Assembly (NCBI GenBank): GCA_030432595.1
Contig: JAUIGU010000015.1
Span: 1 to 64,000, forward strand
Length of the DNA stretch: 64,000 nt
Direction: 5' to 3'
Source of the DNA: Phycisphaerae bacterium
Lineage (GTDB): Bacteria > Planctomycetota > Phycisphaerae > Phycisphaerales > Phycisphaeraceae
The notes under the pieces are model-generated. The model saw only the letters and a list, made by a program, of their open reading frames with translations, was not told the DNA's origin and searched no databases. The position numbers and the translations under genes are program-made. Positions 1-64,000 of this stretch are shown here, in pieces. Each line of letters begins with the position of its first letter. Position 1 is the stretch's first letter.

Positions 1-872
1 TCCTCTTCGAGCACCAACAAGGCCACTGCGAATTGTTCGCCTCGGCGCTGGCGGCGATGTGCCGGTCGATCAACATCCCCGCCCGCGTGGTGACGGGCTA
101 CCGCGCCAGCGAGTACAACACGCTCGGTGGGTATTACGTCGTTCGTCACAACCACGCCCACGCCTGGGCGGAGGTCAACGCCGGGCCGACCATCGGTTGG
201 CGCACCCTCGACGCCACCCCGCCTTCGGAAGTCAGCGCCGAACACGCGGGGGACACGCCCGGCTGGCTCGCCGCGACACGGCAGCTCTACGAGTATCTGG
301 AGTTCACGTGGGTCCGCTCGGTCGTCGCCTACGACGAACGCACCAGGCAGAGCGTGCTGTCGTCGATGAACCGCAAGATAACCTCGGCGCTGAGCGCCGA
401 GCCCGAGTGGTTGATCAACCTCTGGACGCGTGTCGGGCTGTGGTCGCCCAAATCCGGGCTGCGCTGGGCGGGCTGGGCGCTGCTCATGGCCGGCGCGACG
501 CTGATGCTCGGGACCACGACGTCCCTGCTCGCCGCGACCTGGCGCCGGCGACGCCTGCGCAGGAAGCTCGGGCTGGACACGATGGCACCCGAGTTCGCCA
601 AACCCATGACGCGTCGCCTGCGCTTCTACCTCGATTACACCGAGCTGCTCGAACGCCACGGCTACCACCGCCCCGCGTGGCAGACGCCGGCCGTCTACGC
701 CGACGCCCTGCACCGCGAGCGACCCGAGACCTTCGCGCACGCGGTCGCGCTGACCGACCACTTCTACGACGTGCGCTTCGGCGAGGTGGAGATCGACCAC
801 GACCGCCGGCAAGCCATCAACTCCCACCTCCGCGCACTCGAAGCCGCGCTGACCCAGCCAAGAACAAGCTGA
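1..872 (+). CDS. Transglutaminase-like protein with C-terminal DUF4129-type tail, 5' partial
   Basis: The reading frame is open from the left edge, so the true start lies outside the window. The first visible residues include GHCELFASAL, the catalytic-cysteine motif of transglutaminase-like (TgpA type) enzymes, with Cys at bases 27-29. The partner catalytic residues follow in HAHAWAEV (His) and TLDATPP (Asp). After the enzyme domain comes one hydrophobic membrane segment (WAGWALLMAGATLMLG), a basic stretch, and a tail of about 100 residues like the DUF4129 region of this family. The family usually has several N-terminal membrane helices, which would lie upstream of the window. The substrate is unknown. 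Its last 56 bases overlap the 3' end of the convergent gene. Confidence 0.85.
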   Translation, partial: LFEHQQGHCELFASALAAMCRSINIPARVVTGYRASEYNTLGGYYVVRHNHAHAWAEVNAGPTIGWRTLDATPPSEVSAEHAGDTPGWLAATRQLYEYLEFTWVRSVVAYDERTRQSVLSSMNRKITSALSAEPEWLINLWTRVGLWSPKSGLRWAGWALLMAGATLMLGTTTSLLAATWRRRRLRRKLGLDTMAPEFAKPMTRRLRFYLDYTELLERHGYHRPAWQTPAVYADALHRERPETFAHAVALTDHFYDVRFGEVEIDHDRRQAINSHLRALEAALTQPRTS

Positions 873-2634
873 ACCAGACCGCGGTGGTCGGTTCGGGGAT
901 TGCTTGAGGCCACAGCGCGGCGGCGTGATTCCCCCAATAAAGCAACACGGCGTCGAGGTCCGCCTGGCGCACGACGCCGTCGCCGTTGAAGTCGCCCACC
1001 ACCCAGTGCGCCGACGCCGCGCCCCAGTTCGCCAACACCGTGTCCAGGTCGGCTTGATTGATCCAGCCGTCCAGGTCCGCGTCGCCGAGCAGGGCGCGCC
1101 GGGCCTCCACCCGCTGCGCTTCGTACGTGACCGCCAACCCCGTTTGCGCATCGACCTGAACGTGTTCAACGGTGTCGAAGATGCCGATCAGTGTCCCGTT
1201 TTCGTCCTGTGTGTCGATCAGGGTCCATGGTTCGTACAACGGCAGGTCCAGATCCGGGCGCTGGTCGGTGCGCGGCAGACGCAGGGTGCCGTCGAGGCGG
1301 GCGTCCGCGGTGAAGCGCAGAACGCCGTGACCGATCTCGATGATCGGCGGTGTGAGTGGGTCCTCATCGTCGTCGGTTTCGCGCACCGCGTACGGCGCGA
1401 CGAGCCGGCCGTTCTGGAACCGCGACGTGTTGGGCGCGTCGACGAGCAGCACGCCGCCGGTGGTCTCGACCGTGCCGCGCACGGTCAAGCGGTCGTTCAG
1501 GTCAACCGTCCCGGCCCCCGACAACGTGCCGCCGACTTCGATCACGGCGAAGGTCCCCGCCGACGCGGTGGCGCCGCCTAGATGCAGGCGCGCTTGATCA
1601 TCGTCGGCCAAGCCGCCGATGCCAATCCACGCAGCGGTGGACCACGACGCGTCGTGACCGATGAGTTCGACGCGCTGCCCGACCCCGACCGCGCTGCCGG
1701 TCAACTCGATCCGCCCGGTGCTGAACAGCGTGCCGGCGAAAGCCGCGTCGACCTGGCCCGCCCCGGACACAACCCCGCCGCCGCCGACCTGCACATGACC
1801 CGTGGCGGAAGCATCGAGCGTCGCGAACCCGGCGCTCTGTGTCGCCAACGCCAACGCGTCCGTCGAGACCCAGGCGTCGTCCACGAGCAGACGCCCGCGA
1901 CTTCCGGCCCCGAGCTCGACCGTGCCCGCCACCACGACCACGCCGTCGAACAGTTCGGCCCGCGCCGGCCCGCCGTCGGCGATGCGCCATATGCCCGGCG
2001 CGTCGAGCCGCGTATTCTCACCGGCGGCACTGAAGGTGACTTCATGTGTGCCGGATTGGTTGAGCACGAAGTCGCCGCCGGCCCCGCCGGTCCCCAAGCG
2101 CACCCGTGCGCCGCCATCGAGCGCGACCGCGGGGACGCCTTGTTCGTCCGCCCACCCGTTGACGACCAGGTCGCGGCCGACGTCGAGCTGGGCCAGCGCG
2201 TTGATCTCCAACTCGCCGCGCCCGCCGGGCTGGGCTCCGAGCCGCACGTTGAACGCCGGCGCTGTGACCACACGCGCCGTGTCGAAGATACGCAGCCGCC
2301 CGGTGCCGGCGGCGCCCAACACCACGTCGCCGATGACGTCGTAACTCGTCCCCAGGCCCGACAGCGTGACCGTGCCGTCGCCGGTGGACTGAGCACCCAG
2401 AACCAGGCCGGCGCTGTGGATATCGCTGCTGTTCTGGGCGTTGACCGCGCCCGTTGCGTCATTGCCGACCACGAGTTGGCCGCCGACGATCCACGCGTTG
2501 GCGTCCGTTTGCGCGGGCAGGATGTCCCCGGTGCCGGTGACCTGAGCCGACACGTTCCACACCGCCACGGCGTACAAAACAACCGGCACGCCCCGCGCCA
2601 CCGAGCCGACCCTGCGCGCAACATTCCTTGTCAA
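817..2634 (-). CDS. Secreted beta-strand-repeat protein with dockerin-like repeats and PEP-CTERM tail
   Basis: A 605-residue secreted protein of unknown role. I chose the TTG start at 2634 because AGGAGG lies about 8 nt upstream and a signal peptide follows directly (VARGVPVVLYAVAVWNVSAQ). The body is made of Gly/Asp-rich beta-strand repeats with phrases such as LVVGNDATGAV and VVLGAAGTGRLRI, resembling the beta-helix repeats of autotransporter-like proteins. Near the C-terminus are two EF-hand dockerin-like units, GDADLDGWINQADLD and GDFNGDGVVRQADLD, each ending in WG. The end is IPEPTTAVWFSLFL followed by Arg residues, a PEP-CTERM sorting tail (PEP motif, hydrophobic helix, basic end). It should be handled by an exosortase, but none is encoded here. 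The 3' end runs 56 bases into the convergent transglutaminase gene. Confidence 0.85.
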   Translation of the reverse strand: MTRNVARRVGSVARGVPVVLYAVAVWNVSAQVTGTGDILPAQTDANAWIVGGQLVVGNDATGAVNAQNSSDIHSAGLVLGAQSTGDGTVTLSGLGTSYDVIGDVVLGAAGTGRLRIFDTARVVTAPAFNVRLGAQPGGRGELEINALAQLDVGRDLVVNGWADEQGVPAVALDGGARVRLGTGGAGGDFVLNQSGTHEVTFSAAGENTRLDAPGIWRIADGGPARAELFDGVVVVAGTVELGAGSRGRLLVDDAWVSTDALALATQSAGFATLDASATGHVQVGGGGVVSGAGQVDAAFAGTLFSTGRIELTGSAVGVGQRVELIGHDASWSTAAWIGIGGLADDDQARLHLGGATASAGTFAVIEVGGTLSGAGTVDLNDRLTVRGTVETTGGVLLVDAPNTSRFQNGRLVAPYAVRETDDDEDPLTPPIIEIGHGVLRFTADARLDGTLRLPRTDQRPDLDLPLYEPWTLIDTQDENGTLIGIFDTVEHVQVDAQTGLAVTYEAQRVEARRALLGDADLDGWINQADLDTVLANWGAASAHWVVGDFNGDGVVRQADLDAVLLYWGNHAAALWPQAIPEPTTAVWFSLFLAGSARLRVRGGGS

Positions 2635-2776
2635 GTTTCTGCCCTCCTGACCGTTTCGGCCCGCGCGGGTTCCAGTCGCGCCGACTCCGTTATAGCACGG
2701 CCCCACCGGAACCGCCCGTACCGACAGCGGTCCGGTCTCCGATGGCCGCCCCGTCAACGAAGACCTACTATCGGGC

Positions 2777-3424
2777 ATGGCCCGCGCCCCCCGCATCGTG
2801 CTCGGCATCTCCGGCGCCTCGGGCGCGCTCTACGCCGCCCGGACGACGCAACTGCTTGTGGAGGCCGGCGTCGAGACACACCTGGTCGTCTCGCCCCTGG
2901 GCCAACGCCTGCTGCGGGACGAACTGGGGATGGAAGGCCTGGATTTGGCCGTACTCGCCGGGCGCGACCCCGGCGCCGCGGCACCGGACAACCTCGTGCT
3001 CCACCACCACAAGGACGTGGGCGCGACCATCGCGTCCGGGTCGTTCCGCCACGACGGCATGGCGATCGTCCCGTGTTCGAGCAACTCGCTCTCGGCCGTC
3101 GCCACCGGGCAGCAGCAACACCTCCTGCACCGTGCTGCGCACGTCACGCTCAAGGAGGGCCGAACGCTGGTATTGGTCCACCGCGAGACCCCTCTTTCGC
3201 GCATTGACCTGACGAACCTGCTCGCGGCGCAGGAAGCCGGCGCGGTGATCCTGCCGGCCAACCCGGGGTTCTACATGCTGCCGCAGCGCGTGGAAGACCT
3301 GGTGGACTTCGTCGTCGGCCGGGTGCTGGACCACCTGGGCGTGGAGCACGACCTGTCCGTGCGTTGGCCGGGGCACATGCGCGCGGTGCGTGACGACGCC
3401 CGCGGTCCGGGGAGCGCTTCTTGA
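2777..3424 (+). CDS. ubiX: Flavin prenyltransferase UbiX
   Basis: This 215-residue flavoprotein makes the prenylated FMN cofactor used by UbiD-type decarboxylases. The N-terminus reads RIVLGISGASGALYA, the classic UbiX/Pad1 FMN-binding start. The central PCSSNSLSAVATG and the later VLVHRETPLS and ILPANPGFY segments match conserved UbiX blocks. The length is typical. The gene overlaps the following ubiA-family gene by 4 nt (TTGA), so the two are probably translationally coupled. Such a UbiX/UbiA pair is common in menaquinone synthesis, including the futalosine route. No other pathway gene is visible, so the pathway is an inference. Confidence 0.95.
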   Translation: MARAPRIVLGISGASGALYAARTTQLLVEAGVETHLVVSPLGQRLLRDELGMEGLDLAVLAGRDPGAAAPDNLVLHHHKDVGATIASGSFRHDGMAIVPCSSNSLSAVATGQQQHLLHRAAHVTLKEGRTLVLVHRETPLSRIDLTNLLAAQEAGAVILPANPGFYMLPQRVEDLVDFVVGRVLDHLGVEHDLSVRWPGHMRAVRDDARGPGSAS

Positions 3425-4338
3425 ACTCGTCGGCTCCCGCGCGTGCGACCGAGTTGGCGGCGCTCGGCCGGGACATCAAACTCGCGCACACGGTTTTTGC
3501 GATGCCGTTTGCGCTGTTGGCGATGGTGCTGGCCGCGGCGTGGGCGGGGCGCTACCCGACGTGGACGGAAGCGGGGCTCATCGTCGTGTGCATGGTGCTG
3601 GCGCGGACGTTTGCGATGACCGTGAACCGCCTGGCCGACGCGGGCTTCGACGCGGCCAACCCGCGCACGGCCGCACGGGCGATCCCGTCAGGCCGGTTGT
3701 CGCGACGGACCGCGGGCGGAGTGATCGCGGTGTGTGCGGCGGGGTTTGTGTTGGGCGCGGCGGGCTTCGGCGTGTTTCGTGGCAACTGGTGGCCGGTGGC
3801 GTTGTCGCCGGCGGTGCTCGCGCTGGTGGCGTTCTACAGCTTCACGAAACGGTTCACGATGTTCTGCCATGTGGTGTTGGGGTTGGCGTTGGCGGCCAGC
3901 CCGCTGGCGGCGGCGGTGGCGATCGAGCCGGGGTTTTTGAAGGAAACGACCGCGTGGTGGTTGGCGGGGTTTGTCGTCTGCTGGGTCGCTGGGTTCGACG
4001 TGATCTACGCGTTGGCCGACGCGGACGTCGACCGCCGGCTGGGCCTGCACGCGATGCCGGGCAGACTCGGCGCGCTGCGGGCGTTGTGGGTCAGCCGGGC
4101 GCTGCACGCCGGCGCGCTGGGGTGCCTCACGCTTTGCGCCGCGTCGAGCCAACGGTTGGGCGTGTTCTTTGTGGTGTCCTGCGTCCTGATCGCGGGGCTG
4201 CTGATCCTCGAACACGCGCTGGTGTGGAATGCACGGCAGCACCGGCTCAACGCGGCGTTCTTCACCGTTAACGGCGTAATCAGCCTGGTGATCGGCGTGG
4301 CGGGGATGGTCGATGTCTGGCGGTCGGTCGTAGGTTGA
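3421..4338 (+). CDS. UbiA-family polyprenyltransferase (MqnP/UbiA-like)
   Basis: A 305-residue integral membrane prenyltransferase expected to attach a polyprenyl chain to an aromatic quinone precursor. Both Asp-rich substrate motifs are present: NRLADAGFDAANPRTA in the first cytoplasmic loop and DVIYALADADVDRRLGL in the second. About eight or nine hydrophobic helices are spread along the protein, as expected for UbiA. The start is TTG at 3421, overlapping the ubiX stop codon. UbiX linkage and the length suggest the menaquinone-type UbiA-like enzyme (MqnP), but substrate preference cannot be read from sequence. It converges on the PEP-CTERM gene with only 8 bases between the stops. Confidence 0.9.
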   Translation: MNSSAPARATELAALGRDIKLAHTVFAMPFALLAMVLAAAWAGRYPTWTEAGLIVVCMVLARTFAMTVNRLADAGFDAANPRTAARAIPSGRLSRRTAGGVIAVCAAGFVLGAAGFGVFRGNWWPVALSPAVLALVAFYSFTKRFTMFCHVVLGLALAASPLAAAVAIEPGFLKETTAWWLAGFVVCWVAGFDVIYALADADVDRRLGLHAMPGRLGALRALWVSRALHAGALGCLTLCAASSQRLGVFFVVSCVLIAGLLILEHALVWNARQHRLNAAFFTVNGVISLVIGVAGMVDVWRSVVG

Positions 4339-4346
4339 TGCCGCGT

Positions 4347-5159
4347 TCAGCGCCGCCGCCGGCGTCGCGTCGGCCAGGCCAGCCACGCCAGCGCCGCCGA
4401 CGTCGCGGGTTCGGGCAGGACGCGGGTACCCGCCTCGATCCGGATGTCGTCCACCATCAGCAGTTCGATCAGCAGATTGCTCTCGTAGGCCACCACCACC
4501 TGGACCGACGTCGCCGCCTCTGGCAGCGCGGCGGTCAGCGGCACGAACGTGCCTTCGGCGATGCTTCCCTCGATGCCGGTGGTGGTGGTATCGATCAGGG
4601 CGACGGTGCCCGCGTCCGTCTGCGCTTCGATCACGAGCGAATCTTCGGGCTCGTAGTCGGTCGTGAACAGAAAGGCCGTCACGCTCACGGTGACATCTGC
4701 GTACCCGGAAACATCGACGGGGTCGAAGGTCAGGACGATGAGCCCCTCGCCGTCGCTGATCGTGTACCCGCGGTCGCCGTCGGGGTACGGCTGAGTCAGG
4801 AAGGTCTCCTGCCGAACGCCGAGCCGGTCGCCTTCGGTGACGCCGTTGAGGTTCCGGGTGTTGAACCACGCCGCGCTGAAGCCCAGGTCGCCGGCGGCGT
4901 CGGACGCGGCGGTGCTGTTGGTGATGACCAGCGGCGTTTCCGAATTGGGCAACGGCACCGGGACGGCGGGGTCGGCCGTGGCCACGGTTGCGGCGTTGGA
5001 GTAGACGTCTTCGGCCAGGGCCTCGTGCTCGAACGACGTGCCCGCGATCCAAATCGCGTGGGAAGGCGTTGGCGCGAACAGCAACCACGTCAGCAGACCG
5101 GCCAGGATGATTGAGATACGCGGTCCGGGCACGCCGACTCCCGAAAAAGAAAGAGACAT
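4347..5159 (-). CDS. PEP-CTERM secreted protein, unknown function
   Basis: A 270-residue secreted protein. I chose the ATG at 5159 because it begins directly before a signal peptide (ISIILAGLLTWLLFAPTPSHA). There is no good ribosome site, and in-frame codons further upstream only add an arginine-rich stretch. The mature part is a beta-rich domain with Asp-rich turns such as DGDRGYTISDGEGLIVL and a conserved-looking block DVTVSVTAFLF. The tail is VLPEPATSAALAWLAWP followed by six Arg residues, a PEP-CTERM signal. No catalytic motif is recognised. It could be a carbohydrate-binding or adhesive surface protein, as is common for this class. Confidence 0.8.
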   Translation of the reverse strand: MSLSFSGVGVPGPRISIILAGLLTWLLFAPTPSHAIWIAGTSFEHEALAEDVYSNAATVATADPAVPVPLPNSETPLVITNSTAASDAAGDLGFSAAWFNTRNLNGVTEGDRLGVRQETFLTQPYPDGDRGYTISDGEGLIVLTFDPVDVSGYADVTVSVTAFLFTTDYEPEDSLVIEAQTDAGTVALIDTTTTGIEGSIAEGTFVPLTAALPEAATSVQVVVAYESNLLIELLMVDDIRIEAGTRVLPEPATSAALAWLAWPTRRRRRR

Positions 5160-5343
5160 GAAATCGAAACGTCCTGCGTCCTGCGTGAATCGCGCGGTCT
5201 GATCGCGACGCCGTCCGTGTAAGCCCATTGTGATCGCTACGGCGGCCTGCGCCAAGCACGACGCGGAGAATTGGTGATGGGCCGTGGTCAGTCGGGATCG
5301 TGCGGCCGTGCACAGCCCCCGTGAAATGATCTTGCGGCCAATG

Positions 5344-5372
5344 AAAACCCCGCGGCGATCAGCCGCGGGGCT
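5344..5372 (-). terminator. Intrinsic terminator after the lamin-tail PEP-CTERM gene
   Basis: Read on the minus strand, the arm AGCCCCGCGG pairs with CCGCGGGGTT around a short loop and is followed by TTTTC. It lies 47 bases beyond the stop codon of the gene ending at 5419. It resembles the other strong GC-rich hairpins in the window. Confidence 0.75.
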
Positions 5373-5418
5373 ATGAAGCGTGTTTGAATGTCGGTCCGGA
5401 CTTTGATCAGTCGGATGA

Positions 5419-6114
5419 TCAGCCGTTGCGGCGACGCAGCATCACAAGACCACCCAGACCCAGCAGGGCCGCCGTGGCGGGCTCGGGGACGAAGTCGTGG
5501 GTGCCGGGGGTGGTGACGGCGACGTGGCCCGCGGCGTCGGCACCGTCGAGGGCGGCGGTGCCGGCGAAGGTCCACTCGCTGGCGGTGAAGGTGGCGTTGC
5601 CGGTCGTGACGGTGGAGTTGCGATAGCCGTAGCTGTCGGTGTAGTCCCACGGCTCGCCGTCACCGTTGACCCCGATGACGCCGACGATATCCACGAGCGT
5701 CGCGTCCGAGCCATCGCCGGTGGCCGCGCCCAGGAACAGGGCAACAACGTCGTCACCGTTGATGAACGAGCCGAGGTCGAAGTTGTCGGCGTCGAAGCCG
5801 TAGGTGTCGAAGAAGAATCCGACGCCGGGTCCATCGCTGTTTTCGTAAGAGATGACGTACGAGTCACCCGCGGCGAGCGTGCCGGACAGCACGGTCGATG
5901 CGCCACCGCCGAGGGTGGTGCCGCCGTTGTTGAAGTTGCCGATGCTGTACGCAGACAGATCGACCGACGAGCCGCCGGTGTTCGTCAGTTCGACAAACTT
6001 GGGCAGGCCACCGGGCAGGTCGCCGTCGAGGATCTCCGAGATGATCAGGTTCGCCGAAGCCGAACCCGTCATGCCCACGGCCGCGAGGCCAGCGATCAAC
6101 AACTGAGTCTTCAT
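5419..6114 (-). CDS. Lamin-tail-domain PEP-CTERM protein
   Basis: A 231-residue secreted protein. The start is supported by AAGGAG 8 nt upstream and by a short signal peptide (MKTQLLIAGLAAVGMTGSASA). Immediately after cleavage comes NLIISEILDGDL, then LPKFVELTNTGG and VDLSAYSIGNFNNGG, the hallmark of a lamin-tail domain (ISEI...EwVELyN...vdLsgy). This Ig-like fold is often found on secreted nucleases and surface proteins. The C-terminus FVPEPATAALLGLGGLVMLRRRNG is a textbook PEP-CTERM tail. No enzymatic domain is visible, so a structural or adhesive role is most likely (inference). A terminator hairpin follows the gene. Confidence 0.88.
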   Translation of the reverse strand: MKTQLLIAGLAAVGMTGSASANLIISEILDGDLPGGLPKFVELTNTGGSSVDLSAYSIGNFNNGGTTLGGGASTVLSGTLAAGDSYVISYENSDGPGVGFFFDTYGFDADNFDLGSFINGDDVVALFLGAATGDGSDATLVDIVGVIGVNGDGEPWDYTDSYGYRNSTVTTGNATFTASEWTFAGTAALDGADAAGHVAVTTPGTHDFVPEPATAALLGLGGLVMLRRRNG

Positions 6115-6274
6115 CTTTCCATCTCCTTCACGAGGGGTTTGCAGGGCTGTGTTTTGCGGCCGGGGAACTCACCAGCCACACGAATACCTTAACCGGGATC
6201 GCCGCGGGCGTCGAGCGTCCAGTCGGATGTTTACGGTTTTTTTACGTCCCAGCTACCGAAACCCTGCTTAAATA

Positions 6275-8923
<2,649 letters not shown>

Positions 8924-8963
8924 GGTCACGTTCTTTCTTTGAAAGCGCCTGCGCGGCGGGCGG

Positions 8964-8980
8964 TCGGGGCTTCGCCCCGA
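8964..8980 (-). repeat. Hairpin between dnaJ-like gene and clpB
   Basis: A perfect 7-bp stem (TCGGGGC pairing with GCCCCGA) with a 3-nt loop lies in the 92-bp gap between the chaperone genes. There is no T-run, so it is more likely an mRNA processing or stability structure than a terminator. Confidence 0.45.
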
Positions 8981-9015
8981 CACCCTCGAGTCAATCGACC
9001 CGTTCTCTCATCGCG

Positions 9016-9987
9016 TCAGGCCTGGGTTTCATTGGCCTCCTTCAGGGTTTGATAAGCCGTGCGTTGAGCGTCGGTGAGTTCTTTGGGCACGCGGATCATG
9101 ACGCGGGCGAGCAGGTCGCCGCGCTCGGTGGCGTGGGGTTTGATCGGCAGGCCCTTGCCGCGGAGGCGGAGCTTGCTGCCGCTGCTGGTGCCGGGTGGGA
9201 TGGTGAGGCTGGCGTCACCGTCGGGGGTGTTGATGTCGGCCTTGCCGCCCAGTGCCGCGGTCGCGGGGTCGATGTGGACGACGGTGACCAGGTCGTTGCC
9301 TTGCACGGTGAAGTGCGGATGCGCAGCGAGGTGGATGCGCAGCACGAGGCCGTGCTCTTTGAGGCGGATCTTCGAGCCCTCGTGCACGCCGGCGGGGATC
9401 TTCACGTCCAGCTCGCTGTTGCCTTGCGGGCCTTGGAGCGAGATCGAGCGTGACCCGCCGTGCATGGCTTCGTGCAGCGAGACGGTCAGGTCGTGCGTCT
9501 GTTCGGGCGCCGCGGCGGGCGATCGTCCGTTGCCGGCGTTGGCGTAACGGAACGCTTCCTCACGGTCGGCGTGGGCGTGCGCGTCGCGCATCTGGCCGAA
9601 GAGGGCTTCGAAGAAGTCGCTGAAGTTCCCATCAGTTTGCTCGTAGCGGAACCCGCCCGGGCCGGCGTGGGTGCCGCGGGTCTGGGCGTGGCGGAAGAGG
9701 TCTTCAAACCCGCCGCCGCCGAAGCCATGCATGTCGTCGGGGTTGATGGACTGGCCGTGCTTCCAGTGCTGGCCGAATTGGTCGTACTTCTTGCGTTTGT
9801 CGGGGTCGGAGAGGACTTCGTAGGCCTCGCTGACTTTGGAAAACTTCTTGGCCGCTTCCGGGTCGTCCTTGTTGATGTCGGGGTGGTGCTGGCGGGCGAG
9901 CTTGCGGTACGCGCGCTTGATGTCGTCCGCGCTGGCGTCGCGCTCGAGGCCGAGGGTCTGGTAGTAGTCTTCAAAGGTCACGGGCAT
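9016..9987 (-). CDS. DnaJ-class co-chaperone (CbpA-like, no zinc finger)
   Basis: A 323-residue class II J-protein. The J domain at residues 4-70 carries the essential HPD motif in [12 protein letters not shown], with KAYRKLARQ-like helix II and [22 protein letters not shown] short Gly/Phe region ([12 protein letters not shown]) follows. The CxxCxGxG zinc-finger repeats of true DnaJ are absent. The two beta-sandwich C-terminal peptide-binding domains are present ([30 protein letters not shown]). It stimulates DnaK ATPase and hands over clients. It lies directly upstream of clpB on the same strand, a sensible disaggregation pairing. CbpA and plain DnaJ-domain names are both acceptable. Confidence 0.92.
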
Positions 9988-10183
9988 AGGGATCGCGCTC
10001 CGGGGGTCGGATGCAAAGCCCTTGCCACAGCGAAGGCGGCTAAATGCGGAAAATCAAGAGGTTTGGGGGTGTTTCCCGGGAATCAGGCTGCCGGAATGGC
10101 AGGATTGTGAATCGGGAAGGGCTATCCGGCCCTTCGTCGCGTTGCTCCTCAGGGCTCGGCTTAAATGGGGAAGCGGGGGCGGC

Positions 10184-12184
10184 TCAGGCCTCGGTTTGCA
10201 GCGGCGTGGCGAGCCAGGAGGGGCCGGCCGCGAGGGGGAGGTGTTGGAGCAGATGCAGCCGGATGTTGGGGTCGATGGTCGCGGCGAGGGGCACGGCCTG
10301 GTCGGGCTGGTGCGTGAACAGATGCACGGCCGGGACGCGGGTCGGGTCCAGCGGCCTCTCCGCCGGGCACGCCAGCGCGAGCAACGCGCGGTGGCGCACG
10401 GCCCAGCGGCGCGCGTCGCACAGTTCGAGCAGCGCCGCGCGGGGGTGCTCGGCGTCGGCCAGGCGCAGCAGCAGGTGCAGCCGGCCGGCGGCGTCGAGCG
10501 CGAGGTCGATGTCCGGGTGATCGGGCCCGCGGGCGGGCAGCGTCACCAGGTTCAGCGCCGGCAGGGCCGCGGTGAGCAGGGCCGGGAGGGCTGGCACTTC
10601 CTCCGAGCCGGGAGCGTGAGCGACCGGTTGGGCCGGTGACGGTGCCTCGGCATTGGACGCAGCGGCATAGACCGATTCGCGTTCGGGCTTCGGATCGACG
10701 GATGGTTTCGCCGCAGTGGTCGGTTCGGTGGCGTTGTGAGCGTGATCGTCTTCGGTGACGATCGATGAGGCTTCGTTGGCGTCGCGAACCGAGCGCGTCA
10801 GGCGACCGACAGAGCTCGGCACAGAAGCTTCACGCTCAGGCTCACGCTCGATGGCGGCGGAACGCTCGATTTTTGTCGCACGCGGCGAAGCGGGTGGTTT
10901 GGAAATGACCGGCTCGGCGTCGGTGAACGCGGGCTCGGCGTGATGGCCGCTGCTCGGCGCTTCGGGCTCGGCCGGCAGTTCGATCAGCGCGTCGAGCAGG
11001 TCGTTCCACTGCACGTCCAGGTCGGGGAACTGGCCCAGCGCGCGGGCGGCGGCGGGCCGCATCTTCTGCAGGTGGCCCAGCGGCTCGATCGGGGTGTCGA
11101 ACAGCTCGTCGCACGCGGCGGCGATCTTCTGGGCGGCGCTCGTGGCGCGGGCCGCATCACTCCCCATGACGAAGACGCCGACCTCGGCACCGGGCGCGTC
11201 GGGGTCGGCCTCGACGAGGGTCTTGAGCCCGCGGTACCCGGCGACGACCGCGGTCTCATCAGCGCCGGTCAGCAGCGTCCACACGCCCACGTCCAGCAGA
11301 CGGTCGATCTGCGACGGGTCGGTGTCGGCGTAGACCAGCACCGTGGCGACGGGCGTATCACGCTCAAGCAACAACTCGTCGAGCAGGTCGCGCAGGTGGC
11401 GCGGGGCGTGGCGGCCGTTGCCGTTGGAGGGTGCGTGGCGGTTCGCGGAGGCGGCGTCGCGCCGGGGGATCAGGTCGTCCCATTCGGCGTCCGCGTCATC
11501 GGCGCGCTGCTGGAGCACGTCGCGCAGCGTCGGCTCGATCAGTTCGGCTTCGAGGACGCCTCCGGGCGTGTCGTCGTCGAGCGTGACCAGCAGCACCGGC
11601 CCGTCGCGCTGCGCGAGCAGCTGCGCGTACTGCGTCAGCCACGCGTGGGCCAGGCCCGGCAGGTTGCCCAACAGCACCGCTTCGACGTGGGGACGCACAC
11701 GTTGCGTGACCGCCTTGGTGGGCCGTGTCGAGGGGGTTGGCTTGATCTCGCGCGACGTTCTCACGGGCATCTCTTCCCTCGGCCACGGTTCGGTGACGGC
11801 CGTGGCCACATTCAGCTCCAACTCTTCATGCTCAGCAATGAACGTCGGCAAGTCGTCCGTCGGCTCGACAGGATGCTGGTCATCACCCGGCTCCGCGTCG
11901 TCATGCATCGACGTCAACCGCAAATCGGGCACGTCCGAGGCCGCCGCCATCGGCGTGACCGGTGCCACATCCTCCGGCTCGTGAACTTGGGCACGTTCGT
12001 CGCTGGGCGGACCCGGGGGTGGATTGCGGGGCGGCGCAACGCGCGGACCGTCCGCGGCGGAGGGGCGCAGGCGGATCGGCTCGGGGCCGTCGAGTGGGTC
12101 GCGGCGCGGCGGCTGCGGCGCGGTCCCGGTCAGGAACAGCTCGGCCAGGTCGTCGAGGGTTTGCTGGGTGCGGTCGTCGTCCAT
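10184..12184 (-). CDS. Unrecognised protein, possible degenerate P-loop partner of ParA-CBM48
   Basis: A 666-residue protein of no recognised family. Residues 1-160 are acidic and Pro-rich, probably disordered. Residues 168-205 (AVLLGNLPGLAHAW then GPVLLVTLDDD) have the beta-loop-helix-beta spacing of a ParA/MinD nucleotide-binding start. However, the positions of the Walker Lys and Thr hold Ala and His, so it should not hydrolyse ATP. The middle (VATVLVYADTDPSQIDRLLDVGVWTLLTGADETAVVAGYR) looks like a Rossmann-type alpha/beta domain. A Ser/Pro/Glu linker and a C-terminal domain of about 120 residues follow. The gene lies 96 nt downstream of the ParA-CBM48 gene on the same strand, so the two probably work together. 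Fold and partnership are inferences. Confidence 0.6.
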   Translation of the reverse strand: MDDDRTQQTLDDLAELFLTGTAPQPPRRDPLDGPEPIRLRPSAADGPRVAPPRNPPPGPPSDERAQVHEPEDVAPVTPMAAASDVPDLRLTSMHDDAEPGDDQHPVEPTDDLPTFIAEHEELELNVATAVTEPWPREEMPVRTSREIKPTPSTRPTKAVTQRVRPHVEAVLLGNLPGLAHAWLTQYAQLLAQRDGPVLLVTLDDDTPGGVLEAELIEPTLRDVLQQRADDADAEWDDLIPRRDAASANRHAPSNGNGRHAPRHLRDLLDELLLERDTPVATVLVYADTDPSQIDRLLDVGVWTLLTGADETAVVAGYRGLKTLVEADPDAPGAEVGVFVMGSDAARATSAAQKIAAACDELFDTPIEPLGHLQKMRPAAARALGQFPDLDVQWNDLLDALIELPAEPEAPSSGHHAEPAFTDAEPVISKPPASPRATKIERSAAIEREPEREASVPSSVGRLTRSVRDANEASSIVTEDDHAHNATEPTTAAKPSVDPKPERESVYAAASNAEAPSPAQPVAHAPGSEEVPALPALLTAALPALNLVTLPARGPDHPDIDLALDAAGRLHLLLRLADAEHPRAALLELCDARRWAVRHRALLALACPAERPLDPTRVPAVHLFTHQPDQAVPLAATIDPNIRLHLLQHLPLAAGPSWLATPLQTEA

Positions 12185-12280
12185 GACGATCCCCCCCGGA
12201 AGGTGGCTGACGCGTGGGCGTGGTTACTTGCGATCCGCGCGGCGTTGCGTCAGCGGGGGTTGGGTCAAACTAAGGGTGGT

Positions 12281-13732
12281 TCATGCGCTCGCCGCGCCGA
12301 CTTCGATCACGTTGTTCAGTTCGCCGAAGGGGTTGGTTTCGGTCTTGGGGTTGTAGGGGTCCTGTACCCACTGGCCGTCGGCGACGAGGCGGTAGCGGTA
12401 CCGGCCCGGCGGCAGCGGGACGACGGCCTGCCAGACGTTGAGCGCTTCGTTGCGCGACATCGGGGTGCGCGACGGGTTCCAGTCGTTGAAGTCGCCGGCC
12501 AGGGCGTAGTTGTTCGCTTTGCCGGTCGGCTGGACGAAGAGGGTGCCCTGCGCGGTGACGCGCGAGCCGTAGAGCTGTTCGAGTTTTTCTTCGAGCCGGG
12601 CCTGCCGCTGGAGCGGCGTGAGCGCGGGGGCCGGGTCGGCCTTGGGGAGTTCCGCCGCACGCGACTCGTGTTCGTTGTGCTTCGGCGTTTCGACCTGGAC
12701 CAGCGCGGTGGCGGGCTGCGCCGGTTCGTCGCGGGTGAGCGCCGGGTCCTGGCGTTCCAGCCGGGCGGACAGCGCCGCGGTCCGGGTCGACAGCGCACGG
12801 GCGCGTTCGGCCAGCTCGGCGGCGCGGCTCATCGCGGGGTGCTCGCCGGCCGCAGTGATCACCGGCTCGGGGCGCGGCTCCGCAGCGTCGTCGTCATGCG
12901 CGGCAGGCGTGTACGACTCGCGGTACGCCGGCTCGCCGGGCACGGGCTCGAGCATGCTCGGCGGGTCGGGGGCGTTGTTGATCAGCCAGGTCGCGAGCTC
13001 TTCGAAGTCCTGCATGCCCCGGCAGCTCGGGTCGTACTCGGTGATCGGCTGCCCGAAGCTCGCGGCCTCTTTGAGCTTGCTGTTGAAGTTGATCACCAAT
13101 GGGAGGACTTGTTCGCCGAAGTGCCGCTTGAGTTCGCCGAGGATCTCGCGGGCCAGCTTGGTGCGTACGTCGTACATCGTTGGCAGCACGCTGAAGCGCA
13201 CGCGGTGCCCGACGCGTTGGATCAGCATCTCGATCGTCCGCGCCTGGCGCACCGAGCCCTGCAGCGCGAAGTAGCCGGTCTCCACCGGGATGATCACTTC
13301 GTCGCACGCCCGCAGGGCGTTGAACGTGAGCAGCCCGATGCTCGGCGGGCAATCGACCACACAGATGTCGTAGCGGTCCTGGACCGGCGCGAGCACCTGC
13401 GACAGCCGGCGGTCCTTGTCCGGGGCGCTGCTGAGGCGCTGCTCCATGGTGGCCAGCGCCATCGTGGAAGGCACGAGGTCGAGGTTGCGCGACACCTGCC
13501 AGACCAGGTCCGGCACGCCGACCGTGCCGTCCAGCCCGGCGCGGAGCAACTCGGCCGTGCCCTGCTGGATACGGTTTTCGGGGACGCTCAGGCCCAGGGC
13601 GCAGTGCGATTGCGGGTCCATATCGACCAGCAGGGTGCGGTAGCCCTTGCCGGCGAGGACCGCGCCCAGGTTGATGGCGGTGGTCGTCTTCCCGCAGCCG
13701 CCCTTCTGGTTGATGATGGCGATGGTGCGCAA
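12281..13732 (-). CDS. ParA/Soj-type ATPase fused to a C-terminal CBM48/AMPK glycogen-binding domain
   Basis: A 483-residue fusion. Residues 1-255 are a complete Soj-type ParA: deviant Walker A INQKGGCGKTTTAINL, A' motif LLVDMDPQ and Walker B YDICVVDCPPSIG. It lacks the N-terminal HTH of plasmid ParAs. Residues 256-395 are a Pro/Ala/Glu-rich linker with short coiled-coil pieces. Residues 397-478 are a carbohydrate-binding module of the CBM48/AMPK-beta type: YALAGDFNDWNPSRTPM, VWQAVVPLPPGRYRYRL and DGQWVQDPYNP keep the three conserved Trp (W418, W434, W455). The start is TTG at 13732. ParA dimers normally bind DNA and move ParB-bound cargo, while CBM48 normally binds alpha-glucans. A parB gene lies 4 kb away on the other strand. 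Joining the two suggests coupling of a positioning ATPase to glycogen or another glucan (inference). Confidence 0.9.
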   Translation of the reverse strand: MRTIAIINQKGGCGKTTTAINLGAVLAGKGYRTLLVDMDPQSHCALGLSVPENRIQQGTAELLRAGLDGTVGVPDLVWQVSRNLDLVPSTMALATMEQRLSSAPDKDRRLSQVLAPVQDRYDICVVDCPPSIGLLTFNALRACDEVIIPVETGYFALQGSVRQARTIEMLIQRVGHRVRFSVLPTMYDVRTKLAREILGELKRHFGEQVLPLVINFNSKLKEAASFGQPITEYDPSCRGMQDFEELATWLINNAPDPPSMLEPVPGEPAYRESYTPAAHDDDAAEPRPEPVITAAGEHPAMSRAAELAERARALSTRTAALSARLERQDPALTRDEPAQPATALVQVETPKHNEHESRAAELPKADPAPALTPLQRQARLEEKLEQLYGSRVTAQGTLFVQPTGKANNYALAGDFNDWNPSRTPMSRNEALNVWQAVVPLPPGRYRYRLVADGQWVQDPYNPKTETNPFGELNNVIEVGAASA

Positions 13733-14004
13733 AACGGGTCCGGGGCTCGGGGGCGCGTCCGCAAGACCGGGGCCGGGCCGACCCGCCGCAGGCCAGAGCC
13801 CGAAAAAAAACCGGTCCCGAAGTGAACAGCGCTGACATCGGCGTTATCGGGAGCCCGCCGCGCGCCGCTTGAATCCCGGGTTCTCCAGTTTCACCCCGGG
13901 CACGAATCGCGAGGTCAACCAGGCCGATCCGCAAAGCCAAAGCGCGTGCTATTTAGGATGCAACACGTTCTCCGTTCCGTGATCGTTCTTAAAGGTGCTC
14001 GACC

Positions 14005-14649
14005 GTGCCGACCCCGCCTCCCCCCCGCTTGATCCTCGCCAGCCGATCGCCCCGCCGGGCCGAGTTGCTGCGCGACGCGGGCTTCTCGTTCGAGGTGCGG
14101 ACGCCGCCGTTCGACGACCCGCCGCAGCCCGACACGCCCGAGGACGGCGACACCCCGGCGCTGGCCGTCCGTCTGGCCACGGCCAAAGCGCAGTCGCTCG
14201 CAAAATCGCTGGAAAAACCTGGAGAATCGCAAACTCCACGCGCGGTCATCCTCGCCGCCGACACGCTCTGCATCGACGCCCACGGCCGGCCGCTCGGCAA
14301 GCCACAGACCCGCGATCAACTGCTGAACATGCTCCGCGGGTTCGTCGACCGAACCCACCGGGTCACCACCGGCGTGTGCCTGCTCGCGTGGCCCGATCAA
14401 ATACAGTCCGCGTTCGCCGACACGGCCCACGTGCATTGGGGGCCGGTCCACGAAGAGGATTTGCAGGCCTACGCCGACACCGACGCCTGGGCCGGCAAGG
14501 CCGGCGGCTACAACTTCCACGACCGCGTCGCCGCCGGCTGGCCCGTCACCGCCGACGGCGACCCCGCCACCGTGGTCGGCCTGCCGATGGCGGCGCTCGT
14601 ACCGCGCCTCGCCGAATTCGGCGTCACCCCCGGAGTTGCCGCGCGGTGA
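14005..14649 (+). CDS. maf: Maf-family nucleotide pyrophosphatase
   Basis: A 214-residue Maf/HAM1-fold house-cleaning enzyme that hydrolyses non-canonical or excess nucleoside triphosphates such as dTTP, UTP or modified bases. The signature SRSPRRAELLRDAG lies at the N-terminus. Further family blocks are VILAADTLCID, GRPLGKP, HRVTTGVC and AGKAGGYNFHD near the C-terminus, followed by VVGLPM. Start is GTG at 14005. Its stop overlaps the lpxK start by 4 nt (GTGA), so the two are translationally coupled. The usual GKAGAYxIQ is here GKAGGYNFH, a small deviation. Subfamily substrate (YhdE versus YceF type) cannot be assigned. Confidence 0.9.
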   Translation: MPTPPPPRLILASRSPRRAELLRDAGFSFEVRTPPFDDPPQPDTPEDGDTPALAVRLATAKAQSLAKSLEKPGESQTPRAVILAADTLCIDAHGRPLGKPQTRDQLLNMLRGFVDRTHRVTTGVCLLAWPDQIQSAFADTAHVHWGPVHEEDLQAYADTDAWAGKAGGYNFHDRVAAGWPVTADGDPATVVGLPMAALVPRLAEFGVTPGVAAR

Positions 14650-15728
14650 TCCCCGACCACGCCCAGCTCCTGCGGATCATGTCCGGGCAGGACCGCCGCC
14701 CCGCCGCCACCGCCTGGCGCGCCGCGCTTTCGGCCATGAAACCCGGGTATTTCGTGGCCCTGCGGCTGCACCAGGCAGTCACCGTGCCCCGCCAGCGCGA
14801 CCTCGGCCGACCCACCGTGAGCCTCGGCAACCTCACGACCGGCGGCACCGGCAAGACGCCCATGACCATCGAGCTGGTCCGCCGGCTGCGCACCATGGGC
14901 CACCGCCCCGCCGTCTTGCTGCGCGGCTACGGCGGCGATCCCGGATCGAACGCGAACGACGATCACATGCCGGATGAGGTCCAGGAACTCCGCCGCACGC
15001 TCGGCGACGGCGTGCCGGTCCAGCCGAACCCGTCGCGCATTGAGGGGGCCCAAGCTGTGCTCGCCAATTGTTCCGAGACGACCTGTTTCGTCCTCGACGA
15101 CGGGTTTCAACACCGCAAGGCCCGGCGCGACCTGGACCTCGTGCTGATCGACGCGACCCGGCCGTTCGGTTTCGGGCACCTGCTGCCGCGCGGCCTGCTG
15201 CGCGAACCGCTTTCAGCGCTCGGCCGCGCCGACGCCGTCATCCTCACCCGCGCCGACCAGGTCGATGACGCCGAACGCGATCGCGTGGCGTCCGTCGTGA
15301 CGCAGCACCACGGCCGAGCGCCGCTCACGCACGCGGCCCACACCTGGACCGCCCTTTCACGCGGGCAGAACGGCACGACCGCGGTCGGCGACCTCGCGGA
15401 CCTGCGGGTGTACGGTGTCTCGGGGATCGGGAACCCCGCGACCTTCGAGAACCAACTCAAAGATGCGGCCGGGCGCGTCGTCGGTACAGAAAAATTCAAC
15501 GATCATTACCGCTATCCCCCCACCGTTCTGAACGCCGTTTTCGACCGAGCGAAGCAACTCGACGCCCAGGCCGTGGTCACCACCGAGAAGGACTGGGTCA
15601 AATGGAACGCACTCGGCGACGCCGATTCCTTCCCCCTCCCGGTGTACCGGCCGGTTGTGACGATGACGTTCACGCAAGGCGGCGACGCGCTCAATGCCTT
15701 GCTTCAGGCGCGGCTGCCGCAGCCGTGA
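14646..15728 (+). CDS. lpxK: Tetraacyldisaccharide 4'-kinase LpxK
   Basis: A 360-residue inner-membrane kinase that phosphorylates the 4' position of the lipid A precursor. The N-terminal region carries the membrane-associating helices. VSLGNLTTGGTGKTP is the characteristic LpxK P-loop, followed by LLRGYGGDPG and CFVLDDGFQHRKARRDLDLVLID, which holds the Walker B and substrate-binding acidic residues. Later blocks LPRGLLREPLSAL and DHYRYP match the family. I chose the GTG at 14646, overlapping the maf stop, as it gives the normal length. The longer open frame upstream is a shadow of maf. Its presence implies a lipid-A-type outer membrane. Confidence 0.94.
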   Translation: MIPDHAQLLRIMSGQDRRPAATAWRAALSAMKPGYFVALRLHQAVTVPRQRDLGRPTVSLGNLTTGGTGKTPMTIELVRRLRTMGHRPAVLLRGYGGDPGSNANDDHMPDEVQELRRTLGDGVPVQPNPSRIEGAQAVLANCSETTCFVLDDGFQHRKARRDLDLVLIDATRPFGFGHLLPRGLLREPLSALGRADAVILTRADQVDDAERDRVASVVTQHHGRAPLTHAAHTWTALSRGQNGTTAVGDLADLRVYGVSGIGNPATFENQLKDAAGRVVGTEKFNDHYRYPPTVLNAVFDRAKQLDAQAVVTTEKDWVKWNALGDADSFPLPVYRPVVTMTFTQGGDALNALLQARLPQP

Positions 15729-15814
15729 TTCAGACGTCAGGCCGCATGTGGCTGGCACCTACGCCGCACCACAAGAGCACGCGTTCTGTTTCCGTGAACC
15801 GGTAAGCTGCGCCC

Positions 15815-17296
15815 GTGTCGAAACCCGACCTGCTCAACCTGCTCGACCGCTGGCAACCCCAGCGCATTCTCGTGGCCGGCGACTACATGCTCGACCGCTA
15901 TGCGTTCGGGCACGCCGACCGCTTGAGCCCTGATGCGCCCGTGCCGGTGCTGCACGTCCAGCGCACGGACGACCGGCCCGGCGGCGCGGCCAACGTCTGC
16001 CGCGACCTGGTCGCGCTGCGCTGCGAAGCGCTCGCGCTGGGCGTCGTCGGCGACGACGAGACCGGCCGCGCGCTCAAGCACGCCATGAACCAGGGCGGCA
16101 TCGACACCACCGCCCTGCTCGCCGCGCCGGGCCGACCTACCACGGTCAAACACAACCTCGTCGGCCTCGCGCAGCACCGCCACCCCCAAAAGATGTTCCG
16201 CCTCGACACGGAAGACCGCACGCCGATCGACGATGCGCTTGTCGCGCAGCTCTTGCGTCTGGTCGATGAAGCGCTGCAACACGGCTGCGACGTCGTCTGC
16301 CTCGAGGACTACAACAAGGGCGTGTGCACCGAAGCGTTCTGCCAGGGCGTGATCGAGCGCGCGAAGCAACACGGCGTGCCGGTCATGGTCGATCCCGCCG
16401 CCGTCCACGACTACGCCAAGTACCGCGGCGCCGACGCCATCACCCCCAACCGCACCGAAGCGAAACTCGCCACCAACCTCGACGAGCCGGCGGCGATGGC
16501 GAAAACCCTGCAAAACAAGCACGATCTGAAACACATCGTGCTCACCCTCGACAAGTCCGGCGCGTTGCTGCGCGACCCGCGGGGCACCGAAACCACCGTT
16601 CCGACCCGCGCCCGCGCGGTGTACGACGTCACCGGCGCGGGCGACATGGTGCTCGCCATGCTCGCCGCCGCGGTCGCCAACGGGGCCGCGTGGGTCGACG
16701 CGGTGCACTTGGCGAACCTCGCCGCGGGCCTCGAAGTCGAAAAGGCCGGCGTCGTGCCTATCCCGCTCGACGACATCCTGCTTGAGGTCTTGCGCGAGTA
16801 CCACAACGAGCTCGGCAAGCAGCGCACCGTCGAGCAGCTCGTCCCCGAGCTGCGGGCGCACCGAGCGCAAGGCAAATCGATCGCGTTCACCAACGGCTGC
16901 TTCGACATCCTCCACGCCGGGCACGTCGCGTTCCTCCGCGCCGCCCGCGCGACCGGTGATGTGTTGGTCGTCGGGCTCAACAGCGACGACAGCATCCGCC
17001 GCATCAAGGCCGAGAAGAACGGCCCGCCGCGCCCGGTGAACCAGGAAGCCGACCGCGTCATGGTGCTCAGCGAACTGCAGAGCATCGACTATGTGGTGGT
17101 GTTCGGCGACGACACCCCCCTTTCGTTGATCGAGGCCGTGCAGCCCGACGTGCTCGTCAAGGGCGCCGACTACACCCGCGAAACCGTGGTCGGCCACGAG
17201 CTGGTCGAAGCCCGCGGCGGCCGGGTCGAACTCATCGGCCTGGTCGAGGGCCGGAGCACCACCAACATCCTCCGCAAGCTCGACACCCCGGCGTGA
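15815..17296 (+). CDS. hldE: Bifunctional heptose kinase/adenylyltransferase HldE
   Basis: A 493-residue two-domain enzyme of ADP-heptose synthesis for lipopolysaccharide core. Residues 1-330 are a PfkB/ribokinase-type D-glycero-beta-D-manno-heptose-7-phosphate kinase: RILVAGDYMLDRYAFG, RPGGAANVCRDLVAL and VYDVTGAGDMVLAML with the catalytic Asp of GAGD. Residues 350-493 are the nucleotidyltransferase domain: FTNGCFDILHAGHVAFLRAA with the HxGH motif, and NILRKL near the end. Full length matches E. coli HldE. Start is GTG at 15815. It lies 86 nt downstream of lpxK on the same strand, consistent with an envelope gene group. Confidence 0.95.
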   Translation: MSKPDLLNLLDRWQPQRILVAGDYMLDRYAFGHADRLSPDAPVPVLHVQRTDDRPGGAANVCRDLVALRCEALALGVVGDDETGRALKHAMNQGGIDTTALLAAPGRPTTVKHNLVGLAQHRHPQKMFRLDTEDRTPIDDALVAQLLRLVDEALQHGCDVVCLEDYNKGVCTEAFCQGVIERAKQHGVPVMVDPAAVHDYAKYRGADAITPNRTEAKLATNLDEPAAMAKTLQNKHDLKHIVLTLDKSGALLRDPRGTETTVPTRARAVYDVTGAGDMVLAMLAAAVANGAAWVDAVHLANLAAGLEVEKAGVVPIPLDDILLEVLREYHNELGKQRTVEQLVPELRAHRAQGKSIAFTNGCFDILHAGHVAFLRAARATGDVLVVGLNSDDSIRRIKAEKNGPPRPVNQEADRVMVLSELQSIDYVVVFGDDTPLSLIEAVQPDVLVKGADYTRETVVGHELVEARGGRVELIGLVEGRSTTNILRKLDTPA

Positions 17297-17721
17297 GCCG
17301 CCCGCCCGGCACGCAACGGTTCAGGCCGAGTTCGCCCACCTAATAGTTGTTGAAACAAATAAGCACAGGAACCAAAAACCATGCCCCACGATTTGGAACC
17401 GTGGGGCATGGCGGAGGAGAAAGATCAGTGTTGCTGGTACGAACCCTATCGACCAGGGTTCATCATATTCTTTCCTAAATTACTACGTTTGTGGAACGAT
17501 CCAAGCGGAGTGGCAAGGGTGGGCCCTTATCGGCCCTCGTCGAAGCGGCGCCCGCCCATGCCGCGGACAGACCACATGGCGACATTTGATTATTACAAAA
17601 ACCTAACAAGCAGTCGGGGCCGCTTGGTCGCCTCAGCCGGCTAGTTTGGATCAACATATCGACTTCCGGTGGTATGCTGTCTCGCAATCAGTCGAACCGT
17701 TCACGACAAGGAGGTCACGCG
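17297..17721. other. 425-bp intergenic region between hldE and parB
   Basis: I see no convincing gene here. The region is clearly more AT-rich than its surroundings, especially around 17340-17375, 17465-17500 and 17580-17605. It contains a strong hairpin (17379-17411) oriented like a minus-strand terminator. A possible -10 box TATGCT lies at 17673-17678, and the parB ribosome site AAGGAGG lies just before the ATG. No DnaA box of the form TTATCCACA was found. Confidence 0.5.
17373..17411 (-). terminator. Strong hairpin with T-run on the minus strand
   Basis: The 12-bp arm CCATGCCCCACG pairs perfectly with its complement across a 9-nt loop. On the minus strand it is followed by TTTTTGG, giving a good intrinsic-terminator shape. 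No minus-strand gene precedes it, so either it ends an unannotated small transcript from the 17.4-17.7 kb region or it is a dispersed palindrome. Confidence 0.5.
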
Positions 17722-18741
17722 ATGGCGAAATCTGAGAAACGTCCGTCTCGTTTGGGAAGGGGTTTGAGCAGCCTCATGAACACGCCGGTGGCGGTGGACA
17801 CGCCGTCCCGTCCTAAGGGGAGCCCACCGGATTCGGAAGGCTCCACCTCTGGATCTGAGCGTGAGGTGGGGATCGACGCGGCAGGTTCGCCGGATGTTCC
17901 ACGTGGAACACCGACGAATGCCGACGGCTTGGCCCGTATCGGTCTCGACCACATCGAGGCGAATCGGCATCAGCCGCGCCAGAGTTTTTCCGACGCCTCT
18001 CTCCAGGAGCTCGCGGACTCGATCCGTATACACGGAGTCATGCAGCCGGTCATTGTTCGTCGCGCACCCGGAACGGTCAGCGATCGCTACGAGCTTGTGG
18101 CCGGCGAACGTCGGTGGCGGGCGGCGTCTCTGGCCGGGCTTGAAACCATCCCGGCCATCGTCCGAGAGACCGGCGACCAGGAATCTGCCGAGTGGGCGCT
18201 CATTGAGAATCTGCAACGCGAAGACCTCAATCCCATCGAAAGGGCGGAGGCGTTTCGTCAACTCTCCGAGCGGTTCGGCCTGGCGCACGACCAGGTTGCC
18301 GAGCGGGTCGGGCTTGATCGCTCGACGGTTACCAATTTGTTGCGGCTGCTCAAGCTCGCCTTGGATGTCCGTCAGCTCATCGCCGACGGGCTGATCTCCA
18401 TGGGTCACGCCCGCGCCTTGGCCGGCCTGACCGATCCTGAAATACAGACGAAGCTCGCTGCCCAGATTGTGCGCGAGGGGTGGTCCGTCCGGCAGACCGA
18501 GGCGGCCGTCCGGCGGGCCGGCCAGGAGTCGACCACCGCCCCGTCGCCCAGCAGTTCAACACCGACCAACAAATCGGCCTGGCTGACGGACCTCGAACGT
18601 CAAATCGGCGAACAACTCGGCACCAAGGTCGCCATCCGGCCCGGACGCAAGAAGAACACGGGCAGCGTCACCATCGAGTATCACACGCTCGATGCCTTCG
18701 ATGGCTTGCTCGAGCGCCTGGGCGTTCAATCCGAGCAATAA
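17722..18741 (+). CDS. parB: Chromosome-partitioning protein ParB/Spo0J
   Basis: A 339-residue ParB CTPase that loads at parS and spreads along DNA. I chose the ATG at 17722 because AAGGAGG lies 6-7 nt upstream. The N-terminus has the ParA-stimulating motif PSRLGRGLSSLMN. The N-domain has IEANRHQPRQSF, RIHGVMQPVIVR and YELVAGERRWRAA (the CTP-binding GERR motif). The HTH and DNA-binding region includes IENLQREDLNPIERAEAF and VAERVGLDRSTVTNLLRLLKL. The C-terminal part has the dimerisation region with a GSVTIEY motif. A perfect parS palindrome lies inside the gene at 17895-17910. There is no parA next door. The nearest ParA is the CBM48 fusion 4 kb away in divergent orientation. Confidence 0.96.
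   Translation: MAKSEKRPSRLGRGLSSLMNTPVAVDTPSRPKGSPPDSEGSTSGSEREVGIDAAGSPDVPRGTPTNADGLARIGLDHIEANRHQPRQSFSDASLQELADSIRIHGVMQPVIVRRAPGTVSDRYELVAGERRWRAASLAGLETIPAIVRETGDQESAEWALIENLQREDLNPIERAEAFRQLSERFGLAHDQVAERVGLDRSTVTNLLRLLKLALDVRQLIADGLISMGHARALAGLTDPEIQTKLAAQIVREGWSVRQTEAAVRRAGQESTTAPSPSSSTPTNKSAWLTDLERQIGEQLGTKVAIRPGRKKNTGSVTIEYHTLDAFDGLLERLGVQSEQ
17895..17910. promoter_or_regulatory. parS: parS centromere-like site
   Basis: TGTTCCACGTGGAACA is a perfect 16-bp palindrome that matches the widely conserved parS consensus (TGTTNCACGTGNAACA form). It lies in the parB coding sequence about 175 bases after the start, coding for VPRGT within a variable linker. ParB would load here, marking this stretch as near the chromosome's partition centre, as in B. 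subtilis where a parS lies in spo0J. Confidence 0.92.
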
Positions 18742-18752
18742 ATTACTGTCAA

Positions 18753-19796
18753 TCAAGCGGCTATTGCGCTTTTGCCAAACTGCCCCAAGATCTTGGCGAT
18801 CTCGTCGGGCGTCATCACCGCGGAGGCGAGACCGCGCTCGGCGACTGCGCGGGGCATGCCGTAGACGACGCAGGACGCCTGATCCTGCGCCAAGACCGTC
18901 GCCCCCGACTTTCGGAGGGCCTCCGCGCCGTCGGCCCCGTCGTCGCCGATACCGGTGAGGATGATGGCTAGGGTCTTCTTACCCCGAGCCTGGGCGGCGC
19001 TGCTGAACAGCGCATCGACCGAGGGGTGGTAGAGGTGGTCTTTGGGTTCTTCACCGACTTTCAGACGCAGCGAGTCGCCGGCATATCGGACGATGTGGCT
19101 GTGTTCGTTGCCGGGACAGATGTAGACGTGGCCCGGCTCGATGCTCGTGCCGTTCTGGGCGTGGATGACCGGAAGTGAACAAAGTTCATTCAAACGGTCT
19201 GCCATGGCCTTGCTGAACACGGCCGGCATGTGCTGGCCGACGACGATCGGCAGCCGTTGTCGGGGTCCCAGGGCGGTGAGCAGCGTTTCGACGACCGGCG
19301 GCCCGCCCGTGGACGAGCCTATCACGATCAGGTCGTAGTGGGCCGGATTGATCTGGAACGAGTCGCGGGCCGAGCGCGGGGCCGGCGGCGGGGCGGTGTC
19401 GCGCGACGCCTGGGCCAGTCCGCGGACCCGCCTGATGAATTCTTCGTGGAAGCTCCGCCCGCCCGGCAGCGTGGAGCCGTTGACCTTGCCGATCACGTCG
19501 GCGGCCCCCATGCGCAGGGCCTGGAGCGACTGTACCGAGCCCTCCTGGGTCAGCGACGAACACATGAGTACCTTGGTGGGCGCTTCCCGCATGATGTGCC
19601 GAAGGGCGGTCAGGCCGTCCATCTCCGGCATCTCGATGTCGAGCGTAATGACGTCCGGCCGGAGTTCCTTGGCCATCGCCACCGCCTCGCGGCCGTCGCG
19701 GGCCCGGCCAACCACTTCCAGGTCGGAGGCCTCGGTCACCGCCCGGGCGAGGGCCTGGCGCATGAAGGTGGAGTCGTCGGCGATCAGGACACGCAT
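18753..19796 (-). CDS. cheB: Chemotaxis response regulator methylesterase CheB
   Basis: A 347-residue protein with a receiver domain (residues 1-120; acidic pair IADD, phospho-acceptor D53 in VITLDIEMPEMDG) and a C-terminal methylesterase/deamidase. The catalytic triad is visible in VIGSSTGGPP (Ser), VGQHMPAVF (His) and LTGIGDDGADG (Asp). It removes methyl groups from chemoreceptors when phosphorylated by CheA. The ATG at 19796 starts directly at the receiver. The longer open frame upstream is arginine-rich and not part of the domain. It is the last gene of the chemotaxis cluster. Confidence 0.95.
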   Translation of the reverse strand: MRVLIADDSTFMRQALARAVTEASDLEVVGRARDGREAVAMAKELRPDVITLDIEMPEMDGLTALRHIMREAPTKVLMCSSLTQEGSVQSLQALRMGAADVIGKVNGSTLPGGRSFHEEFIRRVRGLAQASRDTAPPPAPRSARDSFQINPAHYDLIVIGSSTGGPPVVETLLTALGPRQRLPIVVGQHMPAVFSKAMADRLNELCSLPVIHAQNGTSIEPGHVYICPGNEHSHIVRYAGDSLRLKVGEEPKDHLYHPSVDALFSSAAQARGKKTLAIILTGIGDDGADGAEALRKSGATVLAQDQASCVVYGMPRAVAERGLASAVMTPDEIAKILGQFGKSAIAA

Positions 19797-19906
19797 GGCG
19801 GTGGTGGTCAGAGTGAGAACGGGATAGGACCACGATCCACGGAGGGCGCGTGCACGCCGGTGCCCGCGTCGCGCAACGACGCAGAACAACGCGGCGCGGA
19901 GTCAGG

Positions 19907-20278
19907 TCACGCGGCCTTCGCGCGGGACATCGTTTCCTGGATGCGTTCGCCCAGGACGTTCGGCGTGAAAGGCTTGACCACGTAGTTGTTCACGCCCGCC
20001 TTGATGGCCTCGACCACGCGCGACTTCTCGGCCTCGGTGGTGACCATGATGATCGGCGTGGTCTTGCCCGCCCCGCGGTACTCCTTCACGAACGTGATGC
20101 CGTCCTTGTTGGGCATGTTCCAGTCCAGCAGGATCAGCTCCGGGGCGAACGCATCCACCTTGTCGAGCGCGTCCTGGCCGTCGACGGCTTCTTCGATCTC
20201 GGTGTACCCGAGTTGGGTGAGGATGCCGCGCTGGATGTTGCGCATGGTCTTTGAGTCGTCTACCAGCATGACCTTCAT
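19907..20278 (-). CDS. cheY: Single-domain response regulator CheY
   Basis: A 123-residue stand-alone receiver. MKVMLVDDSKTMRNIQRGIL gives the acidic pair. D52 in LILLDWNMPNKDG is the phosphorylation site, IIMVTTEAEKS holds the conserved Thr, and NYVVKPF the conserved Lys. The start at 20278 has GTGGAG upstream, and the longer in-frame extension is not receiver sequence. It carries the output signal from CheA, to a flagellar switch or another effector. It lies between cheB and cheX, whose product should dephosphorylate it. Confidence 0.95.
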   Translation of the reverse strand: MKVMLVDDSKTMRNIQRGILTQLGYTEIEEAVDGQDALDKVDAFAPELILLDWNMPNKDGITFVKEYRGAGKTTPIIMVTTEAEKSRVVEAIKAGVNNYVVKPFTPNVLGERIQETMSRAKAA

Positions 20279-20372
20279 CGTTGGTTCTCCACGAGCGTTC
20301 GCGTTGGCGGTCGTTGTCGTTGGTTGAAAGAACGACCTTGCCGGGGTTGGGATCAGAAAAGGGGAAGCGGGA

Positions 20373-20861
20373 TCAAGCGGCCTCGGCGGCGGGGGCCTGC
20401 TCGACGACGTCGCGGATCGCCACGTCGACGTAGAACTCGCCCAGGTCGCACTCGCACGGGATGCGGATGCAGGCGACGTCCTTGCGGCCAAACACGGCAT
20501 GCCCGGCACCGACCACGACAGACGGGCAGGAGATCGCCGCCTTCTTGCCGGTGAACTTCGCTTTCGCGCCGCCGGAGATCATGTTGACCAACTCGCCCAC
20601 GGCGTCGGCGAAGTCTTCGTGGTCGGCCTGGAGTTCCATGCCGGTGAAGATGGCCACGGCGCGTTCGGCGGTCGCGGTGGGGAAGCCGAGCACGACGGTG
20701 CCGTCCACGTCACCGGTGAGCCCGATAATGCCGGACACGTCGGCGGCGGGCGTGTCGTGCGGCTTGATCGCGGGGTCGCCGACCTGCACGGGCAGTTGCA
20801 GCATCGTCTCGAAGACGTTGCTCACCGAATCAACGAACGGAAGGATGTAGGAACTGTTCAC
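20373..20861 (-). CDS. cheX: CheY-P phosphatase CheX
   Basis: A 162-residue CheC/CheX-family phosphatase. The family's active-site helix ExxN is present once, at E90-x-x-N93 in DAVGELVNMISGGAK. CheX has one such helix and CheC two. Before it lie beta-strands with DVSGIIGLTGDVDGTVVLGFP. It accelerates loss of the phosphoryl group from CheY. Start is GTG at 20861 with AAGGAGAAC upstream. Its place between cheA and cheY supports the role. A CheC name is possible but the single motif favours CheX. Confidence 0.88.
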   Translation of the reverse strand: MNSSYILPFVDSVSNVFETMLQLPVQVGDPAIKPHDTPAADVSGIIGLTGDVDGTVVLGFPTATAERAVAIFTGMELQADHEDFADAVGELVNMISGGAKAKFTGKKAAISCPSVVVGAGHAVFGRKDVACIRIPCECDLGEFYVDVAIRDVVEQAPAAEAA

Positions 20862-20949
20862 GTCGTTCTCCTTGGTGCCGGGTCAGGCGCGGGGGCGCAT
20901 GTAAGGGTCATCGGGTCAATCGGGGCGCGAGTTTGGCGGCGTGGCCGCG

Positions 20950-23313
20950 TCAGGCGGCGTCGGCCAGCCGAACGGTGTTGTCCTTGAGCACCTGCACCAC
21001 GTCGAGGATCAGGCAGACCTTGCCGTCCTCGCGGATGGTTGCGCCCGAGAAGGGCCCCCCCTGCGTGTACTCGTCGTCGAGCGGCTTGATCACGATCTCC
21101 TGCTGGCCGATCAGCCGGTCGACCACCAGGCCCGCCTGCGTCCCGCCGACCTTGACGACGACGGCGAAGCGGTTGTACGGGTCGTCCGTGGGCTGGTGCA
21201 GCTTCTCGCGCAGGTCGATCAGCGGCAGCACCGTGTTGCGGATGCGCACGACGCGCTGGCCCTGCACGCTGGAGATCGCGGCGTCCTCGGGCCGGACGAT
21301 CTCGATCACCGACTGCAGCGGGATCGCGTACTGCTCGTCGTGCGAGACGACGATCATGGCGGGCATGATGGCGACGGTCAGCGGGATCAGGATCTCGATG
21401 GTCGTGCCCTTGCCCTTGATCGAGTCGATGTTCACCGCGCCGTTGAGCTTGGCGATGTTCGTGCGGACCACGTCCATGCCCACGCCGCGCCCCGACAGGT
21501 CGCTGACCTGCTTGGCGGTCGAGAACCCGGCCTCGAAGATGAAGCGGAAGACCTCGGAGTCTTCGAGCTTCTCGAGCTGGTCGGGCGTGGTCAATCCGCG
21601 CTCGATGGCCTTGTTGCCGATCACCGCGCGGTCCAGGCCTTTGCCGTCGTCGGAAATGGCGACGCGGACGTGACTGCCCTGGTGCTCGGCGGTGAGGCGC
21701 ACGGTGCCCTGCTTGTCCTTGCCGGCGGCCTCGCGGTCCTCGGGCGACTCCACGCCGTGGTCGGCGCTGTTGCGGAGGATGTGCACCAGCGGGTCGGCGA
21801 GGTTCTCGAGCACGGTCTTGTCGACTTCCGTGTCCTTGCCCTCGACCTCGAGATTGATCTGTTTGCCGGTGGCGCGGGCGATGTCGCGCACGACGCGGGG
21901 GTAGCGGTCGAAGAGTTTGGCCAGCGGCTGCATGCGCGTGCGCATGACGCCGACCTGGAGTTCGCCGGTGAGTCGGTCGAGGTCGCTGGCGGCCTCGCCG
22001 ATGCGTTCGCCGTCCTCGTGCGGGATGCCGATGGTTTCTCGGAGGTCGCGGGCCAGCGCGTTGATGCGGTTCTTGGACAGCACGAGCTGGCCGACGAGGT
22101 TGAGCAGCTCTTCGAGCCGGCCGACCTCGACGCGGATGGTCTGCTCCGGCGCGGCGTTGCCGGCGGACTGCCGGCGGTCGCCCTGACGGCGGTCTTCACC
22201 GTTGCGTCGTTCGGGCGCGGGGGGGGCGGCCTTGGCCGCAGGCTTCTTCGCGTCCGGCGTCGGCGGAGCGGGGGCTTCGGGCTCGATGCGGGCGAGCGGG
22301 CCGTCGTCGGGTGTGGTGTCGGCCGGTTCGTCCGGCGTCGTGGGAGCCGGCGCCGCGGCGGCCGACGCCGAGACCACGCCGTCCAGCTCGAGCACTTTGG
22401 CGACGTCGTCGTCGTGCGCCCCGGCGTCGACCGATTCGCCGTCCGCCAGCGCGCCAAGGCGTTGCGTGATCGTGTCGATGTCCCAACTCAACGCGCGTTC
22501 GTTCTCGAGTGCGTCGGCCTGCTGCTCGATCAACTGCCGGCAGGCGCGGATGCGTACAACGATGTCGCCGAGCAGGTCGTGCTTCGCTTCGTGCAGCTTG
22601 GGCGCGATGTCGAACAGGCTCTGCGTCAGCGCGGTGAGGTCGTCGAGCTCGAAGAAGTCCGCGGTCTTGACCAGGTTGTCGGCGATCTGGCCGAGCAGGT
22701 CGGCAGACTCTTCGCGCGTCGCGTCGTTGGCCAGGCCGTCGATCGCCTCGTCGAGCTGGCCGACGTACTCCTTGAGGTCGGTGGCCATGAACTCGATGAG
22801 GTCCATCTTCTGCGGCCCGAGCTTCAGCGGTGTGCCGGGCAGGTCGTCGGCCCCGCCCGACGCAGCGGGCTGATCTTCGGTCGGCGCGTCGGCGGCCGCT
22901 GGCGCGGCGCCGTCGCCGAACGAGCCGTCGGCGACGGCGTGGAGCTGGGCGATGAGCGCGGGGTCGGCGGCGTCGGGCGTGTCGCCGCCCGCGAGCTGGT
23001 CGATCTGGCCGCGCACCACGTCCGCCGACTGAAGCAGCAAGTCCATCACCGACGGCGTCACCGCGACCTCGCCCTTGCGGAGCTTGTTGAGCGCGTCCTC
23101 CGCCGCGTGCGCGAACTCGGTCACCGTGTCCAGGCCCAGGAAGCCCGCGGCGCCCTTGATCGTGTGCAGCGCACGGAAGCACGCGTTGCAGATGTCCGAC
23201 TGCTCTTGACCCTCGGTCGATTCGAGCGTGACCAGGTCCTGGTCGAGCTGCTCGATCAGCTCACCGGCCTCGGTGAGGAAGTCCTGGAGCAGTCCGGCGT
23301 CCATGTCGTTCAT
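20950..23313 (-). CDS. cheA: Chemotaxis histidine kinase CheA
   Basis: A 787-residue sensor kinase. The HPt domain at residues 1-110 has the phosphorylatable H50 in FRALHTIKGAAGFLGL. A second region at roughly residues 180-270 looks like another HPt (MATDLKEYVGQLDEAIDGL, NLVKTADFFELDDL) but has no His at the active position. A Pro/Ala/Thr linker follows. Then come the dimerisation helices (RVEVGRLEELLNLVGQLVL), the ATPase (N-box HILRNSADHGVE, G boxes ISDDGKGLDRA and GRGVGMDVV) and a C-terminal CheW-like domain (YAIPLQSVIEIVRPEDA). It phosphorylates CheY and CheB. No recognised P2 CheY-binding domain is seen; the degenerate HPt sits where P2 usually does. Confidence 0.96.
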   Translation of the reverse strand: MNDMDAGLLQDFLTEAGELIEQLDQDLVTLESTEGQEQSDICNACFRALHTIKGAAGFLGLDTVTEFAHAAEDALNKLRKGEVAVTPSVMDLLLQSADVVRGQIDQLAGGDTPDAADPALIAQLHAVADGSFGDGAAPAAADAPTEDQPAASGGADDLPGTPLKLGPQKMDLIEFMATDLKEYVGQLDEAIDGLANDATREESADLLGQIADNLVKTADFFELDDLTALTQSLFDIAPKLHEAKHDLLGDIVVRIRACRQLIEQQADALENERALSWDIDTITQRLGALADGESVDAGAHDDDVAKVLELDGVVSASAAAAPAPTTPDEPADTTPDDGPLARIEPEAPAPPTPDAKKPAAKAAPPAPERRNGEDRRQGDRRQSAGNAAPEQTIRVEVGRLEELLNLVGQLVLSKNRINALARDLRETIGIPHEDGERIGEAASDLDRLTGELQVGVMRTRMQPLAKLFDRYPRVVRDIARATGKQINLEVEGKDTEVDKTVLENLADPLVHILRNSADHGVESPEDREAAGKDKQGTVRLTAEHQGSHVRVAISDDGKGLDRAVIGNKAIERGLTTPDQLEKLEDSEVFRFIFEAGFSTAKQVSDLSGRGVGMDVVRTNIAKLNGAVNIDSIKGKGTTIEILIPLTVAIMPAMIVVSHDEQYAIPLQSVIEIVRPEDAAISSVQGQRVVRIRNTVLPLIDLREKLHQPTDDPYNRFAVVVKVGGTQAGLVVDRLIGQQEIVIKPLDDEYTQGGPFSGATIREDGKVCLILDVVQVLKDNTVRLADAA

Positions 23314-23369
23314 CGTGGTTCCCTTTGATCAGTCCGCCCCGCCCCGAGAACAGTGCCACGCGCCCGCGT

Positions 23370-24218
23370 TCAGTCGATCGCCTTGCGGTACGCGAAAGCC
23401 TGCGGGATGTCGAGCTGCTGGAACGGCACGTCGAGGTTGCGGAGCGTTTCGGAGTGCCCGATGAACAGCGTGCCGTCGTCCTCGATCTGTTCGTGGTACA
23501 GCTTGGCGCAGGCGGTCTTCATTTCGTCGTCGAAGTAGATCATCACGTTGCGGCAGAAGATCACGTCCCACTTGCCGAAGCGCTTGGCCGCGAGCCGGTC
23601 CTTGAGGTTGAGCGTCTCAAAGTGCACCATGCTCCTGATCTCGTCGTCGAGCTGGTACTGGCCGTTGTCTTCTTTGAAGTACCGGCTGAGCACGGAGGGG
23701 TTGACGCTGCGGATCGCGTAGCGCGGGTAGGCGCCGGAGACGGCCTGGTTGAGCACCTTCTCCGAGATGTCCGTGCCGAGGATCTCGATCTTCCAGTCCG
23801 CGAGGCGCACGCCCAGCGAGCGGTGGAGCTGGATCGCGATCGTGTAGGGCTCTTCGCCGGACGAGCACGCGGCCGACCAGATGCGCAGACGCTTGGTGGA
23901 CTTGCGTTTCTCCAGCAGCTCGGGGAGCACGCGCTGCTCGAACACGTCGAGCTGCGGCTCGTTGCGGAAGAACGAGGTCTCGTTGATGGTGATGCGGTTG
24001 AACATCTCCTGGAATTCCTCGGTCTGGTACGGGCCCATGGTGAGGAACATCAGGTACTGCTCGAAGTCGTCGAACTCGAGCTCTTCGAGCCGGCGCGCCA
24101 GGCGGGATTCGAGGACGTACTTCTTGCTGTCCTGGAAGTGGATGCCGGCGCGGTCGTAGACGATCTTGCGGAGCTGATCGAAGTGCGCGTCGGACATGTG
24201 GAGCGTGGTGGTCGGCAT
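23370..24218 (-). CDS. cheR: Chemoreceptor methyltransferase CheR
   Basis: A 282-residue S-adenosylmethionine-dependent methyltransferase that adds methyl groups to receptor glutamates. The N-terminal helical domain (RRLEELEFDDFEQYL) precedes the catalytic domain with ITINETSFFRN, LRIWSAACSSGEEPYTIAI (SAM-binding), ILGTDISEKVLNQA and WDVIFCRNVMIYFDD. The final block LFIGHSETL is also typical. Length is normal. The start at 24218 carries MPTTTLHMS before the domain. An in-frame ATG seven codons later is also possible. Confidence 0.95.
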   Translation of the reverse strand: MPTTTLHMSDAHFDQLRKIVYDRAGIHFQDSKKYVLESRLARRLEELEFDDFEQYLMFLTMGPYQTEEFQEMFNRITINETSFFRNEPQLDVFEQRVLPELLEKRKSTKRLRIWSAACSSGEEPYTIAIQLHRSLGVRLADWKIEILGTDISEKVLNQAVSGAYPRYAIRSVNPSVLSRYFKEDNGQYQLDDEIRSMVHFETLNLKDRLAAKRFGKWDVIFCRNVMIYFDDEMKTACAKLYHEQIEDDGTLFIGHSETLRNLDVPFQQLDIPQAFAYRKAID

Positions 24219-24284
24219 GGAGTCTTTCTCGCGGGCCGGGGCGTGGCGGCGGGGGGATGAGCGATCGAAACGAAACCGGACCGG

Positions 24285-24791
24285 TCACGCGGCCGCGGCG
24301 AGCGCTTCGGTGGGCAGTTCGGTGTCGGCGAAGAGCCGGTCCAGGTCCAGCAGGATCAGCAGGCGGTCTTCGAGCTTGCCGACGCCCTCGACGAAGTCGG
24401 CGCCGGCGGCGCCGGCGACGCTGGGCGCCGGATCGACGATGTCGCGCGCAAGGCGCAGGACCTGATTGACGCGGTCGACCATGAAGCCGAGCACCCGGCC
24501 CTGCTGACCGACTTCGACGACGATGATGCGTGCGTCGGCCGAGTCTTCGACCTCCGACAGCCCGAAGCGTTTGCGAAGGTCAACGACCGGGATGATCCGG
24601 CCGCGCAAGTTGATCACGCCCTCGACGCTCGGCGGGGAGTTGGGCACCCGGGTGATGGACATCATCCGGTTGATCTCCTGCACCGCGAGGATCGGGATGG
24701 CGTACTCCTCGGTGCCGATCTCGAAGCTCACGAGCTGCAGCACGTCGCTGTCGTTGGCGGTCGCGTTATGGTCTTGGGGCGAATCGGACAT
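24285..24791 (-). CDS. cheW: Chemotaxis coupling protein CheW
   Basis: A 168-residue scaffold that links receptors to CheA. CheW blocks are LVSFEIGTEEYAIPILAVQEI, split here by family landmarks, then VEGVINLRGRIIPVVDLRKRF and GFMVDRVNQVLRL. The ATG at 24791 is preceded by AGGAGGCTCC and fixes the start. The open frame extends a further 50 codons upstream without CheW similarity. It lies between the cheR and GGDEF genes on the same strand. Confidence 0.95.
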   Translation of the reverse strand: MSDSPQDHNATANDSDVLQLVSFEIGTEEYAIPILAVQEINRMMSITRVPNSPPSVEGVINLRGRIIPVVDLRKRFGLSEVEDSADARIIVVEVGQQGRVLGFMVDRVNQVLRLARDIVDPAPSVAGAAGADFVEGVGKLEDRLLILLDLDRLFADTELPTEALAAAA

Positions 24792-24965
24792 GGAGCCTCC
24801 TGGTTCGGCGGTCACGGGGCAACTCACCGCTTGAAACGGAGCATCGGTGCAACCGTTCGCGCCCTTTAGACGGTTCATCGCCGGGAGAATGAAAACGGAG
24901 GCCGCCGTGTTCGGTGGTGCCGCGACGTCGAAACGGGGCAACCGCCGATAACCCGTCGTCGCGGT

Positions 24966-25958
24966 TCACGCGGCGTCGCTGGCGGGGGGCTGGTAGTGCA
25001 TCAGCCTGTGCTTGCCGGCGTCCTTCGCGGCGTACAGCGCGCGGTCCGCGCCGGCCATGAGCATCTCGGCGGACGTGATCCCCGTTTCGTGCAGCGTCGC
25101 CAGCCCCGCCGACATCGACACCGGGTCGTGATAGTCCGCGTCGCGGCAGACGGCCTCGGCGGCGCCGTTGAAGTCGGACAAAATGCGCTCGGCGACCGCG
25201 GCGGCCTCGCCGGCGCTCGTGTCCGGCAGGATCAGGATGAACTCGTCCCCGCCGAACCGGCCCGCCACGTCGTACTGCCGGCAGTTGTCTCGGATCGCCT
25301 GCGCCGCCACCACCAGCACCTGATCGCCGACCGGGTGCCCGGCCGTGTCGTTCACGCCCTTGAACCCGTCCAGGTCCATCATCAGCACCGCCAGGTCGTC
25401 GCCGCTGCGGCCGGCCTCGGCGAAACGGTCGTCCATCGCCTTGTTGATCGAGCGCCGGTTCGCCAACCCCGTCAACGGATCGGTCGACGCGACGGTTTCG
25501 AGGCGTTCGACGGCCTGCTCGAGCTGCTGATTCTTTTCCGCCAACTGGTTCTGCAGCTGCTCGTTCTCCTGCTTGATCCGCCACAGCTCCAGGTTCTTCT
25601 CGACGACGACCGGGATGCTGAACAGGTAGTCGCCGGCCTTCACGACGTAGTCGTACGCGCCGTCGCGGATCGCCTGGATCGCGTTGCCCAGGATGTTCTC
25701 GCCCGTGACGAACACGATGGGCAGGTCCGGCCGCTGCTGGAGCAGGTGGTGCATGATGTCCAGCCCGTTGCCGTCGGGCAGGTTCATGTCCGAGAGCACC
25801 AGGTCGAACTGCGTGGTGTCGATCGCCTTGGCGTCGGCGGCGTTATCGACGTGCGTCGTGCAGCCGGTGCCGAAATAGTCCGCAAGCGTTTCGAGCACCA
25901 GCGCGGCGGTGTCGAGGTCGTCTTCGATGACCAGGATGCGCGGCAGGTCGTCGGTCAT
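24966..25958 (-). CDS. Receiver-GGDEF response regulator (diguanylate cyclase)
   Basis: A 330-residue PleD-like protein. The receiver domain (residues 1-125) has LVIEDDLDTAAL and the phospho-acceptor Asp in LVLSDMNLPDGNG, with a C-terminal VVKAGDY in place of the usual KP pair. A short coiled-coil (residues 130-160, NEQLQNQLAEKNQQLEQAVE) leads to a GGDEF domain with an intact active site RFGGDEFILILP. An RxxD inhibitory site (RQYD) lies five residues upstream, so product inhibition is expected. It should make cyclic di-GMP when phosphorylated. It lies between the sensor kinase and cheW genes. A GTG 12 bases upstream of the chosen ATG is an alternative start. Confidence 0.9.
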   Translation of the reverse strand: MTDDLPRILVIEDDLDTAALVLETLADYFGTGCTTHVDNAADAKAIDTTQFDLVLSDMNLPDGNGLDIMHHLLQQRPDLPIVFVTGENILGNAIQAIRDGAYDYVVKAGDYLFSIPVVVEKNLELWRIKQENEQLQNQLAEKNQQLEQAVERLETVASTDPLTGLANRRSINKAMDDRFAEAGRSGDDLAVLMMDLDGFKGVNDTAGHPVGDQVLVVAAQAIRDNCRQYDVAGRFGGDEFILILPDTSAGEAAAVAERILSDFNGAAEAVCRDADYHDPVSMSAGLATLHETGITSAEMLMAGADRALYAAKDAGKHRLMHYQPPASDAA

Positions 25959-26071
25959 GGGCCGGGTCACAGATGCGGCGATGTCCGGTCCCGCGAACGG
26001 CGTGGGACCCCCACGGGGTCATCGGCCGGTTGGCCGAGCGAATTCAGTGGCCCCCGGGCCGGGCCGGCGGG

Positions 26072-27781
26072 TCACGCGGCTTCCGGCAACGCGTCTGCGT
26101 CCGCCGTGTCCGCCGCGGTTTCCGGGTTTGCCGGCGCGTCGGCCAACTCCGGGCTTACCCGGTCTACCGGCAGAGTGAACCGGAACGCGGCGCCCTGCCC
26201 GAGCGTGGACTCGACCCAGATCCGCCCGCCGTGCGTCTCCACAATGGTCTTGACCGACGCCAGCCCCACGCCCCGGCCGGCCACGACGTGCGTCCCGGAC
26301 TTGGTCGAACGCGAAAACACCCGGAACACCTTGTCCAGGTCCTCCTCCGCGATGCCGCGCCCGGTATCGACCACCGCGAACTCCCAGACGTCCACGCCGC
26401 GGAACGCGTCCGGCTCGTAGTCGCGCTTGCGCTCCACCGACACGGTGATCCGCCGCTCCGTCGCGTCCATCATGTACTTGATCGCGTTGTCGATCAGGTT
26501 CTGGAACACCTGACGCATGCGGTTCTTTTCCGCGTAGATCGTGGGCATCTCGCCCTTGACGTCCAGCTCAATGTCAGACTTCTCCAGGTCGAACGCGAGG
26601 TTGTCCACGATCCGGCTGACGACCTCGCCGACCTCCATCACCGCCGGCTTGGGCTCCTTGGTGCGCAGCCGGGACAACTCGAGCAGATCGCTGATCAACT
26701 CGGTCTGGTGCTTGACGTTGGCGTCGATGCGCTCGAGCTTGTTGACCGCGTCTTCCGACAGCTCGGCCTTGTACTTCACCAGCAGCATCTGCGTCATGCC
26801 CGAGATGTTCCTCAGCGGCGCGTTGAGGTCGTGGCTGACGGCGCGGAGGAATTCGCTCTTGTCCTGGGCCTCGGCTTCGAGCTTGTCGTTGGCGTGGCGG
26901 ACCTCGGCGGTGCGCTGCTTCACGAGCTGTTCGAGCCGTTCGTTCACCTGAGACAACTGCGTTTGGGCCTCGAACAGCGACGCCACCATGACGTTGAACG
27001 CCTCGCAGAGCTGCCCGAGGTCGTCCTGCGTGGTGACCTTAATCGGTTGGGGCCGCTGGCCGCGCACGAGCAGCGCCAACGACTGGCGCAGCGACCGCAG
27101 CGGCGCCGTCCACTTCGCAACGACGAACGCGGTGATCGGCACCATCAGCAGGCACACCAGGAGCGCCGCCCCGAACTGCAGCAGGTTGATCGTCAAGAGC
27201 GCGTCCGCCGCGTCGTGGTCGTTCAACGCGAGCGTCAGGTAGCCCTCGACCGTGGGCAGCGCGTCCTGGGTCCGCGGCGTCTGCACCGACGTGCGGTGGA
27301 TCGCGATGCTGCCCGTGGCGTTGTTTATCGATCGGCTGCCCACCGCGTCGATCGGCAGGTCTTCGAGGCTGATGGCCACGTCCGGGTCGCCCACGGGCCG
27401 GTAGAGCACCTTGCCCGTGGCGTCGGTGACCTCGATCAGGGCGACGCGCGGGTCTTCGCGCAGCCAGTCCACCACCTGGCGGGCGTCGTGGGAGAACCCG
27501 TCGGCGAGCCGGCCGGACAACGCGCCGGCGGTGACCCGCGTCAACTGCTCGGTGGAGCGCAGGTGGCTGCGGCTCATGCCGTCCAGCGCGATGAAGTTCA
27601 TCGCCACTGCACAGGTGAAGGTCGGGACGACCACGGCCATGACGCTCCACATCACCAGCCGTTGACGCATCGAGGACGCGCGGCGGCGGCGGCGGCGGGC
27701 CGGCGGGGTGGCCGGCGCGGAGGCGGATGGAGTCTGTGACAACGCGGCGTCTCCCGGGACGGTTCTCCTGCGGGGGGTCAT
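26072..27781 (-). CDS. Membrane histidine kinase with HAMP domain
   Basis: A 569-residue sensor kinase. The order is a basic N-terminus, TM1 (about residues 41-63), an extracytoplasmic sensor region of about 125 residues, and TM2 (LLVCLLMVPITAFVV). A HAMP linker and coiled-coil follow, then a HisKA helix with the phospho-His in RAVSHDLNAPLRN, and a HATPase domain with NLIDNAIKYM, VVDTGRGIAEEDL and GVGLASVKTIVETHGG. It heads the chemotaxis cluster and lies directly upstream of the receiver-GGDEF gene, its likely partner (inference). The ATG at 27781 was preferred because the frame upstream runs antisense over the divergent lipoprotein gene. Confidence 0.92.
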   Translation of the reverse strand: MTPRRRTVPGDAALSQTPSASAPATPPARRRRRRASSMRQRLVMWSVMAVVVPTFTCAVAMNFIALDGMSRSHLRSTEQLTRVTAGALSGRLADGFSHDARQVVDWLREDPRVALIEVTDATGKVLYRPVGDPDVAISLEDLPIDAVGSRSINNATGSIAIHRTSVQTPRTQDALPTVEGYLTLALNDHDAADALLTINLLQFGAALLVCLLMVPITAFVVAKWTAPLRSLRQSLALLVRGQRPQPIKVTTQDDLGQLCEAFNVMVASLFEAQTQLSQVNERLEQLVKQRTAEVRHANDKLEAEAQDKSEFLRAVSHDLNAPLRNISGMTQMLLVKYKAELSEDAVNKLERIDANVKHQTELISDLLELSRLRTKEPKPAVMEVGEVVSRIVDNLAFDLEKSDIELDVKGEMPTIYAEKNRMRQVFQNLIDNAIKYMMDATERRITVSVERKRDYEPDAFRGVDVWEFAVVDTGRGIAEEDLDKVFRVFSRSTKSGTHVVAGRGVGLASVKTIVETHGGRIWVESTLGQGAAFRFTLPVDRVSPELADAPANPETAADTADADALPEAA

Positions 27782-27853
27782 CGACGCGAAACGGCCGGCG
27801 TTTAAGCCCGCCCGGCCTCTGCGGCCACGCGAAACGGGCGATAAACTGCCGGG

Positions 27854-28522
27854 ATGACCGGTCGCCCCGGCCTTCTCGGACGTTGCGTGACGCCCGGCGT
27901 CGCTTCGGCGGCGTGCGCGGTTCTGGCGTTCTCGATGGTTCTGGCGACCAGCCCCGGATGCCAGACTGCACCCTCGGCGTCCGACGCCACCGTCATGTCC
28001 GTCTCGCAAACCGAAACGTCGGCCTCGGCCGCGGCGTTTGTCTTCCACGACACCGAGCGGCCCGCGGTGTTTGAGCAGGTCGTCCTCGTCCTGCGCGACG
28101 CCGGCTACGCCGTCGATCGGGCCGACTACCGTGCCGGCGTGGTCACGACGCAGCCGCGTCAGGTCCCCCTGGCCGTGGAACTCTGGTCGCCGGAACGCTT
28201 GGACGGTGACCGCGCGTGGGAGGCGACGCTCAGCCCGATGCGGCGGGTGGTCCGCGTGTCGGCCGAACCGCTGGGGTTACGGGACGCTGATTCGGCCGAT
28301 GAAGAATGGGCGATGAACCAACTGCACTGGGAAGTGCAGCTCGAGCGCTACGTCGCGCCCACCCGCCGGGTGATCAACGCGGCCCGCGGCCGGGAGTTCT
28401 CCACGCTCGACGGCGTCCCGGAGCCGTGGGAACAGCGTGGCCTGACCGCCCGCTACTGGGAGCCGCTGGGCCGTGACCCCCAGACCGAGCAGCGCCTCGC
28501 CCGCGACTTCGCCGACCGATAA
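27854..28522 (+). CDS. Putative lipoprotein, unknown function
   Basis: A 222-residue protein with an N-terminal hydrophobic segment (SAACAVLAFSMVLATSPGC) that ends in a Cys. The lipobox SPGC is imperfect, so lipid attachment is likely but not certain. The remainder (FVFHDTERPAVFEQVVLVLRDAGY, then AGVVTTQPRQVPLAVELWSP) suggests a compact alpha/beta domain with a conserved-looking Trp-rich C-terminus. I do not recognise the family. It is transcribed divergently from the histidine kinase, 72 bases away, and lies upstream of the transketolase gene on the same strand. Confidence 0.7.
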   Translation: MTGRPGLLGRCVTPGVASAACAVLAFSMVLATSPGCQTAPSASDATVMSVSQTETSASAAAFVFHDTERPAVFEQVVLVLRDAGYAVDRADYRAGVVTTQPRQVPLAVELWSPERLDGDRAWEATLSPMRRVVRVSAEPLGLRDADSADEEWAMNQLHWEVQLERYVAPTRRVINAARGREFSTLDGVPEPWEQRGLTARYWEPLGRDPQTEQRLARDFADR

Positions 28523-28577
28523 CCCCGGATGACCCCCTGAATCTCCCCCGAGTGTTCACCCCAACCCGGAACCGATC

Positions 28578-30587
28578 ATGACCACCGCCACCGCCGCCGT
28601 CGGGGACTCGACCATGCCCACCGCCGCCGACTTCCCCTTCGACCTCTCGTCCTACCGCGACATCGCGCTCGACCCGGCGCAGCCCACGCTCACCGACGCG
28701 CAGCGCGACGACCTCAAATACAACGTCGCGCTCTGCCGCGACGCCATCACGTTCTTCACCGCCTACGCCGGGGCACGCGGCGTCAGCGGGCACAGCGGCG
28801 GGCCGTTCGACACCGTGCCCGAAGTCTGCATCGTCCGCGGCTTCGTCGAGCACAGCAAGAAGGGCGGCGCGCCCAAGGTCATGGACATCTACTGGGACGA
28901 GGCCGGCCACCGCGTCGCCACGCAGTACCTGATCGCCGCGCTCGACGGCGAATTGCCGATCGAAAAGCTCTTCCGCTACCGCGAATACAACCAGCACCTG
29001 CCCGGCCACCCCGAGCGCGGGTTCACGCCCGGCGTCAAGTTTTCGTCCGGCCGGCTCGGGCACATGTGGCCGTTCGTCAACGGCGTCGCCATGGCCCACC
29101 CCGACCACGTCGTCTTCATGCTCGGCTCCGACGGTTCGCAGCAGGAAGGCAACGACGCCGAGGCCGCGCGCCTCGCCGTCGCGCAAGGCCTGAACGTCAA
29201 GCTCCTCGTCGACGACAACAACGTCACCATCGCCGGCCACCCGTCCGACTACATGCCCGGCTACGACGTCGCCAAGACCCTCGAAGGCCACGGCCTGGGC
29301 GTCACCACCGGCGACGGCGAAAACCTCGACGAGCTCTACCAACGCATGTGCACCGCGCTCCAGGTCGATGGGCCCGTCGCGCTGATCAACAAGCGCCCCA
29401 TGGCCCCCGGCATCCCCGGCGTCGAGGGCTCCACGCACGGCCACGACGTGTTCAAAGCCTCCGCCGCCATCGCCTACTTCGAGCAGCGCGGCACCGACGA
29501 AGCCCGGAAGGCCATCGAACTCATCAACAGCGCACCCAAGGTCGACAGCAAGCCGCACTACCCCGGCTCCAGCGAAGACGCCGAGGCCAACCGCGGCCTG
29601 TTCGGCAAGGTCATGGTCGAGATCTTGAACGGCCTCGACGCCGAGACCCGCAAGAAGACCGTCCGCGTCTTCGACTGCGACCTCGAAGGCTCCACCGGAA
29701 TCAACGCCATCCACGACGCCTTCCCCGACATCTACATCTCCGGCGGCATCATGGAACGCGGCAACTACTCCGCCGCCGCCGGCTTCGGCTTCGACGAAGA
29801 CAAGCAGGGCGTCTTTGCCACCTTCTCCGCCTTCCTCGAGATGTGCGTCTCGGAAATCACGATGGCCCGGCTCAACCAGTGCAACGTGCTCGCGCACTTC
29901 AGCCACTCCGGCGTCGACGACATGGCTGACAACACCTGCCACTTCGGCATCAACCACTTCTTTGCCGACGGCGGCATGGATTCACACGACGGCAAGACCC
30001 TCGACAACACCCGGCTGTACTTCCCCGGCGACCCCAACCAGTTCCGCGCCTGCGTCAAGAAAGTCTTCCACGACAAGGGCCTGCGCTTCGTGTTCTCCAA
30101 CCGCTCCAAGATCCCGTACATCCTCAAGGAAGACGGCTCGAAGTTCTACGACGACACCGCGTTCACGCCCGGCAAAGACGATGTCATCCGCCAGGCAAGC
30201 AAAGCGGTCGGCGGCGCCCGCAAACCGATGGGCGGCTACGTCGTGTCCTACGGCTCGTGCCTGCACCGCGCCCTCGGCGCCGTCGAAGAACTCCGCAAGG
30301 AAGGCATCGGCGTCGGCTTGGTGAACAAGGCGACGCTCAACGTCTGGGACGAGGAAGCCATGGCCGCGCTCGCCAAGGCCCCGTACGTCCTCGTCGCCGA
30401 GGAACTCAACGTCAAGACGTCGTTGGGCTCACGCTTCGGCAGCGCACTGTTGCAGCGCGGCTTCGCCGGCAAGTACGACCACATCGGCACGCATAAGGAA
30501 GGCTGCGGCGGCCTGTGGCGGCAGATGGGCTTCCAGGGCCTGGACCCGCAGGGCATCGCCGAGGCGGTGCGCAAGCTCGCGGGCTGA
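28578..30587 (+). CDS. Transketolase-family protein (thiamine diphosphate enzyme)
   Basis: A 669-residue ThDP enzyme. The Mg/ThDP-binding motif starts at GSDGSQQEGN and continues through about 30 residues to VDDNNVTIAG. A N-terminal GVSGHSGGPFD block and HMWPFVNGVAMA line the cofactor site. The central Pyr domain contains IMERGNYSAAAGF with the catalytic Glu. The C-terminal domain (GYVVSYGSCLHRALGAVEEL) is a transketolase C-domain. It should transfer two-carbon units between sugar phosphates in the pentose phosphate pathway. It is rather divergent from classic TktA, so a related ThDP role cannot be excluded. Confidence 0.85.
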   Translation: MTTATAAVGDSTMPTAADFPFDLSSYRDIALDPAQPTLTDAQRDDLKYNVALCRDAITFFTAYAGARGVSGHSGGPFDTVPEVCIVRGFVEHSKKGGAPKVMDIYWDEAGHRVATQYLIAALDGELPIEKLFRYREYNQHLPGHPERGFTPGVKFSSGRLGHMWPFVNGVAMAHPDHVVFMLGSDGSQQEGNDAEAARLAVAQGLNVKLLVDDNNVTIAGHPSDYMPGYDVAKTLEGHGLGVTTGDGENLDELYQRMCTALQVDGPVALINKRPMAPGIPGVEGSTHGHDVFKASAAIAYFEQRGTDEARKAIELINSAPKVDSKPHYPGSSEDAEANRGLFGKVMVEILNGLDAETRKKTVRVFDCDLEGSTGINAIHDAFPDIYISGGIMERGNYSAAAGFGFDEDKQGVFATFSAFLEMCVSEITMARLNQCNVLAHFSHSGVDDMADNTCHFGINHFFADGGMDSHDGKTLDNTRLYFPGDPNQFRACVKKVFHDKGLRFVFSNRSKIPYILKEDGSKFYDDTAFTPGKDDVIRQASKAVGGARKPMGGYVVSYGSCLHRALGAVEELRKEGIGVGLVNKATLNVWDEEAMAALAKAPYVLVAEELNVKTSLGSRFGSALLQRGFAGKYDHIGTHKEGCGGLWRQMGFQGLDPQGIAEAVRKLAG

Positions 30588-30612
30588 TCGACTCGACGGG
30601 TACAATCCAACA

Positions 30613-30921
30613 ATGGTTGCCCCCCTGCGCCCCCACATTGACCGCCGGCAGATTGAAGCGTTCTGTCGCGAACGCGGGATCGCCTGGTTGGCGTTGTTCG
30701 GCTCGGTCCTGCGCGATGACTTCCGACCGGAAAGCGACGTGGACGTATTGATCGAGTTTGAGCCCGACCATGTGCCCGGCTTGTTCGAGTTTTCTGGATA
30801 CGCTTTGGAACTGGAAAACATCGTCGGCAAGCGCGTTGACCTGCACACGCCCCGCAGCTTGAGCCGCTACTTCCGGGAGCGAGTCATCCAGGACGCGGAA
30901 ACACTGTATGGATCTCGATGA
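30613..30921 (+). CDS. mntA: MntA-type nucleotidyltransferase antitoxin
   Basis: A 102-residue minimal nucleotidyltransferase. The active-site pattern GSx10DxD is exact (FGSVLRDDFRPESDVDVLIEF region, given here as its landmarks GS and DVD). Members neutralise their HepT partner by adding AMP to its tyrosine. The downstream HepT-like gene overlaps it by 14 nt, the usual tight antitoxin-toxin coupling. Length is typical. The pair lies between transketolase and a hybrid kinase. Confidence 0.88.
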   Translation: MVAPLRPHIDRRQIEAFCRERGIAWLALFGSVLRDDFRPESDVDVLIEFEPDHVPGLFEFSGYALELENIVGKRVDLHTPRSLSRYFRERVIQDAETLYGSR

Positions 30922-31249
30922 CACGGACCGACTGCGTCATATCGCCGACGCGGCGCGGAAACCGTTGGAACATTTTGATGCCGTCAGCCTGGAAGCCTAC
31001 GCCGCTGACGATTACACCATTCACGCCGACGTGAATCTGTTGACCGTCATCGGTGAAACCGCGGCGCAGTTGACGGAGGTCGGACGCGCGACGGTGCCTT
31101 CTGTGCCGTGGGACAAAGTGATCCACATGCGACACATCCTGGTCCACCGGTACTTCGAGATTGACGTACCCGTCGTGTACAGCACGTTACGAGAGGACGT
31201 TCCGAACCTGCTGACCGCCGTCGAGCAGGCGCTGAAGAGTCGTGGCTGA
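30908..31249 (+). CDS. hepT: HepT-like HEPN ribonuclease toxin
   Basis: A 113-residue all-alpha HEPN protein of the HepT (DUF86) family. The catalytic RX4HxY motif is intact in MRHILVHRYFE. HepT is an RNA-cleaving toxin whose Tyr is adenylylated by MntA. The gene overlaps mntA by 14 nt. It converges on the hybrid kinase gene, with 3 bases between the two stop codons. Both genes look complete, so the module may be active. Confidence 0.88.
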   Translation: MDLDDTDRLRHIADAARKPLEHFDAVSLEAYAADDYTIHADVNLLTVIGETAAQLTEVGRATVPSVPWDKVIHMRHILVHRYFEIDVPVVYSTLREDVPNLLTAVEQALKSRG

Positions 31250-31252
31250 CCT

Positions 31253-33814
<2,562 letters not shown>

Positions 33815-33937
33815 ACGTGCTCCGGCCCCCCCCGGGGGCATTCCCCCCACCAAGAACATCGACTCACGCGCGGTCCCTCTGAACCGGCCACGGCGTTGCG
33901 CCCCCGAAACACGGTCTGATAAAAACCGATCGGACGG

Positions 33938-35185
33938 TCAGCCCAACAACCCGCCCAGAACCGGCCGGAGAAAATCGCACCGCCACCCCCGCGTCAGCCG
34001 GTTGTCCGGCCGATCCCGGCCCTCGTCGTCGGCGCGCACCAACTCCGTGAGCTCACGTTTGCTCAGCACCATCGTGGGCGCGATGCCGCGCTGCTCGGCG
34101 TGGTTGCGGACCGCCGGCCACAGCGTGTCGAGGCGCTCTTTCGCACCCTCGGTCATCGGTCGGCCACTGTCGCGCCGCGGCGGCAGCTCGCCGGACAACG
34201 CGTCTTGCGTGACCGCCACGATCGCCTCGGCGAAGCGCTCCTTGATCGGCCAGGGCACGCCCTTGCAGTTGCGCACCGTCTCCGCGTCCTCGGGCTTGCA
34301 CCGCGCCAGGTCTACCAGCGCCTGATCATCCAGAAAAGCGCGGACCGGCACGTCATTTTTCTCCGCCTGCTCGTAACGCCAGATCCGCAGCGCATCACAC
34401 ACCGCCTGCTGACGGCGTCGCAGCTTTCCGACCCCGCGGGCGCGGAGTTTCATCGCCAGCGGGTCGTTGCGCAGCGCCTCGGGCCGTGTCAGCTCGGCGA
34501 ACTCGGCGTGGGCCTTGTCGCGATGGCCGAACTGTTCCAGACGTTTCTCCAGCTCGTGCCGGGCCAGCATCAGGTACCGCACGTCGTTCGCGGCGTACGC
34601 GACCTGCGTCTCGGTCAGCGGCCGGCGGTCCCACCGGCTGAACTTGTGGTCGGTGCCCAGATCCGCATGGCACAACGCCGCGACCAGCTTCTCCAGCGAC
34701 GTGGGGTAGTCCAGCCCGACGAACGCCGCCGCGACCTGCGTGTCGAACACCTTCTGCGCCGGCCGGCCCGTCAGCCGCAGCGCCGGCTCGAGGTCCTGCT
34801 TGCCCGCGTGCACGATCTTCTGCACCGACGCGTCGCCGATCATCGCCCAGAACGGCGTGAGGTCGAAGTCCGCCAGCGGGTCAATTAGCGTCACCGCCTG
34901 CTCGGTGGCGACCTGGATCAGGCAGAACCGCGGGTGGAACGTCTGCTCGCCGATGAACTCCGCGTCGTACGCGAACCGGCCCGCGTCCCGCAGCCGACGC
35001 AGCAGCGCCGCCAACCCCTCGGCCGTGTCCACCAGCGCCGGCGTGTTGCCCGGGACCATCGGGTGGTCGAGCACCACCGGCAACTCCGCGCCCTCGGCAC
35101 GGATGCGCTCGTCCGCCAACCGGCGGTGCGGCGGCCGGTAACGCGGCCAAGGCGCGGGGTCGGGGGTGGTTGAGGGTGAAGCCAT
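33938..35185 (-). CDS. rnd: Ribonuclease D
   Basis: A 415-residue 3'-5' exoribonuclease of the DEDDy class that trims tRNA and other stable RNA ends. The four catalytic acids are visible: D and E in FAYDAEFIGE, D in VHAGKQDLEPAL, and D with the defining Tyr in YAANDVRYLM. An HRDC domain follows (DVPVRAFLDDQALVDLARCKP). The ATG at 35185 gives a short Pro-rich lead (ASPSTTPDPAPWPRY). An earlier in-frame codon adds 14 residues. The gene is divergent from the Kef antiporter. Confidence 0.92.
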   Translation of the reverse strand: MASPSTTPDPAPWPRYRPPHRRLADERIRAEGAELPVVLDHPMVPGNTPALVDTAEGLAALLRRLRDAGRFAYDAEFIGEQTFHPRFCLIQVATEQAVTLIDPLADFDLTPFWAMIGDASVQKIVHAGKQDLEPALRLTGRPAQKVFDTQVAAAFVGLDYPTSLEKLVAALCHADLGTDHKFSRWDRRPLTETQVAYAANDVRYLMLARHELEKRLEQFGHRDKAHAEFAELTRPEALRNDPLAMKLRARGVGKLRRRQQAVCDALRIWRYEQAEKNDVPVRAFLDDQALVDLARCKPEDAETVRNCKGVPWPIKERFAEAIVAVTQDALSGELPPRRDSGRPMTEGAKERLDTLWPAVRNHAEQRGIAPTMVLSKRELTELVRADDEGRDRPDNRLTRGWRCDFLRPVLGGLLG

Positions 35186-35382
35186 CGCAGAGATGCAGCA
35201 TCGGCCGACACAGCCGAACACCCGCACAGTCTAACGGTCGAACGTCACAAACCGCGGAAAGGGACAGATGCGACGACGGCGTGCGGGTTTCTCCTTCCTG
35301 ACGGCCGCCGGGGCGTTACATTGCCACGGTGCCCGGCGTACGGAGACGCCGCGGCCCCCGGCGTGCCGCCCCCGAGCCCGCG

Positions 35383-37116
35383 ATGAACTGGCAACTCCTG
35401 GCCGAAGGCTTGATCGTGCTCGCCGTGGCGATGGTCTTCGGCGCCATCGCCGAACGCTTCAAGCAGAGCGCGATTGTGGGGTTCATGCTCGCCGGCGTCG
35501 TCGTCGGACCCGCCTTCACCGAGATCATCGCCAACCGCGACGACAACATCGTCGCCATCGCCTCGCTGGGCGTCACGCTGCTGATGTTCACCATCGGCCT
35601 GGAGTTCTCCTGGAGCAAGCTCAAACGCCTGGGCCTGCGCGCCGTCGTCGCCGGGGCGCTGCAGATCGGGCTCACCCTCGGGCTCGCCACGCTGCTGGTC
35701 TGGCTGTTCGGCATGGGGATCAAGGCGGGCGTCGCCGTAGGCGCCGCGGTGGCGATGTCCTCGACCGGCGTGGTCATGCCCGCGCTCGCCCGCGCCGGCG
35801 ACGTCGACTCCACGCACGGCCGGTTCGACCTGGGCATCCTCCTGGTCCAGGACGCGGCGGTTGTGCCCGCCATCCTCGTCGTCGGCGCGCTCGGCGGAGA
35901 GGGCACCGTGCCCCAGGTCCTCGGCCAGACCGCGATCAGCTTCCTCATCGTCGCGGGGTTCATCGCGTTCTTTGCGCTGTTCAGCTATTACGTCCTGCCC
36001 GCGCTCGTGCGCTTCACCGCGCCCACGCACAACCGCGACATGCCCGCGCTCTTCGCCATCATCGCCTCCATGGGCGCGGCCTGGGCGGCGAACGTCTGCG
36101 GCCTCTCCCCGGCGCTGGGCGCCTTCATCGCCGCCGTCTTCCTGGGCGAGTCCGTCATCGCCACGCAACTCCGCGGCGACATCGGCGCGCTCAAAACGAT
36201 CTTCGTCACGCTGTTCTTCGCAAGCATCGGCATGCTCGCCGACCCCGCGTGGATGTGGGACAACCTGGGGCTCGTGCTCGCCGCCACCGCGCTCGTGCTC
36301 GTGGGCAAGCCGGCCGTGGTCTACCTCGTCGGCAAGATCATGGGCCTCACGCACCGCGCGGCGCTCGCGGCGGGCGTATGCATGGGGCAGGTCGGCGTGT
36401 TCAGCTTCGTCCTCGCCCAGATCGCCCACACGCCGGCCACCCCCGAGTCCGAGCCGGTCATCGACGCGACGCTGTTCAACGTCGTCGTCAGCGTCGCGAT
36501 CCTCACGCTGTTCGCCACGCCGTACCTGGTGCAGTTCGCGCCGACGCTGGGCATGAAGTACGAACGCCTGCTCCGCCGGCTGGGCTGGGTGAAGTCCGCG
36601 TCGCGCGAGGACGGCGCCAGCGGCAAAGATTTGTCGGGACACGTCATCGTCGTGGGGTTCGGGCCCGCGGGTCGGGCGGTGGCGGATCGGGCCTACGCCG
36701 CGGGCACGCCCGTGGTCGTCATCGACCTCAACCCCACGTCGGTCCTGGCCGCGCGCCGGGCCGGCATGCGCGCCTACGTCGGCGACGCCAGCAACCCCGA
36801 CCTGCTCAAGCTCGTCAACCTCCCCGACGCCGAGGCCCTGGTCGTCACCCTTCCCGACCACCGCCTCACCGTTGGCGTCATCGTCGAGGCCAAGCTCATG
36901 GTCCCCAAACTCCGCGCCATCGCCCGCTCGCGCTACCACCGCTACGTCGATCTGCTCGAGGCCGCCGGCGCCGACGTCATCGTCGACGAAGAAGCCAACG
37001 TCGGCGACCGCATGGCCGAAGCCCTGCCCCTGTCCGAACGCCTCGTCACCGCCCGCGACGCAGACGGAGACGTGCTCAAAGAAAAACAAAGCAAAGACGC
37101 GATCGCGGTGGGGTGA
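35383..37116 (+). CDS. Kef-type monovalent cation/proton antiporter with TrkA-N domain
   Basis: A 577-residue CPA2 transporter. Residues 1-390 hold about 12 hydrophobic helices (LIVLAVAMVFGAIAERF, VGFMLAGVVVGPAF, AVAMSSTGVVMPALA). The last contains the helix-breaking region typical of Na/H exchangers. A RCK N (TrkA-N) domain follows at about residues 425-545, with a Rossmann motif HVIVVGFGPAGRAVADRA and VVVIDLNPTS. The KefB/KefC glutathione-gated efflux systems have this layout, but no ancillary KefF/KefG gene is present. The substrate (K+ or Na+) is therefore open. I chose the ATG at 35383 because the earlier frame is arginine-rich. Confidence 0.9.
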   Translation: MNWQLLAEGLIVLAVAMVFGAIAERFKQSAIVGFMLAGVVVGPAFTEIIANRDDNIVAIASLGVTLLMFTIGLEFSWSKLKRLGLRAVVAGALQIGLTLGLATLLVWLFGMGIKAGVAVGAAVAMSSTGVVMPALARAGDVDSTHGRFDLGILLVQDAAVVPAILVVGALGGEGTVPQVLGQTAISFLIVAGFIAFFALFSYYVLPALVRFTAPTHNRDMPALFAIIASMGAAWAANVCGLSPALGAFIAAVFLGESVIATQLRGDIGALKTIFVTLFFASIGMLADPAWMWDNLGLVLAATALVLVGKPAVVYLVGKIMGLTHRAALAAGVCMGQVGVFSFVLAQIAHTPATPESEPVIDATLFNVVVSVAILTLFATPYLVQFAPTLGMKYERLLRRLGWVKSASREDGASGKDLSGHVIVVGFGPAGRAVADRAYAAGTPVVVIDLNPTSVLAARRAGMRAYVGDASNPDLLKLVNLPDAEALVVTLPDHRLTVGVIVEAKLMVPKLRAIARSRYHRYVDLLEAAGADVIVDEEANVGDRMAEALPLSERLVTARDADGDVLKEKQSKDAIAVG

Positions 37117-37554
37117 GCATGTGGTCTGGGTTTCTGCGCACGCTTGGCCCGGTACTTCGCCGCGGCTTCTTGACCCGCGGGTAAAATGAATCAAGCGAGT
37201 GAAGGGCGTGGCCTCCGCGTGGGTGCCAGGTGGGTGAGGGGTCTGGTTCCTTAATCACGAATTGCCGTGTGGCCTTGGACGCGGGTGGGTCGAAATGGAT
37301 TTCGACGCCACGCCGTCTCCCGCCGGGATCGCCCGAGTGAGTCCCATCCGAAGCGCGGTGACGGCGGGCTGAAAAGCCGACGCCGGCCGGGGGTCTGTGG
37401 ATCGTGACGACGGTCCCGCCCCGGAGTCTCTAACCCATTGTGCGTCGCGCCATCGCGTGCGACGGGTGGGTGGGGGTCACGGCGTTCTGTGACAAGTGAA
37501 TCCGAGGGGCGTTGTCGTCCCCATAACCGTCCGTGTCTTATTGCACGGACAGCC

Positions 37555-37595
37555 GGAACCGGGCCGGTTCCGGACCGGGAGCCGCCGGCTCCCGG
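37555..37595. repeat. Two adjacent GC-rich palindromes
   Basis: GGAACCGGGCCGGTTCC at 37555-37571 is an inverted repeat of arms GGAACCGG and CCGGTTCC around one base. It is followed 3 bases later by arms CCGGGAGCCG and CGGCTCCCGG (37575-37595). The pair is in noncoding sequence and has no T-run. Role unknown. Confidence 0.6.
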
Positions 37596-37732
37596 CTGCG
37601 GCGCGAAGTATGTGTTTCCTTCCCTCCCTTTCAGGGAGGGATTCAAGGGAGGGTGGGGCGTGCGCGGAAACACGGCGTAGAGAATTGAAGTGATGGCGAG
37701 GTTCGACCCTCACGCCGGCAGGGAGAGGGGGT

Positions 37733-37763
37733 AAAACAAAGCCCCGCAAGCGCTTGCGGGGCT
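37733..37763 (-). terminator. Intrinsic terminator of dnaA
   Basis: A perfect 24-nt palindrome (12-bp arm AGCCCCGCAAGC) at 37740-37763 lies 38 bases beyond the dnaA stop. On the minus strand it is followed by TTTGTTTT, a good terminator shape. Its arm is related to the palindrome at 45634-45655, with compensating changes. Confidence 0.8.
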
Positions 37764-37800
37764 ACGGCGTGCGTTTACGTTCCTGTTCACTTGCCCCGGC

Positions 37801-39147
37801 TCACACCAGCGCCGCTTCGACGCGCTGCTCCATCTGTTCGACCTGGGCTCGGAACGAAGGTTCTTCTTCGACCTTGCCCTCGATCTTCTGCACCGAGTGC
37901 ATGACGGTGGTGTGGTCGCGCCCGCCGAAGTGCCCGCCGATCTCTTCGAGCGAGAGGTTGGTCTTCTGCCGGGCGAGGAACATGCACACCTGCCGCGGCT
38001 CGGTGATGGACTTGTGCCGGCGGCGGGACTGGAGCTCGGCGGTCTTGACGTTGTAGAAGTCGGTGACGACGTCGATGATCCGCTGTAGCGTCACCCGGCC
38101 GGACGGCTCGACGCCCGGGTCGCCCATCGCCTTGCGCGCGAGCGCCGCGGTCATCGGCTGGCCGAGGAAGTCCGCGTGGGCGGAGACGGTGCAGATCGCG
38201 CCCTCCAGCTCGCGGACGTTGTGCTCGAATCGTTTCGCGAGGTACGCCGCCACCTCGTCGGGCACCTCCAGGCCCTGCAGCGCCGCCTTGGCGCGGACGA
38301 TGGCGACGCGCGTCTCGTAGCTGGGCTTGTTCACCTGCGCGATCACGCCCCAGTTGAACCGCGAGACCAGCCGGTCGGTCAGCCCCGGGATCTCGCCGGG
38401 CGGGGCGTCGGAGCTGAGCACGATCTGCTTGGACTGCTGGTGCAGCTCGTTGAAGGTGTGGAAGAACTCTTCCTGGCTGCGTTCTTTTTCCGAGAGGAAG
38501 TGGATGTCGTCGACGACGAGCATGTCGGCGTCGCGGTAGTGGTGCCGGAACGCGGCGAAGTCCCCGCCCCGCACGCACTCGAGGAATTGGTTGGTGAATT
38601 TTTCGCAGGAGACGTAGACGATATTGAACGCGGGGTTGCCGTCGAGGATGCGCAGGCAGATGGCTTGGAGGAGGTGGGTCTTGCCCAGCCCGACGCCGCC
38701 GTGGATGAACAGCGGGTTGTACGCCTTGGCCGGCCGATCGGCGACCGCCTGGGCGAGCGCGAACGCCAGCTCGTTGTTGGGCCCCTCGATGAACTGCTCG
38801 AAGCTGTAGTCGGGCTGCAGGACCAGGTCGTCGCTGAGGACGGTGGCGCCGGCGCGCGAGTCGCCGTTGCGTTCGGCCGGCGTCGCCTCGGGGCCGGGCT
38901 CGTCGCCGTGCACGAAGCGCACCGTCACGAGCTTGCCGGTGCTCTGCTGCGCGGCTTCTTTGAACTGTTCGCGGCAGCGGCTCTGCAAGTACGCCTGCTG
39001 CACCGCCGTCTCCGTGCGGATGTCCAGCAGGCCGCCGTCGAACTTGTCCGGCTCCAACTGCTCGAACCACTGCCGGCAGATCGGGCCGTGCTTGGCTCGC
39101 AGGTAGCCCATGATGTCGCGCCACAGCGCGTCGTCGAGTCGGGGCAT
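37801..39147 (-). CDS. dnaA: Chromosomal replication initiator DnaA
   Basis: A 448-residue AAA+ initiator. Residues 1-75 are domain I (LWRDIMGYLRAKHGPICRQWFEQL). A short acidic domain II follows. Domain III holds the Walker A FIHGGVGLGKTHLLQA, Walker B ADMLVVDDIHFL, and sensor regions with SSDAPPGEIPGLTDRLVSRF. Domain IV carries the DNA-binding signature GGRDHTTVMHSVQKIE. The ATG at 39147 starts domain I. The in-frame upstream extension is not family sequence. dnaN and other usual neighbours are absent, and no DnaA boxes of TTATCCACA type were found within 300 bases on either side. The nearest origin-linked mark is the parS site about 20 kb away. Confidence 0.96.
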   Translation of the reverse strand: MPRLDDALWRDIMGYLRAKHGPICRQWFEQLEPDKFDGGLLDIRTETAVQQAYLQSRCREQFKEAAQQSTGKLVTVRFVHGDEPGPEATPAERNGDSRAGATVLSDDLVLQPDYSFEQFIEGPNNELAFALAQAVADRPAKAYNPLFIHGGVGLGKTHLLQAICLRILDGNPAFNIVYVSCEKFTNQFLECVRGGDFAAFRHHYRDADMLVVDDIHFLSEKERSQEEFFHTFNELHQQSKQIVLSSDAPPGEIPGLTDRLVSRFNWGVIAQVNKPSYETRVAIVRAKAALQGLEVPDEVAAYLAKRFEHNVRELEGAICTVSAHADFLGQPMTAALARKAMGDPGVEPSGRVTLQRIIDVVTDFYNVKTAELQSRRRHKSITEPRQVCMFLARQKTNLSLEEIGGHFGGRDHTTVMHSVQKIEGKVEEEPSFRAQVEQMEQRVEAALV

Positions 39148-39453
39148 CGTGTTGAGAAGGCCGCCACGGCCTGGTGGGGTTTGGTAAAAAAACACCGCGG
39201 CGCGATCCTTCGCGCCACGCCGACGTCACGGCGAAACCACCCGGCCGGATCGAACACGTCAACCGCGTTCCATCGGCCTGGGGGATCGAACCACGCGTGC
39301 CTGACGCACGCCTCGACCCGCGTCACGTTTCACTCCGCCGCAACCTTCGCAAACTAAGGCGGCGCTTCGCCCGTGTCAATGCCTTGACTTTTCCGGCCGA
39401 TACTGTCTCAGTGCGCCGCGCCCCGCACGCGAAATAATCGCGCTTGACACGCC
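39148..39453. other. 306-bp region between dnaA and the GlmU-like gene
   Basis: This divergent spacer should hold the promoters of both genes. A TTGACT at about 39381 could be a -35 box for the plus-strand gene. No DnaA box, AT-rich unwinding element or clear dyad was seen, so I do not call an origin here. Confidence 0.4.
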
Positions 39454-40692
39454 ATGAATCCCGCGCCCCTGATCATCTTCGACGACGGCCACGCCGACCT
39501 GGGCCCGCTCACGGACCTGCGCCCCGTGTTCGCGCTGCGCAACGGCGTGAAAAACAACCGCGAGCGCATCGAAGGCGCGCTCCAACAAACGGCCGATGCG
39601 CTGGTCGTGCCCGAAGAACTCGCCGATCTCCAGCGGCAGCGGGAATCCGACGCCGCGGTCAACCCCGGCACGCTCGACGCGTTCACGCAAGCCGACGCCG
39701 TGTTGGTCGTCAACGGCCGGTGGACCGCGACCGACACGGCGTTGCTCGACCGGATCATGTCGCTGCCGATCAACCACGGCATTCAACAGGGGAATCGTGT
39801 GCTGGCCGCACACTTGGACGCGGACCACGCTGACGCATGGCTCGGACGGTCAACGGCTGAGATGCCAGCCGATGTTCGTTTCACCGATGCAAGCGATGCG
39901 GCGTTGGTGTCGCAGCCGTGGCATCTGCTCGACCACCTCGAAAACACGCTGCGCTTCGACCTTCAGCAATGCGGTCTTCCGTGGGCCGACGGTGATGAGC
40001 TTGCGACACACGGCGTCACCGTGGTCGGCGACCATCCCGTGATGATTCACCGCGGCGCGGCGCTTCACCCACAGGTCGTAATCAACACAACGCTCGGGCC
40101 GGTCGCGATCGACGAAGGCGCGGCCGTGCAGCCGTTCACCGTGATCGAAGGTCCGGGTTACGTCGGGCCTCACGCCGAGCTCGCGGCGCACACCGCGCTG
40201 CGGGCGTTCACGGTGGTGGGCGCGAACTGCAAAGTCGGCGGCGAGGTCAAGGCGTCGATCCTCGGCGACTACACCAACAAGGCCCACTACGGGTACCTCG
40301 GCAACGCCGTGGTCGGGCGGTGGTGCAACCTGGGTGCGGGCACGACCGCGTCGAACCTCAAGAACACCTACGGCCACGTCCGCATGCAACTCCACGCCGA
40401 CGCAGACCCCGAGGACACCGGCCGGCAGTTTCAAGGCCCAGTGGTCGGCGATTACGTCCGCACCGCGATCGGCACGCTGCTGCCGACCGGCGCGTGCGTG
40501 GGCACGGGGTCGTGCCTGGTGGCGTCGGGGTTCGTGTCCAAGCATGTGCCGGCGATGACGTTCCTGACCGACGCGGGTCCGGGGCCGATGGACCTCGACG
40601 CGTTTTTCACGACGGCCGACCGCATGATGTGCCGGCGCAACGGCACGCTCAGCAACGCCGCGAAGCAGCGCTTCCGCGACCTGTGCGGGTGA
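39454..40692 (+). CDS. GlmU-like sugar nucleotidyltransferase/acyltransferase family protein
   Basis: A 412-residue two-part protein of the alternative GlmU family found in Bacteroidetes and planctomycetes. The N-terminal part starts IFDDGHADLGPLTDLRPVFALRNG, a variant of the PLT...RP nucleotidyltransferase lead. The C-terminal half (residues about 180-390) is a left-handed beta-helix with hexapeptide repeats: VVINTTLGPVAIDEG, AFTVVGANCKVGGEVKAS and GAGTTASNLKNTYG. The last resembles the GlmU acetyltransferase region. It may make UDP-N-acetylglucosamine or another nucleotide sugar. The classical GxGxGT(R)MxSxxPK loop is missing, so activity is uncertain. Confidence 0.85.
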   Translation: MNPAPLIIFDDGHADLGPLTDLRPVFALRNGVKNNRERIEGALQQTADALVVPEELADLQRQRESDAAVNPGTLDAFTQADAVLVVNGRWTATDTALLDRIMSLPINHGIQQGNRVLAAHLDADHADAWLGRSTAEMPADVRFTDASDAALVSQPWHLLDHLENTLRFDLQQCGLPWADGDELATHGVTVVGDHPVMIHRGAALHPQVVINTTLGPVAIDEGAAVQPFTVIEGPGYVGPHAELAAHTALRAFTVVGANCKVGGEVKASILGDYTNKAHYGYLGNAVVGRWCNLGAGTTASNLKNTYGHVRMQLHADADPEDTGRQFQGPVVGDYVRTAIGTLLPTGACVGTGSCLVASGFVSKHVPAMTFLTDAGPGPMDLDAFFTTADRMMCRRNGTLSNAAKQRFRDLCG

Positions 40693-41101
40693 GCGGGTGG
40701 TGCCGCGCGACATGCGGGGCCACCTGGTCCTTTCAGTATTGCGTGGGACGCCATACGCCCCAGCTTGACTTGCCCAAGCACGGGCAGGACGGGACATCAC
40801 TTAGTTTCCTAAAGCAAGCCCGGAGATGGCCATCTCCGGGCTATAACCAAGACCCGTCCATACGTCTGCATCTTCTGATGAATCCCCTTACATCTGGTGC
40901 TGGGTCTCGTCGCGAATTCGGGAGGCCCGAATCTGCGATTCGAGGGGCAATACCCACGACAATCGTGCGTTAGGCGGATACAGTGGGTTCCCCGAATCGG
41001 CCGGTTGTTCTGAGCCGGCTCGGGGTGGGGCGAGCGAGACGTGGGTGGGCCGAGGGTGGGAGGTGGCCCGGGCCGGCCGTTGCCACTGACTCGGAACGAG
41101 C
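40693..41101. other. 409-bp intergenic region before gspE
   Basis: I find no gene. The stretch holds the perfect palindrome at 40817-40842 and a smaller TGCCC/GGGCA inverted repeat near 40770. A minus-strand open frame that covers it also runs through gspE codons in the wrong frame and is rejected. The gspE promoter probably lies in the second half. Confidence 0.45.
40817..40842. repeat. Perfect 26-bp palindrome, member of a dispersed family
   Basis: The 13-nt arm AGCCCGGAGATGG is followed directly by its exact complement. The copy at 44977-45000 differs by a symmetrical T:A to C:G pair change, so the dyad has been kept while the sequence changed. It is noncoding here and has no good T-run. 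Confidence 0.75.
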
Positions 41102-42982
41102 ATGACGCGGCGTGTTTGGTGCGACGCCGCATCGCGAAGGGACCGGGCCCGTCTTGGATGTGTTGTGGTGATTCAGTCCTCGTCAGTCGCGGATGCTGAT
41201 TCGGGTCCGGCCGGGAACGGTGCGGGCGGGCTCGGCGCTGCGCTGGGCCGGGTGCGGCTGGGTCAGCTGCTGATCGAAGACGGGGTGCTGGAAGCGGTCG
41301 AGCTGGACCGGGCGCTCGAGGCGCAGGACGCCGACCGGGGCGGCGCGTCGGCCATGAACGGCGACCGGCCGGCGCGGCTGGGCGAGGTGGTGCTGCGGCT
41401 GGGGTTGGCCGAGCCGACGGCGGTGCGGCGGGCGTTGTGCCGGCAGCGGGGGATCGATTTCGTGGATGTGGCGGAGGTGACGCCCGAGTCGGCGGCATTG
41501 AAGCTCTTGTCGCCGGAAGTGGTGACGAAACACACGGTCTTGCCGCTATCGGTGGTTGAGGGTGAGGGCGGGGCGTTGACACTGGCGATGGCGGACCCGC
41601 TGGACGCGTCGGTGCGGGAGGTGGTGCGGGCGGTGACGGGTCGGCCGGTGTCGGCGCGGCTGGCGGAGGCGGCGGCGCTGCGCGACGCGATCGGCCGGCA
41701 CTACGGCTCGCAGGCCGAGCGCATGATCGCGGACCTGGCCGGCGCGGATGCGCAGGGCGCGGCGTCGATCGACGAGGCCGCCGGCGATCTGGAAGCGCAT
41801 CTCCAGGAACTCGCGGCCGAGCCGACGGTCGTGAACCTCGTGAACCTGTTGATCCTCGAAGCGATCCAGGCGCGGGCGAGTGACGTGCACGTCGAGCCGT
41901 TCGAGCACCAGTTGCGGGTGAAGTACCGGATAGATGGTTTGCTGCACGAGGTGAAGCCGCCGCCCAAGCACCTGCAGGACGCGATCACGTCACGCATCAA
42001 GATCATGGCGGGGATGAACATCGCCGAGCGCTTCGTGCCGCAGGACGGGCACATCGACATGAAGACCCCGGGCGGGAAGGTGGACCTGCGCGTGGCGACG
42101 GCGCCGACGGTGTACGGGGAGTCGGTGGTGCTGCGCATCCTCGACGCGACGGCGGCGCTGTACACGCTCGATCACCTGGGGATGGACAAACCCCGCCTGG
42201 ACAGCCTGAAGAACCTGCTCGAGTTCCCGCACGGCGTGGTGCTGGTCACCGGGCCCACGGGCAGCGGCAAGACGACCACGCTCTACGCGGCGCTGCAGCA
42301 CATCTTCAGCCCGGCGCTGAAGATCATCACGATCGAAGACCCGGTGGAGTACCGCCTCGACGGCGTGAACCAGATCCCGGTGAACCGCAAGCGCGGGCTG
42401 ACCTTCGCGGACGGGCTGCGGGCGATCCTCCGGCAGGACCCCGACGTGGTGATGATCGGCGAGATCCGCGACCGCGAGACGGCGGACATCGCGATCCGTG
42501 CGGCGCTGACGGGGCACCTGGTGTTCTCGACGCTGCACACCAACGACGCGGCGGGCGCGGTGACGCGGCTGACGGACATGGGCGTCGAGCCGTTCCTGAT
42601 CGCGTCTTCGTTGCGGGGCGTGCTCGCCCAGCGGCTGGTGCGGAAGGTGTGCCCTGAGTGTCGGCGGGAGATGGTGCCGGACGAGGCGCTGATTCGACGG
42701 ATGGGGCACCGCGCGGAGGAGACGCGCAACGGCAGCGCGACGTGGTACGAGGGCGCGGGCTGCCGGGTCTGCCGGAACGTGGGGTACCGCGGGCGGATGG
42801 GCGTGTTCGAGCTGTTGGTGGTGGACGACGCGGTGCGCAGCGCGATCAATCGGCGGGAAGACGCGGGCTCGGTGCGCAAGGCGTTGGGGGCGGAGCACGT
42901 GACCATGTCCGAGGACGGCTACCGTAAGGCGGCGCAGGGGCAGACGACGCTGGACGAGGTGCTGCGCGTCACGCACGAGTGA
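41102..42982 (+). CDS. gspE: Type II secretion ATPase GspE
   Basis: A 626-residue secretion ATPase that powers pseudopilus assembly. The N-domain (residues 45-200) has RLGQLLIEDGVL and repeated GEVVLRLG/PLSVVE blocks. The ATPase part holds Walker A VTGPTGSGKTTTLYAAL, the Asp box IITIEDPVEYRLDG, Walker B PDVVMIGEIRDRETADIA and the His box TGHLVFSTLHTND. The zinc-binding Cys pairs CPECRR and CRVCRN are present. I kept the ATG at 41102 with GGAACGAG upstream. Two GTG codons 21-22 codons later, just before the family-like region, are alternatives. It is the first gene of the secretion operon. Confidence 0.94.
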   Translation: MTRRVWCDAASRRDRARLGCVVVIQSSSVADADSGPAGNGAGGLGAALGRVRLGQLLIEDGVLEAVELDRALEAQDADRGGASAMNGDRPARLGEVVLRLGLAEPTAVRRALCRQRGIDFVDVAEVTPESAALKLLSPEVVTKHTVLPLSVVEGEGGALTLAMADPLDASVREVVRAVTGRPVSARLAEAAALRDAIGRHYGSQAERMIADLAGADAQGAASIDEAAGDLEAHLQELAAEPTVVNLVNLLILEAIQARASDVHVEPFEHQLRVKYRIDGLLHEVKPPPKHLQDAITSRIKIMAGMNIAERFVPQDGHIDMKTPGGKVDLRVATAPTVYGESVVLRILDATAALYTLDHLGMDKPRLDSLKNLLEFPHGVVLVTGPTGSGKTTTLYAALQHIFSPALKIITIEDPVEYRLDGVNQIPVNRKRGLTFADGLRAILRQDPDVVMIGEIRDRETADIAIRAALTGHLVFSTLHTNDAAGAVTRLTDMGVEPFLIASSLRGVLAQRLVRKVCPECRREMVPDEALIRRMGHRAEETRNGSATWYEGAGCRVCRNVGYRGRMGVFELLVVDDAVRSAINRREDAGSVRKALGAEHVTMSEDGYRKAAQGQTTLDEVLRVTHE

Positions 42983-43002
42983 GGGTGAGCGACACGGGAG
43001 AC

Positions 43003-43025
43003 GCCCACGCCGTGACGGCGTGGGC
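43003..43025 (+). repeat. Palindrome in the gspE-gspF junction
   Basis: The 11-nt arm GCCCACGCCGT pairs exactly with its complement around a single central base. It lies 20 bases after the gspE stop and 75 bases before the gspF start. No T-run follows, so processing or stability is more likely than termination. Confidence 0.7.
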
Positions 43026-43099
43026 TTCGGGTGGCTGCATCGGGTTTGGTTGTTTTCACAAGAAGGGGTGGGCGGCGACGGGAAAGGAAGCGTCGAGGG

Positions 43100-44392
43100 T
43101 TGCCTCAGTTTGCGTACAAGGCCTTGACCCGGGACGGGGCGGCGCGGGACGGGAGCGTCTCGGCGGCGTCGCGCGCGGCGGCGGTGTCGCTGCTGGCCGA
43201 GCGCGGCGAGTTCGTGACGGAGATGATCGAGGCGGCGGCGGGGGGGGTGCGGGGTGACCAGAAGGGTGGAGGGGATACCAAGGGTTTCGAGAAGGCATCC
43301 GGGGCTTCGCGGGGCTCAGCCCACGGCTTAAAGGGTTTCAGTTTGCGCAGCGGGGTCAGTGCGCGGCAGCGGGTGGCGCTGCTGCGGCAGGTGTCGGTGG
43401 CGCTGGAGGCGGGGCTGACGCTGGTGGCGGCGCTGCGGGTGGTGGCGGATCAGGCCGGCACGCCGGCGTTGAAAACGATGGTGGAGGGGTTGATCGAGGA
43501 CGTGCAGCGCGGCGAGGCGTTGTCCGAGGCGATGCGTCGGGCGGGGTACGGGAAAGTGTTCAACGTGATGCAGGTCAGCATGGTCCGCGCGGGCGAGGCG
43601 GCGGGCGTGCTGGACGAGGTGATGGCGTCGTTGGCGAGTTTCGCGGAGCGGGACCTGGCGGTGCGGGAGAAGCTGCGGTCGGCGGCGATCTACCCGGTGA
43701 TCGTGCTGGTGCTGGCGTTGATCTCGATCGTGATCATTTTGACGTTCATCCTGCCGAGCATCATGGAGTCGCTGGAGGACACGGGCGCGGCGTTGCCTTT
43801 GCCGACGGTGATTTTGATGACCTCGAGCGATTTTTTACGCAGCCCGGCGGGGATCGGCGCGGCGCTGGCGGCGGTGCTGGGCGTGGTGTTGTTCTGGCGA
43901 TGGAAGAACACGCCCGAGGGCCGGCTCTCGGTGGACGGGTGGAAGTTGAAGGTGCCGGTGCTGGGCACGGCGCTGCGGCGGGTGGCGGTGGCACGGTTCG
44001 CGCGGGTGCTGGGCACGCTGACGGGCGCGGGGATCGGGATCGTGGAGGCGATGAAGATCGTGCGTGACACGCTGGGCAACGAGGTGCTGGCGCGTCGGGT
44101 GGACCACGCGGCCGAGGAGATCGTGCGCGGCCGAAGCATCGCTGAGCCGCTGGGGGAGGACGGCATGTTCCCGCAGCTGCTGGTGCAGGTCGTGTCGATG
44201 GGCGAGCGCACGGGCAAGCTGGATGCGCTCTTGATGCAGTTGGCGGACACGTACGAGCGCGAGACGGAGGTCGCGCTGGCGCGGGTGATGTCGGTGTTGC
44301 CGGCGGTGTTGATCCTTTGTTTGGCGGTGGTGGTGGCGTTTATTCTGGCGGCGGCGCTGCTGCCGTTGGTGAACATGAGTTTGAGCGGGTGA
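43100..44392 (+). CDS. gspF: Type II secretion inner-membrane platform protein GspF
   Basis: A 430-residue polytopic protein. I chose the TTG at 43100 because it starts LPQFAYKALTRDG, the normal GspF/PilC beginning (family: MPxFxYxAxxxxG), with GGAAAGGAAG a little upstream. Two T2SSF domains follow, each ending in a membrane helix (IYPVIVLVLALISIVIILTF; VLILCLAVVVAFILAAALLP), plus a middle helix. Landmarks are RQVSVALEAGLTLVAALRV and GERTGKLDALL. A low-complexity Gly/Ser/Lys insert of about 40 residues lies between the N-terminal part and the first domain. It looks inserted. Gene order E-F-G is canonical. Confidence 0.92.
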   Translation: MPQFAYKALTRDGAARDGSVSAASRAAAVSLLAERGEFVTEMIEAAAGGVRGDQKGGGDTKGFEKASGASRGSAHGLKGFSLRSGVSARQRVALLRQVSVALEAGLTLVAALRVVADQAGTPALKTMVEGLIEDVQRGEALSEAMRRAGYGKVFNVMQVSMVRAGEAAGVLDEVMASLASFAERDLAVREKLRSAAIYPVIVLVLALISIVIILTFILPSIMESLEDTGAALPLPTVILMTSSDFLRSPAGIGAALAAVLGVVLFWRWKNTPEGRLSVDGWKLKVPVLGTALRRVAVARFARVLGTLTGAGIGIVEAMKIVRDTLGNEVLARRVDHAAEEIVRGRSIAEPLGEDGMFPQLLVQVVSMGERTGKLDALLMQLADTYERETEVALARVMSVLPAVLILCLAVVVAFILAAALLPLVNMSLSG

Positions 44393-44450
44393 GTCGGTGG
44401 TTTCCGATTGTTGATTGATGATTTCCGATTTTTGATTTGGGAGCACGGTG

Positions 44451-44924
44451 ATGCAACGCAAAGACACACAACACAAACCGCGACCGGCTGGAGATCGACA
44501 GAAGGTGCGGCGTCGCAGCTTCCGGGGGCGGGGTTTTACGCTGATCGAGGTGATGGTGGTGGTGATCGTGATCGGGATTCTGGCGGCGCTGATTGCGCCA
44601 CGGTTCCTGGGTCGTGCGGAGCAGGCGAAGGCCGGCGTCGCGCGGAGCAACATCAAGCAGATCGAGTCGGAGATCAACATGTTCCAGCTCGACTACGGCC
44701 GGTACCCCGAGTCGCTGGACGAGCTGGTGACGCAGCCGCCGGACGTGCCGGACGACAAGTGGATGGCGCCGAACCTCAAGGCGAGCGACCTCGAAGACCC
44801 GTGGAACAACCCGTACGTGTACCGGTACCCGGGCAACCACGGGGTGTACGACCTGCTGAGCACGGGGGCGGACGGCGTCGAGGGCGGCGAGGGCGACGGG
44901 GCGGACGTGACGAGTTGGGAGTGA
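44451..44924 (+). CDS. gspG: Major pseudopilin GspG
   Basis: A 157-residue prepilin-like protein. The leader ends RGRG and the prepilin peptidase cleavage motif is GFTLIEVMVVVIVIGILAAL, with the essential Glu at mature position 5. The mature domain has the GspG hallmarks IKQIESEINMFQLDYGRYPESLDEL and a DPWNNPYVYRYPG block, and an acidic calcium-loop-like end (GADGVEGGEGDGADVTSW). The ATG at 44451 has GGGAG 8 nt upstream. It should form the pseudopilus rod. A terminator-like hairpin lies 52 bases after the stop. Confidence 0.95.
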   Translation: MQRKDTQHKPRPAGDRQKVRRRSFRGRGFTLIEVMVVVIVIGILAALIAPRFLGRAEQAKAGVARSNIKQIESEINMFQLDYGRYPESLDELVTQPPDVPDDKWMAPNLKASDLEDPWNNPYVYRYPGNHGVYDLLSTGADGVEGGEGDGADVTSWE

Positions 44925-44934
44925 TCTGGGATTG

Positions 44935-45594
44935 ATGCGCGGACGTGATCACACGCTGGATGTTGGTTGTTTGAATGCCCGGAGACGGCCGTCTCCGGGC
45001 TTTTGGGGGTGCTGCGCGGAACGGGGGTCGCGTCACGCGCGTGGGTTCACGCTTCTTGAGGTGATGGTGGTGATCATTGTCGCGGGGGTGTTGACGGCGA
45101 TGATCGTGCCGACGATCGCGGACCGGCGGGACAAGGCGCGGCTGCGTTCGGCGTCGCAGCAGTTGTGGCAGGCGGCGCGGTACACGCAGCAGCGCGCGGT
45201 GCTGCGTGGCGTGGACCACCGGCTGGTGTTGCTTCCGACGGGCGAGGGCTTGCCCGGCGACGGCGAAGGGCCCGGGTACCGCATCGAGTTTGTCGACGAC
45301 GAGGGGGAGCAGGGGTACGGCGTGGTGCGCAGCGGCGCGTACCGGCCGAGCCGGCTGCCCGAGGGCGTGGCGCTGGTGTCGGTGGAGATCCCCGGCGCCG
45401 AGCCGGGCGTGGGCGCGGAACAGATCATCCGCTTCACCGCGGCGGGCCGGGCGGACGCGGCGGCGGTCGTGCTGGCGGCGGCGGGGCGGGAGGAGATGCA
45501 CTCGGTGCTGGTTTCGCCGAACTCGGGCCGGGTGGAACGCGTCGAACTGCCGGTGGCGACGCCCCCCAACGACCGGGAGGACCTGGATGGCTGA
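44935..45594 (+). CDS. gspH: Minor pseudopilin, GspH-like
   Basis: A 219-residue prepilin. The cleavage motif is GFTLLEVMVVIIVAGVLTAM, with Glu at mature position 5. A GspH/FimT-type domain follows (RDKARLRSASQQLWQAARYTQQRAVLRG). The leader of about 38 residues is unusually long and contains ARRRPSPG, which is the translation of a 24-bp palindrome. There is no start codon between that palindrome and the cleavage site. The hairpin is therefore inside the coding sequence, if the gene is translated as drawn. Start could also be the TTG three bases earlier. It overlaps the next gene by 8 nt. Confidence 0.85.
   Translation: MRGRDHTLDVGCLNARRRPSPGFWGCCAERGSRHARGFTLLEVMVVIIVAGVLTAMIVPTIADRRDKARLRSASQQLWQAARYTQQRAVLRGVDHRLVLLPTGEGLPGDGEGPGYRIEFVDDEGEQGYGVVRSGAYRPSRLPEGVALVSVEIPGAEPGVGAEQIIRFTAAGRADAAAVVLAAAGREEMHSVLVSPNSGRVERVELPVATPPNDREDLDG
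44977..45004 (+). terminator. Terminator-like palindrome with T-run after gspG, inside the gspH leader
   Basis: The 12-nt arm GCCCGGAGACGG is followed at once by its exact complement, and then by TTTT at 45001-45004. It lies 52 bases beyond the gspG stop. As drawn it is also read in frame in gspH, which suggests partial transcription attenuation and not full termination. Confidence 0.65.
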
Positions 45595-46093
45595 GCGGAG
45601 CGACAACGTGGAATTGGTGGGTGTTCGGGCAAAGCCTCGCAAGCGGTTGCGAGGCGATGGGGGCGGGTTGCGCGATGGGCGTAGGTTGCGTGGCTTCACG
45701 ATCATCGAGTGTTTGTTGGCGGGGATGATCCTCGCGGCGTTCTCGGCGGTGCTCGCGCGGGGGATCGCGCAGGCCAGCACCGCGGTCGCCCGCGCCGACG
45801 ATGAACGGCTGGCGGCGCAGTACCTCGACGAGGTGCTCACGCGGATCGACCTCATCGGCCCGGCCGAGCTGAACTACGCCGGCCCGACGTCGGGCGTGCT
45901 AGACGAGCGGTTCTCGTGGGAAGCGACGATCACGCAGGAAGACCTTTCGTCGCTGTACCTCGTGGACGTGACGATCCGTTGGACGACGCCGCGCGGCGTG
46001 CGTTCCGTGGCCGGGCACACGTACCTGATGGACCCGCCGGGCTGGCGGAACACCGGGCTGCGCTGGGAAGATCTGGAGGTGCCCGGTGTTTGA
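45587..46093 (+). CDS. gspI: Minor pseudopilin, GspI-like
   Basis: A 168-residue prepilin. The signal is RGFTIIECLLAGMILAAFSA, with Glu at mature position 5, followed by a helix ARADDERLAAQYLDEVL as in GspI. The leader before it contains KPRKRLRG, the translation of a palindrome. The ATG overlaps the end of gspH by 8 nt (ATGGCTGA), and GGGAGG lies upstream. Its end overlaps gspJ by 8 nt. The short C-terminal domain (DVTIRWTTPRGVRSVAG) has GspI-like strands. Identity as I and not another minor pseudopilin rests mainly on gene order. Confidence 0.8.
   Translation: MAERSDNVELVGVRAKPRKRLRGDGGGLRDGRRLRGFTIIECLLAGMILAAFSAVLARGIAQASTAVARADDERLAAQYLDEVLTRIDLIGPAELNYAGPTSGVLDERFSWEATITQEDLSSLYLVDVTIRWTTPRGVRSVAGHTYLMDPPGWRNTGLRWEDLEVPGV
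45634..45655 (+). repeat. Palindrome in the gspI leader codons
   Basis: The 9-nt arm GCCTCGCAA pairs with TTGCGAGGC around a GCGG loop. Compared with the dnaA terminator palindrome (37740-37763) the stem carries a compensating C:G to T:A change. It is read in frame in the leader of the GspI-like protein. Confidence 0.65.
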
Positions 46094-46877
46094 CGCGCGG
46101 GACCTCCGACACGTTGGGCGCGCGGGCCGTTGGCCCGCGGCTAACCGCGCCACCTGCGCGTTTACGTTGATTGAGATGATGGTGGTGGTGTCGCTGATCG
46201 GGATCGTGGTGGCGGGCGGCGCGGCGATGATCGCGCAGGCGGGCAAGATGCGCCAGCGCACCGAGAGCGCCTCGACGCTGGACGCCGACGCGTACGCGGC
46301 GCTGGACGCCGTGGTGTTCGCGCTGCGCAACACGCACCGGCCGCGCGGCGCGGATGCGCAGAACGGCTGGTGGGTCTTCGAGGGCGCGGACGAAACGCTG
46401 GACGGCCGGCCCGCCGACCGGCTGCGCTTCTTCACGGTGGACCACCGCCCGGTCCGTCCGGATCAGCCCGAGGGCGACGTGCGCGAGGTCGCGTTCTCGC
46501 TGGAGCCCGGCGACGGCCCGGGCGGCCTTCCGTACCTGCGCCGGCGGACGGACCCGACGCTGCAGGTGGTGGAGACGTTGCTGGGCGGCGGGGGCGTGGC
46601 GGACCGCGTGGCGGAGAACGTGATCGCGTTCGACATCGAGTACTTCGACGGCCTGATGTGGCAGATCGAGTGGCCGGCGTCGTTGCAGCAGGTGCCGACA
46701 GCGGTGCGCGTCCGCGTCGCGGTCAGCCAGGTCGGCGACGGGACGACGTCCCCGCGGGTCGTTTCCCATTCACGGCTGATCCACCTGCCGCACTGGCCGA
46801 CGCTGCGCGACGACACGGGCGTGGCGACCGAGGGCACGGAAGACCAAGACGGCGGCGACGCGGGGGGTGGCGCGTGA
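46086..46877 (+). CDS. gspJ: Minor pseudopilin, GspJ-like
   Basis: A 263-residue prepilin. The cleavage region reads CAFTLIEMMVVVSLIGIVVA, so Ala replaces the usual Gly at -1. Glu at mature position 5 is kept. The C-terminal part is large and beta-rich (RLRFFTVDHRP, VREVAFSLEPGD, AENVIAFDIEYFDGLMW), as in GspJ. The GTG at 46086 overlaps gspI by 8 nt. The leader contains GRAGRWPAAN, the translation of a hairpin element. The Gly-to-Ala change at the cleavage site is tolerated by some prepilin peptidases. The end overlaps gspK by 4 nt. Confidence 0.85.
   Translation: MFDARDLRHVGRAGRWPAANRATCAFTLIEMMVVVSLIGIVVAGGAAMIAQAGKMRQRTESASTLDADAYAALDAVVFALRNTHRPRGADAQNGWWVFEGADETLDGRPADRLRFFTVDHRPVRPDQPEGDVREVAFSLEPGDGPGGLPYLRRRTDPTLQVVETLLGGGGVADRVAENVIAFDIEYFDGLMWQIEWPASLQQVPTAVRVRVAVSQVGDGTTSPRVVSHSRLIHLPHWPTLRDDTGVATEGTEDQDGGDAGGGA
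46121..46139 (+). repeat. Hairpin element (CCGTTGG core) in the gspJ leader codons
   Basis: CGCGGGCC pairs with GGCCCGCG around the loop GTT. Two more copies of the same CC-GTT-GG core with changed stems lie at 54589-54642. All are read through as leader-peptide codons. Confidence 0.65.
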
Positions 46878-48196
46878 GGTGTACGGCGTCCGACGCTCAC
46901 CGCAGGCATCGCCGACGCGGCGCCGTGCTGATCGTGGTGCTATGGCTGTTGATGGTGCTGGGGTTTGTGGTGCTGGGGCTGAACCGTTCGACGCAGTTGT
47001 TGCAGGCGCGGTCGCGCGGGGCGTTGGCGCAGGTGCAGGCCCGGTGGGTGGCGCGGGCCGGCGTCGAGCGGGCGTTCGAGCGGCTGGACTATGACCTGAC
47101 CGCGTACGACTGGTCGGGCGACGAGTGGTACGACGACCCGGGGATGTTCGACGCGGTCGAGTTGGCGGACGGCTTCATGTTCTGGGTCACGGCGCCGGTG
47201 AAGGAAGGCGACCCCGACGACGCGGCGCGGTTCGGGCTGGACGACGAGTCGTCGCGCATGACCGTCAACGCGTACGGCAACGCGGCGCTCACACGCCTGC
47301 TCGAGAACCTCAACAGCGAGGCCAACGCGCAAACGATCATCGACTGGCGTGACGGCAACAGCGACCAGCCGCCCGGCGGCGCGGAGGCGACGTACTACGC
47401 GGACCTGCGCTACCCCTACGACATCGCCAATGCCCCGTTCCGCACGCACCGCGAGCTGATGCTGGTCAAGGGGATCACGCCCGAGCTGTTCTTCGGCGAG
47501 GACACGAACCGCAACGGCCGACTCGACTTCAACGAAAACGACGGCGACCGCCTCGCCCCCGCGGACGACAGCGACGGCACGCTGAACCGCGGGCTGGCCG
47601 GCGTGACCAGCGTGTACGCCTACCGGCTCAACCAGACGATGACCGGCACGCCGCCGCTGCAGTTCGACAACATCAACGCGTCGCAGTTGCAGACGCGTTT
47701 TTTCTTCTCCGACGCCCTGGCCGAAGCCGCGGCGGACCGCATGGAGGGTCAGGACGACATCTTCCGCCTGGTCGGGCTGCGCGGCAACGGCGAGGCGGAG
47801 GACGGCGAGATCGACGAGATCGATTTCGAGTGGGTCGCGAACCACTACGAAGACTTCACCGACGAGGAGGACGAGGTGATCGCCGGCCGGGTGAACATCA
47901 ACACGGCGCGGCGGGCGGTGCTCGAAGCGCTGCCGCAGTTGCCGGACGAGGCGGTGAGCGACATCCTGGCGGCCCGGGAGCAGGGCACGGGGTTCACGCG
48001 CATCGGCGGGCTGTTCACGAGCAACATCCTGGACGAGGACGAGTTCCGCCGGGTGGCCCCGCGGGTGACGGTGCGTTCCAATGTGTTCCGGGTGCTCAGC
48101 CGGGGCGTCGCGCCCGGCGGCGGGTCGGTGACCGTCGAAGCGGTGATCGACCGCGGCGGGACGCGCCCGGTAGTCCTTTACTGGCATGAGAGGTAA
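46874..48196 (+). CDS. gspK: Minor pseudopilin GspK
   Basis: A 440-residue protein. Start is GTG at 46874, overlapping the gspJ stop (GTGA). The N-terminus has RRGAVLIVVLWLLMVLGFVV, which like other GspK proteins lacks the conserved Glu at mature position 5. QARWVARAGVERAFERLDYD follows. The large helical domain includes two helix-hairpin-like stretches, with RVNINTARRAVLEALPQLPDE and ILAAREQGTGFTRIGGLF close to the C-terminus, typical of T2SSK. GspK caps the pseudopilus tip with GspI and GspJ. The long insert with DTNRNGRLDFNENDGDRL looks like a calcium-binding loop. Confidence 0.9.
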   Translation: MRCTASDAHRRHRRRGAVLIVVLWLLMVLGFVVLGLNRSTQLLQARSRGALAQVQARWVARAGVERAFERLDYDLTAYDWSGDEWYDDPGMFDAVELADGFMFWVTAPVKEGDPDDAARFGLDDESSRMTVNAYGNAALTRLLENLNSEANAQTIIDWRDGNSDQPPGGAEATYYADLRYPYDIANAPFRTHRELMLVKGITPELFFGEDTNRNGRLDFNENDGDRLAPADDSDGTLNRGLAGVTSVYAYRLNQTMTGTPPLQFDNINASQLQTRFFFSDALAEAAADRMEGQDDIFRLVGLRGNGEAEDGEIDEIDFEWVANHYEDFTDEEDEVIAGRVNINTARRAVLEALPQLPDEAVSDILAAREQGTGFTRIGGLFTSNILDEDEFRRVAPRVTVRSNVFRVLSRGVAPGGGSVTVEAVIDRGGTRPVVLYWHER

Positions 48197-49925
48197 GGCG
48201 TTGCGGATCGGACGGAAACATCACGGCTCGACGGACGGCGTGCTGGGCCTGGCCCACGCCGCCGGCGCGTGGGCGCTGGTCGCGCTCGAAGGGCGCGACG
48301 ACGATGCGCCGCGCGAGGTGCACCACGCCCGCGCCGACGCGGGCTACGACGCGCTCGACACGGTGTGGGCGCGGCTGACGTCGGGGCTGGACGAACGGCA
48401 GAAGCGCTGGCCGATCGCGCTGGCGCTGCCGACGGGGCGCACTCTGCACCGCCGGATCGAACTGCCCGACGCGGACGCGGAGACCACGGCGCAGCTGGTG
48501 GCGGTGCGGGCGGAGGCGTGGCTGCCCGGGCACGGCGGCGAGGTGTTGTACGGGTGGGAAGGCCCCGACGAGCGCGGTGCCGCCGGCCGCGCGCCCGGGC
48601 GGTGGGTCACGGCCGTGCCGCGCGACGCGGTCGCGCCGGTCGAAGCGGCGCTAAGCCGGCTGGGCGGCGCAGCGGGCGTGTTGTCGTACGCGGCGTCGGA
48701 CGCCACGGCTTGGTCAGCCGGGCTGGACGCGCGGGGGACGACGCTGCTGGTCGCGCCGGGCGCGACGCAGACGGCGGCGGTGTTGACCGACGGTTCGCGG
48801 CTGCTGGCCGTGGCGAACGTGGACGGCACGCCGACCGAATCACCGTCGGTCTGGCTCGCCGACCTGGAGGACGCGCTGCTGACGATGCGTGGCGAGCCGG
48901 GCGTGGGCGGCAACGGGGCCTGGCCGGTGACGTGGGCGGGCGCCGGGGTGAACGACCGCGAGACGGGCGCGTGGGCCGAGGCATTGGGGTTGCGTCATCT
49001 GAAAGTTGTGAACGCCTCGCCGGATCAATGCCTGGCGCGGGGCGCGGCGCGGGCGGCGCTTGGCGCGACGTGGCCGACGGTGGTGATGGACGACCCCGCG
49101 GCGCGGAACGCGGTCAAGCCGGTCTCGGTGAAGGCGTGGGTCGCGGCGGGCGTGGCGTTGGCGGCGGCGCTGGGCTTGTGGGCGTGGAGCGACTTGAACG
49201 CGGCCGCGGCGATCGAGGCGGCGCGGGACCAGCACCCCACGCTGCGGCAAGAGCAGGCCGAGCTCACCCGGCAACTGAGTCTGTACGAGTTCCTTGAGAA
49301 GCGCCCGCCGACCGTGTTGGCCATGCTCGACGAGTTCACCGACAAGGCGAGCGGCTTCAACTTCAAGGTCATGCACTACGACGCGGACGGCGACCTGGAG
49401 CTGACCGGCGTGCTCAACTCGGCGAACGCGATCGGCACGTTCGTCTCCGAGCTTTCGCAGATGCGCACGCTCGACTCAGCGCAGCTCCGCAGCCAGAAGA
49501 ACGAAGGCCGGGACCAGGTGGCTTACGAGATCGTGGCCAAGCCGTCGACGCGGTTCTTCGAGGCGTTCGTGCCGGCGCCCCGCCCCGCGGCGCAGGCCGA
49601 CGCGGGGGACACGAAGTCGGACCCGGAGGACGGGGCGTCGGTGGCCGCGAACGCGGGCGAGCCGGCACTCCCGACGGCGCAATCGACGCCCGACGCCGCG
49701 GCATCTGAAGATGAGCCGGACGCCCCGAGCGAAACGGTGGAGACCGCCGTGACGTCAAGCCCCGCCGCCACGCCCGCGTCGGCCGAACCCGCGGGCACGG
49801 CGTCCGCGCCCACGATTCAGTTTGATGGCGAATTGAATCTTCAGAACGGCGAGCTGAGTTTGCAGGGCGGGGAGTTGAACTTTCAGGAAGGCGAACTGAG
49901 TCTCCCGAACGGAGTGGCACCGTGA
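48186..49925 (+). CDS. GspL/PilM-PilN-like assembly protein with C-terminal GEL repeats
   Basis: A 579-residue inner-membrane protein. Residues 1-310 form an actin-like cytoplasmic domain of the PilM/GspL type (RWPIALALPTGRTLHRRIELP, LVAVRAEAWLPG, TLLVAPGATQTAAVL). A membrane helix at residues 318-336 (AWVAAGVALAAALGLWAWS) leads to a coiled-coil and a ferredoxin-like PilN/GspL periplasmic domain (ELTGVLNSANAIGTFVSEL). A long Ala/Asp/Pro linker follows. The last 30 residues are four copies of a 7-residue unit of the form xGEL(N/S)(L/F)Q, not known from GspL. It overlaps gspK by 11 nt and the next gene by 4 nt. Confidence 0.85.
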   Translation: MRGKALRIGRKHHGSTDGVLGLAHAAGAWALVALEGRDDDAPREVHHARADAGYDALDTVWARLTSGLDERQKRWPIALALPTGRTLHRRIELPDADAETTAQLVAVRAEAWLPGHGGEVLYGWEGPDERGAAGRAPGRWVTAVPRDAVAPVEAALSRLGGAAGVLSYAASDATAWSAGLDARGTTLLVAPGATQTAAVLTDGSRLLAVANVDGTPTESPSVWLADLEDALLTMRGEPGVGGNGAWPVTWAGAGVNDRETGAWAEALGLRHLKVVNASPDQCLARGAARAALGATWPTVVMDDPAARNAVKPVSVKAWVAAGVALAAALGLWAWSDLNAAAAIEAARDQHPTLRQEQAELTRQLSLYEFLEKRPPTVLAMLDEFTDKASGFNFKVMHYDADGDLELTGVLNSANAIGTFVSELSQMRTLDSAQLRSQKNEGRDQVAYEIVAKPSTRFFEAFVPAPRPAAQADAGDTKSDPEDGASVAANAGEPALPTAQSTPDAAASEDEPDAPSETVETAVTSSPAATPASAEPAGTASAPTIQFDGELNLQNGELSLQGGELNFQEGELSLPNGVAP

Positions 49926-50476
49926 CGACCCGTGAGAAACGCACCGTGTTCATCGGGCTGGGCGTGGTCGTCGTGGCCGTGCTGCTCAACCTCGTGCTGC
50001 GCCCGGGCCTGGACGCGTGGCAGGCGGCGCGCGGCACGATCGCGCAACACGAACTACAGCTTGAAAACCTCGAAGGCCAACTCGCCGATCGCGACATCAA
50101 GCGCCGGCAACTCGCACAGAAGTACGGCCCGGCGGTGTCGAAACCGCTGGTGACCGTGTCCGAAGCGCGCGTCGCGTTCCCCGAGGCGGTGCAGAACGCG
50201 CTGAAGCGCGGCGGCCTGGGCGTCTCGACGGTGACGCTGCAGAACGTGCGGCGGGTGCGCGAGGTGCCGGGCGTATCGTTGGTGTCGTTGCGCGTCGAGG
50301 GCGGCACGCAGGGCAAGCAACTGGCGGACGTGCTCGCGTCGCTGCGGGCCAGCGAGGTGCTCGCGCTGGTGGAGGACCTGCGGATCGAGCGCGGCGACGG
50401 CGGCGGGCCCGACGGCGCGCCGTACACGCTGAGCTTCGTGCTCTCGACGCCGGCCTTGACGGAGGACACACCATGA
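49922..50476 (+). CDS. GspM/PilO-like assembly protein
   Basis: A 184-residue membrane protein. One N-terminal helix (TVFIGLGVVVVAVLLNLVLRP) is followed by a coiled-coil (IAQHELQLENLEGQLADRDIKRR) and a small alpha/beta domain (GLGVSTVTLQNVRRV, VSLVSLRVEGG), the layout of GspM and PilO. It would dimerise with the GspL-like protein in the inner-membrane platform. GTG start overlaps the preceding stop (GTGA), and its own stop overlaps the next ATG. Assignment rests on topology and gene order. Confidence 0.8.
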   Translation: MTTREKRTVFIGLGVVVVAVLLNLVLRPGLDAWQAARGTIAQHELQLENLEGQLADRDIKRRQLAQKYGPAVSKPLVTVSEARVAFPEAVQNALKRGGLGVSTVTLQNVRRVREVPGVSLVSLRVEGGTQGKQLADVLASLRASEVLALVEDLRIERGDGGGPDGAPYTLSFVLSTPALTEDTP

Positions 50477-51294
50477 ACCGCAAGCTCCCCCCCTGGACCG
50501 GCCGGGCGTTGCACGTGGCGCTGTGCGTCGCCGCGGCGGCGGTGGTGTTGCTGTCGGGGACGCGCTGGCTGTCCGCCGGCCAGGCCGAGTCCCGGCTGGA
50601 CGACGTGACCGCGCGGCTGACGGACGACGTCGAAACCTCGGACCCCGACGCGGCAGCGAACGCGGAAAACGATGACGCCAACACCCCCGGTGCCGAAGAC
50701 GGGCCGGGCGAGCGTCGTGAGCGCCGTGGGCGGCGCGGCGGTCGGGACGGCGGCGACGCCGGCGGGCTGCCCGACGACGACCCGGGCAAGGCCGCCGCCC
50801 AGCGCATCAACGAGCGCTACGCGTTCCACTCCCGGCCGCCGGAGCGCTTCCGCGAGATCCGCGGCGTGCTGGGCGACCAGGTGTTGTTCACGCACGGCGG
50901 CGCCAAGGGCGTGGGCGAGAGCTTTGACGGTGCCGAGGTGATCGAGGTCGGCGGCGACTGGGTCAAACTCAAACACAACGACGAAGAGATCATCGTCGGC
51001 GTCACCGGCGGGCAAGGCAGCTACGGCAACGCCCCGCGGCGGCCCCGACGCGACCGCACCGACAACCAGGAACCCGACGCGGGCCCCGCCGTGGCCCAGG
51101 AAGCACCGGCGGAAACGCCCCGCGCCCGGTCGGGCCAGATCACCCGCGATGACATCGACCTGTCCAAGATCGCCGCCAAGTTCGGCGTGCCGCTCGAGAT
51201 GCTCGAAGAGCGGTTTAACGCCATGTCGGACGACGAGTTCGCGCGTAGCCTCGAAGAGGCCGGCGACGAGGTCTACGAGTTTCTCAAAGACTGA
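50473..51294 (+). CDS. GspC/PilP-like periplasmic connector
   Basis: A 273-residue protein with an N-terminal helix (ALHVALCVAAAAVVLLSGTRW) and a long disordered acidic/Arg-Gly linker. A small beta-domain follows (FREIRGVLGDQVLFTHGGAKGV, VIEVGGDWVKLKHNDEEIIVGV), which resembles the homology region of GspC or PilP that contacts the secretin. The tail (RDDIDLSKIAAKFGVPLEMLEERF) is helical. It lies between the GspM-like gene and gspD, the usual place for a connector in PilMNOPQ-type order. The match to GspC is weak, so this is provisional. Confidence 0.65.
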   Translation: MNRKLPPWTGRALHVALCVAAAAVVLLSGTRWLSAGQAESRLDDVTARLTDDVETSDPDAAANAENDDANTPGAEDGPGERRERRGRRGGRDGGDAGGLPDDDPGKAAAQRINERYAFHSRPPERFREIRGVLGDQVLFTHGGAKGVGESFDGAEVIEVGGDWVKLKHNDEEIIVGVTGGQGSYGNAPRRPRRDRTDNQEPDAGPAVAQEAPAETPRARSGQITRDDIDLSKIAAKFGVPLEMLEERFNAMSDDEFARSLEEAGDEVYEFLKD

Positions 51295-51336
51295 TCCCCG
51301 CGGGCGACCGCGGGCTTCCCCTTTCGGAGTTGCATC

Positions 51337-54300
51337 TTGCTTAGTTTCACCACGACGACTGGTTCCCGGCCACGCTGGTTCATCGCGACGCTCGCCGCGG
51401 CCCTGTGGTTGCTGGTGGTCGCGCCGGGTTTGCGCGCCGACGAGGGCGACGTGGCGGCTGCGCCCCCGAACGCCGAATCGCCGGATACACCGGACGAAAA
51501 CGCCGACGGCGAAGGAGAGGCGGCGGGCGAGGAAGGCGAAGACGCCGAGGACGAGCTCGTCTCCGTCTCCTTCAACGACGCGCGGCTGAACGAGGTCGCG
51601 CGGTTCTTCATGGAGCGGCTCAACAAGCCGGTGCTCATCGACAACGAGGTCAACGACACGAAGATCTCGATCATGTCCCGCGACAAGATGACCGAGGCCG
51701 AGGCGTTCGAGCTGATCGGCACGGCGTTGCGGCAGCAGGGCGTGTTCATGGTCGAGAACGCGCGCGACCTGCAGTTCGTTCCGGTCGAACAGATCGGCAA
51801 GATCAACCGCCGGCTCGTGCCCGCCGACCAGGCCGTCGACACCGTCGAGAACCAGGCCGAGGTCGTCGACAAGGTGTTCCAGCTCAAGCACTACAACGCC
51901 GAACGCATGCGCGAGGTCATCACGCCGATGCTGCCGGAGTATGCGATCGTGCTGTCGGACCCCAACACCGGCCGGCTCATCGTCACCGACGCCGCCGCCA
52001 ACCTCCGCCGCATCGAGGACACCATCGCGCGCCTCGACGTTCCCCAGGCCAACCAGACCGTCGAGAAGATCATCCCCATCAAGCACGGCGACGCCAGCGA
52101 GATCGTCTCCATGCTGCGCATCATCATCGCCGGCTCGATCGGCGAGGACGCCGAGGCCCTCATCCAGGGCAACAACCGCAACAACCGGAACCGCCGCAAC
52201 CAGCAGGACTCCGGACCCAACCTCATCTTCGTCGAGCGCGACGACGCCCCGATCCTGCTCCAGCCCGACCTGACGCGCAACTGGATCATCGCCGTCGCGC
52301 CGCCGGCGATCATGGCCCTGATCGAACGCTGGATAGATGAACTCGACGTCGAGAAGCAGGAGCAGGACCCGTACCTGCTCATCGACATCAAACACGCAGA
52401 CATCACCGAGGTCGCGCAGCAGCTCACCGAGGCCGTCGCCGCCATGCCCGAGGACGACGTCCGCAATACCGTCCGCATCATCCCGTTCCCCAAGTCCGGG
52501 CAGCTCCTGGTGTACGGCTCGCAGCGCGGGCGCAACCTGGTCCGCTCCCTGCTCAACCAGCTCGATGTCGAGTCGTCACGCTACCGCATCATCGAGGAGA
52601 TCCCGCTCAAACACGACTCGGCCGAGAACGTGAAAAACAAGATCGACGAGCTGTTTGGCGAGGGCTCCTCGTCGGGCTCGGGCTTCCCGTACTACATCTA
52701 CACCAGCCGTCGACCCAACAACGTTGAGGAGGACGTGAAAGTCACCGCCGACACGCAGCGCAACAGCGTGACGATCATGACCGACCCGGGGCGGATGCAG
52801 CGGATCAAGGAGCTGATCGCCGAACAGTGGGACCTGCCCATCGATCTGGAGGCGGTGAAGCCGAAGGTCTACGAGCTGGACTACATCGACCCGGTGCAGC
52901 TGCAGACCGTGCTCGAGGAGATGTTCAACACCACCACCACGCGGACGACCGGCGATTGGTTCGACCAGACGACCGAGTCGAGCAACCCGGTTGGTCGGCT
53001 GTTCGGGCAGTTCAGTTTCCAGGCGCTGCGCGGCTCGAACAAGCTGATCGTGTCGAGCCAGAGCCAGGCGAACTACGTGGTGATCGACCGGCTGATCGAG
53101 GACCTGGACCGCCCGCAGGTCGCGGGCCTGCCGGTGGTGATCGAGCTCAAGCACGCCAACGCGGAGGACCTTGCCGAGCAGCTCAACGCGATGTTCAGCG
53201 AGCCGAACACCCCCGCGTCGATCCGCCGGACGCCGCGCGGGCTCAGCGACGCGCTGCGCAACGCCGCGTCCAGCCGCAGCGCCCAGAACAACAACCAGGG
53301 CAACAACAACAACCAGGGCCCCGGCGGCGGCGGCGGCAACAACAACCAGGGCGGCGACCCGAACCTGCTCAACTTCTGGTGGTCGCAGTCCAACCCGCCC
53401 GCCGACGAACAGCCCATCTCCAGCCTGATCGGCAAGCCGCGCTTCGTGCCCATCAGCCGACGCAACGCGCTGGCCTTCCTCGCGCCTAACGCCTACAACG
53501 AGCCGCTCACCGACCTGATCAACCGGCTCGACCAGCCGGGCTCGCAGGTCATGATCCGCGCCGTCATCACCGAGATCGAGCACAACGACGAGACCACCCT
53601 GGGCGTCCGCCTCGCCTCCGACCCGTCCATCCTCAGCGACTCGCGCCTGGGCGACCAGGCCATCGGCGGCTCGGCGAACGCGACCTTTTCCGAGGTGTTC
53701 GGCAGCGGGCGCGGCACGTTCGACGCCGGGCTCAACCTCAACGTCCTGCTCCAACTGCTCATCCGCGAGTTCAACCTCCAGATCATCAACGAGCCCCGGC
53801 TCTACACCGCCGACAACCAGGAGGCCCACTTCTTCGACGGCCAGGACGTCCCCGTCATCACCGGCGACCAGTCCAGCCGGCAGGACGCCGACACCTTCAA
53901 CCGCCAGTTCGACTACCAGTCGGTCGGGACCCGGCTGCACGTCCGGCCGCACATCACCGAGTCCGGCGAGATCGACCTGGAGATCAACCTCGAGCTCTCG
54001 CGCATCGAGTCCAACGACACGGTGTTCGGCAACTTCATCTTCAACCGCCGCGAGACCACCACGCACGTCACCCTTAACGACGGGCAGACCGTCGTGATCT
54101 CCGGCATCGTCCGGCAGGAAGACTTCGACGACGTACGCAAGCTGCCGCTGCTGGGCGACATCCCGCTGGTCGGCGGGCTGTTTCGTTCGACCGACAAGGG
54201 CGTGCGCAACCGCGAGGTGATCGCGTTCATCACGCCGGTCATCGTCAACCCCGCCACCGCCGAGGCCGAAGCGATCAGCGACCGCAACCGGGCGTGGCTG

Positions 54301-54540
54301 GACGAGATCCGCGGCAGCATGGACACCGACGGCGAAGACACCACGACCACACCCGAGCGCGACCCGCTCAAGCCCGGCACCGTCGAGCCGCAGGAACACG
54401 ACCCACCACAGGATCAGGGCGTCGATACCGACGACGGCGACCTGGAAGCAGCGGACGGCGAAGCCGCGATGTCCGACGCCGACGCGGAACCCGAGGACGC
54501 CGTGGAACGCACGCCGGCCGGCGCCGTGGAGCGGATGTGA
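51337..54540 (+). CDS. gspD: Enlarged type II secretin GspD
   Basis: A 1067-residue outer-membrane secretin, far longer than the usual 650-710. TTG start at 51337 has CGGAG upstream and a signal peptide (FIATLAAALWLLVVAPGLRA). An acidic linker follows, then N0 (residues 73-152, SVSFNDARLNEVARFFMERL). Next come six N1-like modules at about 177-237, 241-338, 345-411, 416-500, 508-593 and 598-732, each marked by a strand-helix phrase such as VFQLKHYNAERMREV, IIPIKHGDASEIVSML or VIELKHANAEDLAEQL. The secretin barrel is at 735-970 (VPVITGD, VGTRLHVRPHI, LPLLGDIPLVGGLFR). Canonical GspD has three N1-type modules. Asn-rich inserts occur at 278-290 and 650-672. The acidic C-terminal tail could be the site for a pilotin. 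Confidence 0.95.
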   Translation: MLSFTTTTGSRPRWFIATLAAALWLLVVAPGLRADEGDVAAAPPNAESPDTPDENADGEGEAAGEEGEDAEDELVSVSFNDARLNEVARFFMERLNKPVLIDNEVNDTKISIMSRDKMTEAEAFELIGTALRQQGVFMVENARDLQFVPVEQIGKINRRLVPADQAVDTVENQAEVVDKVFQLKHYNAERMREVITPMLPEYAIVLSDPNTGRLIVTDAAANLRRIEDTIARLDVPQANQTVEKIIPIKHGDASEIVSMLRIIIAGSIGEDAEALIQGNNRNNRNRRNQQDSGPNLIFVERDDAPILLQPDLTRNWIIAVAPPAIMALIERWIDELDVEKQEQDPYLLIDIKHADITEVAQQLTEAVAAMPEDDVRNTVRIIPFPKSGQLLVYGSQRGRNLVRSLLNQLDVESSRYRIIEEIPLKHDSAENVKNKIDELFGEGSSSGSGFPYYIYTSRRPNNVEEDVKVTADTQRNSVTIMTDPGRMQRIKELIAEQWDLPIDLEAVKPKVYELDYIDPVQLQTVLEEMFNTTTTRTTGDWFDQTTESSNPVGRLFGQFSFQALRGSNKLIVSSQSQANYVVIDRLIEDLDRPQVAGLPVVIELKHANAEDLAEQLNAMFSEPNTPASIRRTPRGLSDALRNAASSRSAQNNNQGNNNNQGPGGGGGNNNQGGDPNLLNFWWSQSNPPADEQPISSLIGKPRFVPISRRNALAFLAPNAYNEPLTDLINRLDQPGSQVMIRAVITEIEHNDETTLGVRLASDPSILSDSRLGDQAIGGSANATFSEVFGSGRGTFDAGLNLNVLLQLLIREFNLQIINEPRLYTADNQEAHFFDGQDVPVITGDQSSRQDADTFNRQFDYQSVGTRLHVRPHITESGEIDLEINLELSRIESNDTVFGNFIFNRRETTTHVTLNDGQTVVISGIVRQEDFDDVRKLPLLGDIPLVGGLFRSTDKGVRNREVIAFITPVIVNPATAEAEAISDRNRAWLDEIRGSMDTDGEDTTTTPERDPLKPGTVEPQEHDPPQDQGVDTDDGDLEAADGEAAMSDADAEPEDAVERTPAGAVERM
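53280..53360 (+). repeat. Asn/Gly tandem repeats inside gspD
   Basis: The unit AACAACAACCAGGGC recurs three times with a GGC run between copies. It codes for NNNQG repeats and a poly-Gly tract in the sixth N1-like module (residues 650-672). The length may vary by slippage between strains (inference). Confidence 0.7.
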
Positions 54541-54544
54541 CGCG

Positions 54545-55867
54545 GTGTCGATCATGTTGTCGAAGTCATTCGTTGAGTTTCTCGTAGCCGCAGCCCAACG
54601 GGCTGCGCGCCGCGTGGCGTGCGCGCGGTCCGTTGGACCGCGTCTATGGGGATCATTCTGCTTCTTGGTGCTTATTGCGGGTTGTCGATCCGGGCCGTCG
54701 CAGCCGTGGGGAGAGCAACCGGTGGAAGCGGTCGCCATTGAAGCGCCCGACACCTCTGGGTCCAACGCGGCGATCCCGCCCGGGTGGTCCGGCGCGGTGA
54801 CGGCGGTGGGCGCGGTGCATTCGGCGGTGCCGCACGGCGGCGCGGAGTTGCCGGTGGTCTCGCCGGACGGCCGGTGGATCGCGTACTTCGACCACGCGGA
54901 CGAGACGGTGCGCCCGACGTCCGATTCGCTGATCTCGGGGCGCGGGTTGGAGGGCGTGTCGCTGTGGGTGCGTCGGCTCGACGAGGCCGGCGGCGCGCGG
55001 CCGGCGGCGCTGGAGGGCGCGTGCTGGCCGAGTTGGGCGGGGGATGCGTCGGCGCTTTTTTTCGTGACCTACGACGCGTCGGGGCGGTGCTACCTCGGGC
55101 GGTTCGACGTGGCCAGCGGGGCGGTGCAGCGCAAGGCGGTCGGGCTGCGGCACATGCTTCAGGCCGCGGCGAACCACGACGGGTCGGCGGTGGCGGTGGT
55201 GGGCTACGCGAACGTGCCGGACCAGTCCGCGGTGTTCGTGGTGGACTGGGCGGCGGCGGCTGTGGAGCCCGTGCCGGCGGTGGGCGTCGGGGCGCAGGTG
55301 TGCCCGGCGTGGGCGTCGGGGCGCGACCTGTTGTTTGTCGCGTTGGCGGACGCGGACGGCGAAGGCGAGACGGGGACGGCGTCGCTCTGCCGGTGGCGGG
55401 CGGGCGCACCGACGAACGGGCCGCCGCGGGTCGTGTCGACTTTGGAACTGCCCACGCGGATGGCCGAGGCGGTGGCGATGCAGCAGGGGTTGCCGACGAT
55501 GTTCAGCCCCGACCGCGGCGCGTGGATGGCGCGCGACGCGTACGGGGTGACGCGCATCGTGGAGCTGGCGTCCGCGGGGGCGGTGCCGCTGCCCGGCGAC
55601 GCCGCGGCGGCCGCGTGGTGGGACCCGCCGTGGGTCGTGGTCGGCACCGCGAACAAGCTCGAACTGATCGACACGGATCCGTCGGTGTACCTGTCGGCCG
55701 ACATCGACCGCGCCGCGCCGCTGCCGGTGCGATTGCGTCTGCTGTCCGGGCGCTGGGCACCGCGCTTGGCCGACCCGCAGCGCGGCACGATGGTCCTGGT
55801 CGGCCAGGGTGAAGACCCCGACCGGCTGGCGGTGTATCAGTTGTGGGTGGTCGTCGCAGACGAGTGA
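54545..55867 (+). CDS. Beta-propeller lipoprotein at the end of the secretion operon
   Basis: A 440-residue lipoprotein with a clear lipobox (FLVLIAGC). The mature part has TolB/WD40-like blades: VVSPDGRWIAYFDHADE, ACWPSWAGDASALFFVTYD, AANHDGSAVAVVGYANV and AWASGRDLLFVALADADG. The GTG at 54545 lies 5 bases after the gspD stop. No start codon after the two leader palindromes would leave a full signal peptide, so they must be in the coding sequence. It might act as a pilotin or a substrate-binding or assembly factor, but that is only inferred from position. Leader: residues 16-36 are palindrome-derived. Confidence 0.75.
   Translation: MSIMLSKSFVEFLVAAAQRAARRVACARSVGPRLWGSFCFLVLIAGCRSGPSQPWGEQPVEAVAIEAPDTSGSNAAIPPGWSGAVTAVGAVHSAVPHGGAELPVVSPDGRWIAYFDHADETVRPTSDSLISGRGLEGVSLWVRRLDEAGGARPAALEGACWPSWAGDASALFFVTYDASGRCYLGRFDVASGAVQRKAVGLRHMLQAAANHDGSAVAVVGYANVPDQSAVFVVDWAAAAVEPVPAVGVGAQVCPAWASGRDLLFVALADADGEGETGTASLCRWRAGAPTNGPPRVVSTLELPTRMAEAVAMQQGLPTMFSPDRGAWMARDAYGVTRIVELASAGAVPLPGDAAAAAWWDPPWVVVGTANKLELIDTDPSVYLSADIDRAAPLPVRLRLLSGRWAPRLADPQRGTMVLVGQGEDPDRLAVYQLWVVVADE
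54589..54642 (+). repeat. Two CCGTTGG-core hairpins in a lipoprotein leader
   Basis: The first, 54589-54607, pairs CGCAGCCC with GGGCTGCG around AAC. The second, 54624-54642, pairs CGCGGTCC with GGACCGCG around GTT. On opposite strands they share the CC-GTT-GG core with the hairpin at 46121-46139, while the stem bases change in matched pairs. Confidence 0.7.
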
Positions 55868-55889
55868 CTTGGCCGTGCGGTAGGGGCAC

Positions 55890-55977
55890 GATTCATCGAG
55901 CCCGAGTGTTATGCATCCCTTCTATCTCGTTTGCTGAGACGCCGTGCGTCGCAGCTAAGAGACAGAAGAGATGAATC
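55890..55977. terminator. Long imperfect inverted repeat between convergent genes
   Basis: The inner stem runs from CTTCTATCTC (55919-55928) to GAGACAGAAG (55959-55968), with a further paired core GCTG/CAGC and GACGC/GCGTC around CGT. Outer arms GATTCATC (55890) and GATGAATC (55970) extend it. It lies between the stops of two converging genes. It could be a two-way terminator, although no clear T-run follows on either strand. Confidence 0.5.
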
Positions 55978-56015
55978 CTGCTTAAACGTGGCCGGAAGCG
56001 CCACGCCGTCGTTCA

Positions 56016-57470
56016 CTACGGCTTCCGCAGTTCGATCTCGAAACGGTACGTGTGCGGCTCGCTCCACTTGCCGAGTTGTTCGCCGCGCGCCCGCCAACGG
56101 AATAGCGAGTTGCGGATCGGCGAGTCGAACATCACCGACCCGGTCGGCGTGACGAACCCTGCGTCCAACACCGTGCCGTCGGTGTCGAACGTGATCTTGA
56201 CCACGGGGTTGCGCGGGATCGTCGTCAAGAGCGCCGTGACCGCGATGTCCGGGCGCGACGGCACCACCTCCAGCCCTTCCGAGACTTCGACAGCGCCAGC
56301 CTCAAGCACGTTCACCGAGACCAGGTCCGCCGGGTCCGCGTCGGCGTCGCCGCGCGGCGCGGACGTCGGCTGCACCGGGCGCGGGTCGTCCGTCTCCGGC
56401 ACGGCCGCGACCGACGGCGACGTCTCCGGTGGCGCGGCGTCCGTGCCGTCCGCGTCGGTGTCGTCGTTCGTCGTCTCGGTCGGTGCCGGCGCATCCGGTG
56501 GTTCCGGCGGCGTGGCTGCGTCGCCCTCGCCCGGATCTTCCGCGTCGGTCGGGCTCGGCAACATCGCCAGACCCTGCGCAGCTTTTTCCAGCCAGGCCGT
56601 CGCGGCCTCCATCAACTCCGGTGGTAGCGCCGCTTCGGCGGCTTCGTTCGCCTCCGTTGCTTCGTCCGCCTCGGCGGTTGGGTCGGCGCTCGGCGGTGAC
56701 GGCGCGACCGGCGGGGTCGGCAGCGCCTCGGCGTCGGCCGGCCGCAGCGGCGCGTCCGGCGTCGGGTCCACCGCGGACTGCACGGCCGGCTGAATCGTCC
56801 GGCTCTCGGGCGCCTGCAACGCCTCGAACGCCTCGTGGCTGATCCACGCCACCGTCAACCGCGTCGGCGCATCGTCCCGTCCCAGGTGCGGGGTCACGGG
56901 GTCGCTGGCGGATTCGCGCAACTCCACCGGCACCGCTTTGATGTTGTTGTGTTCGCGGTCGCCTTCTTCAACGTTTTGGTTCGCGTCGGCCACAAACAGC
57001 AGAAACCATTCCCTTACCGGCGGCATGTTCGCCCACCACTCGGCGGGCACTTCGACGTCTCGCTTTGCTTCGTACGACTCGCCTGCCCCGAGCCGGCGTA
57101 AGGCATCGACCTGAACAAGGCTTAGGTCGTCATCACTCAACGCTCGGTCGTCCGACAGCCAGACCGCGTCGGACCACCACGGCGCCGGCGCGATGACGGA
57201 CGCCGACGCGGCCCCGCGGTTCAACACCTCGAAACGCAACGAAAACGGCGTCCCCACGATCAACCGCTGCGGCGTCCACACCCGGCCCACAATCAGGTCC
57301 GCCGTCGATGTCGCGGGTGTCGCAGACTCCGAATCCGGCTTGAACCCCTCCGCCACCACGCCCGACGGCGACGCCAGCACCGCCGCGCCCCACGGCAGCA
57401 GCAGCGCGTGCAACACCAATGCCACGATCAGGGCCGACAACAACGCCGGGATGCCGCGCGAATCCTTCAT
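56016..57470 (-). CDS. CARDB-like membrane protein with TonB-C-like end
   Basis: A 484-residue protein. An N-terminal membrane anchor (ALLSALIVALVLHALLLPWG) is followed by a CARDB-like beta domain (FSLRFEVLNRGAASAS, DANQNVEEGDREHNNIKAVPVEL). A Pro/Ala/Asp/Glu linker of about 240 residues comes next. The C-terminal region (SRPDIAVTALLTTIP, NPVVKITFDTDGTVLDAGFV, RNSLFRWRARG) resembles a TonB C-terminal domain. With the upstream ExbD this looks like part of a TonB/Tol-type energy-transducing unit without ExbB. The TonB likeness is moderate. Confidence 0.65.
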   Translation of the reverse strand: MKDSRGIPALLSALIVALVLHALLLPWGAAVLASPSGVVAEGFKPDSESATPATSTADLIVGRVWTPQRLIVGTPFSLRFEVLNRGAASASVIAPAPWWSDAVWLSDDRALSDDDLSLVQVDALRRLGAGESYEAKRDVEVPAEWWANMPPVREWFLLFVADANQNVEEGDREHNNIKAVPVELRESASDPVTPHLGRDDAPTRLTVAWISHEAFEALQAPESRTIQPAVQSAVDPTPDAPLRPADAEALPTPPVAPSPPSADPTAEADEATEANEAAEAALPPELMEAATAWLEKAAQGLAMLPSPTDAEDPGEGDAATPPEPPDAPAPTETTNDDTDADGTDAAPPETSPSVAAVPETDDPRPVQPTSAPRGDADADPADLVSVNVLEAGAVEVSEGLEVVPSRPDIAVTALLTTIPRNPVVKITFDTDGTVLDAGFVTPTGSVMFDSPIRNSLFRWRARGEQLGKWSEPHTYRFEIELRKP

Positions 57471-57482
57471 GTTGCTCCGCGT

Positions 57483-57938
57483 TCAAGGCGCCGCGGGCGG
57501 GCCCACGATCGAGACGCGCGTCAGACCCGCCGTTTCGACCTTCTGCAGCAGCGACCACAGCACCGGCGCGCGGTCGACGGCGGTGATGCCGTCTTCACCC
57601 ACGCCCGCCTGCGCCAACGCCACGAACAGCGTCGGCCCGGACCGGTCCGACGCCAGCGCGTCCAGCACCGCCGGCAGCGCGTCGGCTGAGAGCGCCTCGC
57701 CGTTGTACGTCATCGCGCCGTCGGCCTCGATGCGTAGCACGTGCTCGACCGCACCGGAGGGGCCGCCCGTCCCCGCCACCGGGGAGAGTTCCACGTCTAA
57801 TGCGTCCGCCCGCACCATCACCGCCATCGCGTAGATGAAAAACGTCAGCAGCAGGAACACCACGTCCAGCAGCGGCATCAACTCAAGCCGCGGCTCGGCC
57901 ACGGCGCGACGCAGGCGGATCGGCGTGCTCACCCCCAC
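57483..57938 (-). CDS. ExbD/TolR-family protein
   Basis: A 151-residue protein with one N-terminal membrane helix. LELMPLLDVVFLLLTFFIYA carries the essential membrane Asp of ExbD/TolR. The C-terminal periplasmic domain (HVLRIEADGAMTYNGEAL, LFVALAQAGVGED) matches the family. It should form a proton channel with an ExbB/TolQ partner, but none is visible in the window. The start is GTG at 57938 or, overlapping the upstream stop codon, GTG at 57932. The neighbours are a secreted metzincin upstream and a TonB-C-like gene 12 bases downstream. Confidence 0.85.
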   Translation of the reverse strand: MGVSTPIRLRRAVAEPRLELMPLLDVVFLLLTFFIYAMAVMVRADALDVELSPVAGTGGPSGAVEHVLRIEADGAMTYNGEALSADALPAVLDALASDRSGPTLFVALAQAGVGEDGITAVDRAPVLWSLLQKVETAGLTRVSIVGPPAAP

Positions 57939-59626
57939 ATCTTACGCCGACGCGAAACCACGACGAAGGCTCCCGCCGCCGCCACCACCACGCCCGGTTC
58001 GGGCAACGCGCCCGGCGAAAACCCCGGCGACGCATTGTCCCCCCAGTTCTGCAACACGGCGTCGAGCTCGGCCTGATCCACGATCCCCTCTTCGGGCCGT
58101 TGGCTCACCCAGCCCGCCGACACCAACTCAAACGGCACGCCCCAGTTCTGCAGGATCAGGTCCAGGTCCTCCTGCTCGACGTCGCCGCTGGCGTTGTAGT
58201 CCCCGTCGATCACGACGATCGGCTCGTCCAGCCCGAGCTCCAGCGTGTAGACCTGCACCGCATCCAGCGTCCCCGACACCCGCAAAAAGTACGACCCCGT
58301 CTCGAGTACCAGGCCCGTGACCGCCTCGTCGGCGTGGGCCACCGCCCCGTCGGACACGGCGATCGGGTTGCCGGCGGCGTCCAGCACCTCGAGCACCAGG
58401 TCGTTGAGCGACGACGCGTCGAGCGGAGACTGCTCACCGTTCTGCGGCCCGACGTTGTAGGTCGGCCCGACCTGCGAAAGCGACACGTCCAGGACGGAGA
58501 TCGCGTCGAGCACGTCGAACGCGTACACGTCGGTGTCGTTCAGGCCGTCGATGCTGACGAAGTCGGTTTGGAAAGGTTCGATCCGTGTCGCGTCGTCGGC
58601 GTCGGTGCCGACGGCCCAGCCGGCGCCGTTGCCGAGGGCGACGGCGGGGAGCGCGTCGGAGACCGTGTCGTTGCCGCCGTTTTTCTCGAGCGCGTCGCCG
58701 TAGTTGCGGTGCAGCGCGAGCAGGTCGTCGAACTGCGGGCCTTCGAACGCGGTGCTGACGAACGGCTCCATGAGCTGGCTGGAGTTGTTGGACTCGACGT
58801 GGCGGAACCCCAGGCCGTGGCCGGCCTCGTGCATGAGCACGTTGCGCAGGCGCAGCGCGTTGCTGAAGGTGCTGCCGAAGAACACCGAATTGTCGGTGTC
58901 GATGACCATGTCCCCGCCGCTGGGGAAGTAGTTGTAGGCGAGGGTGTTGCTGCCCGACGAGCCGTCAACGGGGTGCCCGCCGATGCGCACGTCCGGCCGG
59001 ACGCCCAGGAAGCCCAGGGTGCTGGGGTTGATCGTGCCGTTGAGGGTGAGTCCGTCGTCGTTGGGTTCGTAGACGTAGGTCACGCCGCTGAGCGCTGCGA
59101 GCCGACCGAACGCCGACTCGAAGTAGCCGAACCACGCGCGTTGGGTCAGGTCGGAGCCTCCCGTGGAATCGTTGTCGAACAGGTCGTCGAGGAAGTTGAT
59201 CAGCTCGCTGCCGGCGTTCGGCTCGCCGGCGGCGCCGTTGATCGTGGTCCCGTCGTTGATGAAGCCCCAGGTCAGCGTGATCGGCGAGCCCTGATTGCCG
59301 GTATTGAAGCCGTCGGTCGCGGTGAAGCTCCACCGGGCCGCCACCTCGAAGTTGCCCGCCTGTTGCTGGGCCTGCTGCGTGCGGTTGTTCGGGAACATCC
59401 CGCCGCCGTCGATCCGCGTCAACGCCGCCGCCTGACAGGAAACGCAGCCCGCGCCGTGGTCGTGGTGGTGATGGTGGGTGTGGGTCGCCGAAGTGTTCAC
59501 CCCGGGCTCGACGGTCCTCGCGGCGTGGCCGGGCAATGTCGCCACGACGAGCCCCAGGCAAAACCACAGCGCCGCCACCCCGCGGGTCCACCGCCTCGCC
59601 CCGCCGTCTGGTTCGTGCTCACTCAT
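57929..59626 (-). CDS. Secreted metzincin protease with dockerin-like repeats and PEP-CTERM tail
   Basis: A 565-residue secreted protein. Signal peptide (VAALWFCLGLVVATLPGHA) is followed by a His-rich stretch (THTHHHHHDHGAGC). The catalytic zinc site is HEAGHGLGFRH, the full HExxHxxGxxH metzincin motif, with a downstream Met (QLMEPF) as Met-turn candidate. A beta-sandwich like a pre-peptidase C-terminal domain follows (DVYAFDVLDAISVLDVSLSQ, SYFLRVSGTLDAVQVYTLEL). Two dockerin-like EF-hand units come next (GDYNASGDVEQEDLD, EGIVDQAELD). The tail LPEPGVVVAAAGAFVVVSRR is PEP-CTERM. Its stop overlaps the exbD-like start. Confidence 0.92.
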   Translation of the reverse strand: MSEHEPDGGARRWTRGVAALWFCLGLVVATLPGHAARTVEPGVNTSATHTHHHHHDHGAGCVSCQAAALTRIDGGGMFPNNRTQQAQQQAGNFEVAARWSFTATDGFNTGNQGSPITLTWGFINDGTTINGAAGEPNAGSELINFLDDLFDNDSTGGSDLTQRAWFGYFESAFGRLAALSGVTYVYEPNDDGLTLNGTINPSTLGFLGVRPDVRIGGHPVDGSSGSNTLAYNYFPSGGDMVIDTDNSVFFGSTFSNALRLRNVLMHEAGHGLGFRHVESNNSSQLMEPFVSTAFEGPQFDDLLALHRNYGDALEKNGGNDTVSDALPAVALGNGAGWAVGTDADDATRIEPFQTDFVSIDGLNDTDVYAFDVLDAISVLDVSLSQVGPTYNVGPQNGEQSPLDASSLNDLVLEVLDAAGNPIAVSDGAVAHADEAVTGLVLETGSYFLRVSGTLDAVQVYTLELGLDEPIVVIDGDYNASGDVEQEDLDLILQNWGVPFELVSAGWVSQRPEEGIVDQAELDAVLQNWGDNASPGFSPGALPEPGVVVAAAGAFVVVSRRRKMWG

Positions 59627-59777
59627 CCGCGGTCTGCCGTGTGCGCCGACGTGAAACCTGCCATGGGCCGGTCAAAACCGGCCCCCGAAGCATACCCCCG
59701 GTGATCGGATTCGCGAACCCTTCGCCGCCACAATGAAGGCAAAACCCGGGATTTCGGCCTGCGCACACGCCGCGGCG

Positions 59778-60908
59778 TCAGTCGCGCACCGACTCCCACG
59801 CCGCCGCCACCGCCTCGGGCGCCACGTCGTCCCGGATCGCCACCGCCCCGACCTTCGTGGGCAGCACCAGCCGCAGCCGGCCCGCCTGCACCTTCTTGTC
59901 GTGGCCCATCGTCTTCATCAGCATCGCCGTGGGCGCGAGCACGCCCGACGTCGGCAGCCCGACCCGCGTCAGCGCGTCCCGCACGCGTGCCACCACCGAG
60001 CTGTCGCACATGCCCAATTCCGCCGCGAGCGTCGCCGCGGCGACCATGCCGATCGCCACCGCCTCGCCGTGCTTGTACTGCCCGCCGAACTTGCTCGTCG
60101 CCTCGATCGCGTGCGCGAACGTGTGGCCGTAGTTCAGGTGCGCCCGCTCGCCGCGCTCGCGCTCGTCGGCCATGACCACCGCCGCCTTGATCCGCACGTT
60201 GCGCTCGACCAACTCCACCAACGCCGGCGTCTCGAGCGCCGCGATCTGCTCCGCGTGCGCCACAATCCAATCGAACAGCGACGCGTCACGGATCACGCCG
60301 TGCTTGATGCACTCCGCCAACCCGCACCGCAGCTCGCGCTCCGGCAGCGTGCTCAAAACCGACACGTCCGCGACCACCAAATCCGGCTGCCAGAACGAGC
60401 CGATCAGGTTCTTGCCCTGCGGCATGTTCACGCCGGTCTTGCCGCCCACCGACGCATCGACCATCGCCAGCAGACTCGTCGGGCACTGCACGAACGGCAC
60501 GCCGCGCAAATACGTCGCCGCCACAAACCCGCCCACGTCGCCACAGATCCCCCCGCCCAGCGTCACCACCGGGTGCCCGCGTTCCAGCTTCGCGTCCAGC
60601 AGCAGCGTGTACAGCGTGTTCACCGTGCCGAGCGTCTTTTTCTTCTCGCTCACCGGCATGACCGCGACGGTCGTGTCCAGGCCCTGCGCCTGCATCGCCT
60701 TGGCGACCGCCCGGCCGTGGTGCGGCTCGACGCCCTCGTCGGTGATCAGCGCCGCCCGCCCGCCGTCCTTCACCGAAGGCACCGCCGCACGGATGCGCTC
60801 GCCGATCGTTTCCAGTACGCCCGCTTCGACCTGGATCGCGTAACGGTGCCCGGGCAGTTCGAGGTCAACCACAGCCATCGCCGGAGCATAACGCACCGCC
60901 GTGGTCAC
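59778..60908 (-). CDS. aroB: 3-Dehydroquinate synthase AroB
   Basis: A 376-residue NAD- and zinc-dependent enzyme that turns DAHP into 3-dehydroquinate, the second step of the shikimate pathway. The NAD-binding block is VVTLGGGICGDVGGFVAATY. Next is VPTSLLAMVDASVGGKTGVN in variant form (QCPTSLLAMVD). Zinc ligands lie in GLAECIKHGVI, NYGHTFAHAIE and KHGEAVAIGM. Full length is typical. I used the GTG at 60908 because it overlaps the stop of the upstream gene (GTGA). An ATG ten codons later (MAVVDLELPG) is an equally good start. Confidence 0.95.
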   Translation of the reverse strand: MTTAVRYAPAMAVVDLELPGHRYAIQVEAGVLETIGERIRAAVPSVKDGGRAALITDEGVEPHHGRAVAKAMQAQGLDTTVAVMPVSEKKKTLGTVNTLYTLLLDAKLERGHPVVTLGGGICGDVGGFVAATYLRGVPFVQCPTSLLAMVDASVGGKTGVNMPQGKNLIGSFWQPDLVVADVSVLSTLPERELRCGLAECIKHGVIRDASLFDWIVAHAEQIAALETPALVELVERNVRIKAAVVMADERERGERAHLNYGHTFAHAIEATSKFGGQYKHGEAVAIGMVAAATLAAELGMCDSSVVARVRDALTRVGLPTSGVLAPTAMLMKTMGHDKKVQAGRLRLVLPTKVGAVAIRDDVAPEAVAAAWESVRD

Positions 60909-61741
60909 TCCGTCCGGTCGCGCCGGTCAAGCGCGTCCAACGCCGAGGCCGCATCGTCGGGCAGGTCGATGTCGTCACGTTCCTCGTCTTCCTCCCGCGT
61001 TTCCCGTCTCGACGATTCCCGCGCCCCGCGCTGCCGGGCCACCACGCCCTGCCCCGACCACATCCGCCCCAAACGCCACCACAACCACAGCGCCACCAGC
61101 ACGAACGCCGCCAACCCCACAACCGGCCAACCGACCACCGCCGATCCCGACCCCGCGCGCTCCACCACCACCGCCGACTTCGCCACCACCACCGGGTAGC
61201 GCTGCGAATACCCGTGCGCGTCTTCGTCGTCCCACCAACCCAGGAACCGTCCGACCAACCGGACCCGCCGGCCCTCGACCGATGCGCCCACGGCGTCGTC
61301 GGGATCAAAAAACCACACGACCACCGGCAACGCGTCGGCAACCGGCTCAGCGTCACCGTCCGATCCGTTCGAACCCGTGGTTGCCGTTCCGCCAGCTTCG
61401 CCCAGCGTCACGACCACGCCCCACTCCGTGACTGCGTCGCCCCACGGTGGTTGCGGCCGAACCAGCGCAATCCGTCGCCGACGACCGGCATCCACCCCCT
61501 CGATCAGCAATGCCTGCCCCCGGTGGGTCTTGGGGTGATCCCTGATTTGTTCCCAATCCGGAACCACCGCTCCTGCGTCGTCACCCGCGTCCCACGCTGC
61601 GACGTCGGCGAGCAGCGCGTACAACGCCGGCTGGTCCGGGTGCAACCCGTCGAGGTAGCTGTCCGCCTGACGCTGCGCAGCCTCCGGCAACGGCGCGACG
61701 GTCAGCACCCACAAACCCAACATCGCCCACACGTTGAACAC
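60905..61741 (-). CDS. Membrane protein of unknown function upstream of aroB
   Basis: A 278-residue protein with an N-terminal hydrophobic signal or anchor (MFNVWAMLGLWVLTVAPLP), an extracytoplasmic domain with a Pro/Trp-rich part (WFFDPDDAVGASVEGRRVRLVGRFLGWWDD), and a second membrane helix (VVGLAAFVLVALWLWWRLG). A charged cytoplasmic tail follows (RRETREEDEERDDIDLPDD). I do not recognise the family. The part RVRLVGRFLGWWDD could be a small OB-like fold. It overlaps aroB by 4 nt, so the two are co-translated. That linkage may be only positional. Confidence 0.7.
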   Translation of the reverse strand: MFNVWAMLGLWVLTVAPLPEAAQRQADSYLDGLHPDQPALYALLADVAAWDAGDDAGAVVPDWEQIRDHPKTHRGQALLIEGVDAGRRRRIALVRPQPPWGDAVTEWGVVVTLGEAGGTATTGSNGSDGDAEPVADALPVVVWFFDPDDAVGASVEGRRVRLVGRFLGWWDDEDAHGYSQRYPVVVAKSAVVVERAGSGSAVVGWPVVGLAAFVLVALWLWWRLGRMWSGQGVVARQRGARESSRRETREEDEERDDIDLPDDAASALDALDRRDRTE

Positions 61742-61813
61742 GCCATGATCCTATAAACATTCGCACAACCCCTTAGCGCACCGCCGGTACCGGGGCCCTA
61801 CAATCGCGGCAAC

Positions 61814-62230
61814 ATGAGCGAGACCCCCCGACGTTTCTCGTCCGGCAACTCCGGCCGGCGACCCAGCCACCGCCCGCAGCGCGGCGGCCACCGCCCGTAC
61901 GGTTCGCGCGGCGGGGGCGGCGGACGGGGCGGCGGGCGCGGACGCAAACCCGAACTGCCCATGCTCCTGGGCGAGCCCTCGCCGTCCCTGGCGAAGATCA
62001 ACGAGATGAACATGGTCAAGCTCGAGGCGAAGATCGCTTCGCTCGCCGCCGACCGCGTCCACCTGGTCGCCAAGGCCGAGAAACTCAAAGCCGCCGACCC
62101 GCCCAAGCCCGACAAGCTGCGCGACACCGAGAAGCTGATCGAGCGCCTCGACGCGCTCAAGGCCGCCGCCGAAGAACGCCTCAAGGGCAAGGCCGAACGC
62201 AAGGCGCTGCGCGAAGCCGGGAAGCTTTAA
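61814..62230 (+). CDS. Basic Gly/Arg-rich protein with coiled-coil C-terminus
   Basis: A 138-residue protein of unknown family. Residues 1-48 are very rich in Arg, Gly, Ser and Pro, including GRRPSHRPQRGG and SRGGGGGRGGGRGRK, similar to RGG-type RNA-binding tails. Residues 60-138 form a charged helical region (MVKLEAKIASLAADRVHLVAKAE, LIERLDALKAAAEERL), probably a coiled-coil hairpin. It might bind RNA or ribosomal particles (inference). A strong terminator follows 31 bases after the stop, so it is a single-gene unit. Confidence 0.7.
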   Translation: MSETPRRFSSGNSGRRPSHRPQRGGHRPYGSRGGGGGRGGGRGRKPELPMLLGEPSPSLAKINEMNMVKLEAKIASLAADRVHLVAKAEKLKAADPPKPDKLRDTEKLIERLDALKAAAEERLKGKAERKALREAGKL

Positions 62231-62260
62231 CACAAACGAAAACCCATTCATGACGGGTGC

Positions 62261-62284
62261 CACGGTCGCTTGCGACCGTGTTTT
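62261..62284 (+). terminator. Intrinsic terminator of the Gly/Arg-rich gene
   Basis: CACGGTCGC pairs with GCGACCGTG around a TT loop and is followed by TTTT. It starts 31 bases after the stop codon at 62230. The shape is textbook. Confidence 0.85.
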
Positions 62285-62335
62285 CTATGGCTTGGAGCGC
62301 ATTGCGAGATGGATGCGTTGTTAGAGCGTCTTGCA

Positions 62336-62718
62336 TCATTCCTGCCCGTACCCGCAGGCGTGGAAGTCGTTGCGGCACTCGTCGGGCCGGAGTTGCTCGG
62401 CCGCGATCAGTGACTTTCTTAAACGACAGCTTCAACTTCTTGAGCACCCGGGGCACCGTCGACTCCACGACGTGGGGCCGAGCTTGCCTTGCAGTTCACG
62501 CAGCGTCACGCCCGTGTTCGCAGCCGCAGCGTGTTCAGGTCGGCGTCGGTGAGTTTGACGTGACCCTTGGCCCCGGTGCGGTCGGGCGCGATGGGCTTGC
62601 CCGCCGCGACGCGGTCACGCAGCCGACGCACGGTGCGTTCGTCGATCTCGAACTGCCACCGCCATCCGTGGCCTCCTGTCCAAAACCCCATCATGACACG
62701 CGGGCGGAAAGAGCGCAA
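62336..62718 (-). pseudogene. Relic of an IS630-family transposase
   Basis: Three fragments of an IS630-type helix-turn-helix region can be read on the minus strand in different frames. The first is ERTVRRLRDRVAAGKPI with KGHVKLTDADLNTLR (up to about 62530). The second is VTLRELQGKLGP with VESTVPRVLKKLKLSFKK. The third is KSLIAAEQLRPDE, ending in a stop at 62336. Frameshifts separate them, and the DDE catalytic domain is missing. It is a dead remnant of an inserted element. No terminal inverted repeats were identified. Confidence 0.65.
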
Positions 62719-62765
62719 ATGGCTCTAGCAGGCATTCATCTCGCGATGCGATCGAAACAAGGCTC

Positions 62766-64000
62766 TCACGCGGCGAGCTTGCCGCCCAAACGCTGCGCCG
62801 CCCGGTAGCCGGGGTTGATCGCGAGCGCGGCGGTGGCTTCTTCGAGGGCTTCGTCGGTCCGGCGCGAGGCGTCGAGCAACACCGCGTGGTGGAAATGAAC
62901 GTCCGCCCGGCCGGGGTAGCGTTCCGTGGTCAGGCGCAGCGTATCGACCGCCTCGGCCAGCACAACGTCGAGCGGTGACGTTTCTGCTTCCGGTCCCGCC
63001 GTTTGTACGGTGTCCGAGCCCGGCTCGGCGTATGCGGCCGGCGCCAGGTCCAGCCACTGTGCGGCGATCTGTTCGCGCCGCTGAGCCCGGCTGGTCTGCC
63101 CGCGCAGCATACGGTCGGTCTTGCGCATCAGCGTTTCGCGCTGCGCCCGGGTGGCGCACACGAGCAGGCCCGCCCAGCCGCGCGGGTAGGACGAAGCATC
63201 CGCCCGCGCGGCCCGCCACCAGGCATGGCCCGCGCGGACCGCGCGGCCACGCCGCATCCACTGCACCGCCAGCAGCGACCAGGCCTCCCGCGCCACGCCG
63301 CCGCGCCCGCCGCCGCGGACCGCCGCCTCGTGGAGCCGGTCTTCCGCGCGGGTCAGTTCGCTCATCTCCACCGCGAGCGCGCCGGCCTCGACGAGCAGCC
63401 ACGCGGCGTCGCATTCTTCCTGAAGCAGTGCGGCGTAGTGACGCTCAGCCTCGAGCAGCCGGCCGGCGCGGCGGCAGAGCCGCGCGGCCTGCAGGCGTTC
63501 GTCGTCCCCGACCTTGCCCAACGCGTCGGCCGCGCGCGACGGCGCGTCCTCGGCCAGCAGGCCCGAGAGCGCCCGGGCGCAGATGCGGTCCTGCGGGTCG
63601 AGGTCGCAGATCAGCGTGAGCGACTCGATCGCCTCGGCGGCGCGGCCGTCCTTGAGTTGGAGGGCCGCGAGCGAGCGGAGGATGCCCAGGTCCTGCGGGG
63701 CCAGGTCGGCGAGGGTTTCGAACTGCTTGATCGCCAGCGCAGTCTTGCCGAGCTGCGCCAGGGCCGAGGCGCGCATGAGCGTGGTGTCGAGGCGCGGCGG
63801 AACTTGATCCTGGTCGGCCTGGCCGTATTGGTCGTGGGCGTCGATCGCGCGGAGCGTGTCCTGAGGTTGTCGCGGCATCATGTGCGCGCGGGCCTCGAGC
63901 AGCCGCGCCTCGGCGTGGCCGGGGTCCAGGTGCAGCGCCGCGTCGAGTTGGGTCTGCGCTTCGTTCACGTCGTACGCACGCAGCGCGAACTCGGCACGGT
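62766..64000 (-). CDS. TPR-repeat protein, 5' end beyond the window
   Basis: At least 411 residues, open to the right edge of the window, so the N-terminus is missing. Many tetratricopeptide units can be read: NEAQTQLDAALHLDPGHAEARL, LAQLGKTALAIKQFETLADLAPQD, LRSLAALQLKDGRAAEAIESL and LCRRAGRLLEAERHYAALLQEE. The last is DVHFHHAVLLDASRRTDEALEE with AALAINPGYRAA close to the end. Such proteins scaffold complexes. I see no catalytic domain or membrane segment in the visible part. Start codons inside the frame (GTG at 63968) are internal to a repeat and unlikely to be real. Confidence 0.85.
   Translation of the reverse strand, partial: RAEFALRAYDVNEAQTQLDAALHLDPGHAEARLLEARAHMMPRQPQDTLRAIDAHDQYGQADQDQVPPRLDTTLMRASALAQLGKTALAIKQFETLADLAPQDLGILRSLAALQLKDGRAAEAIESLTLICDLDPQDRICARALSGLLAEDAPSRAADALGKVGDDERLQAARLCRRAGRLLEAERHYAALLQEECDAAWLLVEAGALAVEMSELTRAEDRLHEAAVRGGGRGGVAREAWSLLAVQWMRRGRAVRAGHAWWRAARADASSYPRGWAGLLVCATRAQRETLMRKTDRMLRGQTSRAQRREQIAAQWLDLAPAAYAEPGSDTVQTAGPEAETSPLDVVLAEAVDTLRLTTERYPGRADVHFHHAVLLDASRRTDEALEEATAALAINPGYRAAQRLGGKLAA

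Follow-up and report, generated by a model that had tools for sequence, protein, structure and literature searches.

The closest described counterparts of the secretin treated here are the canonical GspD proteins of the type II secretion system (T2SS), i.e., those of E. coli, Klebsiella (PulD), Pseudomonas (XcpQ) and Vibrio (EpsD). They share with it an N0 domain, N1-type modules, a barrel and a T2SS gene cluster, but have three N1-type modules instead of six, and its inserts are longer than theirs. The PilQ of Thermus thermophilus (N0–N5) is comparable in its lengthened stack of N-modules and its ring pairs, but is a type IV pilus/DNA uptake secretin with modules N1 to N5, whereas our GspD lies in a T2SS cluster (PMC5745081). 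The length of Thermus PilQ has been explained by the width of the periplasm (PMC5745081), and the periplasm of planctomycetes can be greatly enlarged (PMC5394234). In the literature covered (subscription journals and preprints excluded), we found neither a paper joining type II secretion, GspD and planctomycetes nor a description of the giant secretins presented below.

Architecture of the window GspD and of its gene cluster

The window, i.e., the whole stretch of DNA analysed (64,000 nucleotides from a Phycisphaerae bacterium), encodes a GspD of 1067 residues (Table 1), read from a TTG start with a GGAG 7 bases upstream and beginning with a signal-peptide-like N-terminus (a hydrophobic stretch near the start). 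This ORF passes the NCBIfam equivalog model for GspD (TIGR02517: 432 bits, cut-off 351.35), and a Pfam scan, whose models were built independently of the present analysis, recovers the GspD N0 domain (PF21305: 34.7 bits, cut-off 27), six Secretin_N stretches and the Secretin barrel (PF00263: 151.7 bits, cut-off 27.5; residues 809–970). In a genome-wide PF03958 search, all six Secretin_N stretches are significant one by one and five of them exceed the Pfam cut-off, the exception being N5 (24.1 vs. 28.2 bits). A custom module HMM, partly circular as modules of the window were among its seeds, places them at residues 179–236, 244–338, 349–411, 422–501, 510–593 and 601–734, with long low-complexity inserts within N2, N4, N5 and N6. 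The same Secretin_N test, applied as a control to the GspD of E. coli K-12, yields three modules, and the canonical N0–N3 architecture is thus not the one observed here. On both counts the first-pass annotation was correct: it had read N0 plus six modules, on which the Pfam scan, the genome-wide search and the module HMM agree, and had taken three as the canonical number; its modules 2 to 5 all match PF03958, N5 doing so under the cut-off. Six modules are also present in all four near orthologs (approximately 58–73% identity). The product is a T2SS secretin GspD with N0 and six modules. An identity as PilQ was ruled out (TIGR02515: 173.5 bits, cut-off 284.35; gene located in a T2SS cluster), as was a frame or assembly artefact (ORF intact, close orthologs available).

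Structure prediction gave the order beta-alpha-beta-beta-alpha for 6/6 modules in an AlphaFold2 model of residues 70–735 (mean pLDDT 58; module cores about 65–78). The N0–N3 part of this model aligns best with the N-domains of XcpQ/GspD (Z about 10), and for N4 the alignment is with a type III secretin (Z 8.8), while the assignment of N5 and N6 is based on HMM matches and strand–helix order. The full-length model is poor (pLDDT 44); both models are of low confidence overall and silent on ring stacking.

Table 1. Coordinates of gspD, its domains and its companion genes in the window, and of two neighbouring ORFs (locus L164) in another Phycisphaerae genome, G166
Feature	Position	Strand	Basis or remarks
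gspD, T2SS secretin, N0 + six N1-type modules + barrel	51337..54540	+	TIGR02517, Pfam
signal-peptide-like N-terminus	51337..51438	+	hydrophobic stretch; TTG start with GGAG upstream
N0 domain	51568..51762	+	PF21305 E 1.6e-8, residues 78-142; N0 structures align
module N1	51871..52050	+	PF03958 E 3.6e-13
module N2, N/R-rich insert	52066..52359	+	PF03958 E 7.7e-8
module N3	52378..52578	+	PF03958 E 3.1e-9
module N4	52597..52839	+	PF03958 E 7.3e-8; module HMM
module N5	52864..53118	+	PF03958 E 1.7e-4; HMM E 7.9e-16; strand-helix order
module N6, adjoins barrel, N/Q/G-rich insert	53137..53547	+	PF03958 E 2.0e-8
secretin barrel domain	53761..54246	+	PF00263 E 1.9e-44
gspE	41102..42982	+	PF00437 above cut-off; TIGR02533 594.6 bits, cut-off 630
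gspF	43031..44392	+	PF00482 above cut-off; TIGR02120 E 1e-93, under cut-off
pseudopilins gspG, H, I, J	44448..46877	+	model or sequence
gspK	46370..48196	+	NF037980 E 6e-30, under cut-off; T2SSK_1st
gspL-like	48186..49925	+	position, size, hydrophobic helix; order kept in orthologous loci
gspM	49922..50476	+	NF040576 E 1e-12, under cut-off
candidate GspC-like protein, 273 aa	50473..51294	+	gene position; hydrophobic helix, linker, conserved small block
G166 upstream ORF, 2792 aa	L164 6437-14812	-	signal-peptide-like start, N0-like stretch (by eye), 22 modules, no barrel
G166 downstream ORF, 1748 aa	L164 1030-6273	-	own signal-peptide-like start, 14 modules, barrel

The gene is the last of a GspE-F-G-H-I-J-K-L-M-(C-like)-D cluster (41102–54540), in which the companions from gspE to gspM follow in order (41102–50476), E, F, G–J, K and M being identified by model or sequence and L by position; several of the NCBIfam matches score under their own cut-offs. 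The same gene order is kept at orthologous T2SS loci. For the gspL-like gene, NCBIfam and Pfam return no family match. The C-like protein, which has a single hydrophobic helix and is conserved in orthologs, matches no family of Pfam or NCBIfam, and profile searches of the PDB gave nothing convincing; it is a candidate GspC, the protein whose HR domain is the expected partner of N0, by position only, and in this respect the system differs from the canonical T2SS, its putative GspC being unrecognisable by family models. The sole PDB matches of this protein, to ribosomal L21 (E 0.29 or worse), were taken as chance. Directly after gspD comes a gene for a lipoprotein-like product of 440 aa with weak matches to TolB/WD40 propellers (54545–55867, +).

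We consider it likely that the window GspD is an outer-membrane secretin of the T2SS, with a periplasmic vestibule of six N1-type modules rather than three; its predicted role is that of a channel secreting folded proteins. If solved secretins are a guide, each module would contribute one ring to the oligomer, and six rings stacked on N0 would increase the distance that the vestibule covers from the inner-membrane assembly to the barrel gate. The length of this vestibule may be tuned to the machine (reach of the pseudopilus, size of the substrate or spacing of the gate) and not to the width of the periplasm alone. The first-pass annotation had likewise proposed that each extra module could add a ring: the surplus itself, six against three, is established, while the rings are proposed by analogy, Thermus PilQ indicating that extra modules can form additional stacked rings (PMC5745081).

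Module number among window-type GspDs

Module counts were obtained from phylum- and class-wide secretin searches. Six is the usual number for window-type GspD across Phycisphaerae, being found in the family of the window and in many other families of the class, and also in three genomes of other planctomycete families. Since six is usual across the class, the window gene is no outlier: it is a typical representative of a family of six-module GspDs that we did not find described. In the barrel tree, a branch with strong support sets the window-type GspDs apart as one group, and across relatives each module of the window has its highest score against the module at the orthologous position.

Where the number differs between these relatives, it differs by pairs of modules. 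In three families of the order of the window (f2, f77 and f78), 19 out of 19 counted GspDs have four modules, and their order is N1-N4-N5-N6 in the five scored, i.e., the N2-N3 pair is absent (for one four-module GspD, L145, the assignments of N1 and N5 are ties). Conversely, the GspD of locus L047 carries N2-N3 twice before N4-N5-N6 (at least 7 modules, the sequence being clipped by the contig end), and that of locus L136 (genome G417, 1647–7925, +) reads (N1-N2)x6-N3-N4-N5-N6, i.e., 16 modules, whose strong period of two was reached by 0/300 permutations. Judging from these sequences, the module number of window-type GspD appears to change in pairs, which fits the tight N0N1 and N2N3 ring pairs of Thermus PilQ (PMC5745081). 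The occurrence of six modules in the outgroup favours a loss in the four-module families, even if the N2 of the outgroup is not clearly equivalent to that of the window.

Such a distribution might also be produced by neutral drift, with unequal crossing-over altering a length that is not selected. The wide range of module numbers and the duplicated pairs of L136 and L047 are what drift would yield, but within lineages the number holds steady (at six in many families and at four in three that share an order), a stability to be read with the qualification that the modules within a single protein are well diverged. We regard drift as quite improbable.

Giant secretins of Phycisphaerae

Searching 298 Phycisphaerae genomes with the barrel of one giant secretin as query, we found secretin-bearing open frames of more than 3000 aa in at least 56 of them (56 being the count among the matches listed), including single-contig genomes. 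Modules were counted by HMM in 23 giants from 23 genomes (L042–L045 and L116–L134; 3369–6169 aa), 22 of which are complete frames, the last (L118, 48 modules) being open at its 5' end. These giants share with the window GspD the N-type modules, the barrel and, where checked, T2SS-like operons, but differ by their 32–63 modules per chain and by forming one separate group in the barrel tree. Pfam alone finds 42 and 44 modules in two giants, with an N0 match in one of the two. Their operons look T2SS-like in the four genomes checked: matches upstream of the giant are to E, F, G, H and K in order in G111 and G155, to F, G and K in G436, and to E and G in G331. In a sample of 294 genomes from the phylum, with scoring confined to the eight best candidates of each genome, frames of more than 2000 aa occur only in Phycisphaerae among the matches listed. 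The secretin search of the window's genome found no giant, and the period of two was not found as a general trait of giants, being strong only in L136 among the proteins tested.

In one genome, G166 (family f89), the modules are divided between two neighbouring ORFs, 163 bases apart (Table 1). A frameshift seems improbable, as the downstream ORF has a signal-like start of its own; this split was read in that genome alone. The barrel frames of other f89 genomes measure roughly 1100–1765 aa, and those of a few f88 and f84 genomes 1654–1752 aa. The upstream protein of G166, with modules but no barrel, and the low-complexity inserts of the window GspD both lend some weight to the idea that the extra modules do not build a rigid longer tube, but serve as repeats for binding substrates, peptidoglycan or other T2SS parts, or hang as flexible arms. 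While the modules could indeed behave so, the absence or doubling of whole pairs and the one-to-one orthology of the modules fit a structural stack, and we hold this alternative to be unlikely.

Module number and the width of the periplasm

The genome of the window harbours a second T2SS-like cluster (contig C16), in which E, F, G, H, I, J and K follow in order and precede a secretin with three modules; in this region (L161, G000:C16:44000-62000), the genes between K and D have no match to the L, M and C-like genes of the window. The same genome also encodes a 966-aa secretin (L162, 5902–8799, -) that has a single module and, at its C-terminus, a long acidic tail. Elsewhere in the class, three genomes (G002, G034 and G095) each combine a four-module GspD with a giant of about 50 modules, and a fourth (G259) one secretin of 4 modules and another of 50. 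Secretins that differ widely in module number thus share a single envelope, which means that width alone cannot set the number. Moreover, related channels within Phycisphaerae range from 4 to more than 60 modules, which indicates a number evolvable per machine rather than a simple measure of envelope width.

These observations bear on the cause proposed by the first-pass annotation, i.e., that the wide periplasm of planctomycetes would call for a longer channel, here of six rings, if the inner membrane is to be reached. Thermus PilQ offers a precedent, its six N-terminal rings crossing most of a wide periplasm (PMC5745081), and great enlargement of the periplasm does occur in planctomycetes (PMC5394234). 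However, three- and six-module secretins belong to two T2SS-like clusters of a single cell, 4- and 50-module secretins coexist in other genomes, and orthologous GspDs of the same order make do with four modules. In addition, tomography of P. limnophila, a planctomycete of another class, places the inner membrane close to the wall at the crateriform complexes, with invaginations elsewhere (PMC5394234). Our literature search returned no periplasm width for any member of the Phycisphaerae. The argument from periplasm width is weak, and we doubt strongly that it explains the six modules.

Returning to a vestibule whose length would be tuned to the machine, we tentatively extend this reading to the class, at somewhat less than even confidence: ring number in Phycisphaerae may be an evolvable length setting, with paired changes within a single T2SS family (4, 6, at least 7 and 16 modules) and 32–63 modules in a separate T2SS-like family, whose periplasmic tubes would exceed the length of any described secretin many times over and, in one genome, would be shared between two exported proteins. 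We know of no secretin structure that the giants, if assembled as rings, would not far exceed.

The pairwise change and the giant relatives are a more interesting result than the window gene itself. Because one cell encodes secretins of very different module number, periplasm width and channel length are separable by experiment, and what sets the reach of the T2SS and what the N-rings do become open to experiment, the pairwise differences amounting to a natural deletion/duplication series of one ring pair. As for the giants, if they assemble as rings, they raise a new question about envelope machines.
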